44,458 nucleotides of DNA from Salinivirgaceae bacterium (GTDB taxonomy: Bacteria; Bacteroidota; Bacteroidia; Bacteroidales; SZUA-534). The stretch covers positions 1-44,458 of the forward strand of contig JAQICC010000345.1 in the NCBI GenBank assembly GCA_027858735.1, read 5' to 3'. Below are positions 1 through 44,458 of the stretch, one piece after another; within the stretch, counting starts at the first letter, position 1; each line of letters begins with the position of its first letter. A program made the position numbers and the translations under genes. The notes beneath the pieces were generated by a model. The model saw only the letters and a list, made by a program, of their open reading frames with translations, did no database searches and was not told the origin of the DNA.

Positions 1-34
1 AAATTCGAGGCGTGTGAAAAATTCAAACCGCAGT

Positions 35-140
35 CCCGATATAGCTTTTGTAAGGTTTTTATATAAAAACCAACAAAAAGCAGATTCGGGATGAGGATTT
101 GGATTTTGAGCGACAACAGTTTGCCCCGATTATTTCGGGG
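35..140. repeat. Two tandem palindromic hairpins upstream of the LOG gene
   Basis: Bases 35-90 fold into a long imperfect hairpin. CCCGA (35-39) pairs with TCGGG (86-90), GCTTTTGT pairs with ACAAAAAGC, and an 18-bp perfect palindrome sits at the centre (54-71). A second hairpin, CCCCGA/TCGGGG, lies at 124-140. No gene is recognisable in 1-296. The CCCGA..TCGGG core recurs in other intergenic repeats of the window (about 1085, 22018, 22160), so this is probably a palindromic intergenic repeat. It could also serve as a terminator for a gene left of the window. Confidence 0.5.
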
Positions 141-262
141 AAGAAGTTGGACTTTACGAGACAAACTCTAAATAATACCTCAACCTGATAAAAAATTATA
201 TCCAACAAACTGAATTCGATAATTCATGAAAACAAATATTAAACAGTTTCAATATATTTACT

Positions 263-270
263 TACTTTGT
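263..270 (+). promoter_or_regulatory. Candidate -7 promoter element for the LOG-family gene
   Basis: The stretch TACTTTGT lies 27 bases before the ATG at 297 and resembles the Bacteroidota -7 element TAnnTTTG, with one base of spacing missing. There is no clear TTTG -33 box; a TTTC is present at about 247. It is a weak call based on position and partial match only. Confidence 0.3.
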
Positions 271-296
271 TTTAAACACTTTAAGTAATATTTAAT

Positions 297-902
297 ATGA
301 AACAAATATGTGTGTATTGTAGTTCAAATTTAGGTGCAAATGGCCAATATATTGAAGTGGCGAATAGACTTGGAACTCTTTTGGCAAAACAAAAACTCGA
401 TTTAGTATATGGTGGAGCCAATGTTGGATTAATGCGTGCAACAGCTGAAAAGGTGCTGGAGTATGGTGGTAAAGTTACAGGAGTTATCACCCATTTTTTA
501 GCAGAAAAACACTTAACCCAACAAAACATTACCCAATTGATTACTGTTGAAACCATGCAAGAACGCAAAGCCAAAATGGCTGAACTAGCTGATGGTTTTA
601 TTGTTTTGCCCGGTGGTTTTGGAACACTGGAAGAGTTGTTTGAAATTTTAACTGCCGGACAATTAGGTTTTCATAGCAAACCTGTGGCTATTATAAATAC
701 AAATAATTATTATAGTTTATTAAAGCAACAGCTTGAACTAATGGTTCAAGAAAAAATGCTTTTAGAACCTCATGCTCATATTGCACAATTTGTTGAAACT
801 CCTGAACAAGCTATTGAGGCATTGTATAAATATGAAGCCCCGGTAATTGAGAAATGGATTGATAACATAAGAAAAGAAAACGGACATTCCGTGAATGAAT
901 AA
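297..902 (+). CDS. LOG family protein (TIGR00730-type nucleotide phosphoribohydrolase)
   Basis: This 201-residue protein has the hallmarks of the LOG ('lonely guy') family, Rossmann-fold enzymes that hydrolyse nucleoside 5'-monophosphates (cytokinin ribotides in plants and some bacteria) to free base and ribose 5-phosphate. Visible motifs are the glycine-rich stretch YGGANVGLM (38-46), the conserved Arg of TMQERK (R90), and the signature PGGFGTLEE (105-113), whose glutamates lie in the active site. The length is normal for the family. The ATG follows an AT-rich leader with no Shine-Dalgarno, as is usual in this phylum. It appears monocistronic, with only repeats downstream. The true substrate cannot be told from sequence; bacterial members may act on AMP or related nucleotides. 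Confidence 0.9.
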   Translation: MKQICVYCSSNLGANGQYIEVANRLGTLLAKQKLDLVYGGANVGLMRATAEKVLEYGGKVTGVITHFLAEKHLTQQNITQLITVETMQERKAKMAELADGFIVLPGGFGTLEELFEILTAGQLGFHSKPVAIINTNNYYSLLKQQLELMVQEKMLLEPHAHIAQFVETPEQAIEALYKYEAPVIEKWIDNIRKENGHSVNE

Positions 903-1260
903 ATGATTTAATGCCTCAAATAAATGATTTTTGGTTATCCTATATTAGACCTATTTGTTTAAAATTATGTTATGCTTAATTAAGTCATTTGGCTAAAATC
1001 GGATCACTTGACATTTCCGGTGGTGTAAAAGAATTAAAAAAATGAGATAAATAAAACTTTTTTTTAATTAGCTCTGAATAGCCTGCCCCGAATTTATTTC
1101 GGGGAGCTAAATGTAAAAGCATAGGGCAAAACTGAGCCTTGTGAAGTTTTACCCTATGTTATAACATAAGATCAAGGACTGTAAGTCCGACATGTATTTT
1201 CAACCCTTCATATGAAATTTTAATGTATTATGCCTCAATCATTATCTTAAGTTTATATTC

Positions 1261-1392
1261 ATTGGTGTAACGTGAATTAAAAAGATTGTATTCCAAATAA
1301 TTATAAGTACTAATATGATAAATTTCGTTTTCAAATACCATGAAATATAATCATATCATTTTGTATGCCACGTGCTCGTGAGGGTTTCATAT
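1261..1392 (+). repeat. Dispersed palindromic repeat, copy 1
   Basis: This stretch matches 39291-39412 over about 125 bases by eye, with landmarks in the same order: ATT(g/c)GTGTAA, GGTTGTATT-like, CAAATAATT, AATTTCGTTTTCAAATA, and a hairpin made of ATGAAA and GAGGGTTTCAT. Here it sits directly before the broken transposase, where the N-terminal codons would be expected. It is therefore probably an end of that element, or a separate repeat that replaced its 5' part. Confidence 0.55.
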
Positions 1393-2141
1393 AGTATTTT
1401 CAACCAAAAACGGTGAAAATATTATAAATAAGAGCATACAAGATGAATTACATAGTTATATTATTGGAATACTTTAAAATATTGGATCCTATACAAATGA
1501 AGTGTATGCCAATTCTGATCACATTCATATATTATGCACTTTACCTCGTACTATTACTATAACAATGCTAATTTCTAAAATAAAAACATCTTCAAGTAAA
1601 TGGTTAAAACAAAAAGGCTTGGATACCCTTCATTGGCAAGATGCCTGCCTGCAAAAGGCCGTAATGTCATTTACTTAAGTAATTTTGATCTAGTATTAAC
1701 CCTCAGTCCGCCGCAGCTTACATCTCACCCAAATGGAGCATTGCAGCCTTTTAGTTGTAGTATTTTATTGTTGGTAATGAAATTGTCAATTGAGTTTTAT
1801 TCCCCCTCTGGCTGTCGCCATCTCCCCCAGGGGCGAACTGTAATTGTGAGCGGGCTACTACACCGGAAAGTTTTGTGGTATCTATAATCAGAGCTAAGTC
1901 TTCCCTTGGGGCAGTGCCTGAATGGCGATGGGGGAATTAATATTCTAAAGCCCTAAGTAAGTGGCATTTGTAAAGGCAGGGGTATGCAGTTTTCTCAGTT
2001 AGTTCTTCAAAAGTATCTGTGGTTAAAAAATATATAGAAACACAAGAAGCATATCATTCAAAAACATCATTTAAAGATAAGCTTCGAAAATTCTTCACTG
2101 AATACAAAATTGATTTTGATGAAAAATATTTATGGGATTAG
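1393..2141 (+). pseudogene. IS200-like Y1 transposase, disrupted
   Basis: Translation in the reading frame through 1393-1643 gives an IS200-like core: VFSTKN at the start, then DHIHIL (the HUH metal-binding motif, at about 1518-1535) and the family-typical SSSKWLKQKGLDTLHWQD. The frame carries a TAA at 1475-1477 and lacks an N-terminus. It then runs into a 337-bp insertion at 1644-1980. Immediately after the insertion the protein resumes as GYAVFSVSSSKVSVVKKYIE, containing the likely catalytic Tyr of KKYIE, and ends in DEKYLWD at TAG 2139-2141. Joining the halves restores WQDG-YAVFSVS, the expected family sequence. The gene has therefore been inactivated by truncation, a nonsense mutation and an insertion. 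Confidence 0.85.
1644..1980. mobile_element. MITE-like 337-bp insertion with imperfect terminal inverted repeats
   Basis: The insertion point is read directly from the interrupted transposase. The termini are CCTGCCT...AATGTCATTTACTTA on the left and the inverse of CCTGCCT...AATGCCACTTACTTA on the right. The interior holds a second palindrome: TTCCCCC...GTCGCCAT near 1800-1825 pairs with ATGGCGATGGGGGAA near 1921-1937. No protein is encoded, so mobilisation would have to be in trans. No clear target-site duplication is visible. An open reading frame across the left junction (1600-1887) is an artefact. Confidence 0.7.
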
Positions 2142-2377
2142 TTGATACATGCCGGACTTACAGTCCTTGATCTTATTTATCATTTTATATAGGGTTTTAT
2201 TTTCGAAAAAGCTCAAAAACACCCTATGCTAGTACATAAATGCCTTTCAGGCAAAATTTTATTATCCACCAGAATTAGCAAGTTATCCCTAAAATCATCG
2301 TAAAATCGTAAAAGTTAATACAAGGAATTGCCCAAAAAGAGGATATTCATGAATAATTAAAAACCGTAACAAGCCTA

Positions 2378-3358
2378 CTAAAACTCAGGGCAAGGTATTG
2401 GTTTATATTTCTTTTTAAGGGGTTTGGTTGAACCTATCATATAAATAACGCTAACCTCATGACTACCACCAGTACGTGAAATTAATTTACCAATAGACAT
2501 GTCATAACTATAGCTAAAAACAAAGTCGTTGTATTTTACTCCAACTAAATAGATCAGTGCATCAGGAGCAATGTACTTGTTACCAAATGGAATACCGCGG
2601 TACCATAAACCTATAATTATCGGTTTTCTATTGTAGTACCCTCCTAATTCAAGTTGGTGAAGGGACGATTGGTATCTATAATTCATGGCAACATGTATAA
2701 ATTCTTCACTCTTATTCCGAAGTCTTCGTTTAATATGATATTTTGCACCTCCAAACACTGAGATTTTCATATTGGTATACCTTAAATCGCTCCTAAGTAT
2801 CGGAGAAAGAGACATAAGATGATCAACATTAGCACCTAACCAATAGTTTTCAAGATACCCTAAAATAGAAACAGCAAAATCGGCATGTTGTACTTTAATT
2901 TCGGGTAAAACTTCAGATGTTGGCCCCACAACTTCGCCCTCAAAATACATATCTGAAAAAGTTAAGTTGCTTTGCATGGTGCGGGAATGATAATAAGCCG
3001 ATAGTCCTGGTTGAAAGTAAAAATCTTTACTAATTTTTACTTTATAAGAATAGACCGCTCCAACATCATTGGTTAAAAGTTTACCTCCCCCTGCATTATC
3101 AGAAATAAAAAACATGCCAATACCACTGTTTATACCTTCAAAATAATGATCGGCAGAGAACCCATAAGTGCGAAAAACACCCGGTACTTTTGGCCATTGA
3201 TCGCGAATATTTATATTAAACCTTGGTCCTTGAGAGCTTCCGGCAAATGACGGTGCCAGATTTAACGGGTTTGCATAAAACTGCGAAAAATGTGCATCCT
3301 GACCATTTGAACAAAAAGCAAAGCCTATGAGCACTATTAAAAATGCAATCTTTTTCAT
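2378..3358 (-). CDS. Type IX secretion system membrane protein, PorP/SprF family
   Basis: The 326-residue product begins with a signal peptide (about 1-19, ending near NGQ) followed by the family signature HFSQFYANPLNLAPSFAG. The rest consists of alternating beta segments expected of an outer-membrane barrel. PorP/SprF proteins attach to the T9SS and are needed for secretion or surface anchoring of cargo with type B C-terminal domains; SprF serves the giant adhesin SprB in Flavobacterium. Its start codon lies one base after the stop codon of the upstream 5765-residue protein (TAG-T-ATG), so the two are almost certainly co-transcribed and translationally coupled. I infer that it is the dedicated partner of that protein. 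No strong terminator is visible downstream. Confidence 0.92.
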   Translation of the reverse strand: MKKIAFLIVLIGFAFCSNGQDAHFSQFYANPLNLAPSFAGSSQGPRFNINIRDQWPKVPGVFRTYGFSADHYFEGINSGIGMFFISDNAGGGKLLTNDVGAVYSYKVKISKDFYFQPGLSAYYHSRTMQSNLTFSDMYFEGEVVGPTSEVLPEIKVQHADFAVSILGYLENYWLGANVDHLMSLSPILRSDLRYTNMKISVFGGAKYHIKRRLRNKSEEFIHVAMNYRYQSSLHQLELGGYYNRKPIIIGLWYRGIPFGNKYIAPDALIYLVGVKYNDFVFSYSYDMSIGKLISRTGGSHEVSVIYMIGSTKPLKKKYKPIPCPEF

Positions 3359-3359
3359 A

Positions 3360-6300
3360 CTAATGCTCTTTTACAATTAGTAATACATTACCTGTCTTTT
3401 TAAATGGCTGACCATTATTATATTTTCCTTGAACCAAGTAAACATAAACATCGTTGGGTTGCATTTTGTTTTTATAATAACCATCCCACCCTATATCAAC
3501 ATCTGTGGTTCTGAATACCATAACCCCAATTCTATTATAAACATAGAATTCATAGTCAAAAAGCTCACCATTCACTATCATAGGATAAAACACATCATTC
3601 GACCTATCCGTTTCATCGTAAACTCCACCACTTCCACCTCCAGGGTTTGGAGAAAATGCATCGGGGAAAATAAAATTGCTTCTGGGTAATACATGCACTA
3701 TCTCAAAGAGTGTGGTATCATCAGTACAACCTTCGCTTGAGGTAACTTTCAGCGTTATATCTTGCCATCCTGTATCAGCAAAGGCATACTGCGGTGTCCA
3801 ATCATTTATATAAACGCCGTCTTTATGAAAAAACCATTGACTGCTATCAGCATTTATAGAGTAATTAAAACAACTGATATTTTCTCCAGGAATATATACG
3901 GTTTTTGGAGCCACATCAAAATCAGCAAATGGATTTTCATATACTGTTATAAAAGTATCTTTAGTAACAGTCATTCCTAAAGGTGCTGTAGCCGTTAAAA
4001 CAACTTTATAAGCTCCGGCTTCATTATATACATGATAACTGCTTTGATCATTTGTGGTTTCCCCATCGCCGAAATCCCAAGAATATGGCGCGCCACCTAT
4101 AGAGGTATTGATAAAATTAACCAACATAGGAGGACAACCTTTAACCGATGAAGGATCAAAATCGGCCTGAGGCATGACTACATAGTTAATAACAATATCA
4201 TCGTAAGATGTACAACCTTTATTGGTAATAGTCCAGGTAAATATGTTGGCTCCCGATCCCAATCCATTAACTAAAGTTTCAAAACTATTGGCAGTTTCAA
4301 TGGTTGCCGGGCTTGCAGACACCTCCCACATACCAGAGCCTTGAGCAGGATTATTCGCAATTAACTGGGTATAAGGCGTATTCACTGTTTGATCTACTCC
4401 AGCATCCACATATTCATAATTATTGGTAACAATAACATCGTCATAAAGTATGCAATTCTTATTGGTTATTGTCCATCGGAATGTATTGTCGTTAAATTTT
4501 ATTCTATTCACAATGGTTTGATTTGAACTGGCATCATCAATAACAGCATCACCGCTTACAAGCGACCATACTCCAACCCCTACCGTTGGAGGATCGGCAA
4601 ACAAACGGACCGAATCGCCACATACTTCTGTATCGTAGCCCGCATTAGGTGTACTTGGCTGATTGTTGGTTAAAGTTATTTCATCGTTTGAGTAACACCC
4701 ATCAAGACTAATAGTCCAGCGTAAGGTACTTTCGCCCAAACCTACAGATGTAACCTCCGAATTAGGTATGTTTGTATTTAGGATATCTGCTGAACCAGAA
4801 ACCAATACCCACTCCCCAGTGCCAACTAAAGGTGAATTTGCTGCTAAATTTGTTTTAGCGCTACACAATATCTGATCAGCTCCGGCAATTGCAGGTGTAG
4901 GAATTGAACTTGTAATTATTACCGTATCAATAACATGACAATCGGAACTGGTTACTGTCCATTTTAAAAAATTATCTCCTTTGCCCAAATTCCTGATAAT
5001 GGTTTCATTACTTGAAGCATCATCGAAGTTTCCCGATCCGCTAATTATTGTCCATTGCCCTAATCCTATTGTTGCTGCTGTGGCAGATAGAGCTGTGGAA
5101 TCGGAGCAAACAGTTTGATCATTGCCTCCAAATACATTGATAGGATAATTACTGGTTATAACCATTTCATCGTAAGAGTAACATTCCTTTTCAGTAATAG
5201 TCCAACGAAGTGTATTTTCACCAACCCCTAATCCTGAAATTGTTGTTCTTGAATCGGTTGAATCATCAAAAATCCCGGATCCACCCATTACAACCCATTG
5301 CCCTGTCCCATAAATAGGAGTATTTCCCCTTAGCTGTGTTTCTCTTCCACAAACTGCTTGATCCTCTCCAGCCAATGCATTTGTGGGTTTATTATTGGTA
5401 ACAACAACATCATCGTAGGCAATACAACCACTATTTTCTATTGTCCAACGAAGTTGATTTTTCCCATTTGATAGGCTTTTCACCATGGTATTCGGATCGT
5501 TTTGATTTTCAAACGCAGCACCACTAGCACCTACAATACTCCAAGTACCAACACCTGGTTCCGGATTTGAAGCGAGCAGTTCAAACTCATCGCTACATAA
5601 AATAATATCTTTACCAGCATCCGAGGTTATGTAATTATTTGAGACTGTTAGTTCATTATATTCTGCACAACCATTTTTAGTTATTGTCCACCTATAAATA
5701 TTTGTGCCATAAGATATGTTAGATACGAATGAATTTTGCAACGTATTTTCACTAAACTCACCTGATCCACTTCGCACAGTCCACAAACCATTGCCTTGTG
5801 TAGCTCTATTTGCATCCAATGTAATTGTATCGGTACAAATATTAAGATCATATCCGGCTTGTGGCGTTGTTGGATTGTTATTAACAATAACAACATCGTC
5901 TACTGAGAAACAAGTACCTTTTGTAATTGTATAGCGCATTATATTGGTATCGGAAGCAAGTCCCGATACAGAGTTACCCACAATACCACCTTTACCTGAA
6001 AATACACTCCATGATGCAGCCCCCACAGTTGGGGTATTGGGAAGCAATGATGTTGAATCAAAGCATATGGTCTGATCAAGCCCTGCATTTGCCTGTGTTG
6101 GTGTATTATTAGTAATGGTTACAAAATCTTCAGAAACACATCTTTCATTTATTATTTGCCATTTAAGTAAATTATCGCCTTGCCCAATATTCGTAAACAT
6201 TGAGTTTTCTAAAGAATCAATAAGCTCGCCCTGCCCACTACTTATTATCCATTTTCCGATTCCATAAATGGGTGTATTAGCTGATAGTTGTATGGAGTTA

Positions 6301-9300
6301 TTGCAAATAGTAACATCAGAGCCTGCATTGGCTTGAGTAGGCTGTTTGTTTACAATTAAAACAGAATCGGATTTGCTTGCTATGTATGAAGTACTTACGG
6401 TCCATCGTAACCAATTCTCTCCAGGTCCTAAGTTGGTAACTTCAGTTTCATGGTTTGTATGATCCGCAAAATTAGCTTTTGACCCGCTAATAACACTCCA
6501 TTCTCCTTTAAAAATACCAGGGCTATCAGCACTTAACTTTGTACTATTTTTACAAATTATTTGATTATCACCTGCCTCTGGGTCATCAAGTATATTATTT
6601 ACAATTATTACAGTATCAGAAAGTGGGCATAAATTTTTACGTTTAACGGTCCAAACAAATTTATTTTCACCTTGTTGAATATTTTCAACCTCTGTTTTAG
6701 GATTATTGGGTTCCACAAAACTACCTCCTCCTCCAATTACTCCCCACGTACCAAAAGTTTCATCCTCAGGAATATCGGCATCCATATCAGCTCTGTCTGA
6801 TTCATTTATTTGATCGACTCCTGCATAAGGTGGATATGGTAAATAGTTAAAAAGGTTAACCGTATCGGCACTAATACAACCACGATTTGTAACCACCCAC
6901 ACAAATACATTTGTATCTTGATTAAGCCTTTCAACAAAACTTGATGGAGAATTGATTGATTGAATCAGTCCTGTTCCGCTACCCGGAACTACACTCCATG
7001 ATGCCCCACTAAGGGGTGCCATGGCATTAAAATTGGTGGAGTCGGAACACAATACCTGATCGACACCGGCATTCACAAAAACAGTATTGTTATAAATTTC
7101 AACGGTATCGGTATTAGGACACCCGTTAACATCAGTAACTGTCCATGTTAATATGTTATTACCACGTCCTATTGCTGTCAATTGGGTGTTTGGTTTGGCT
7201 TGGTCTTCAAAAGTAACTGCACCATCTTCTAAAGTCCAAAGACCTGTACCTCCTGATGGTACACTGTTTCCATCAAGTATGGTTGCATTGGTACAAAGGT
7301 TTTGTTCTGTACCGGCTTCAACATTAGGTAAATCGTAAGCGGTAACATCCATACTTAGCGTATTGCTTACACCACAAGCATTTTTACCATAAACAGTTAT
7401 TTGATCAGATATGGCCGATGTTCCATAATTCACTACTAATTGTCGGGTAGTTTCACCCGATGCAATAGTGCCTCCAACCGGAATGCTCCAAACATATTCT
7501 GAAGCATTTGTTATTTCATCCACTTCATAAAGCACTCCTTTTTGATTTACACAAATGGTATTGTCGCCAGTTAAATTTGATGCTGATCCCGGCAATGGGT
7601 TAACCGAAACTGAGAATAAAGCCGAAGTACCTCCCACGCCACAGTCATTTTCAGCGTAAACTGAAATATCAACATTAGAAGCTGTTAAACTGACATCAAC
7701 TGTAATTGTTCTGGAATTATCGCCTGAAACGATGGTAAAACCTGTCGGTAATATCCAATTATAACTTGTAGCGTTAGCAATGGCCGCAACACTATAGGTA
7801 ACACCCGCTTCTCCCTGGCACACTTGACTAGAACCACTTACAAGACCTGCATTACCTGGTAATGGATTCTCACCAACAGTAACGCTACCGTTCATTAAAG
7901 TGCGACAATTTGTTGTTGTATTGTATGCATAAACAGTATATCGACCTGTGTCAGCTCGAAAGCCAAAGCTTATGGAATCTCCATCGCCCAATTTATCCAG
8001 AATTAAAGTAGTTTCATCTAACCAAAGTTCGTAATTGGCTGTTGTTTGTGAATTCGATAAGGTTACTTCAACGCCACTTGTACCTTCGCAGAAACTACCA
8101 CCCCCCTCAACTGTGTATTTAACGGGTAGCGGTGCAATGGCTAGAGTACCTGTAACTTCAGGACTTTCACAACCTTTGATAGTTTGCGTTGCATAATAAG
8201 TATAGATGCCGTCATTCGTTTCTAATGATTGGTATGTAGTTTCCGTTGAAATAACTGAACCAGTAATATTTTTATACCAATTAATTTTAGAACCCACCGC
8301 AGTAAATGTTGGATTAACATCTCCCTCGCAAACTTCAAGTGCATCATCAACCAATGAAGGAATGGCAGGAATAGAATTTATTACATACTTGGTTGCTGCT
8401 TGATTACTTTCGCAATTATTGGCATCGGTTTGGGTTGCATAGTAGGTATATGTTCCAACTGCTGATTCTGTTGGAATATAGTTTGTTGCCTGAATTAGAA
8501 ATGCGCTTGTATTATCGTACCAGTTAATAGTAGTCCCGATAGCCGAAATATTCACATTGGCATCATCAAAACATACCGAATCACCAATGGTTACCGGTGC
8601 GTCAGGCAAGGCATTTATAGTTAATATTACCTCAGTAGCTGAGGTGCTTTCGCAACCATTCGTGCCGGTTGCTGTAGCATAATAGGCGTGATTACCTGCC
8701 TCCGTATCCACTGGAGTATAAGTATCACCGCTTCCAACAAAAAGCGATAAAGCTACATCGGCATACCATTCAATATTGGTACCCGATGTTTTTACAAAAG
8801 AAGGATTTGCAGTACCAAAACAAGTACTCGTATTCGGAATCAAAGGAATAGTTGCTGGGTCAATATCACTTTGAACTTCAATGTATTCAATGGTTGGACA
8901 ACCATTGGTATTATCGGTTACGGTTACAAAATAGTCGCCAGCAGCAAAAACCGAAGTAGTATATGAATTCGGGTTAGATATTGCACCCGGACCTGTCCAT
9001 GCATAACTAAAATCAGCATCCTGATTCACACTTATGGTAACTTCACCAACGGCACATGTAATTACTCCTGAAGGTGCAACTGGTGTAACAATCGGGTATA
9101 TCTTGTTATTAACAACAGTTATATCAACCGAAGTATCTCTACAATTCGTTACATTATTTTCAACAATCAGATTATAGATACCCGCAGAATTTACGGTAGC
9201 ATTAGCCGTAGTAGCTCCCCATATAGTTCCAGGAGTTGCCTTAATCCATTCGTAACTAACATCAGACATATTACTTACTGTGCCTGTTAGCTCAACGATA

Positions 9301-12300
9301 CCATCGGTACAGGTAATTTCATCAGGACTGGTATTCACATTTATTGTTGGATAAACAATATTATCATCTACATTAATAGTTTCGAAGTTACTGCAGCCAT
9401 TGTTTAAGTCAATAACAGTAACAGTATAATCGCCTATAGCATCTACCAACGGATTTAAGGTAGAGCCACCACTCACTATATGTGAACCAACACCTTCTGC
9501 CCAAGTTACTGTTCGCAATAACGAAGTAGTGCTAGCATATGCTTTAATAGCAACCTGAGTTTTTGAACAGGTGATATCTTCGGGGTTATCAAAAGTAATT
9601 ACCGGATCTACTCTATTTTGTTCAACCGTAATGCTTTGTACAGCTGCACACCCTGTACTAATTTGCTCAATGGTGACAGTATATGCGGCTGAAGTAGAAA
9701 CCGTAGGATTTATAATTGTTGTGCTAGAAGTAAAGGTTCCCGACGATGTCCAATTAATGGACTTATCTATACCCGGAATAGCAGGTGCATCGGCATACAG
9801 TTCGACTTCAAGTACACTACAAGTTAAAGTATCGGGATACTCATCGAAACTAATAATAGGAATTGAATTATCCTGATCTACATCGAATGATTTACTTGCC
9901 GGACAGCCAGATATATTATGCTTGCCGGTAACTGTATATTTACCTTTTGCATTTACTGTTACTGCAACCGTATTTTGACCGGTAACAATATTTCCGCCAT
10001 TAGTGGCAAGCCATGCATAACTTGCAGCATCGGTTGAACCGCTGGCATCTAATACCACAGTAGGATTGGTACAAGTAATATCCATGCCAGGGTCGGCTAT
10101 ATCCATTGTGGGAACTCTGGAATCTTTTGTAACCTCTGTCATATCGGACTTTGTACAACCATTTGCCGGATTGGTTACAGTAACTTTATATTCTGCAGCA
10201 GCATTTATAGTAGGCGTTGCCGAATTTATATTGGTAATATGGCTGCCTGCTAATGCTGTTTCCCAAAGCCATTGCCTGTTTAGTGTTGTTGATGATGCAG
10301 ATAGATTTAGTGTTGTTAAATTACACGATAATTCTGTAGGCCATGTAACTGGTAAAGCACCAAGATTAGGTGTAATTGTATCAATACCAATCACTAAATT
10401 GGTAACACTTGTTGTGGTACAACCATTGGGACCTGTTACTGTAAGTTGGAAAGTACCATCAGCATTTACGGTAGTTTCCCGACTTTCGTCATCACCAAAA
10501 GTTGCAGTACTTGGTCCAATTATAGACCATTTAAAGGTTGCTCCCGGAGTGTTTGAATTACCACTTATGGTTACTAAATCAATTTCACAAGTAATATTTG
10601 GGTAATTGCTTGTTAAGGCTGAAATATTTGGAGGTAGCTCATCAGAATCTACAAAAACATCTTTATTGCTTGAACAACCATTGGCGGCAGTTGCTTCAAT
10701 ATTATACCAACCACTTGCATTCACTGTAGGGTTTAATGAAGTTTCGGTACCTGCAACCACACCCGGTCCTGTCCACAATACCGTTCCAAAATCAACAGTA
10801 GCAGCCAGTTCAGGAGTTGGATCAGTACACGTAATTTCATAGCCACTACCTACAATATTAATGGTTGGTTCTAGTAAATCATCAGTAATAACAACTTCAC
10901 TAGTATCTTTACAACCTGTAGTATTATTCGTTGCAATTAGCTCATAAGTACCATCTTGGGTAATTACTGCAATATCGCTTGTTCCACCTGTTTTTATATT
11001 ACCATCACTGGTATTCCAAATATAATCGTTAGCATCAGTTGTTGTCGATGCATCAAGTGTAATGGTATCGCGTGAACAAGTTATTATTGTTGATGGATAA
11101 GATATGTTTATAACTGGCTTAGTTAATAGCTCATTCACTTCAACATCTGCATCTTGAAAACAACCCGTAATTGGATGTGTTGCCCTAACCGTATAGGTAC
11201 CTTGTTTATTTACATAAGGATTGGCAATTTCATCATCGCTTATGGTTGCGCCGACAATGGCTGTGGTCCATTTATAAGTTGCTCCTGCAACAGCAAATGC
11301 TTCAATTTGAACAAATGAAACATTGCATGTTAAGGAATCGGTCGCAATTGGTGTTACTGTTAATCCAGGCGATGTAAGTATCTCTTCAACTAAAACTGAA
11401 GTTGAATTGGTACAGCCACTTGTGCCGTTTTCAACCAATAATTGAAAAGTACCGGGACCATTAACCGTAGCAGTAGGTACATTAGTTGGCGGAACCAAGC
11501 TTCCTGAACCCAAAATTTTAGACCAAGTATAAGTATCGGCTACAGCGGAGCTGCCAGTAAGCGTTACTGTTGTACGAGTACATGTAAGATCTAAAGGAGT
11601 TGCAATTGCAACATCAGGTGTCACCGTGTCGGGCACTACAGTTTCATTATTCTGCCCGGTACAACCATTTGGTGCAGTACCTGTAACAACAAAATTACCG
11701 GGTTGATTCACCGTTACAAAGGCATTCGTGCTAGGTGGTACAATACCTACTCCTGCCCAACTAAATGTAGTTCCAGCTATATCAGATGTTGCGGTAATAA
11801 CTTCCGTAACATCATCACACGATATTTTATAGGTATCGGGAACAATTGAAATTACAGGATCTGTATTATTCTGGGTAATTGCATAGGGTGCAGATGTTGA
11901 TTCACAGCCAGTTAATACATTCTTAGCAACCAAAGTATAGTTACCCCCTGCATCAACATTTATAGTATTTGAACCTTGACCGGACACAATATTTCCGCCT
12001 GGAGAATTAGTCCATGAATAACTAAATGCGTTTGTAGTTGCAGAAGCATTTATATTTATATCAGGATCGGTACAAGTAATTTCAGTAACTGTTGATGTTA
12101 TGCTTATGCCCGGATAAATTTTATTTTCTAATACTGTTACATCTGCTGAATCTTTACATTTGCTTGTTGCATGAGTAACAATAACTTTATAAATTCCTGC
12201 TGCATTTACCATTGGGTTAGGCGCTGTAGTATTTGAAATGCTACCTCCAGTACCCGTCGACCAACTATAGGTTGAACCTACAGGTGCAGCTGTTGCCTCA

Positions 12301-15300
12301 ACCTGAACTTGGAGTAAATCACAAGTTAGCCTATCGGTTGCAGGACTTACAATGTTTATAATAGGAAGATCAATATTTAATCCGACCACAACAGTATCTT
12401 CAGAGCTACAACCATTAGCCGCTGTGGCAATTAAAATAAATTCACCAGGCCCATCAACCGTGGTTGATTTGGCTAAATTATTGGTAATATTTGCTGAACC
12501 CGATTCTCTTATCCATTGGAAAGTTGCGGCCAAATCGGGTGAATCGCCGGAAATTGTTGGGCTTGTGATATCACAGGTATAATCGTCGGACGGATCAATA
12601 GAAATTCCCGGAAGATTAATATCATTATCAACAGAAACAGTAGCACTATCTTTACAACTATTAACGGTGTTTTCTACAACAATTTTATAGGTACCTGCAA
12701 CATTTACATCAGGGGTTAGTGTTGCAGTTCCACCTGTTATGCTTGGCCCGGTCCATAAATAAGTATTATTGGCAGGTATTGGCGAACCATCAACACCATT
12801 AAGTTGTATGGTAGGATCTGTACACGTTAAATCAGCTGCTGGATCAATCGAAATTATTGGGTCATCCTGATCAATTGATACAGTAATACTAATTGAACGT
12901 GGACACTCTGTAACTGAATGGTAGTAGGTAAAGGTATACGTTCCGGCTGCATCAACCAAAGCCGTAATGGCATCAGTTGGTCCAATAATATTACCGCCTG
13001 CTGTAGTCCATTCATATGTTCCGGTACCGGGATCTCCGGCAGCAACAACACCTGTTAATGTTAGTTGTTTGTTATTGGCACAGGTTATATCGGCAGTTAA
13101 ACCGTTGTCAATAGAAACAGCCATTTCAGTAAAATCAGGATCAACGGTTATTGATTCAGAAAGCAGTGAAGTACAACCACTGGTAGGGTCTACTGCCACC
13201 ACCGAATAATCTGCAGCTGCATCTACAATAGCAATTGTATCATTAACTCCTATGGTATTTAAAATGTTACCACCCGCACCTGCAGTCCAATTAAAAGTTG
13301 GATTAGTTAAACCTGTTGAACTGGCAAAGGCTTCAAGTTCTACTTCTGTATTCCCACAAGTAATTTCCGCAGGATTTACATCGTTATTTACCAATCCGGT
13401 AACTACTGGGTAAATTCTACCATCGGCTACTGTAACTGTATCCTCGTTAGCACAACCGTTAACCATTGATGTTGCTCGTAAAATAAAAACACCGGGTCCA
13501 TTTACCGAAGTTGATTGAAAAGCAGTATTGGCAATTGTTCCTGCACCGGAATCTTTTCTCCACAGGTAGCTAACTGCTGTGGGTGAATTTCCAAAAATTA
13601 CAGGGTTGGTAGTATTACAAGTAAAATCGTTTGCCGGGTTCACAGAAATATTGGGAAAAGCTGTATCAACACCTGCCAGGGTACTTGCAGTATTAAAGCA
13701 ACCATTAGGTGCTGTAGCCGTAACGGTATACGTTCCAATTTCATCAATCTCAATTTCAAGCTGACTCACATTTGTAATAATACCCGGACCGGACCATGTA
13801 TAAGTAGTATCGGCTACTAAACCAACTCCATTGTCGGCTACAATAATTGGTGTTAAATCGTTACAATCAATTTCGTAGGTTAAAGGTATGTCGACAACCG
13901 GAGGTATTTGATCTAAAGTAACAACGGTTTCAAAAAAGTCTTCACATCCTGTTACCGAATGCGCATAAGTAAGTCGATAAGTTCCTGCAGCATCAATTAC
14001 TGCATCTTCGGCATTTGTTGGGCCTACAAAACTTCCTCCTACTGTAGTCCACGCATAAACGCCACCTACATCACCACCTGAAATTACGCCATCAAGGGTT
14101 AAGGTACTACCTGCCATACAAGTAAGTATAGCAGCTGGTCCATTTGCAATGGAAACACCTGCAGTTGTTGAAACATTAATAACGGGCTCAGCCGCACTTA
14201 ATGTGCTACAACCATTAATTGGGTCGGTTGACGTAACAAAATATTCGGCAGCCGTTGTTACGGTATTATTTTGGTTATAAGTTCCACTTATTGTTCCTAC
14301 TGTACCACCAGCTCCAAACGACCATACAAAAGTAGCATTTGCAACATTTGAACTTGCTTGCAAATCAACGTCATTTGTACAGGTAATATTCGTATTTACA
14401 GCTTCAACATTTGTTATAACAGAAGTAGGATAATCACGTTTTAAGATTACCTCAACAGTTTCTTCGGAATAACAACCATTACCACCAACCCCATCTTGAG
14501 TTACACGTAGGGTATAAATACCCGGTAAATCAACATCGGTAAAACGGTTGTTTTGTGCACTATAAACTGCACCTGGAGGCCCATCCCACATATATGATAC
14601 AAAGGGTGTTGTTGATACATTACCTTCTATTAGAACAGCTGCATTATTACAATTTAAAGTGTCGGCCACCGGTGTAATTACCCCAATATTCGGTTCATCA
14701 AGATTTTGATTTACATGAACCGATGTAGTAGTAAAGCATGAATTATCAATATTAGTAACCGTTAAATAATAATCGGCTGTAGTATCAACCACAGGGGTGG
14801 CTGAATTGGCTCCACTAACAATAACCCCAGCAGGGTTTGATGTCCATACAAAACTGGAATTGAAATAATTGGAATTCCCTTGCAAATTAAAAGAAGTATT
14901 GGAACATGTTACTTCAGCAGGGGAATTAATAGAAATGGTTGGATCTGTTTTATCGGGTAATACAGTTATGGTATCGGTATTATAACAGGCCTTACCATTG
15001 GTTGTTACTTCAATTTGCACTACAAAATTACCTTCATGAGAAGCACTTGCTACATTTGTGTTTATTGCTCCATCTATAACACCGCCACTTATTCCAGTCC
15101 AGTTCCATGCAATACTTGTAGCGGGGGGAACTGTTTCACTAGTTGTTGCATTTAAGTTTACTCGACTGGTATTGTCACATGTAATTACATCACCAGCACC
15201 AAGGTCATTTATACTAACATTCGGAACCGGATTAACAGTAATATTCTGAGTTACCCAGGTAGATCTTCCGCAAGGATTTACTGCCTGAACGCGAACAATA

Positions 15301-18300
15301 CCAGAAATGGACAAAGGATCACCAGCTGCAAAATCAATAATTATATTTGCTGCACTAGAATCAGACACAATCACACCGGATGTGGTTTCCCATAAGAATT
15401 CTGTTTCATTGGTAAAATCATCCGGATCAATTGCAAAAGCAACAGCCAATTCACCTTCACAAACTACATGTGTTGCGGCCAAAGCTCCTGGTAAAATATC
15501 AGCCGCGCCTAAAGCAATTGGTAAATCAAGAATCTCAATATCAATATCTGCAGGTGCTCCATCATCACAGGCATTGCGGCCAAACACTGTAATGGTTTCA
15601 GTTGCTGGCCCAGCTGTACCAGGGTATGTAATCGTAATTTTTTTAGTATTATTACCTGAAATTATATTTGCAGAAACTACATCCCAAATGTATGAGGTTG
15701 CATATTCAATAGTTGGTATTTCAAAAGTATAGGTAGTAGAACCATCAGGGCAGACATTTACACTTGAAGCTACAATACCACTGGCATCATCTGGTAGGGA
15801 GTCGACATTGATAGTAGCGCTATTTGTCATCCATTCGTTACAGGTGGCACCTTGTGCTAAAACTTTATAATTTCCTTCAGGTTCTAGGGCTAAAAAATCA
15901 AAAGCTCCTGTGCCAGAGGCATTTGGATCATAGCTATCACCCGTTGAATTTCCATCACGATACAATAAATAGATTACATCAGCTTCTGATCCGCTCAGAT
16001 GAATATCCAACCCTCCAGCATCTTCACAATAGTTTCCACCACCTGATACGGAGAATTTTGTAGGTGCAGTGGTAACATTTACGGTTTGCAAAGAACTGTC
16101 AGAACACGTAAAACCATCAGTATATTTATATTTTATTATAAAAAGACCCAATAAGCCATTGGGATCAAAACGAACCGTATCCACCCAGTTATTTGGATCA
16201 GCATCAGAATTATCAACCCCGGTTACGCCGATACCGGAACCCGAAAACTGCCCTCCTACCTGGCTGCCCACAAGCAATATAGATGCTGCATTTTGACAAT
16301 AAGTTGCAGGTAAATTGGAAAAATTAACTGTTGGGCTTTGGTGAATGGTTACTAGTTGAGAATCCGTTCTAGCACAGCCCTCACCATTACTTACCGTGTA
16401 TTCAACTACAAAGGTACCTAGCGCCTGAACGCTATCAGGAGTAAATTTTGCTGTACCATTACCTAAGTTTTCAAAAGCAATGGGTGCTACCTCCCAATCA
16501 GTTGGAACATTCCAAGTACCATACACTGGTATTGTTGCGCTGTTGCTAGCCGGGCTGCCAATTATTGTAACTTCTCCATCGGATTCACAATAATTAGCGG
16601 CTAAATTATTTATGGCAACATTTGGTATAGGATTTACAGTAATAAATTTACTTATGGTATCCGTATAACACCCTGTAACTGGATTGGTATAATGATAGGT
16701 TATTTTTGAAGTTCCTGCTCCGGCAGTTTTGGGTTCGAAATCTCCAATATTAACACCAGTACCCGTGAAATAGCCTCCATTACCTAACTGGTTACCCACC
16801 AATATTTGAGCATCATCATTTTGACAGAAATTTATATCCGTATCTTCAAAATCAAATAAGCCACCTGCTCCAATGGTAAACCCTAAATCTGCCAAAGGAT
16901 TAACCATTGCAGTTTCTGTAGTAGTATTAGAACACCCTGCTTCACTATATTCATAATCTATGCGATAAGCACCCGGTTCGTTTGCATTAATAGAAACTGT
17001 TCCAGGAGCTGCTACATTTATCGAAACCAATGTTGTATCATCCTCAGATGGATCAGCATCCGGGTCAAAATGGATATGCCACTTTCCGGGATAACTATCA
17101 ACCACTAGAAGTTGATCATCTTCTCCATCACACATATCGTCAATAGCTGTTATTGCAACGGGGTAACCTACATTTACCTCTATATCATCGAATCCAGTAC
17201 AACCTGGGGTAGTAACTGTATATGTTATGGTGTGTGTTCCCACTCCTGCTCCTCCAGCATCATTGGGGTCAAAAGTACCAGTCCCATCTCCTGCATCTGT
17301 TAAACCAGCAGCCGCAGTAGTGGTAAGTGTTCTAAATATTACCCCTGGATCAATTGGGATATTATCTGTGGTTGTTATAGGTACAATAGCAGCACCAACA
17401 TTACAAAAATCTGCATTATTGAGAGGCGCATCAATTGAAACTGTAGTGGCATCGTAAGGTAAAATTGTTATATCTCCAGAAACACTATCGGTGCAACCTT
17501 TTGTATTTGTAAATGTATATGTAATCGGATAATTATTATCAGTATTATCAAGAGGATCTGTACTAAACTGATTAAATGAAGGTCCATTGGTTAAATTAAG
17601 TGATGGACTTGTCCATTTTGAGCTAAGATTTATTCTATTGGGAACCAAAGTAACATTTCCCATGTTCTGACAGTATTCTGCTCCATCATTTGTTATTGAA
17701 AGAAATGGTAAAGATGAAACTGTTATATCTATACTATCAACTCCTTTACAATCATTATTGTCTGTAACAGTTGCATAAAATGTATGATCAAGATCAGGGG
17801 CATCAGGTACTGGATTGGTAGGAAATTCTGTAATACTAGGATCAGTTTGAGCATTTGGCGACCATAAAAAACCAGTAAAGACTCCACTACCACCAGATGG
17901 AGCTGCCGTAAGTTGTACTGATCCACCATGACAAATATGATTTAAAGTCGCATCAGAGGTAATACTAACATTAGGATTATTAAGATGCGTAATTTTAACC
18001 GTGGATGTGTCCCTACAGGTAAATTCATTAGTTACAATTAAAGTATAAGTTATTGTTGCAGTTGGATTAACATTTTCAGTTATGTTTGTTCCTACACCAA
18101 CCCAATTATATGCTAAGTTTAGCGCTCCAGTTCCTGGTACAGAGTTTGAACCATCCAATAATGTTCCTACTCCATGACACATTTCATCAGGAGATCCTGC
18201 ATTTGCAGTTGGGGTAGGATTTACAATGATATCAACCGTATCTACACCATAACAACCTGAAGTATCAACTAATTCTAATGTAACCCAAGTAGTTGACGGT

Positions 18301-20657
18301 GGTGCAAAAGTATATAAACCGGGTTCACCCGTTCCTGAAGGTCCTCCACTCCAATCCCATGTTGCTGTTGGTTTATTTGATTCACCTTTCAATGAAATCG
18401 ATCTACCTTCACAAATAGTAAAAGGTCCACCTCCCTCACGGCTTATAGTAACATTGGGTGTTGGATATACTTTCATATTTAAAGACTCTGAAGCAAAACA
18501 CCCATTCCCATCAGTAACCGTAACGCTATAGGTAAGGTCATTTAATGGTTTAGCTAAAGGCTCTTCTATATCATTGAAATTTAAAGTTGCACCATTGTTC
18601 CATGCATATGAAACTATTGGAGCTGCTGAAGTAGCATTTGCATGAAGTTGAGATGCTATTCCTGAGCAAATAGTAGTATCATCAACAGTTATTCCTGTAC
18701 CAAATGATGGCCGCAAATTTTTTGTTATTGTAACCCCTGGTAAATCAACTGAGCAGCTAGTGCTTTGATCAGTAACCCTGATAAAATAATCTGCTTCAGT
18801 GACATTACTCCATACTAAATTGGCAGCGGCAGCCCCACTCTTGGTTGTTAGTTGTATTGGAACCGGTAAAATATCCCGATAAAGGGTATAATCGGTATTG
18901 GCATCAATATTATTAACAGTTACTGTTCCACCAGCTCCTCCATCACAATAATCGGTAGCATCAACTATTTTTGTATTATCTGGCAAAGGATTGACCGTAA
19001 CTATTGAAATATCTGTAAGCACAGATTGACATCCTAATCCGGTAGTCCGGGTAGCCAGAAAATTATAATTCCCCGCAACTCCTGAACTTAAAATAAATGT
19101 CAAATCTCCTGCTCCATCCTGAGGGGCTTCGATAGGATTGTTTGAAGCATCCCTCAGTTGATAAGATGTATTAGCTTCAGCTGTGGACAAAGAAATATTG
19201 GCATCATCCCCACTGCATATTGCTGCATCGCCTACATCTAATCCCGCATTTGGTAAGGGCAAAGCATCCACCACCGCCATATCGGTAAGGGTTGCAGTAC
19301 ACCCAAAACTTGATGTTGCCTCAACTGTAAAATTATTTGTTCCCGTAGTAAGCGGGGTAACAGCAAATGGAAGGTCACCCCCATTGCCCGCACTTGGCCC
19401 GGCCTTTGAAACTGCTCCCAGGAAAACTTCATAATTTATTAAAACCTCTGTGTTACTAACCGTAATATTAATAGGAGAATTGCTACATATTTGACCGTCA
19501 GAGACTGTTAACGTGGCATTCGGCAGCGATTTTTCAAGGACATCAATTGTACCTGACATTGGTTGTGTACATGTTCCGATAGCCTCCACAGTGTATTCTC
19601 CAAAAATAATGTTTGGCCAGGTTAAAGCCGCACCTGTACCTTCTTTTTGAGCGCCATAATCTATTCCATACCTAATAAGCTGGTAATCAACACCAACATC
19701 GGAACTCGACAATTCGAGCGTGACTCCGCTACTGCCCGTACAATAATAATCATCGCCAACTTCCGAGAGTGTATAGTCGTTCAAAAAAGTAAGCGTTATC
19801 ACAGCATCGCCAACCATTGTTTCGGTACAACCAGCCCCCATATCAGCTTCTATCGTATAAGTTCCGGCGGTATTTACGCTCCAACTTAATGGCCCACCAT
19901 CACCAATTTTTACGTTACCTGTGGGTCCTCCATTCTTATATAATTCATATTCCACACCTGCCTCTGATCCATCAGTAACAACATCAGTGTATCCACCAGG
20001 ACATATATTTCCATCACCTGAAACATTATATTGAATAGGATTGGTAGCAGAAAAGAATATTACCACCTCATCAAAGGGTGAGGGGGATAATCCAGAACAT
20101 GGGCTTGTACCTCCATGAGTGACTGTCCATCTAAAATAATTTGCACCAGGATCTAATCCCGTAACAGTGGTATTAAATAGGGCATCATTGGTAATGGTAG
20201 CCCCGCTGGTCGTTGTCCATTTTCCGACTGCTGTTGCTGTCGGAAATTTGGCGATTAAATCTGCCGGATTACCTGCTGCCAAAGTTGTATTGTCAACACA
20301 AACCGTTTTGCCTAAACCTGCATAAGCTGACCAATTTGAAATTATAACATCATCGGTGGTGGTTGAACCATTTTTTAACACAGTCCATGTATATCTATTA
20401 TCTCCCCAACCAATTTTTGTTACATGCGTATCGTATTGATTTGGATTAGCAAATACACCGGTACCAAAACCCGCATTTACAGTCCAGGTACCTACCCCAC
20501 CCCCCGGGTTACTTCCTGCAAGGTCGGTATAGTCCTCACAGAGTGTTTGATCGGATCCGGCATCAGCACCAGCCGCAAATGTTTCTTGGATATGACCCAA
20601 CAAGAAAAAAGCAATAAGAATAAATGATAAGGATTTTATATGAAGGATTCTTTTCAT
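3360..20657 (-). CDS. Giant modular T9SS-secreted surface protein (Ig/PKD-like repeats, gliding-type C-terminal domain)
   Basis: This single frame of 5765 residues covers 39% of the window. Residues 1-28 are a signal peptide ending near ETFA-AG. Then come two AGxDQTLC..GxW..N(R/F)xTWTV modules; a set of glycine-rich VSGDGNICPGG-type and PKD-like modules to about residue 1800; an array of 25 Ig-like modules of about 85 residues (about 1810-3925), each starting P-x-I-x-I...(I/L)TC and closing near NGC; three YYATxT..GCES modules (about 3925-4190); one EGGGSFCEG module; two PKD-like modules; 13 further AGxDQxxC modules (about 4440-5495); and PKD domains with WDFGDG near 5526. The last ~110 residues (FPDAFSPN..NDVF..YNRIGVMVF..WDGYY..DVYVYLVQGKY) form a CHU_C/gliding-type B domain that directs T9SS export. 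No enzyme domain was seen. The likely role is adhesion or gliding, as in SprB, coupled to the downstream PorP/SprF gene. Confidence 0.9.
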   Translation of the reverse strand: MKRILHIKSLSFILIAFFLLGHIQETFAAGADAGSDQTLCEDYTDLAGSNPGGGVGTWTVNAGFGTGVFANPNQYDTHVTKIGWGDNRYTWTVLKNGSTTTDDVIISNWSAYAGLGKTVCVDNTTLAAGNPADLIAKFPTATAVGKWTTTSGATITNDALFNTTVTGLDPGANYFRWTVTHGGTSPCSGLSPSPFDEVVIFFSATNPIQYNVSGDGNICPGGYTDVVTDGSEAGVEYELYKNGGPTGNVKIGDGGPLSWSVNTAGTYTIEADMGAGCTETMVGDAVITLTFLNDYTLSEVGDDYYCTGSSGVTLELSSSDVGVDYQLIRYGIDYGAQKEGTGAALTWPNIIFGEYTVEAIGTCTQPMSGTIDVLEKSLPNATLTVSDGQICSNSPINITVSNTEVLINYEVFLGAVSKAGPSAGNGGDLPFAVTPLTTGTNNFTVEATSSFGCTATLTDMAVVDALPLPNAGLDVGDAAICSGDDANISLSTAEANTSYQLRDASNNPIEAPQDGAGDLTFILSSGVAGNYNFLATRTTGLGCQSVLTDISIVTVNPLPDNTKIVDATDYCDGGAGGTVTVNNIDANTDYTLYRDILPVPIQLTTKSGAAAANLVWSNVTEADYFIRVTDQSTSCSVDLPGVTITKNLRPSFGTGITVDDTTICSGIASQLHANATSAAPIVSYAWNNGATLNFNDIEEPLAKPLNDLTYSVTVTDGNGCFASESLNMKVYPTPNVTISREGGGPFTICEGRSISLKGESNKPTATWDWSGGPSGTGEPGLYTFAPPSTTWVTLELVDTSGCYGVDTVDIIVNPTPTANAGSPDEMCHGVGTLLDGSNSVPGTGALNLAYNWVGVGTNITENVNPTATITYTLIVTNEFTCRDTSTVKITHLNNPNVSITSDATLNHICHGGSVQLTAAPSGGSGVFTGFLWSPNAQTDPSITEFPTNPVPDAPDLDHTFYATVTDNNDCKGVDSIDITVSSLPFLSITNDGAEYCQNMGNVTLVPNRINLSSKWTSPSLNLTNGPSFNQFSTDPLDNTDNNYPITYTFTNTKGCTDSVSGDITILPYDATTVSIDAPLNNADFCNVGAAIVPITTTDNIPIDPGVIFRTLTTTAAAGLTDAGDGTGTFDPNDAGGAGVGTHTITYTVTTPGCTGFDDIEVNVGYPVAITAIDDMCDGEDDQLLVVDSYPGKWHIHFDPDADPSEDDTTLVSINVAAPGTVSINANEPGAYRIDYEYSEAGCSNTTTETAMVNPLADLGFTIGAGGLFDFEDTDINFCQNDDAQILVGNQLGNGGYFTGTGVNIGDFEPKTAGAGTSKITYHYTNPVTGCYTDTISKFITVNPIPNVAINNLAANYCESDGEVTIIGSPASNSATIPVYGTWNVPTDWEVAPIAFENLGNGTAKFTPDSVQALGTFVVEYTVSNGEGCARTDSQLVTIHQSPTVNFSNLPATYCQNAASILLVGSQVGGQFSGSGIGVTGVDNSDADPNNWVDTVRFDPNGLLGLFIIKYKYTDGFTCSDSSLQTVNVTTAPTKFSVSGGGNYCEDAGGLDIHLSGSEADVIYLLYRDGNSTGDSYDPNASGTGAFDFLALEPEGNYKVLAQGATCNEWMTNSATINVDSLPDDASGIVASSVNVCPDGSTTYTFEIPTIEYATSYIWDVVSANIISGNNTKKITITYPGTAGPATETITVFGRNACDDGAPADIDIEILDLPIALGAADILPGALAATHVVCEGELAVAFAIDPDDFTNETEFLWETTSGVIVSDSSAANIIIDFAAGDPLSISGIVRVQAVNPCGRSTWVTQNITVNPVPNVSINDLGAGDVITCDNTSRVNLNATTSETVPPATSIAWNWTGISGGVIDGAINTNVASASHEGNFVVQIEVTTNGKACYNTDTITVLPDKTDPTISINSPAEVTCSNTSFNLQGNSNYFNSSFVWTSNPAGVIVSGANSATPVVDTTADYYLTVTNIDNSCFTTTSVHVNQNLDEPNIGVITPVADTLNCNNAAVLIEGNVSTTPFVSYMWDGPPGAVYSAQNNRFTDVDLPGIYTLRVTQDGVGGNGCYSEETVEVILKRDYPTSVITNVEAVNTNITCTNDVDLQASSNVANATFVWSFGAGGTVGTISGTYNQNNTVTTAAEYFVTSTDPINGCSTLSAAEPVINVSTTAGVSIANGPAAILTCMAGSTLTLDGVISGGDVGGVYAWTTVGGSFVGPTNAEDAVIDAAGTYRLTYAHSVTGCEDFFETVVTLDQIPPVVDIPLTYEIDCNDLTPIIVADNGVGLVADTTYTWSGPGIITNVSQLEIEIDEIGTYTVTATAPNGCFNTASTLAGVDTAFPNISVNPANDFTCNTTNPVIFGNSPTAVSYLWRKDSGAGTIANTAFQSTSVNGPGVFILRATSMVNGCANEDTVTVADGRIYPVVTGLVNNDVNPAEITCGNTEVELEAFASSTGLTNPTFNWTAGAGGNILNTIGVNDTIAIVDAAADYSVVAVDPTSGCTSLLSESITVDPDFTEMAVSIDNGLTADITCANNKQLTLTGVVAAGDPGTGTYEWTTAGGNIIGPTDAITALVDAAGTYTFTYYHSVTECPRSISITVSIDQDDPIISIDPAADLTCTDPTIQLNGVDGSPIPANNTYLWTGPSITGGTATLTPDVNVAGTYKIVVENTVNSCKDSATVSVDNDINLPGISIDPSDDYTCDITSPTISGDSPDLAATFQWIRESGSANITNNLAKSTTVDGPGEFILIATAANGCSSEDTVVVGLNIDLPIINIVSPATDRLTCDLLQVQVEATAAPVGSTYSWSTGTGGSISNTTAPNPMVNAAGIYKVIVTHATSKCKDSADVTVLENKIYPGISITSTVTEITCTDPDININASATTNAFSYSWTNSPGGNIVSGQGSNTINVDAGGNYTLVAKNVLTGCESTSAPYAITQNNTDPVISIVPDTYKISCDDVTEVITATSDIAGTTFSWAGVGIVPPSTNAFVTVNQPGNFVVTGTAPNGCTGQNNETVVPDTVTPDVAIATPLDLTCTRTTVTLTGSSAVADTYTWSKILGSGSLVPPTNVPTATVNGPGTFQLLVENGTSGCTNSTSVLVEEILTSPGLTVTPIATDSLTCNVSFVQIEAFAVAGATYKWTTAIVGATISDDEIANPYVNKQGTYTVRATHPITGCFQDADVEVNELLTKPVINISYPSTIITCSRDTITLDASTTTDANDYIWNTSDGNIKTGGTSDIAVITQDGTYELIATNNTTGCKDTSEVVITDDLLEPTINIVGSGYEITCTDPTPELAATVDFGTVLWTGPGVVAGTETSLNPTVNASGWYNIEATAANGCSSNKDVFVDSDELPPNISALTSNYPNITCEIDLVTISGNSNTPGATFKWSIIGPSTATFGDDESRETTVNADGTFQLTVTGPNGCTTTSVTNLVIGIDTITPNLGALPVTWPTELSCNLTTLNLSASSTTLNRQWLWETALAGSHITNINSATPTINAAAEYKVTVTNPANGCTKSDMTEVTKDSRVPTMDIADPGMDITCTNPTVVLDASGSTDAASYAWLATNGGNIVTGQNTVAVTVNAKGKYTVTGKHNISGCPASKSFDVDQDNSIPIISFDEYPDTLTCSVLEVELYADAPAIPGIDKSINWTSSGTFTSSTTIINPTVSTSAAYTVTIEQISTGCAAVQSITVEQNRVDPVITFDNPEDITCSKTQVAIKAYASTTSLLRTVTWAEGVGSHIVSGGSTLNPLVDAIGDYTVTVIDLNNGCSNFETINVDDNIVYPTINVNTSPDEITCTDGIVELTGTVSNMSDVSYEWIKATPGTIWGATTANATVNSAGIYNLIVENNVTNCRDTSVDITVVNNKIYPIVTPVAPSGVITCAVGEVTISVNQDADFSYAWTGPGAISNPNSYTTSVFAAGDYFVTVTDNTNGCPTIEYIEVQSDIDPATIPLIPNTSTCFGTANPSFVKTSGTNIEWYADVALSLFVGSGDTYTPVDTEAGNHAYYATATGTNGCESTSATEVILTINALPDAPVTIGDSVCFDDANVNISAIGTTINWYDNTSAFLIQATNYIPTESAVGTYTYYATQTDANNCESNQAATKYVINSIPAIPSLVDDALEVCEGDVNPTFTAVGSKINWYKNITGSVISTETTYQSLETNDGIYTYYATQTIKGCESPEVTGTLAIAPLPVKYTVEGGGSFCEGTSGVEVTLSNSQTTANYELWLDETTLILDKLGDGDSISFGFRADTGRYTVYAYNTTTNCRTLMNGSVTVGENPLPGNAGLVSGSSQVCQGEAGVTYSVAAIANATSYNWILPTGFTIVSGDNSRTITVDVSLTASNVDISVYAENDCGVGGTSALFSVSVNPLPGSASNLTGDNTICVNQKGVLYEVDEITNASEYVWSIPVGGTIASGETTRQLVVNYGTSAISDQITVYGKNACGVSNTLSMDVTAYDLPNVEAGTEQNLCTNATILDGNSVPSGGTGLWTLEDGAVTFEDQAKPNTQLTAIGRGNNILTWTVTDVNGCPNTDTVEIYNNTVFVNAGVDQVLCSDSTNFNAMAPLSGASWSVVPGSGTGLIQSINSPSSFVERLNQDTNVFVWVVTNRGCISADTVNLFNYLPYPPYAGVDQINESDRADMDADIPEDETFGTWGVIGGGGSFVEPNNPKTEVENIQQGENKFVWTVKRKNLCPLSDTVIIVNNILDDPEAGDNQIICKNSTKLSADSPGIFKGEWSVISGSKANFADHTNHETEVTNLGPGENWLRWTVSTSYIASKSDSVLIVNKQPTQANAGSDVTICNNSIQLSANTPIYGIGKWIISSGQGELIDSLENSMFTNIGQGDNLLKWQIINERCVSEDFVTITNNTPTQANAGLDQTICFDSTSLLPNTPTVGAASWSVFSGKGGIVGNSVSGLASDTNIMRYTITKGTCFSVDDVVIVNNNPTTPQAGYDLNICTDTITLDANRATQGNGLWTVRSGSGEFSENTLQNSFVSNISYGTNIYRWTITKNGCAEYNELTVSNNYITSDAGKDIILCSDEFELLASNPEPGVGTWSIVGASGAAFENQNDPNTMVKSLSNGKNQLRWTIENSGCIAYDDVVVTNNKPTNALAGEDQAVCGRETQLRGNTPIYGTGQWVVMGGSGIFDDSTDSRTTISGLGVGENTLRWTITEKECYSYDEMVITSNYPINVFGGNDQTVCSDSTALSATAATIGLGQWTIISGSGNFDDASSNETIIRNLGKGDNFLKWTVTSSDCHVIDTVIITSSIPTPAIAGADQILCSAKTNLAANSPLVGTGEWVLVSGSADILNTNIPNSEVTSVGLGESTLRWTISLDGCYSNDEITLTNNQPSTPNAGYDTEVCGDSVRLFADPPTVGVGVWSLVSGDAVIDDASSNQTIVNRIKFNDNTFRWTITNKNCILYDDVIVTNNYEYVDAGVDQTVNTPYTQLIANNPAQGSGMWEVSASPATIETANSFETLVNGLGSGANIFTWTITNKGCTSYDDIVINYVVMPQADFDPSSVKGCPPMLVNFINTSIGGAPYSWDFGDGETTNDQSSYHVYNEAGAYKVVLTATAPLGMTVTKDTFITVYENPFADFDVAPKTVYIPGENISCFNYSINADSSQWFFHKDGVYINDWTPQYAFADTGWQDITLKVTSSEGCTDDTTLFEIVHVLPRSNFIFPDAFSPNPGGGSGGVYDETDRSNDVFYPMIVNGELFDYEFYVYNRIGVMVFRTTDVDIGWDGYYKNKMQPNDVYVYLVQGKYNNGQPFKKTGNVLLIVKEH

Positions 20658-20682
20658 TTTATATTTTTTAACTACCTAAAAT

Positions 20683-20700
20683 TACGATATTTTAATCGTA
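20683..20700. promoter_or_regulatory. Inverted repeat in the promoter region of the giant surface-protein gene
   Basis: TACGAT and ATCGTA form perfect 6-base arms around a 6-base spacer, 26-43 bases before the start codon at 20657. On the minus strand a TAATTTTA resembling a degenerate -7 element overlaps its 3' end, and a TTG lies about 23 bases further upstream. It may be an operator, or part of the promoter that happens to be symmetric. There is no direct evidence of a regulator. Confidence 0.3.
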
Positions 20701-21047
20701 TTTGTTTCAAGATTTTGATTAATCATGACATAAAATACACTTAATACGAATAAATGCTAAATGCTTAATTTTAACAAACAAAAAGCGCTAATGTTATTAA
20801 AATCAACGTCCTTTTACTGGGTTAAAAATTGATTTCATAAATATCGTGAAAACGTGCTTGAAAAACAACTTTTTAGACTTTATTGCAATGTTCTCAAACA
20901 TTAGTAAACCAATATTTAAGCAGATTTTACTGGTCTGTTGGCTTGCCATTAAATTAATACAAACCATCAATCTTACAACTTACCTTTGTTTGGGGTATTT
21001 TTATAGGTGTGTTGAGCTGGTTAGTAAAATATTTGCTCTTTTTGTTT
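20701..21047. other. Intergenic spacer between the giant protein gene and the RAYT locus
   Basis: The stretch is AT-rich and carries no gene that I can support. A 93-codon open frame from 20846 runs into the repeat at 21048 and has no recognisable features, so it is not annotated. Upstream promoter sequence of the giant gene on the minus strand is probably in the first 100 bases. Confidence 0.5.
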
Positions 21048-21165
21048 TAAAACGAAGACATAGCCTGGCCCTATTTTTTTTGGTAACCTTCGGACGATGT
21101 CTTATTTGGGTAAAGGTGGAATATTGAATTAACTTGACATCGTTCGGAGAACATGTCAACGTTAT
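21048..21165 (+). repeat. REP-like double-hairpin repeat, copy 1 (upstream of RAYT)
   Basis: The unit begins AAACGAAGACATAGC, contains GATGTCTT as the second arm of hairpin one, then the spacer (C/T)TTGGGTRAAGGT..GAATTAA, and ends with TTGACATCGTTCGG..ACATGTCAACGTTAT, where TGACAT and ATGTCA form hairpin two. The same order and spacing recur at 22000 and 22142. In this copy the inner CCCGATA..TCGGG core has diverged. Confidence 0.85.
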
Positions 21166-21185
21166 TAAAGGAGTATTAATTTTAA

Positions 21186-21217
21186 TTGGTGAAATATGTT
21201 CTTTTTTTTTACATTTG
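21186..21217 (+). promoter_or_regulatory. Promoter of the RAYT gene
   Basis: TACATTTG (21210-21217) is a perfect match to the Bacteroidota -7 element TAnnTTTG. A TTGG starting at 21186 provides a -33 element with 21 bases between the two. Transcription would begin near 21224, about 12 bases before the ATG at 21236. Confidence 0.6.
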
Positions 21218-21235
21218 AATTAAACCAATTACCCT

Positions 21236-21937
21236 ATGATTGAACCTATTCTCCATGGCAAATATTACCATATTTATAATCGCGGCATTAATAGCTGTAA
21301 TATTTTTGAATCGACGGCAGATTATGAACATTTCTTGAAACTGTATGATAAATACATTTCCTCAATTGCAGAAACTTATGCCTGGTGTTTGTTGAAAAAC
21401 CATTTTCATTTATTGGTTCGCATAAAAGAAGTAGATGAGATTGGTTTTTATAAATACCATGAAGAAGATTTTAAATACGAACAAGGTAAATCGAAAAATG
21501 GTTTAATTTATGATGATGTAAAGTGGCAAACCACAACAATGAAACCTGAAACAATCGTTGATAAACGAAAACTAAGAGTTCCAAATCCGACCAGTCATTT
21601 TAAACACCTGTTTAATTCGTATGCAAAACACTTTAACTTAACGCATAACAGACATGGAGCTTTATTGGAAAGACCTTTTCTGCGAAAAAAGATAACCCAT
21701 GAAAAGTATTTTAAACAGGTAATTATTTACATACAAAACAACCCTGTAAAACATGGGTTTGTTAACAAACCTATTGAATGGGGATGGAGTTCCTTTTTGG
21801 GGTATTTTTCTGATAGACACAGACTTCCAAGCAATAACGAAACGTTAAGACAATTTGGAGACTTAGAAAATTTCAAGGCTGCTCATTCGATGAATACTGA
21901 ACTGATTGAAATTGAAAATATGCTTGGGGTAGAATAA
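21236..21937 (+). CDS. REP-associated tyrosine transposase (RAYT, Y1_Tnp domain)
   Basis: The 233-residue protein carries the HUH motif as H56-F-H58 within KNHFHLLVR and the probable catalytic Tyr165 in IIYIQNNPVKHGF, the form typical of RAYTs. It is followed by EWGWSSF (181-187). RAYTs are single-copy relatives of IS200/IS605 transposases that cleave and join single-stranded DNA at REP hairpins. The larger Bacteroidota version has an insert between the two motifs, as here. It is intact, with no stop or frameshift. One ~117-bp palindromic repeat lies 71 bases before the start codon and two more lie downstream, all in the same orientation, which makes them its likely substrates. Confidence 0.9.
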   Translation: MIEPILHGKYYHIYNRGINSCNIFESTADYEHFLKLYDKYISSIAETYAWCLLKNHFHLLVRIKEVDEIGFYKYHEEDFKYEQGKSKNGLIYDDVKWQTTTMKPETIVDKRKLRVPNPTSHFKHLFNSYAKHFNLTHNRHGALLERPFLRKKITHEKYFKQVIIYIQNNPVKHGFVNKPIEWGWSSFLGYFSDRHRLPSNNETLRQFGDLENFKAAHSMNTELIEIENMLGVE

Positions 21938-21999
21938 TCATGAAAAGTCCTTTTTCCTATTTATTTTTCTATCCTTTGTAAAACGAAGATATATTATCA

Positions 22000-22116
22000 A
22001 ACGAAGACATAGCTTGTCCCGATATTTTTTTCGGGATCAGTTGGACGATGTCTTGTTTGGGTGAAGGTAGAATGCTGAATTAATTTGACATCGTTCGGAG
22101 AACATGTCAACGTTAT
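22000..22116 (+). repeat. REP-like double-hairpin repeat, copy 2
   Basis: This copy shows the full structure. AAGACAT (22005-22011) pairs with ATGTCTT (22048-22054) around an inner TCCCGA/TCGGGA stem. After a spacer, TGACAT (22086-22091) pairs with ATGTCA (22104-22109). The sequence is nearly identical to copy 1 in its second half. A short extra copy of the AAACGAAGA start lies at 21981-21989. Confidence 0.85.
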
Positions 22117-22140
22117 AAAAACGAAATGCTTCAAAATAAT

Positions 22141-22260
22141 CAAACGAAGACATAGCTTATCCTGATATTTTTTTCGGGAAGCTTCGTACGATGTCTTGTT
22201 TTGGGTGGAGGTTGAATGTTGAATTAACTTGACATCGTCTGGAAGACATGTCAACGTTAT
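22141..22260 (+). repeat. REP-like double-hairpin repeat, copy 3
   Basis: This third unit starts 25 bases after copy 2 and has the same order of elements: AAACGAAGACATAGC, CCTGATA..TCGGGA core, GATGTCTTG, GAATTAACTTGACATCG, ACATGTCAACGTTAT. Both hairpins are preserved, with a few substitutions in the loops. Confidence 0.85.
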
Positions 22261-22345
22261 AAAACGAAAGATTGTTGTTTTTCAACAATAAACTTCATTG
22301 TGAACGAAAAAATAGGGTGTCAAAATTTTTCTCACAATCCTAAGA

Positions 22346-22378
22346 ATTATGTCTTGCTTGGGGGAAGTGAAGGTATGC
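22346..22378 (+). repeat. Fragment of a fourth REP-like repeat
   Basis: ATGTCTTGCTTGGGGG followed by GTGAAGGTATGCTTCATTA matches the middle of the other units (ATGTCTTGTTTGGGTGAAGGTAGAATGCTGAATTA) but has no first hairpin arm and no second hairpin. It is a degenerate remnant. The rest of 22379-22440 shows nothing recognisable. Confidence 0.5.
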
Positions 22379-22443
22379 TTCATTATCGGAGCAGGCGCTC
22401 CAATGTCCAATAAAAATATGCCAGGATGGCGGTCATACAATAA

Positions 22444-22467
22444 ACCTCCGGACAGATGCCCAGAGGT
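22444..22467 (-). terminator. Candidate terminator for the M16 peptidase gene
   Basis: ACCTCCGG (22444-22451) pairs with CCAGAGGT (22460-22467) with one wobble pair, and on the minus strand the stem is followed by TTTATTG. It lies 54 bases after the peptidase stop codon. A second hairpin, CGAAAGC/GCTTTCG (22490-22511), lies closer to the gene but lacks a T tract. Confidence 0.4.
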
Positions 22468-22520
22468 CTATATATTATTTAATAAACGTCGAAAGCTCTT
22501 CGATGCTTTCGTATTTAAAC

Positions 22521-25340
22521 TTATTTTTCTAATGGTGACATAACCACTTCAATTTTTCCAGTTTTAGGCAAATAGGTTTTTGCAAACTCCTGCACTTTTT
22601 CAGGGCTAATATCAACTACTATATCTTCGAAGGCTGCAGGTAAAACAACTGTTTCATCATACTGATAATAATGCATTAATGCGTTAATCCAATAGGTGTT
22701 TTTTCTCAAGCCTTCTTCGCGAACTTTTATCAAATTCTTTTTAGCCTCTTCTAATTCAGCTGAATTAATCGCTTCGTTTTGAAGTTTATCAATTTCAGCA
22801 TAAACCATTCCTTTTAACTTTTCTGCTTTTTCAGGATCGGTATCAAACTTAATAGTTAACCCAAACTGCTCTGTTGGATACTTACTTACCGATCCGCTAA
22901 CACGAACACCGTAAGTACCTCCCTCCTCTTCGCGAATTACCTCAAGATATCGCTTATCAAGTAATTTAGCCACAACATTCATGTAAATTCTGTTTTCGGC
23001 ATTGTATTCTAAACCATCGCCATGCATTTTAATGTAAATGGTTGTTTTTGGCGTTTCCATATCCTTAGCAAAGGCTTTATAAGTATCTTTCTTAGGATAA
23101 TTTACCTTGTTGTCTTTCCATGTTTCTTCTCTTTTGGTCGATTTTATACCTCCAATATACATTTCAACCAAAGGCTTTGCTTCTTCTGCCTTAATATTAC
23201 CCACAAAAACGAAGGTAAAATCGCTTGCATCAACAAAACGGTCTTTATAAATACGTTCCATTTTAGCAAAGTCAAGTTTCTCAATCATTTTTGTATTGAA
23301 AAGCAGGGTGCGTTCATGATAATTGGTAACAATTAAGCTTAGCGAATCGTTAAAGGCTTTATTTATATCCGTATTCATATTTGCAACATAAGCCATGTAC
23401 CTCGATTTAAGCGCATTAAAAGCATCTTCATCAAACCTTGGCTCTTCAAAATACATGTACAACAATTGCAACATTACTTCAAAATCATCAATATTTGAAC
23501 TTCCGTTAAAACCCTCGTGCATTTTACCCAAAAATGGCGATAAGCTTACCACCTTCCCTGTAAGCTTCTTCTCAAGCGAAATTTTATCGAACTTTCCTAA
23601 ACCAAACGAACCAATAAAATTTTCCGTCATATTAGCAGAAGCTAAATCATCAACACCAAAAAGCGAGCTGCCCCCTTTGCTATATACTTTCAAAACTATT
23701 TCATCATCTTTAAAATCGGTGTTTTTCACAACAACCTTGGCTCCATTCTCTAGCTCCCACTCAACAGCATTAAAGTCAATTAGTTGTTTTTCAATTAATG
23801 CCTTACCTGGTTTTGGCATTTCTGTAATAAGAGCTTCATTTGATACCTTGTCAAAATAAGCATCAATTTTAAGTTGCTTAACTTTTGCCAGTACACCTAA
23901 AATTTGCTTTTTGCTTGGATATATTAAGCTATCCTTTTTAGGACCTGAAAGTGTTACTACTAGATTTTCTTTGGTATTCCATTTTTTTGCCAAAGCATTA
24001 ATTTCTTCAACAGAAATTTCAGGAAGTAATTTCTGTATTAACTCATATTCATATGCGATACCCGGAACTGGTTCATTTTTAAGATAGTGGTTTTGCAATT
24101 CCCTAACCAGTTTGTCACTATTTCTTTTATTTCGTTCTTTATAAGCCGATTCATAATTACTAAGCATTGAAACTTTCGCTCTTTCAAGTTCTGTTTTGGT
24201 AAAACCATGACGTAAAACTCTTTCATTCTCTGTCATAGTAGCTTCAATACCACCCAAAATATTATTTTCATTTAAGCTGCCTCCTACGGTATAAACATCC
24301 ATGAGTCTTACATTATTATAATAGGCTGCATAAGCATAAATAAACGGAGGAGTTCCTGTTTGCACCAATTCGTTATAGCGCATTCCCAGCATATCAGAAT
24401 ACAACGCGTTTAATACACTAGAGCGATAGTAGCCTAAGTTTTTCTCAGCAAAGGGAGTAGATTTATGCTTAAAATAAGCACTAAATCGAATGCTCCCTTC
24501 TTCCGGATCGGTTACTACTCCAACTATAGGTTCTTCATTTTCAGGTACAGCAAAATACTCACGTGGCTTAGGATCTTCTACTGCTGGAATAGTTGAAAAT
24601 CTATCCATTATTTTCTTTTCAATTGAATCCGCATCAATATCGCCAACCACAATAATAGCCTGCAAATCGGTACGGTAATAGTCATGGTAGAAATTCCGAA
24701 TTGCTTGGTAATTAAAGGTATCTATAACATTAATATCACCAAGCACATCACGCTTTACATACTTCGAACCTTCAAATAGATATTTTCGGGTTTCTATATA
24801 TACTCTATATCCCCCTTGCGATCTGCGTGTTCTTGATTCCTCGCGAATAACTCCTCTTTCGTTATCAATTTCTTCGTTGGTTAATGATAAATAATTAGAC
24901 CAATCATGTAAAACCAATAAAGTAGAATCAATTAAGTTTTCGTTATCTACGGGTACATTGCTTAAATTATAAACTGTTTCATCAAGGCTCGTGTAAGCAT
25001 TAATGTTACGACCAAAAGCAACGCCATAACTTTCAAGATATTCCAAAATACCTTTTTGGGGGAAGTGTTCGGTTCCATTAAAAGCCATATGCTCTAGAAA
25101 ATGCGCCAAGCCATTTTGCTCATCGTTTTCAAGTATTGCTCCTACATTCTGCACTATATAAAAGCTAGCCCTGTCTTTGGGTTCTTCATTATGCAACACA
25201 TAATAGCTTAGACCATTATCAAGTTTACCGTATCTGATATTTGAATCAAGAGGCAGTGCATCGTTTAAATTAACTTCGGTTTGAGCATTTAGCAAAGCAA
25301 CAAACGAAGCTAAAAACATGCATAATAGTAGTTTTCTCAT
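22521..25340 (-). CDS. M16 family zinc metallopeptidase (pitrilysin-like, insulinase family)
   Basis: A signal peptide, MRKLLLCMFLASFVALLNA, begins at the ATG at 25338-25340; an in-frame start at 25379 would add 13 residues before it and is less likely. The mature protein has two M16 halves. The N-terminal half carries the inverted zinc motif HFLEH (residues 80-84 from the chosen start), and Glu161 of NERGVIREE lies 77 residues after the second His, as expected for the third ligand. The C-terminal half (from about residue 500) has no zinc motif and is the usual inactive partner domain. At 939 residues it is a normal length for secreted Bacteroidota M16 proteases, which are thought to degrade peptides in the periplasm. 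It appears to be monocistronic. Confidence 0.92.
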   Translation of the reverse strand: MRKLLLCMFLASFVALLNAQTEVNLNDALPLDSNIRYGKLDNGLSYYVLHNEEPKDRASFYIVQNVGAILENDEQNGLAHFLEHMAFNGTEHFPQKGILEYLESYGVAFGRNINAYTSLDETVYNLSNVPVDNENLIDSTLLVLHDWSNYLSLTNEEIDNERGVIREESRTRRSQGGYRVYIETRKYLFEGSKYVKRDVLGDINVIDTFNYQAIRNFYHDYYRTDLQAIIVVGDIDADSIEKKIMDRFSTIPAVEDPKPREYFAVPENEEPIVGVVTDPEEGSIRFSAYFKHKSTPFAEKNLGYYRSSVLNALYSDMLGMRYNELVQTGTPPFIYAYAAYYNNVRLMDVYTVGGSLNENNILGGIEATMTENERVLRHGFTKTELERAKVSMLSNYESAYKERNKRNSDKLVRELQNHYLKNEPVPGIAYEYELIQKLLPEISVEEINALAKKWNTKENLVVTLSGPKKDSLIYPSKKQILGVLAKVKQLKIDAYFDKVSNEALITEMPKPGKALIEKQLIDFNAVEWELENGAKVVVKNTDFKDDEIVLKVYSKGGSSLFGVDDLASANMTENFIGSFGLGKFDKISLEKKLTGKVVSLSPFLGKMHEGFNGSSNIDDFEVMLQLLYMYFEEPRFDEDAFNALKSRYMAYVANMNTDINKAFNDSLSLIVTNYHERTLLFNTKMIEKLDFAKMERIYKDRFVDASDFTFVFVGNIKAEEAKPLVEMYIGGIKSTKREETWKDNKVNYPKKDTYKAFAKDMETPKTTIYIKMHGDGLEYNAENRIYMNVVAKLLDKRYLEVIREEEGGTYGVRVSGSVSKYPTEQFGLTIKFDTDPEKAEKLKGMVYAEIDKLQNEAINSAELEEAKKNLIKVREEGLRKNTYWINALMHYYQYDETVVLPAAFEDIVVDISPEKVQEFAKTYLPKTGKIEVVMSPLEK

Positions 25341-25468
25341 TTTATTAAATTGTTTGATTAAATATTGGAACTTTATCATTAAGTCGCTAAATTATAATTT
25401 TTGTTACAAAAACCATGATATTATTTTAACTAACAATCAAAAAAAATGATGGTAGTTAGTTCTCTAAT

Positions 25469-25489
25469 TATTATTCATCGGATGAATAA
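25469..25489. repeat. Perfect palindrome, 10-base arms
   Basis: ATTATTCATC is followed by one G and then GATGAATAAT, its exact inverse complement. It lies about 130 bases upstream of the M16 peptidase start. It could be an operator or a hairpin; there is no T tract to make it a terminator. Confidence 0.45.
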
Positions 25490-25511
25490 TGCAACATCGT
25501 TTAATAAACGT

Positions 25512-25722
25512 AAAACCAGTGTCATGTCAAGCATAACAATACAGGTAAATTAACCTTTATTCCCCCTTCGCCTCCCGAGAAATCGGGACAAGTTATCGGC
25601 ACTTTACTGAAGCAAGTTCGGTACGACCTGTTCCGAACTTATTTCGGAAGGCTCCCCAGGAAACCCAAAGGGAGAGGGGGAATTATAAGCGTCATATATG
25701 ACATGACACGACACTAGTTTTA
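25512..25722. mobile_element. Non-coding inverted-repeat element (MITE/REP-like)
   Basis: The left end AAAACCAGTGTCATGTCA (25512-25529) is the imperfect inverse of the right end TGACATGACACGACACTAGTTTT (about 25699-25721). Nested inside, TTCCCCCTTCGCC near 25560 faces GGGAGAGGGGGAAT near 25671-25683, with smaller TCCCGA/TCGGGA and TTCCGAA/TTTCGGAA hairpins between. The nested TTCCCCC..GGGGGAA arrangement is shared with the interior of the insertion at 1644-1980, so the two may be related. It encodes nothing. Confidence 0.6.
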
Positions 25723-25950
25723 TTATTCTTGTATCTCATTGCAACAGCTCGGTAATATTTTTTAATGCTTTGATTATGAGAATATTAAAAACTAAACCAT
25801 TGATTGTGTAACACGCTGTAATTCAGTATTATAATTTTTGTCTAATATCTAATAACTTGCCTCGCCTTTTGGCGGATCTTAAAATCTACCAATCTACTGT
25901 CATAATCTACCGATCCAATATTATTAACTACATAAATGGCAAAAAGTTCA

Positions 25951-25972
25951 TATTCAAATTGAAATTTGAATA
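25951..25972. promoter_or_regulatory. Palindrome upstream of the cys promoter, possible operator
   Basis: TATTCAAAT and ATTTGAATA form perfect 9-base arms separated by TGAA. The centre lies about 50 bases upstream of the -33 element of the cys promoter, a position suited to an activator or repressor site. The base composition is simple, so chance cannot be excluded. Confidence 0.3.
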
Positions 25973-26009
25973 AAATATGGTTAAGAATTTGTTAATGTAT
26001 AAAGTAATA

Positions 26010-26039
26010 TTGCCTATTCATTTCGATTTCGTACTTTTG
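26010..26039 (+). promoter_or_regulatory. Promoter of the cysteine biosynthesis operon
   Basis: TACTTTTG at 26032-26039 matches the Bacteroidota -7 consensus TAnnTTTG exactly. A TTG at 26010-26012 supplies the -33 element with 19 bases between. Transcription is expected to start near 26046, leaving about 12 bases before the leader peptide ATG at 26058 and about 170 bases before the serine acetyltransferase gene. Confidence 0.7.
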
Positions 26040-26057
26040 TTGAGAGAATAATTATAA

Positions 26058-26135
26058 ATGAGAATTAAAAAACAAAATACAAAAGCCAAATGTTGTTGTA
26101 TGTGTAGCATAAAACAAGGGCATTTTTGTATGTAA
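26058..26135 (+). CDS. Cysteine-rich leader peptide of the cys operon
   Basis: This short frame encodes 25 residues, MRIKKQNTKAKCCCMCSI then KQGHFCM, and ends in TAA. Five residues are Cys (12, 13, 14, 16 and 24), including three consecutive TGT codons at 26091-26099. It starts about 12 bases after the predicted transcription start and is followed, 28 bases after its stop codon, by a strong intrinsic terminator in front of the genes that make cysteine. Clustering of codons for the pathway's end product is the mark of ribosome-mediated attenuation (compare the trp and his leaders). I therefore infer that its role is regulatory: ribosomes stall on the Cys codons when Cys-tRNA is scarce. It has no Shine-Dalgarno, as is usual here. 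Confidence 0.8.
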   Translation: MRIKKQNTKAKCCCMCSIKQGHFCM

Positions 26136-26192
26136 TTTTAAACAATATAATATTAAATATTACAAAGCCCTTTCAGTATTGAAAGGGCTTTT
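26116..26192 (+). promoter_or_regulatory. Cysteine attenuator: alternative antiterminator pairing
   Basis: AAGGGC at 26116-26121, inside the leader peptide codons just after the Cys cluster, is complementary to GCCCTT (26167-26172) in the 5' arm of the terminator. With one bulged A (26122) the next TTT (26123-26125) also pairs with AAA (26164-26166), giving nine base pairs. A ribosome stalled at Cys codons 12-16 would leave this segment free and allow the antiterminator. A ribosome that reaches the stop codon at 26133 would cover it and let the terminator form. This is inferred from pairing and geometry, without folding energies. Confidence 0.6.
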
Positions 26193-26199
26193 CTTTTAC
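26164..26199 (+). terminator. Intrinsic terminator between leader peptide and serine acetyltransferase
   Basis: AAAGCCCTTTC (26164-26174) and GAAAGGGCTTT (26181-26191) form a perfect 11-bp stem with a 6-base loop, followed by a T-rich tract TTCTTTT. It lies 18 bases before the ATG of the downstream gene and after a promoter pointing into it. This placement only makes sense if it is conditional. Confidence 0.85.
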
Positions 26200-26217
26200 C
26201 TTATTAATTAAATAACC

Positions 26218-27048
26218 ATGAATAAAGACAGTTTTTTAAAACAAATTGGACAGTTTAGAGCCAACGCCAAAGGAAAAGTTCCGAAAATTAAACAGAGTTA
26301 TGGTTTACTAAAAAGAATTACCGAACTACTTTTCCCTATTTTAAGTAAACGCGATGCATTTGATATTCCAGAAGAATTCGAATTTATTTCAAAACAAACT
26401 GAATTGCTACTCGTGTCAATTAATTTTAACAAAGAAGAGGCTGAAAGCATATGCAACAAATTTATAAATGAATTCGAAAATATTTACAAGCTATTGCTTA
26501 AAGATGCCGAGGCTATTTATAATGGTGACCCTGCGGCAGAATCAATTGAAGAGGTTATTGTAAGTTACCCGGGATTTTATGCTATTTGTGTTTATCGTAT
26601 ATCACATGAATTATATAAATTAAACATCCCTATTTTGCCTCGGTTGTTTAGTGAATATGCTCATAAAAAAACTGGAATTGATATTCATGCCGGAGCCAAA
26701 ATTGAAGAATCGTTTTGCATTGACCATGGAACAGGAATTGTAATTGGTGAAACCACAATTATTGGTAAACACGTAAAGATTTATCAAGGTGTAACTCTTG
26801 GTGCCCTGAGTGTAACCAAAGATAAGGCGGGAAAAAAACGTCACCCTAGTATTGAAAATAATGTTACTATTTATGCCGGGTCAACTATTTTAGGAGGAAA
26901 AACTACCATCGGAGCCAACTCAATTATTGGTGGAAATGCTTGGTTAACAGAAAGTGTTGAACCCTACTCTGTAGTACTTAATAAAAGTGAAGTTTATGTT
27001 AAAAATAAGAATCCTGAGTATGAAAGTGTTATTGATTTCGTTATATAG
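26218..27048 (+). CDS. cysE: Serine O-acetyltransferase (EpsC/CysE type)
   Basis: This enzyme transfers acetyl from acetyl-CoA to L-serine, giving O-acetylserine, the first step of cysteine synthesis. The 276-residue protein has a helical N-terminal domain (about 1-150) and a left-handed beta-helix of hexapeptide repeats (about 150-245). The catalytic Asp-His pair is D169-H170 in [19 protein letters not shown] follows (190-196), and H209 in KRHPSI matches the second active-site His. The protein ends in isoleucine, as do serine acetyltransferases that insert their tail into the cysteine synthase active site to form the CysE-CysK complex. The adjacent downstream cysteine synthase supports that. 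Expression is probably set by the leader/attenuator upstream. PGAP-style naming would be epsC. Confidence 0.95.
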
Positions 27049-27091
27049 CGATTGTTTATAAAGTACGATTTCTTCGTTTTTCTCATTTTTC

Positions 27092-27132
27092 AAGACATTC
27101 ATACCGATGTTTCAATCGGGACTCCTTGTCTT
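27092..27132 (+). repeat. Intercistronic hairpin between cysE and cysK
   Basis: AAGACA (27092-27097) pairs with TGTCTT (27127-27132), and inside it CCGAT (27104-27108) pairs with ATCGG (27115-27119). The AAGACA..CCGAT..ATCGG..TGTCTT order resembles the first hairpin of the RAYT-linked repeats at 22000-22054, so it may be a degenerate REP half. It has no T tract and should not block read-through into cysK; it may affect mRNA stability. Confidence 0.4.
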
Positions 27133-27197
27133 TCAAAACTCGAAGGCCTCGAAACCAAACCTATAAATCAATTTATTTAAAAAAAAACTACAAAACC

Positions 27198-28100
27198 ATG
27201 AAAGCAAATACTGTATTAGATTTAATAGGCAATACGCCCGTTGTAAAAATAAATAAATTATTTGGGGATGCCGAAGTTTGGGTAAAACTTGAAAAACAGA
27301 ACCCCGGCGGTAGCATAAAAGATCGTATTGCACTTTCAATGATTGAAGATGCTGAACGCAAAGGGATTTTAACAAAAGATAAGGTAATTATTGAGCCAAC
27401 TTCTGGCAACACCGGAATTGGCTTAGCTCTTGTTGCAGCTGTTAAAGGCTACAAATTAATTTTGGTAATGCCAGAATCGATGAGTTTGGAACGTCGGCGT
27501 TTAGTAAAAGCTTATGGAGCAGAATTGATTATTACTCCGAAAGAAAAAGGCATGAAAGGTGCCATTGAAAAAGCTAATGAACTTGCTGAGGAACTAAACG
27601 GTTGGATTCCCATGCAATTTGACAACCCTGCAAATCCTGAAATTCATGCGAGCACTACTGCCAAAGAGATAATCGAAGATTTTCCGGAAGGATTAGATTA
27701 TATAATAGCTGGCGTTGGAACTGGTGGACATATTAGCGGTGTTGCGAAAGTTTTAAAAGAAAAATGGCCAAATATTCAAGTATTTGCAGTTGAACCTGTA
27801 CAATCACCGGTTATTAGCGGCGGTAATCCAGGTCCTCATCCTATTCAAGGGATTGGTGCCGGATTTATACCTAAAAATTTAGCTGTAGAATTGTTAGATG
27901 GTTCTGTATGCGTTTCAAAAAAAGAAGCATTTGAATATGCACAAAAGGCAGCTCGCCTTGAAGGATTATTTGTAGGAATTTCAAGCGGAGCATCACTTGC
28001 CGCCGTTGCCAAAAAACTACCAGAAATTGGTAGCAAACGTATATTAACTTTTAACTACGATACGGGGGAAAGATACCTTTCTGTTGATGGGCTGTTTTAA
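27198..28100 (+). CDS. cysK: Cysteine synthase A (O-acetylserine sulfhydrylase)
   Basis: This PLP enzyme makes cysteine from O-acetylserine and sulfide. With the ATG at 27198 the protein is 300 residues; Lys41 of NPGGSIKDR is then the PLP-binding lysine, and SGNTG (69-73) binds the substrate carboxylate. [10 protein letters not shown] is the glycine-rich phosphate loop. An in-frame ATG at 27126 would add 24 basic residues with no family counterpart, so I reject it. The gene follows cysE by 149 bases, with a small hairpin between them and no terminator, so it is likely in the same attenuated operon. The PGGSIKDR and SGNTG motifs exclude cystathionine beta-synthase or threonine synthase; a CysM-type enzyme is possible but less likely. 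Confidence 0.93.
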
Positions 28101-28120
28101 CTTCGACTTCGCTCAGTTAA

Positions 28121-28340
28121 CAGTCTTCAGTCTTCAGTCTTCAGTCTTCAGTTTGGGTAAATTGTGTTTAATTCTTAAAATACCGAAAATATATTTTTTT
28201 TTAGCCTGAGGTTGATGAAATAAGGAAAAAAGCTGTGCTTTTATCAATTTTAATTTGGAACCAATTATAAAATCAATCTCCTTTTTATACAGTTTTTAAT
28301 ACTGGTGACTGCCTACTGTGGACTGAAGACTGAAGACTGA
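28121..28340. repeat. Heptamer repeat array with inverted counterpart (cysK/tsaD junction)
   Basis: Four and a half tandem copies of the heptamer AGTCTTC occupy 28121-28152. The inverse heptamer GAAGACT occurs twice intact, with degenerate copies before it, at 28314-28340, directly abutting the tsaD stop codon. The two arms could pair over about 25-30 bases around a loop of roughly 160 bases. The structure lies between two convergent genes and might stop transcription from both sides. The loop itself (28153-28313) shows no gene. Confidence 0.7.
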
Positions 28341-28341
28341 T

Positions 28342-29361
28342 CTAGATTCCAAACCTTGCTAAAGGAGTAATATCCTGAGATGCAAAGTCACCTTTCAAAT
28401 ATTGATAATGGCCAGTAATGGCAATCATTGCAGCATTATCGGTAGTATAGGCAAATGGGGGTATGTGCATTTTTAGTTGTCTTTGCTCTGCATAATCCAT
28501 TAAAGTTTGACGTAGCCTTGAATTTGCACTTACACCACCGGCAACAGCCACTTCTTTAATGCCAGTATCCTTTACTACTTTATCAAGCTTGTCCATTAAT
28601 ATTGCAATAATGGTACTTTGCAACGAAGCACATAAATCGGCTTTTTTATCCTCAATGTAATTTGGATTCTTTTTAATATTATCGCGAATATGATAAAGAA
28701 AGCTCGTTTTTAATCCACTAAAACTATAATTATAGCCATCAATTCTTGGTTTCGATAACTTAATCTTATTCGGATCACCTCCTTTTGCTAACTTATCAAT
28801 TAAAGGTCCTCCCGGATAAGGCAGATTCATAACTTTTGCACATTTATCAAAAGCTTCACCTGCAGCATCATCAATAGTGGAACCTACAACTTCCATTTCA
28901 AGATGATCTTTTACCACAATAAGTTGTGAATGTCCACCAGAAACAAGTAAGCATAAAAATGGAAATTTTGGCTGATTTGTATCATCGGGGTCTTCCTTAA
29001 TAAAATGAGCAAGCACATGCCCTTTTAAGTGATTAACCTCGACCATTGGAATATTTTGGGCTAACGAAAAACCCTTTGCAAATGATGATCCCACTAAAAG
29101 TGACCCCAGCAAACCCGGACCTCGTGTAAATGCCACAGCGGTAATATCATCAACAGACAAGCCCGCTTGTTTTATAGCAGCATCAACCACCGGAATAATA
29201 TTTTGCTGATGAGCCCTTGATGCCAGCTCGGGCACTACTCCGCCATAGCGTTTATGCACCTCTTGGTTGGCTATAAAATTCGACTTTATTACACCATCAC
29301 TTATAACCGAAGCGGAAGTGTCATCACACGATGATTCTATCCCTAAAATATTAATACTCAT
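28342..29361 (-). CDS. tsaD: tRNA N6-adenosine threonylcarbamoyltransferase
   Basis: TsaD transfers threonylcarbamoyl from threonylcarbamoyl-AMP to A37 of tRNAs that read ANN codons, acting with TsaB and TsaE. The 339-residue protein has the family opening LGIESSCDDTSAS, the iron-binding His pair H111 and H115 in VNHLKGHVLAHF, and the ASKH-fold phosphate motifs VSGGHSQL and VAGGVSANS. Length is standard. The start codon is supported by the immediate family motif at residue 6. The stop codon abuts the heptamer repeat. The gene is divergent from the TamB-like gene with only about 120 bases between them, a pairing I recall as common in Bacteroidota. Confidence 0.96.
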   Translation of the reverse strand: MSINILGIESSCDDTSASVISDGVIKSNFIANQEVHKRYGGVVPELASRAHQQNIIPVVDAAIKQAGLSVDDITAVAFTRGPGLLGSLLVGSSFAKGFSLAQNIPMVEVNHLKGHVLAHFIKEDPDDTNQPKFPFLCLLVSGGHSQLIVVKDHLEMEVVGSTIDDAAGEAFDKCAKVMNLPYPGGPLIDKLAKGGDPNKIKLSKPRIDGYNYSFSGLKTSFLYHIRDNIKKNPNYIEDKKADLCASLQSTIIAILMDKLDKVVKDTGIKEVAVAGGVSANSRLRQTLMDYAEQRQLKMHIPPFAYTTDNAAMIAITGHYQYLKGDFASQDITPLARFGI

Positions 29362-29421
29362 AAAATTGTAAGTTTATCTCAAATATTTGGCATCTTTTCT
29401 GCTTATATTTAAGCATTTAAT

Positions 29422-29429
29422 TATTTTTG
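29422..29429 (+). promoter_or_regulatory. Candidate -7 element for the tamB-like gene
   Basis: TATTTTTG matches the consensus TAnnTTTG exactly, which would place the transcription start near 29436, about 48 bases before the proposed ATT start codon at 29484. There is no convincing TTTG at the expected -33 distance; the nearest is at 29386, which is too far. The position supports a protein start well upstream of the TTG at 29718. Confidence 0.4.
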
Positions 29430-29483
29430 CGCTTCTATTTTTTAGAGGGAAGCATCAATTAAAACAATTAAAACACCAAAAGT

Positions 29484-32400
29484 ATTAAAAAAACTGCTAA
29501 AATATTAGCTATAACTTTACTTATAATTGTAGGTATTGTAATTACTATCTGGACAGCATTCCGAAGTCCTGCTGTTCAAACATTAGCCGCTAAACGGCTT
29601 CTTAAAACCATTTCAAAAAATATAGGCACAAATATTTCGGTAGGTAGAATAAGGTACGGTATTAATAAAAACCTAATTATTCGAGATATTTATATTGAAG
29701 ATGAACAGAATGACACTTTGTTATACATTGCCCGCCTTGAAGCAATTATTCATGATCTTGATTTAAATAATAAAACCATTGAACTGAAATCTTTTAACTT
29801 ACGAAGTGTTTATGGTAATTTTTATCAATTTAACGATTCTGTTTTTAATTTCACATTCATACTAGAAAACCTTAAATCAGGCAAGCTAAAACCCTTGAGC
29901 TGGACTATTAAATGTGATCAACTTTCGGCAAACAATGGATCCGCCGATGTAAATACACATAAAGGCAAATCGCACCATTTTAGTAATTTCACTTTAAAAG
30001 CTGAATCAATATTAATAGACTCTGCAAATCAATCCTTTGTGCTTAACCATTTTGCAAGCAATATAAATAATGAAAATTTTGTGGAAAACATTTCTGTTGA
30101 TGTAAGAATTAGAGATAAGCAAATTAAAATTTTAGACCTTAATTGTCAATTAAAAAGCTCTTCGGCTAACTTACCTTCTGCTGTTATTCAGCTTCCAAAT
30201 AAATCGACAAACACGGCATTTAGTTACAACGCCAACGTAGCCGCTGCACAAATAAAGCTAAACGATTTAGGTATTTTTATACCCACGTTTAAAAATGTAA
30301 ATACCGACATTCGTCTAAGTGGCTCTATTTCTGGCAACAAAAATAATATTAAGGGCAATGATATTAAAATAGGACTAGGAAATGAAAGTAACCTTGCATG
30401 TAATTTAAGCCTATACAATTTCGGCAATATTGAACTCATAAACTACTCGCTTGACATCCAAAACTTTTACACTACAAAAAGCGATGCACTGCAAATTCTA
30501 GCCTATTTCAATCAAGACACCTCACTGATCCCAAACACAATAAAATTGATTGATGAATTTTCATACAAGGGAATTATAAACGGCGATTATTACAACATTT
30601 ATAACAAAGGAGAAATTTTATCGCAATTTGGACAAATAAATTCCGATATCTCTATCAAAAGGAATCCAAACGATGACAACATTTTAATCGATGGAAATTT
30701 AAAAGCAAAGCCAATTTATCCCGAAGGTCTTATTAAAAATAAGTTAGTAAAAGAAATTTCGTTTGACATTAATACCAAAGGCTCCTATTCAAAAAGTAGT
30801 GGCCCCAATTTAGATATAAAAGGCATCATTAGCCGTGTTCACCTTACCGATTACATTCTTGACTCTATTAACTTATCTGGCAATATTTCAAATAATTTAT
30901 TTGAAGGAAGCGTGTCGTCGTACGATCCTAATTTAAGGTTTGATTTTGACGGTTTAATAAAACTAGACACCATACCTTCCTACGATTTTTCAATGATTCT
31001 TTATTCAGCGAACTTGCACAATTTGAACCTTAACAAAAAAGATAGTTCGGCAAATCTTTCTTTTGTTATTAAAGCTGATTGCTTAGGGAATAATATTGAC
31101 AATTCTTACGGTGAAATACAAATTTCAGATATTTTTTATTTTACCGACACATCGTATTTTGCCACTGACAGCGTTTACATTAATTCTTTTCCAATAAATG
31201 AAGGTAAAAGAATGTATTTATACTCGGAATATGCTGAAGCAAATTTCGATGGCCAATTTAATGTTCTCACACTTTATCGTAGTATTAAAACCCTCATAAG
31301 TAACTATCTTCCATCATTAGGCATTGCTCCAAGTAAAATTGAAAATACCAATAATATTTCATTCGATATTATAGCAAACTATCCTCACCCAATTACTGAA
31401 CTTTTTGATCCTGATTTTAGAATATCACCCGGAACACATATTTACGGCGCATTAGATGCTAAAAATCTTGATTTAAACATTACCTGTGAATCGGATAAGA
31501 TTGACCTTAAATACCGAAATTTTGAAAAATTTAGTCTTAAAACATTTATACGAAATAATAAACTGAGTTTAAATATTACATCTGACGAATTTAACTACAG
31601 CAAAAATAATAGTCTTAAAAACTTTGCCATAAGCACCGTAATATATAATGATAGTATAGAAACTAATTTAAACTGGAACAACTGGCTAAACAGAAATTAT
31701 AGTGGTAATATTAATACACTAATCACCCTATCGGCAAGTGCTATAATTGATAAGCCTAACTTAAAAATAGATATTTTTCCGGGTAACATTATTGTGCTTG
31801 ACACCTTATGGTTTTTAAGCAAAGCATTTATCAAAAAAGACTCCACTGGTATTACTTTTAATGATTTGAAAATTGATAATGGCAGATCAAAATGGGAACT
31901 ATCTGGAATTTACTCTGATAATCCGAACGACAGCATTGCTTTAAATGTTCAGAATGTAAATATGAATCTATTGAATATTTTGATAAAAAGTAAAAACCTT
32001 ATTTTTGGTGGCACTGTAACTGGGAATACTTTAATAAAAGACTTAAAAGGTCAACGGAAAATTAATTCTGATTTATTCGTTAAAAACCTTTCATTAAACC
32101 ATGAGATTATTGGAGACACAAAACTCGACACAAAATGGAATAATGATGAAAAAAAACTACTGGTATTAGGCAGTGCTAAAACGAATAACTCAGAAACCTT
32201 TGGTTTTTGTGGCTATATTTCTCCACAAAACAAAGAAATAAATATAGATACTTATTTCACCAATCAACCACTAAGTGTTATAGCTCCTTTTCTTGAGCCA
32301 ACCATTGACCAACTTGAAGGAGTATTAAATGGAGAAATAAAAGTTCATGGTGAACTGAAAAATCCGATGTGGACAGGTCAGGTACTTGCCGACAAAGCAA

Positions 32401-33896
32401 ACCTAAGAGTAACACCTACCAATGTTGCATATAATTTCAGCGATACGGTTTTCTTTGATAAGCATGATATTATTTTCAATAATATAACAGCGTTTGACTA
32501 TGAAAAAAACAAAGCCATTCTGAATGGGAAAGTGAGTCATGAGTACTTTATAGACTTCCTTGTTGATCTTAAACTTAAATCAGATAAAATATTAGCCATT
32601 AATCTTAAAAGTAAAGACAGCCCCTATTATTATGGTAAAATGTATGGGTCAGGTAATTTCGAACTAAAACGTGTAGGAACTGTTGTGGATATAAACATTG
32701 CTGCGAAAACTGAAGGTCCATCATTTGTGCAAATTCCACTTGATGACAAAGGGGATATTAAAGAAAATGATTTTATTGAATTTACCAACCCTTATCAAAT
32801 TACCAACACAAAAAGCAAAAAAGAAGATGGCGGTAAAAAAACCTTAGAAACTAAGGCTGTTACCAATATTAGAATGGATTTAGAGGTCACTCCTGATCTG
32901 GAGGTTCAAATAATTTTCGATCCAAGAATTGGCGATATGATAAGAGCAAATGGTGTAGCGCAATTAACACTAGAATCTTTGGGTTCGAAATTTAATATGT
33001 ATGGTGACTATACCATAACTAAAGGAGATTTTATGTTTACACTTCAAAATGTGATAAACAAACATCTCGACATACAACAAGGAAGCACAGTAAGCTTCAC
33101 TGGTCATCCGCTTGATGCTAATATTGATTTAGATGCTGTTTATAGGGTTCGAAAAGCATCGGTGTACGAGTTAACACTTGACGAAGCCGATAAAGAGAAA
33201 AGAGTTGAAGTAAATACGCACCTATTAATGACGGGTAAATTAGTAAACCCAAATATAAATTTTTCGGTGGACGTACCTTCTGCTACAAACGAAGAAGCCA
33301 TTGATCAGTTAAATAGTTTGCCTGAGGAAGATCTAAATAAGCAAGTTCTTTCCCTTTTATTAGTAAACCGATTCACAGCCCTAACTACCTACCGAACAGG
33401 CATTGCCGACAATACAACAAGTAATTTAACCACTACAACTGCAAGCGAACTTCTATCAAATCAGCTAAGTAATTGGATGTCGCAAATTTCAAATGATTTT
33501 GATTTGGGTTTTGTATATCGGCCAAGTGATGATAATACGGAACAAGAAGTTGAGTTTGCCTTATCTACAAATTTATTTAACGATCGTGTTATTTTTAATG
33601 GAAATGTAGGCTATAGTAAAAATCAGCAGTATTTAACAGACAACCCCTACACTACTGATTTTCAAATTGAATACAAACTAAATGATAAAGGAAACTTAAG
33701 ACTTCGTGCCTTTCAAAAACCAAATAATGATATTACCAACTCAGAGTCTCCTAATGTTCAGGGTGTCGGAATTTTTTATACCGATGAATTTGACACATTT
33801 AATGATCTGATTAATAAAATGTTTCGAAAAGAATCGGGTATCAAGCCTAAAAAAATAAAGATCACAAAAGATAATAGTGACCTACCTCAAGAATAG
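29484..33896 (+). CDS. Translocation/assembly module TamB-like protein (DUF490), non-canonical start
   Basis: The open frame extends upstream of the first canonical start (TTG 29718) to a stop at 29469-29471. That extension encodes what a TamB protein should begin with: KKTAKILAIT, a hydrophobic membrane anchor (about 29505-29555), RSPAVQTLAAKRL, and IRDIYIEDEQNDTLLY. It contains no ATG, GTG or TTG. I place the start at ATT 29484, giving about 1470 residues. The body is long beta-rich repeat and the C-terminal DUF490 region holds FNMYGDYTITKGDFMFTL and VSFTGHPLDANIDLDAVY. TamB-like proteins span the periplasm and help move lipids or insert outer-membrane proteins. A frameshift, lost ATG or sequencing error near the A-rich run at 29487-29493 is the alternative explanation. 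NhaD follows 73 bases later. Confidence 0.85.
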   Translation: MKKTAKILAITLLIIVGIVITIWTAFRSPAVQTLAAKRLLKTISKNIGTNISVGRIRYGINKNLIIRDIYIEDEQNDTLLYIARLEAIIHDLDLNNKTIELKSFNLRSVYGNFYQFNDSVFNFTFILENLKSGKLKPLSWTIKCDQLSANNGSADVNTHKGKSHHFSNFTLKAESILIDSANQSFVLNHFASNINNENFVENISVDVRIRDKQIKILDLNCQLKSSSANLPSAVIQLPNKSTNTAFSYNANVAAAQIKLNDLGIFIPTFKNVNTDIRLSGSISGNKNNIKGNDIKIGLGNESNLACNLSLYNFGNIELINYSLDIQNFYTTKSDALQILAYFNQDTSLIPNTIKLIDEFSYKGIINGDYYNIYNKGEILSQFGQINSDISIKRNPNDDNILIDGNLKAKPIYPEGLIKNKLVKEISFDINTKGSYSKSSGPNLDIKGIISRVHLTDYILDSINLSGNISNNLFEGSVSSYDPNLRFDFDGLIKLDTIPSYDFSMILYSANLHNLNLNKKDSSANLSFVIKADCLGNNIDNSYGEIQISDIFYFTDTSYFATDSVYINSFPINEGKRMYLYSEYAEANFDGQFNVLTLYRSIKTLISNYLPSLGIAPSKIENTNNISFDIIANYPHPITELFDPDFRISPGTHIYGALDAKNLDLNITCESDKIDLKYRNFEKFSLKTFIRNNKLSLNITSDEFNYSKNNSLKNFAISTVIYNDSIETNLNWNNWLNRNYSGNINTLITLSASAIIDKPNLKIDIFPGNIIVLDTLWFLSKAFIKKDSTGITFNDLKIDNGRSKWELSGIYSDNPNDSIALNVQNVNMNLLNILIKSKNLIFGGTVTGNTLIKDLKGQRKINSDLFVKNLSLNHEIIGDTKLDTKWNNDEKKLLVLGSAKTNNSETFGFCGYISPQNKEINIDTYFTNQPLSVIAPFLEPTIDQLEGVLNGEIKVHGELKNPMWTGQVLADKANLRVTPTNVAYNFSDTVFFDKHDIIFNNITAFDYEKNKAILNGKVSHEYFIDFLVDLKLKSDKILAINLKSKDSPYYYGKMYGSGNFELKRVGTVVDINIAAKTEGPSFVQIPLDDKGDIKENDFIEFTNPYQITNTKSKKEDGGKKTLETKAVTNIRMDLEVTPDLEVQIIFDPRIGDMIRANGVAQLTLESLGSKFNMYGDYTITKGDFMFTLQNVINKHLDIQQGSTVSFTGHPLDANIDLDAVYRVRKASVYELTLDEADKEKRVEVNTHLLMTGKLVNPNINFSVDVPSATNEEAIDQLNSLPEEDLNKQVLSLLLVNRFTALTTYRTGIADNTTSNLTTTTASELLSNQLSNWMSQISNDFDLGFVYRPSDDNTEQEVEFALSTNLFNDRVIFNGNVGYSKNQQYLTDNPYTTDFQIEYKLNDKGNLRLRAFQKPNNDITNSESPNVQGVGIFYTDEFDTFNDLINKMFRKESGIKPKKIKITKDNSDLPQE

Positions 33897-33969
33897 AATT
33901 TGATTTATCCATATCTGTTAACTACATTTGCGCAGATTTTTAAAAAAATTAAATTAAAAAAATAAGATT

Positions 33970-35373
33970 ATGTTTCAAATAATGATTCTGGTATTTACTC
34001 TTGGCTATTTAGCAATTGCTTTGGAACATCCACTTAAAATTGATAAAGCTGCACCTGCCCTTTTAATAGGCTCATTGCTTTGGGTTTTTTACATGCTTGG
34101 GGTTGAAGACATACTAAACATGGGCTTTAGTAGCGCTTGGAAAGAATATTTAAATTTTCACCCTCTTGAAAACAACCCTGAGGGAATGAAAGCATTTATT
34201 GTTCATAATCAAATAATTGAACATTTAGGTGAAATTTCTGAAATACTATTTTTCCTTTTAGGTGCTATGACAATTGTTGAAATTGTTGACCAGCACCAAG
34301 GTTTTAAAGTTATAACCGATAAAATTATTACCACCAATAAAGTAAAACTACTCTGGATACTCAGCTTTCTAACTTTCTTTATGAGTGCCGCACTTGATAA
34401 CCTAACAACCACTATTGTAATGGTTGCTTTATTAAGAAAACTAATTGACGACAAACATACACGCTGGTTTTTTGCTAGTATGGTAGTTTTAGCAGCAAAT
34501 GCTGGGGGTGCATGGTCGCCTATTGGTGATGTTACAACCATTATGCTATGGATAGGGGGGCAGGTTACAACTTTGAAAATTATTGTTGGCGTATTTTTAC
34601 CTAGTTTAGTTTGCATGGTAGTTCCTTTGATCGTTTTAAGTTTCACACAAAAAGGCGAAGTTAAAAGACCTAACGTTAAGGATAACGAGGATGAATACAC
34701 ATCTCTATTTGAGCAAAAATTGTTACTTATAATGGGTGTTGCAGGATTGCTTTTTGTGCCAATATTTAAAACCGTAACGCATTTGCCTCCATATATGGGT
34801 ATGCTATTAAGTTTATCTGTTATTTGGGCTACAACCGAATTATTACATAAAGACAAAACTAAAATTATAAAAGACAAATTACGCCCAATAAATATTCTTA
34901 AAAAAGTAGATACACCAACAGTATTATTCTTTTTAGGTATTCTATCGGCAGTAGCTGCACTTCAATCTGCGGGCCATTTATCAATAATGGCTGAAAAATT
35001 AGATTCAGCGCTTGGTAATATTTATTTAATTGATATGGCAATTGGTGTTTTATCAGCAATTGTTGATAATGTACCACTAGTTGCCGGTTCAATGGGAATG
35101 TACCCTATATCAACACCTGAAACCCTTCAAATTGCTGCAAATCCAGAATACATGCAAGCTTTTGTGCAAGATGGTATTTTTTGGGAATTTTTAGCCTATA
35201 CTGCTGGTACAGGAGGTAGTATTCTAATTATTGGTTCAGCTGCCGGTGTTGCTGCTATGGGCCTTGAAAAGATCGATTTTATATGGTACATGAAAAAGAT
35301 ATCTTGGATAGCAATTCTTGGATATCTATCTGGTTCTGCCGTATACTATTTCCAAACAATTCTTTTGCATTAA
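33970..35373 (+). CDS. nhaD: Sodium:proton antiporter NhaD
   Basis: This 467-residue polytopic inner-membrane protein has about 11-13 hydrophobic segments and closely follows the NhaD pattern of the ion transporter superfamily. Conserved polar residues lie within membrane segments: SAALDNLTTTIVMVALLRK (the Asp-Asn pair), NAGGAWSPIGDVTTIM, and later AIVDNVPLVAGSMGMY and TAGTGGSILIIGSAAG. NhaD exchanges cytoplasmic Na+ (or Li+) for external protons and is common in marine and halotolerant bacteria. It may be co-transcribed with the tamB-like gene. A strong terminator 48 bases downstream closes the unit. The alternative names ArsB/NhaD family permease or CitM-type carrier fit the fold but not the motifs as well. 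Confidence 0.9.
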   Translation: MFQIMILVFTLGYLAIALEHPLKIDKAAPALLIGSLLWVFYMLGVEDILNMGFSSAWKEYLNFHPLENNPEGMKAFIVHNQIIEHLGEISEILFFLLGAMTIVEIVDQHQGFKVITDKIITTNKVKLLWILSFLTFFMSAALDNLTTTIVMVALLRKLIDDKHTRWFFASMVVLAANAGGAWSPIGDVTTIMLWIGGQVTTLKIIVGVFLPSLVCMVVPLIVLSFTQKGEVKRPNVKDNEDEYTSLFEQKLLLIMGVAGLLFVPIFKTVTHLPPYMGMLLSLSVIWATTELLHKDKTKIIKDKLRPINILKKVDTPTVLFFLGILSAVAALQSAGHLSIMAEKLDSALGNIYLIDMAIGVLSAIVDNVPLVAGSMGMYPISTPETLQIAANPEYMQAFVQDGIFWEFLAYTAGTGGSILIIGSAAGVAAMGLEKIDFIWYMKKISWIAILGYLSGSAVYYFQTILLH

Positions 35374-35420
35374 AAATGCTGTAACGAGTAGTTTTCTTGC
35401 TGACACTAAATAAAAAATAT

Positions 35421-35460
35421 AAACGGGATATAATAGCTAGCTATATATCCCGTTTATTTT
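35421..35460 (+). terminator. Intrinsic terminator after nhaD
   Basis: AAACGGGATATA (35421-35432) and TATATCCCGTTT (35444-35455) form a perfect 12-bp stem with an 11-base loop, followed by ATTTTATAT. It separates nhaD from the exbB operon 35 bases further on. Confidence 0.85.
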
Positions 35461-35494
35461 ATATCTTAACATCAAAATAATTAAATTAAAAAGC

Positions 35495-36196
35495 ATGTTT
35501 TTAGCTACATTTCTTCAAATTACAATGAATCAGCCTCAAGCAGGCGAAAAGGCTACTACAGAAGCCACCGAAGTAACTTTATCGGCATTAGATATGGCTA
35601 TTAAAGGTGGGTGGATTATGATTGTGCTTGCCTTTTTATTTGTTATTGCTGTGTATATATTTTTTGAACGATATCGCACTTTAAGAAATGCCGCAAAGGA
35701 GGATATCAACTTTATGAACCGTATAAAGGATTATATTCATGAAGGAAAAGTTGAATCTGCCTCTGCACTTTGTCAATCAACTGATAATCCTATTTCAAGA
35801 ATGATTGAAAAAGGAATAAGTCGTTTAGGCCGTCCCTTAAACGACATTAATACAACCATTGAGACTATTGGGAACCTTGAAATTGCAAAAATGGAAACAG
35901 GCTTACCAACTTTAGCAACCATATCGGGCGGGGCTCCCATGATCGGGTTCTTAGGTACAGTAATAGGTATGATACGCGCGTTCTATGATATGGCTAATGC
36001 AGGAAATAATATTGATGTGCAATTATTGGCTGGTGGAATTTACACCGCAATGGTAACTACAGTAGGTGGTCTTATTGTGGGTATTATAGCCTATTTTGCT
36101 TATAACTATTTAGTAGCTAGAGTTGAAAAAGTTGTTCATAAAATGGAAGCACGAACTACCGAATTTATGGATTTACTTAACGAACCTGTTAACTAA
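35495..36196 (+). CDS. exbB: MotA/TolQ/ExbB proton channel family protein
   Basis: This is the channel subunit of an energy-transducing complex that uses the proton-motive force to drive TonB or Tol across the envelope. The 233-residue protein has a first membrane helix at about 38-58 (GGWIMIVLAFLFVIAVYIFF), a cytoplasmic loop, and two further helices (about 145-165 and 183-210). The family core is TLATISGGAPMIGFLGTVIGMIRAF and GGIYTAMVTTVGGLIVGI. The ATG at 35495 is chosen; one at 35525 would drop ten residues before the acidic N-terminal tail, and either is possible. ExbD follows 23 bases downstream and a TonB-like protein after that, so it is an ExbB rather than a MotA. Confidence 0.88.
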   Translation: MFLATFLQITMNQPQAGEKATTEATEVTLSALDMAIKGGWIMIVLAFLFVIAVYIFFERYRTLRNAAKEDINFMNRIKDYIHEGKVESASALCQSTDNPISRMIEKGISRLGRPLNDINTTIETIGNLEIAKMETGLPTLATISGGAPMIGFLGTVIGMIRAFYDMANAGNNIDVQLLAGGIYTAMVTTVGGLIVGIIAYFAYNYLVARVEKVVHKMEARTTEFMDLLNEPVN

Positions 36197-36219
36197 GAGA
36201 TAAGATCAATTGATACATT

Positions 36220-36630
36220 ATGGCTTTAAAAAGACAATCAAAAGTAAGTGCAAATTTCTCCATGTCGAGCATGACCGATATAGTATTCTTGTTACTAATA
36301 TTTTTCATGGTTACTTCAACACTTATTGCACCCAATGCATTGAAATTATTATTGCCCCAAAGCAATAATCAAACCATGGCCAGCAAACCCATCACATCGG
36401 TTTCAATAACTAAAGATTTGCGTTATGCGGTTGAAGATAGGTTTATTCGTTTAAACGATTTAGAACGCACTATAATAAGAAAGGTTGGGCCTGCTTCTGG
36501 ATATCCCGAGCCCCCAACAATCTCGCTACATGTTGATCAATCGGTAGCTATGGAGCATGTTGTAAAGGTTATGAATATTGCCAAGAATAATCAATATAGA
36601 TTGATATTAGCCACGAGGCCTTCAAAATAA
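36220..36630 (+). CDS. exbD: Biopolymer transporter ExbD
   Basis: The 136-residue protein has a short basic cytoplasmic start, one membrane helix (about 20-40), and a small periplasmic domain, the usual ExbD layout. Asp20 in SMTDIVFLLLIFFMVTS is the conserved membrane aspartate that relays protons with ExbB. The periplasmic part carries the typical pattern SVSITKDLRYAV..LNDLERTI..VDQSVAMEHVVKVM. It lies between exbB (23 bases) and the TonB-like gene (47 bases), all on the same strand, so the three form one operon. Confidence 0.93.
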   Translation: MALKRQSKVSANFSMSSMTDIVFLLLIFFMVTSTLIAPNALKLLLPQSNNQTMASKPITSVSITKDLRYAVEDRFIRLNDLERTIIRKVGPASGYPEPPTISLHVDQSVAMEHVVKVMNIAKNNQYRLILATRPSK

Positions 36631-36677
36631 AAATGGCAAAATATTTGTGCATATTTTATAATGCAATTTAAATAAAA

Positions 36678-37547
36678 ATGGAATTAACCAAAGAACAACG
36701 GTTTGGCATAATAAGCTCAATAATATTTCTGGTAATATTTACCGGCCTGTTGTTGTTATTTGGGTTTTCTTCCCCCTTCCCGCCTCCAGAAGAGGAAGGT
36801 ATTCTTATTAACTTTGGCACCTCAGAAACTGGAATGGGTGCAGTTGAGCCACGCCCCGCTTCTCAACCAATACAAGAAGAATCGGTTCCCGAGCAAACAA
36901 ATATACCAGAACCAACTCCAAGCTCAGATAATGAAGAAGAAGTTGTTACTCAAGACTTTGACAATACTGCGGTAATTGAAGCGAAAAAGCGTAAAAAAAA
37001 GGAAGAGCAAGAGGCCATCAAACACAAACAAGAGCAAGCAGAAAAAGAACGTAAGCGACAAGAGGAAATTGAATATAAAAAACAAGAAGAAGAGCGGGTA
37101 CGAAAAGAAGAAGCTCAAAAAGTCATTAACGATCGTGCTAAAAATGCCTTTGGCGGCCAAAACCCTACTGGTGATAATACAGGTGAAGGAGAAACCAGTG
37201 GGAAAGGTAATCAAGGAGATCCAAACGGCGACATTAATTCAAAGAACAGGGTTGGAGGATCAACAGGAGGTAACGGCATTGCATTTAACCTTTCTGGCAG
37301 AAGCCACCGTTCGTTACCAGAACCCCCAAAAATTCATAAAACAGAAGGAAAGGTAGTTGTAGAAGTAACTGTTGATCAGAATGGAAATGTATTAACTGCC
37401 CGCCCGGGAGTAAAAGGCACTACACTCTCCGATGAGGCTCTTTGGAATGTGGCAAAAAAAGCAGCTTTAGATGCAAAATTTAATGTGGATAGAGATGCAG
37501 CAACTGTTCAAAAAGGAACCATTACTTACTTCTTTGGATTTGATTAA
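36678..37547 (+). CDS. TonB-like energy transducer
   Basis: The 289-residue protein has an N-terminal membrane anchor (about 12-30), a proline/glutamate-rich stretch, a long charged helix rich in Lys, Glu, Gln and Arg (about 90-155, coiled-coil-like as in TolA), a Gly/Asn-rich linker (about 155-210), and a C-terminal TonB domain (about 220-289: VVEVTVDQNGNVLTARPG..TLSDEALWNVAKKAALDAKF). It would connect the ExbB/ExbD motor to outer-membrane TonB-dependent transporters or to the Tol-Pal system. The long charged helix makes a TolA-like role possible; the C-terminal sequence favours TonB. A weak hairpin, AGTGTT/AACACT (37597-37619), lies downstream between the convergent genes. Confidence 0.85.
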   Translation: MELTKEQRFGIISSIIFLVIFTGLLLLFGFSSPFPPPEEEGILINFGTSETGMGAVEPRPASQPIQEESVPEQTNIPEPTPSSDNEEEVVTQDFDNTAVIEAKKRKKKEEQEAIKHKQEQAEKERKRQEEIEYKKQEEERVRKEEAQKVINDRAKNAFGGQNPTGDNTGEGETSGKGNQGDPNGDINSKNRVGGSTGGNGIAFNLSGRSHRSLPEPPKIHKTEGKVVVEVTVDQNGNVLTARPGVKGTTLSDEALWNVAKKAALDAKFNVDRDAATVQKGTITYFFGFD

Positions 37548-37625
37548 AGTTCTCAGCCAATCTTGTTTCAAATATTAGATAAAATATTATTTGTTTAGTG
37601 TTGGGATAAGAATAACACTTGAATC

Positions 37626-39242
37626 TTAATTGAGCTCTTCTATATTTTGATCTCTATTTAAGAATGCAAATATTGTATAGAAAACAATAAAAAATGTAAC
37701 GCCTGCTTGGGTTTCAAGAGTATCTTCATTCAACATACTTATAAACATCATAATTAAAAAGCAAAAATATAGAAATCCGCCTCTATTAAAACTTTTAAAT
37801 GCCGGCAAAAACAAACTTATCATTGAAAGTACAAAACCCAAAACGCCGAACATTACAAAAAAAGTAAGATACTGATTGTGCGCTCTAAGCCTTTTTGTTT
37901 GAACCATGTTACTATCAATTTTAAGATAGGCATCTTCATAGGCTGAATTAAGATCACCACTGCCCACTCCAAACCAAAAATTATTTTTAATAATATAAAA
38001 AGCCGCATGTGCAAACTCAACACGCTGAACTACCGATAAGTTTGACGCATTACCTGTTTTTACATAGCGATCAATTTCCCAAATTACATCGTATATTTTT
38101 GCATAGGGTACAAATTTATAACCGTAAACGCAGCATGCTATCCCCTCTTCAATTAGCTTAATATCATTAACTTCAAGTGCTAAAAGTCCGGTTCTATCTT
38201 TAGTAAGTCCTTTTGAAGTTAAATATCGAATTAGGGTGCTTTTTAAGGAATGCCCATTAATGGTTTTTCCAGTATAAGGAAGTGAACTTAACTCACTCCA
38301 AGTTTCCTTCAGCTCCTTATCGCTAATTAAAATATTGATGTAGTGGCCATTTTCTTTAAAAACAGGATTTTGCTGGTTATTGTATGGATTCCCACATTGC
38401 GTGTTTTTTGGTAAATTATTAAGGTCAAAGGTTGGCTTAAAATAAAAATCAAAGCCTACTTTAGCTACAAGAAGAAAGGTGGCGAGAAAAAATATTATTA
38501 TACTTGAACTCAAAATGATTCGGGCCTTTCTTAAACTTATATTGTTTTTATATTTAACAAATGCTGCAATTATTATTGCACAAAGGGCTACCCAACTGGT
38601 TAATGATTGAATTATTACTAAAAAATATAAAAACCATAGTAATAACAAACTCAAACCAATAATCTTTTTAGCGGAATATTTTTTAATATCTGCAAAACTG
38701 TAGTATACAATTATAAGTATACTAAACAATACCATTAAGCCAAACCTAATATGCGAAATAAAAACAGAAACCGATCTATTATCTATATAAAAGACATCAC
38801 TCTGTATAAAAACCTTTATAAAGCTGGCTATTGTACCTAAAAGCGTTCCAATAACCAAGGCATGAAGTATCCATTTTACTTCAATACGGTTTAAGGGTTT
38901 AATGCTGCCTAATATTAATGGAAACAATATTAGGGGAAGCTTTATTTTAATATCATGAAAGGCATATCCAAAATCAACTGTATTCGCTAACCAAATTAGA
39001 TGCAATACAGGAAGTATTAAAAATAATTGTGCAATCCGATTGCTTAGTAATGCATTAAATTTAGCTCTAAACTCCCGTTCAAATAGCCATGTGCCCAACA
39101 ATAGGAATTGAGACATACTAACCAATGCAGGTGAAATTGGCAAACCCAAAACCAACAACACTAAGCTTGAAATATAAAATTTTCTATATATCGATAAACC
39201 TAGGAATTCTTTCGAAATCAATGTTTTAAAAAAATCAATCAT
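37626..39242 (-). CDS. O-antigen ligase family protein (Wzy_C/WaaL-like)
   Basis: This 538-residue inner-membrane protein has about ten to twelve hydrophobic helices and one large periplasmic loop of roughly 130 residues (about 265-400) before the Wzy_C region. After the loop comes FGVGSGDLNSAYEDAYLK followed by RAHNQYLTFFVMFGVLGFVLSMISLF, where the His-Asn and the preceding Arg are the conserved ligase/polymerase residues. Such enzymes transfer undecaprenyl-linked polysaccharide to lipid A core, polymerise it, or glycosylate proteins; which one cannot be told here. The loop sequence with YLTSKGLTKDRTGLLAL is of a kind I recall from Bacteroidota members. A 228-base gap with a dispersed repeat separates it from the glycosyltransferase gene upstream, so co-transcription is uncertain. 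Confidence 0.85.
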   Translation of the reverse strand: MIDFFKTLISKEFLGLSIYRKFYISSLVLLVLGLPISPALVSMSQFLLLGTWLFEREFRAKFNALLSNRIAQLFLILPVLHLIWLANTVDFGYAFHDIKIKLPLILFPLILGSIKPLNRIEVKWILHALVIGTLLGTIASFIKVFIQSDVFYIDNRSVSVFISHIRFGLMVLFSILIIVYYSFADIKKYSAKKIIGLSLLLLWFLYFLVIIQSLTSWVALCAIIIAAFVKYKNNISLRKARIILSSSIIIFFLATFLLVAKVGFDFYFKPTFDLNNLPKNTQCGNPYNNQQNPVFKENGHYINILISDKELKETWSELSSLPYTGKTINGHSLKSTLIRYLTSKGLTKDRTGLLALEVNDIKLIEEGIACCVYGYKFVPYAKIYDVIWEIDRYVKTGNASNLSVVQRVEFAHAAFYIIKNNFWFGVGSGDLNSAYEDAYLKIDSNMVQTKRLRAHNQYLTFFVMFGVLGFVLSMISLFLPAFKSFNRGGFLYFCFLIMMFISMLNEDTLETQAGVTFFIVFYTIFAFLNRDQNIEELN

Positions 39243-39290
39243 GAATTCAAAAAAACTTATTTTTAATAACTTCTAATTTCATTCGTGTAA

Positions 39291-39412
39291 TACAATTTTT
39301 AAAGGTTGTATTTCAAATAATTGCAAATACTAAAATGTTAATTTCGTTTTCAAATAACATGAAACCTTTCCCGAGTAATTGGGGCAAGCTATGAGGGTTT
39401 CATAAAAGTAAC
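39291..39412 (+). repeat. Dispersed palindromic repeat, copy 2
   Basis: This copy aligns with 1261-1392 over its whole length, sharing CAAATAATT, AATTTCGTTTTCAAATA and the closing hairpin in which ATGAAACC (about 39359-39366) pairs with GGTTTCAT. It sits between the glycosyltransferase and O-antigen ligase genes, with no transposase nearby. It is therefore a solo copy of a repeat that at 1261 accompanies a dead IS200-like element. Confidence 0.65.
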
Positions 39413-39470
39413 TATAATCAATTCATTAACAAAAACAGATTAGCTTCATAAGCTAAACGATAAATTAGTA

Positions 39471-40598
39471 TCATTTCTTATAAACAGTTTCAACTAATTT
39501 CCATAATTTTTCTGCTGTTATATCCCAAGAGAAATCAAGCTTGCGTTTATTACCTGCCGTAATTAGTTGCTGACAAAGCTCTGGTTTATCAGCTAATTTA
39601 TACATAGCATCTGTTATCTCATTAATTGAATAAGGATCAACTATGATAGCAGCATCGGCAGCTATTTCAGGCATTGATGTTGTATTTGAGGTAATTACCG
39701 GTATTCCACAGTTCATGGCCTCAATAATAGGAATACCAAAACCTTCAAATAAGGAAACATAAGTTAATGCCAATGCCGAAGCCATTACATCTCTCAATTC
39801 CTCTTGGGTTAACCTTCCTGTAAAAATTACATCATTCTTATATTTAAGATTCTCATATACCTCATTGGTAGCTTTGTTCCAATAGAAACGCTCGCCCACA
39901 ATTACTAATTTAATATTTTGTTTATCCGTTGCTTTAAAAGAATCAAAAGCCTTAAATAAGTTAATTACATTTTTACGAGGATGAAGAGCACCCACAAAAA
40001 TAAAATAGGGGCTGTTTTCAGTGTATTTCTTTCTAATTTCATCTTTAATTTTATCAGGAATTATGTCGTAAATAGGACTTGCACCATTGTACATCACCTC
40101 AATTTTATCTTCGTCAACATTATAAGTAGTTACAATATCATGTTTGGAATACTCTGAAACCGTACCTATACCATCAGCCCTTTTTGCCCAACGCTTAAAA
40201 AAATACTTGTAATAATTTCGAAAACTCCAAGGTGAAAATTTCGGATAATGTTCAAAATTTATATCATGTATTACGTTAACAACTTTACATTTAATACCTG
40301 CCGGCACCCAACCATCGGGTGCTAAATATAAATCAAAATTATTTTTATTAATAAATTGGCGAAGTAAAAACTGATATTTTAAAAGCCAAGCTAATGGACG
40401 GAAAAAAGGAGGTCCAATATTTACAGCCGTTACATTGTCAGCAAATAAATAATCGTTTTCAATACCCTTGGCAAAAATAAAAACAAAATCATGCTCAGGA
40501 TGGTTTGTAACAATTCGCTTTAAGGTTTCATAAGCGAACCATCCAAGGCCTTCCATTTTATTCTTTACCATCAATTGGCAGTTAACAGCTATCCTCAT
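39471..40598 (-). CDS. Glycosyltransferase family 4 (GT-B) protein
   Basis: The product is a GT-B glycosyltransferase that moves a sugar from a nucleotide donor to an envelope glycan. From the ATG at 40596-40598 it has 375 residues: MRIAVNCQLM starts the N-terminal Rossmann fold, HDINFEHYP and GTVSEYSKHDI lie in the acceptor half, and the donor half holds FVGALHPRKNVINLFKAF and the EGFGIPIIEAMNCGIPV E-x7-E motif. A TTG at 40613 in the same frame would overlap the preceding gene and is not needed. The ATG lies one base after the methyltransferase stop (TAG-A-ATG), so the two are translationally coupled. The sugar and linkage are unknown. A mannosyltransferase is a common annotation for this type, but nothing here proves it. 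Confidence 0.9.
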   Translation of the reverse strand: MRIAVNCQLMVKNKMEGLGWFAYETLKRIVTNHPEHDFVFIFAKGIENDYLFADNVTAVNIGPPFFRPLAWLLKYQFLLRQFINKNNFDLYLAPDGWVPAGIKCKVVNVIHDINFEHYPKFSPWSFRNYYKYFFKRWAKRADGIGTVSEYSKHDIVTTYNVDEDKIEVMYNGASPIYDIIPDKIKDEIRKKYTENSPYFIFVGALHPRKNVINLFKAFDSFKATDKQNIKLVIVGERFYWNKATNEVYENLKYKNDVIFTGRLTQEELRDVMASALALTYVSLFEGFGIPIIEAMNCGIPVITSNTTSMPEIAADAAIIVDPYSINEITDAMYKLADKPELCQQLITAGNKRKLDFSWDITAEKLWKLVETVYKK

Positions 40599-40599
40599 T

Positions 40600-41418
40600 C
40601 TAATTATTAACAACGAAATTTAAACCAAAAAAGAATCTATTTTTCAACATTTTTCTTTGTTTCCATAAACGTTGTTCCTTTGTAATTATTTCACGGTAAT
40701 TACTTTTTGAAATAAAATTAGGCGGAAATAATCGAACATATTGAACGCTGTTTTCATCTAATTTCAATTCTTGATTATAAAATGCTTGCTTCCACTGCCT
40801 AAGGCACTTGATATTCTCGTTACCTAATAATATTTCCTTTTCAAGTTTATCGTCGTAAATAGTAATAATTCGTTTATTACCCCGCTGCAGAAATAGCTTA
40901 AAATTCTGAATAATATTAGATCCATTTTCTTCAATTGCAATAAGCCTTCCATTGGGTTTCAAAACTTTTTTTAGAATAGATATTGCCTCCTTTAAAGGTT
41001 CAAGATGGTGTAAAGTATCTTGAGCGATTATCACATTATATGTTTCTGCAGATATTTTATCATCAAATATGTTCTCGTAATTAAAAGAAATATTTGAGAG
41101 ATCGCCAAATTGCCTCCAATAATTTAGCCTATTTTCAATATGCTCAAAATAATATTCTAATGTTGAACCAAAAACAGTATAACCATTTAATGCCAAAAAT
41201 ATTGCTGTTGTACCATAACCACAACCACAGTCCCAAATTAAATTGGTATTGTCGCCAACATTATCAGCAATATACTGCAAGCGCTGACAATAGTATGCTT
41301 TCCTAAAATAAAACCCTGAACTTTTTTTATCCCAAAATCTGTAATAACCCTGTAATTCCTTATTTTGGCCTATTTCATCCAATAATAAGTCAAAAAAACC
41401 ATCAACTGAAACCTTCAT
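40600..41418 (-). CDS. Class I SAM-dependent methyltransferase
   Basis: The 272-residue protein contains the SAM-binding motif I as DCGCGYGT (63-70) after a predicted beta strand, motif II near VFGSTLEYYFEHIENR, and motif IV as VIIAQDTLHHLEPL. After that comes an LKPNGRLIAIEENG strand, all typical of Methyltransf_11/25-type enzymes acting on small molecules, lipids or sugars. The C-terminal 90 residues, with basic and aromatic character, have no recognisable domain. It lies four bases after the TSUP permease gene and one base before the glycosyltransferase gene, which points to modification of a glycan or glycolipid. The substrate is unknown. Confidence 0.85.
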   Translation of the reverse strand: MKVSVDGFFDLLLDEIGQNKELQGYYRFWDKKSSGFYFRKAYYCQRLQYIADNVGDNTNLIWDCGCGYGTTAIFLALNGYTVFGSTLEYYFEHIENRLNYWRQFGDLSNISFNYENIFDDKISAETYNVIIAQDTLHHLEPLKEAISILKKVLKPNGRLIAIEENGSNIIQNFKLFLQRGNKRIITIYDDKLEKEILLGNENIKCLRQWKQAFYNQELKLDENSVQYVRLFPPNFISKSNYREIITKEQRLWKQRKMLKNRFFFGLNFVVNN

Positions 41419-41422
41419 TTAT

Positions 41423-42208
41423 CTATACAATAAGTGATTTTATAAAATCGTAAACCCCTAAAAACTTTATTGCTGCTATAATTACAACTACAATTAAAAT
41501 GGCACGTACAAATTTTGGTCCCCAGCTTACCGCAACCTTTGTTGCAAGATAAGCACCTACCATACTACCTGCTGCTAGTAAAAACCCAGCCAAAAAATTT
41601 ACTTGCCCGCTATAAATAAAAATACCCAAAGCAAAAGCTGTATATACCAGCACTATAAGCATTTTTACAGCATTTGCTTTTAACAAATCGAACTTAGCCG
41701 ATAATACCAAGCCACTTAGCAAAAATAAGCCAACTCCTATTTGAATAAAACCGCCATATAAACCTATAAAGAACATTACTACATACTGCATTATTGTAAA
41801 TTTAGGCTTTTTTTGGTCTGCTGCTTTAACCAACCAATTTTGAGGTTTATAAATAATAGTAAAAAGCATAAAAACCATTAAGCCACCAATAATGCGTGTT
41901 AAAATTAACTCGTTAATATTAACTGCAATTTTAGCTCCAATTATGGCACCAACTATTGCAGGTGCTGCTAATGAAATATTTTCTCGTACTTTAAATACCT
42001 TTTGCTTCCTAAAGCTGCCCGCTCCTACCAAAAACGAAAAAAATATCATAATACGGTTGGTTGCATTTGCTACATTGGCGGGTAGTCCTAAAAACATTAA
42101 CAAGGGTACTGTAACTATTGAACCACTCCCTGCCAATGCATTTATAAATCCGGCTAAAAAACCGGCGCCAATTATTAAACTTATGTTGCTCCAACTAAAA
42201 TCAATCAT
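41423..42208 (-). CDS. TSUP family membrane protein (TauE/SafE-type permease)
   Basis: The 261-residue protein has about eight hydrophobic helices in the two-fold repeat of the TSUP family: the opening GAGFLAGFINALAGSGSIVTVP with its conserved glycines, then NATNRI, and the second repeat GLYGGFIQIGVGLFLL. Members export or import sulfite, sulfonates or other small organic anions across the inner membrane. Nothing in the sequence reveals the substrate. It is the first gene of a tight unit with a methyltransferase (4-base gap) and a glycosyltransferase, an unusual grouping. The upstream glyA terminator (42251-42278) separates it from glyA. Confidence 0.9.
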   Translation of the reverse strand: MIDFSWSNISLIIGAGFLAGFINALAGSGSIVTVPLLMFLGLPANVANATNRIMIFFSFLVGAGSFRKQKVFKVRENISLAAPAIVGAIIGAKIAVNINELILTRIIGGLMVFMLFTIIYKPQNWLVKAADQKKPKFTIMQYVVMFFIGLYGGFIQIGVGLFLLSGLVLSAKFDLLKANAVKMLIVLVYTAFALGIFIYSGQVNFLAGFLLAAGSMVGAYLATKVAVSWGPKFVRAILIVVVIIAAIKFLGVYDFIKSLIV

Positions 42209-42241
42209 ATTATTTATTGGCTTGCTACCAAGCTAAACATT

Positions 42242-42278
42242 AAAATAAAAAAAGCCATCCAATTGCTTGGATAGCTTT
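42242..42278 (-). terminator. Intrinsic terminator of glyA
   Basis: AAAGCCATCCAA (42251-42262) pairs with TTGGATAGCTTT (42267-42278) with one mismatch and a 4-base loop. On the minus strand it is followed by a T-rich tract, TTTTATTTTA. It lies 40 bases after the glyA stop codon and before the TSUP gene. Confidence 0.8.
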
Positions 42279-42317
42279 CAAATATACTATTAATATTTAA
42301 GGACATATTTAGTTTTT

Positions 42318-43598
42318 TTACCAAGCAAACATAGGACGATCACTCATCATTTTGTTAACCTCAGCACGAACTTCAGCAATTACAGTTTCGTTTTCGTAAT
42401 CGGCAATTACCTTGTCAATAAAGTCAACAATAATTGGCATATCGGCTTCTTTTAAACCACGAGTGGTAATAGCCGGAGTACCTACACGTAAACCTGAAGT
42501 TTGAAATGGGGAACGACTATCGAAGGGTACCATATTTTTATTGATGGTGATATCGGCTTTTACCAATACATTCTCCACAATTTTACCTGTTATTTCAGGA
42601 TATTTTGTTCTTAAATCGATTAGCATTGAGTGGTTATCTGTACCACCTGAAATTACTTTATAACCTTTATCGACAAAAGCCTTAGCTAATACTGCTGCAT
42701 TTTTCTGAACCTGTGCCTGATACACTTTATAGCTTGGATCAAGAGCCTCGCCAAAAGCAACCGCTTTCGCTGCAATTACGTGCTCAAGTGGTCCACCCTG
42801 AATACCAGGAAATACAGCCGTATTTAATAAGGCCGACATTTTTTTAACAACTCCTTTTGTAGTAGTTAATCCCCAAGGGTTATCAAAGTCTTTACCCAAC
42901 AAAATAATACCCCCACGAGGTCCACGTAATGTTTTATGGGTTGTAGAAGTTACAATGTGTGCATGTTTAACTGGATTTTCCAATAACCCAGCTGCAATTA
43001 ATCCGGCTGGGTGAGCCATATCAACCATAAAAATTGCTCCAACTTTATCGGCAATTTCACGCATGCGTTTATAATCCCACTCACGAGAATAGGCAGAAGC
43101 ACCACCAACAATTAATTTTGGTTTTTCGGCTAAAGCAAGCTCTTCCATGTGATCGTAATCAACTAAGCCACTATCTTCTTTTACTTTGTATGAAATCGCG
43201 TTGTATAAAATACCCGATGTATTCACTGGTGAACCATGAGAAAGATGACCACCATGAGACAGGTCAAGCCCCATAAAAGTATCACCCGGCTTTAATACTG
43301 TCATAAAAACAGCCATATTAGCTTGTGCTCCTGAGTGAGGCTGAACGTTTGCATACTCAGCACCATAAAGTTCACAAATTCTATCAATAGCTAACTGCTC
43401 TGTTTCATCAACATGCTGACAACCGCCATAGTAGCGCTTTCCAGGATAGCCTTCGGCATATTTATTGGTCATACATGAGCCCATGGCTTCCATAACCTGC
43501 TCACTCACAAAGTTTTCAGACGCAATTAACTCAATGCCATCTTTTTGGCGCTTGTATTCTTTCTGAATAATTTCGAATACTAGATTATCTCTTTTCAT
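42318..43598 (-). CDS. glyA: Serine hydroxymethyltransferase
   Basis: GlyA is the cytoplasmic PLP enzyme that interconverts serine plus tetrahydrofolate and glycine plus methylene-tetrahydrofolate, the main source of one-carbon units. The 426-residue protein has ELIASENF near the start (23-30), YPGKRYYGG (51-59), [10 protein letters not shown] (89-98), DMAHPAGL with D193 and H196 contacting the cofactor, and the PLP lysine K222 in [14 protein letters not shown]. Length and C-terminus are normal. It is monocistronic between its own promoter (-7 element at 43635-43642) and a terminator. It shares serine as a substrate with the cysteine operon at 26218. Confidence 0.98.
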
Positions 43599-43634
43599 CT
43601 TTCGAATTTAATTATGGTACTAGTTTTGAGTTGG

Positions 43635-43642
43635 CAAAAATA
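43635..43642 (-). promoter_or_regulatory. Candidate -7 element of the glyA promoter
   Basis: On the minus strand this reads TATTTTTG, an exact match to TAnnTTTG, 37 bases before the glyA ATG. No clean TTTG is seen at the expected -33 distance, so it is a partial promoter call. Confidence 0.45.
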
Positions 43643-43694
43643 GAAATTTCCGAATCAATAATTACATTTTTTTAATAACTTTTAGCATAGCTAA

Positions 43695-43723
43695 AATAAA
43701 AAAACCGCTTATCAACCGGTTTT
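43695..43723 (-). terminator. Intrinsic terminator of the Lrp/AsnC gene
   Basis: AAAACCG (43701-43707) pairs with CGGTTTT (43717-43723) around a 9-base loop, and on the minus strand the stem is followed by TTTATTTTAG. It begins 21 bases after the regulator's stop codon and precedes the glyA promoter. Confidence 0.7.
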
Positions 43724-43743
43724 ATAATTATTTGAAGAATATT

Positions 43744-44208
43744 TTAAGTAATCGTAAACTGCCTTTTGAAATTCTCCTCTAATGATATAAAGGTTTCGGT
43801 ACGTTCAATACCGTCAATTTTCTGCAACCTTGTGCCAAGAATATCCTTTAAATGCTCGTTATCGCGAGTAACTACCTTTATAAATAATGAATATTCACCT
43901 GTTGTATAATGACATTCAACAATTTCAGGAATCTCTTTTAGTTTGGTAAGAACCTCGTTAAACAATGCGGCCTTTTGCAGGTAAATTCCCATGTAAGCAC
44001 AGGTTGACAAACCAACTGATTTTGGATTTATAATAAATTCAGACCCTGTAATTACACCCATTTTAATTAATCGTTGAATACGCTGGTGTATAGCTGCCCC
44101 CGAAACATTACATTCACGGGCAACTTCTAAATAAGGAACTCTAGCATTTTTCGATACCAGAGTTAATATTTTTTTATCTAAATCATCAATATGCTGATGT
44201 TCTGCCAT
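43744..44208 (-). CDS. Lrp/AsnC family transcriptional regulator
   Basis: The 154-residue protein has the classic layout: an N-terminal winged helix-turn-helix (about 8-56; LDKKILTLVSKNARVPYLEVAR then the recognition helix SGAAIHQRIQRLIKMGVI) and a C-terminal RAM/AsnC ligand domain (about 70-145) with AYMGIYLQKA, VECHYTTGEYSLFIKV and IDGIERTETFISLEE. Such regulators bind amino acids and control amino-acid metabolism. The neighbouring glyA is a plausible target, but no operator was identified. The ATG at 44206-44208 places the first helix at the expected position. It has its own terminator and is transcribed separately from glyA. Confidence 0.93.
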   Translation of the reverse strand: MAEHQHIDDLDKKILTLVSKNARVPYLEVARECNVSGAAIHQRIQRLIKMGVITGSEFIINPKSVGLSTCAYMGIYLQKAALFNEVLTKLKEIPEIVECHYTTGEYSLFIKVVTRDNEHLKDILGTRLQKIDGIERTETFISLEENFKRQFTIT

Positions 44209-44458
44209 AAAGCCTATAATTTATAACTTATCACAAAATAATACTAATTACTTTGGATATCAAATAAAATTGTTGAATAAAGTAATAATTATCTTAAAAA
44301 ACACATTTATACTACCAAATTATAAATTATACTTATTGGCAAATTTACGCAATCAAGTTATTACTAAAATTCCAATTCTTGCAAGCACTTTTGATAAAAT
44401 TATTTGGCAGGTATTCTTTTTCTGTCATCAAATTCAATATAATAAAGTTGTCCTGTAA
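44209..44458. other. AT-rich region upstream of the Lrp gene, no supported gene
   Basis: A 62-codon open frame on the plus strand (44270-44458) shows no family features and is probably chance in AT-rich DNA. The promoter of the Lrp gene should lie at the left of this stretch on the minus strand; TTATTTTG around 44234 is a one-mismatch -7 candidate. Confidence 0.4.

Follow-up and report, generated by a model that had tools for sequence, protein, structure and literature searches.

Sequence and comparative analyses suggest that the region upstream of the cysE-cysK operon is very probably a trp-type transcription attenuator that acts through the ribosome and responds to cysteine. It lies in the window, the whole 44,458-nt stretch of DNA that was analysed. 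The attenuator interpretation put forward in the original prediction is supported, with all of the proposed elements present and a comparative test in its favour. The elements and their joint conservation stood; the interpretation was refined in that the leader belongs to a family serving several sulfur genes, and the part that fared less well is a hairpin between regions 1 and 2, which is weakly supported across the set of leaders.

The original prediction had described an exact TAnnTTTG promoter, a 25-codon frame about 12 bases after the expected transcription start, the codons TGT-TGT-TGT-ATG-TGT at the centre of this frame, and a perfect 11-bp terminator between the promoter and the operon. 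All four were found again at the positions listed in Table 1, the promoter box by direct reading of the sequence. Transcription would be expected to start near 26046, about 12 nt 5' of the leader ATG. The TAnnTTTG motif, which we take to be the Bacteroidota promoter consensus, was found upstream of 18 of the 30 leaders described below, against 2.45 expected from shuffles. In three leaders upstream of cysK (L075, L087, and L099), this motif begins 13-14 nt before the leader ATG; these may therefore be almost leaderless, as in mycobacteria, for which Canestrari (2020) reportedly described polycysteine leaderless short ORFs. Beyond the control codons, the frame in the window has a further Cys at codon 24. 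The terminator has the form AAAGCCCTTTC-N6-GAAAGGGCTTT, which gives a perfect 11-bp stem, or 12 bp with a 4-nt loop, followed by a T-rich run. It lies 26 nt before cysE-cysK. The arrangement exceeds chance, as a Cys-cluster frame together with a terminator occurred in one of 2000 dinucleotide shuffles of 25641-26217.

Table 1. Positions of the leader elements and the operon genes in the window.
Feature	Position	Strand	Basis
Promoter, Bacteroidota-type	26010..26039	+	TTG 26010-26012, 19-nt spacer, TACTTTTG 26032-26039; read from sequence
Leader peptide frame, MRIKKQNTKAKCCCMCSIKQGHFCM	26058..26135	+	ATG 26058, TAA 26133-26135, 25 codons
Region 1 (ACAAAAGCC), predicted to pair with region 2 as protector hairpin	26079..26087	+	Minimum-energy fold
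Control codons TGT TGT TGT ATG TGT (codons 12-16, CCCMC)	26091..26105	+	Read from sequence
Region 2, putative antiterminator strand	26116..26130	+	AAGGGC 26116-26121 and TTTGTA 26125-26130
Region 3, terminator 5' side, predicted partner of region 2	26161..26172	+	Fold; pairing test
Intrinsic terminator, hairpin 26164-26191 and T-rich tail to 26198	26164..26198	+	Sequence; covariance-model match 26091-26198
cysE, serine acetyltransferase, 276 aa	26218..27048	+	Hexapep above cut-off; SATase_N 20.3 bits, just below cut-off 21
cysK, cysteine synthase, 300 aa	27198..28100	+	PALP, E 9.6e-78

The two genes of the operon make cysteine, and the amino acid that would be sensed is thus the product of the operon. 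Other features of the window were noted by eye. A TTCAGTC-like unit is repeated in runs between cysK and the next gene (28118-28345), with inverted copies at the far end. On the minus strand, a single repeat-rich frame of 5765 residues (3360-20657) resembles a very large secreted protein and is a putative one. A plus-strand frame of 233 residues (21236-21937) looks similar to REP-associated tyrosine transposases and may be one of them.

The segment just after the Cys codons had been said to form nine pairs with the 5' arm of the terminator. Region 2 can in fact form slightly more, 12 pairs with 26161-26172 and one 3-nt bulge. If a ribosome occupies the Cys codons while the 3' arm has yet to be transcribed, AAGGGC and TTTGTA are predicted to pair with TACAAAGCCCTT at -11.2 kcal/mol. 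A truncated RNA is predicted to take up this pairing without a ribosome as well. Region 1 resembles region 3, and is paired with region 2 in the fold of the window.

Leader translation, ribosome stalling, termination, read-through, and the direction of the response are predicted to proceed in the following manner. RNA polymerase would start near 26046, and a ribosome would begin the leader frame. When charged Cys-tRNA is ample, the ribosome would reach the stop codon and cover region 2; the terminator could then form, and transcription would end before cysE. Under a shortage of charged Cys-tRNA, it would instead halt on codons 12-16 and leave region 2 free. The free region 2 would pair with the emerging region 3, the terminator would not form, and cysE-cysK would be transcribed.

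Homologues of CysE were found in 67 of 99 relative genomes (E 0.001), and in 144 of 295 genomes of the order and 48 of 295 genomes of the class (E 1e-40). From these matches, 157 loci were taken (not all CysE matches), of which 152 have at least 300 nt upstream. A Cys-cluster frame with a terminator was found in 30 of the 152 loci. By gene order, the leader occurs in 22 of 69 cysE-cysK loci, in five of 19 cysK-cysE loci (before cysK), and in three of 64 loci with no cysK found alongside. Three loci with two Cys in six codons and weak or distant hairpins (L080, L102, and L153) were dropped by hand before this count; the set of 30 includes L028 and L135, which have two Cys in six codons, and L089, whose terminator lies 131 nt from cysE. 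A stricter first detector identified 23 leaders on the operon strand of the 157 loci, all directly before cysE or cysK, and one match on the opposite strand of the same loci. The leader was absent in 122 of the 152 cysE loci, some of which (L005-L012) come from other genera within the same family; it is therefore not obligatory.

By a tally of family labels, the 30 leaders come from 20 families, and the sequence outside the shared elements mostly differs among them. The original prediction had proposed an alignment of these upstream regions. The Cys codons, the frame, the terminator, and the competing pairing are kept together in the leaders of the 20 families. Of the twenty amino acids, only Cys shows strong enrichment in the frames that precede these 30 terminators: 28 of the 30 regions have three Cys or more within six codons, against 0.9 in shuffles. 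A fairer test, since the 30 leaders had been chosen for at least two Cys, starts from the terminator: 31 loci have one between -30 and +80 nt relative to the first gene, and 29 of these have a Cys frame, which in 27 of the 29 holds at least three Cys within six codons. Leaders that keep the terminator and lose the Cys codons or the frame, which would speak against the attenuator, were looked for and are rare (2 of 31; L151 has no frame, and L080 has a doubtful one). The Cys codons of the leaders are mixed (TGT 104, TGC 34), which points to conservation of the amino acid and not of the base. The same leader recurs at L036/L161/L212, L137/L165/L202/L210 (close relatives), L160/L173, L191/L197, and L199/L236.

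The genes behind such leaders were surveyed by a pattern scan of a genome collection of 84,980 species. The pattern asked for four Cys codons and, after them, a GCCCTY-type terminator; the gene downstream could be of any kind. Of the 59 matches, 34 have a sulfur gene next or close behind. These 34 counted loci include cysE or cysK (14) and a CysM-like gene (two); sulfite reductase (nine, with a siroheme-type methyltransferase behind it in six); O-acetylhomoserine sulfhydrylase (four); a 211-residue gene, a peroxiredoxin in L162, followed by cysH (two); a YeeE-type sulfur transporter (one); a rhodanese (one); and DUF4395, followed after about 1 kb by a sulfhydrylase (one). L161 was assigned by reading its frame, and its leader is identical to that of L212. 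The records are labelled as Bacteroidota or Ignavibacteria under older or lower names in 33 cases, and as Deferribacteres in one (L193). No start codon was found for L181, where the stretch begins too near the Cys run, and the nearest start in L207 gives a 102-residue frame. Two leaders before sulfite reductase genes (L184 and L200) have eight consecutive Cys codons. The other 25 matches were not counted. Three of them (L174, L185, and L192) are leader-like but have 179, 6, and 255 nt downstream, respectively. In the remaining 22, no sulfur gene was identified within 3 kb by nine protein queries, and five of these have less than 1.4 kb downstream; 13 are labelled as other phyla, two are unlabelled, and seven are Bacteroidota. 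The leader in the window is, judged by the genes that follow its relatives, one member of a family serving several sulfur genes and not special to this operon.

The pausing of the ribosome might also report a signal other than uncharged Cys-tRNA, such as oxidised or blocked tRNA-Cys, a drug, or arrest by the nascent peptide. Upstream frames are reported to sense general translation stress (PMC12121999), and the sensing of oxidants is conceivable from the chemistry of Cys. In the leaders, however, codon identity is kept and the flanking residues are not, as sensing of the tRNA predicts, and the target genes make or feed cysteine. Attenuation by another signal is thus considered very unlikely, and the cysteine-responsive attenuator is the preferred reading.

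The antiterminator of the attenuator was tested by pairing the segment after the Cys cluster with the terminator 5' arm of the same leader; the arms were exchanged among leaders in 10,000 permutations. For the 30 leaders, the native energies sum to -406.8 kcal/mol, against -282.2 (sd 13.5) after swapping, and none of the 10,000 permutations was as low. For a second set of 32 leaders, obtained with the pattern that left out the antiterminator segment, the values are -458.0 and -359.6 (sd 11.7), with 0 of 10,000 as low; in both sets, the permutation figures overstate independence, since the leaders are related. Two of the 34 counted loci (L168 and L205) were left out of the pairing test, as the detector found no terminator. 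Against shuffles of its own segment, the antiterminator has p<0.05 in 22 of the 30 leaders and in 25 of the 32. That of the window is marginal by this measure (p 0.07), and no convincing antiterminator was found by the own-shuffle test in L184, L162, and L062 (p 0.97, 0.43, and 0.55, respectively). A control on the uncounted pattern hits (12 of the 25 usable) gave -103.1 against -87.5 (sd 5.3), with 29 of 10,000 permutations as low and four hits with p<0.05, a weaker result than for the two sets, though not a null one. The antiterminator changes in step with the terminator: UCUGUCCGG in L075, CUUGGAGG in L061, UUUUGCAUCG in L103, and GGUAGA in L059/L060 each match their own partner.

For the hairpin between regions 1 and 2, exchange of the partners across the leaders gave -291.5 for the native set against -225.1 (sd 13.0), with 0 of 10,000 as low, a result that composition may explain. 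Against their own shuffles, only seven of the 30 leaders have p<0.05 (mean z -0.8), and the window has p 0.11. The protector hairpin was therefore counted as weak: it is predicted in the fold of the window, and the comparison across the set suggests it weakly.

The distance from the first Cys codon to region 2 has a median of 25 nt (16-39), and that from the stop codon to the terminator has a median of 25.5 nt (19-47). Such spacing would allow a stalled ribosome to leave region 2 exposed and a ribosome at the stop codon to cover it. These distances also bear on the possibility that the frame encodes a functional small cysteine-rich protein that binds metals or thiols or has a redox role, with the terminator ending its own short transcript. 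Clusters of Cys recall metal or thiol sites, and the peptide could be stable. Outside the cluster, the peptides vary between families and range from 14 to 57 residues with script-chosen starts, although close relatives do look alike (L059/L060 and L191/L197). The antiterminator largely accounts for the residues that follow the cluster, and the stop codon lies at the distance given above from the terminator. A functional small protein is thus highly improbable, and the frame is better regarded as the leader peptide of an attenuator.

A covariance model was built from 44 leaders, in whose alignment the near-invariant columns all lie in the Cys codons and the terminator. The leader of the window, itself one of the 44 used for training, scored 71.8 bits; in the rest of the 6-Mb genome, where 150 of 11,469 first-look candidates were scored, the highest value was 39.7 bits. 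A second cysteine leader in this genome was thus not indicated by any match above 39.7 bits among those scored, and seven further returned loci have no Cys leader. At 11 loci of the same genome matching NIR_SIR, PAPS_reduct, or Cys_Met_Meta_PP (some matches weak), the detector found no Cys leader; two of these were checked by eye. A scan of 198 genomes of the order used strict filters and scored 19 candidates in each. At E 0.05, 162 of these genomes gave some match, and the model alone is therefore not specific. Scores of at least 50 bits were found at nine places, all before cysE or cysK; eight of these had been used for training, and the ninth (L236) shares its leader with one of the training sequences. 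A leader outside the training set and before cysK (L245) scored 49.8 bits. Among 29 loci returned from other genomes (L236-L264), ten have leaders before cysE or cysK, nine of them with at least 49.8 bits and one (L250) with 45.1; 16 have no Cys leader. The other three (L246, L252, and L254) have a Cys frame and a terminator, with no sulfur gene by the nine queries and no 90-codon frame downstream, and were taken as chance. True leaders can also score low, as the place of L028 has 39.5 bits.

A ligand-binding riboswitch or a T-box with a chance short frame might also produce a structured leader before the operon. The fold is indeed strong, with 26040-26220 folding better than 200 of 200 shuffles (z -3.55). 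This possibility has an almost negligible probability: the near-invariant columns of the alignment lie in the Cys codons and the terminator, TGT and TGC alternate, and it was rejected because no Rfam family reached the gathering score in the window. Across another 38 leader loci, Rfam matched only tRNAs and SAM riboswitches, none of them over a leader.

At four loci, a cysteine leader of the attenuator type is stacked on a SAM riboswitch. L160 (1122-1586), L169, L173, and L203 each have a leader with CCCC and MM or MMM, its own terminator, a SAM riboswitch (RF00162, 65 to 74 bits), and then O-acetylhomoserine sulfhydrylase. A second terminator follows the riboswitch in three of the four. This arrangement suggests that both switches would have to be open for expression, as in a two-signal switch. 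In a wider sense, there is about an even chance that in Bacteroidota and Ignavibacteria such attenuators are a main phylum-scale system of cysteine control, one that extends over sulfite reduction, sulfhydrylation, and the uptake of sulfur as well as cysteine synthesis, with some lineages stacking the CCCC-MMM leader on a SAM riboswitch as an AND gate on O-acetylhomoserine sulfhydrylase.

The original prediction had also pointed to Cys-rich leaders in actinobacteria. In the section concerned of PMC1262725, leader peptides with runs of Cys were predicted upstream of cys operons, with no conserved terminator hairpins. Polycysteine frames of mycobacteria are cited as cysteine-responsive and acting by translation attenuation in passages of PMC9094748 and PMC13236596. 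According to a part of PMC2965389, the leader-peptide systems known by 2010 were confined to Proteobacteria and Actinobacteria, to which its authors added one in Firmicutes. For several phyla, leader genes near start codons are treated in PMC4833913, whose relevant part does not mention cysteine; leader-like short frames are mentioned for Bacteroides thetaiotaomicron in a passage of PMC7366714. From transcriptomes of Flavobacterium psychrophilum, the section of PMC9723704 on this subject reports strong clues that leader peptides placed before amino-acid operons act as attenuators. In the literature searched, no cysteine attenuator was described in Bacteroidota; the 2010 survey by Lopatovskaya et al. 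could contain one.

If the attenuator is true, many Bacteroidota might use the leader-peptide principle for cysteine, with an intrinsic terminator that actinobacterial cysteine leaders lack. The way in which a large phylum regulates cysteine and sulfur would then have an explanation that can be tested directly. The loci for testing include the named genus Runella and the complete genome of Bacteroidales bacterium CF.

Among the known systems, the leaders of Flavobacterium psychrophilum are similar in phylum and in their place before amino-acid operons; in the section describing them, no leader for cysteine is named and no evidence from covariation is given (PMC9723704). The SAM riboswitch (RF00162) also controls sulfur amino-acid genes and sits behind a Cys leader in the four stacked loci, but it is a different element and was not found in the window by the Rfam search. 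The actinobacterial and mycobacterial Cys leaders share the runs of Cys codons upstream of cys operons. They differ in that no terminator is reported and translation is the output in the parts of those papers concerned, whereas an intrinsic terminator and a putative antiterminator are present here. The trp, his, and leu attenuators have end-product codons in a short frame, an intrinsic terminator before the operon, an antiterminator after the control codons, and a stop codon near region 2. The family to which the window's leader belongs resembles them in all of these, and the features of a trp-type attenuator that can be tested on sequence are present, with weak support for the protector hairpin. 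It differs from them in that this hairpin is weak in many members, and in that the family would sense cysteine and is found in Bacteroidota and Ignavibacteria.
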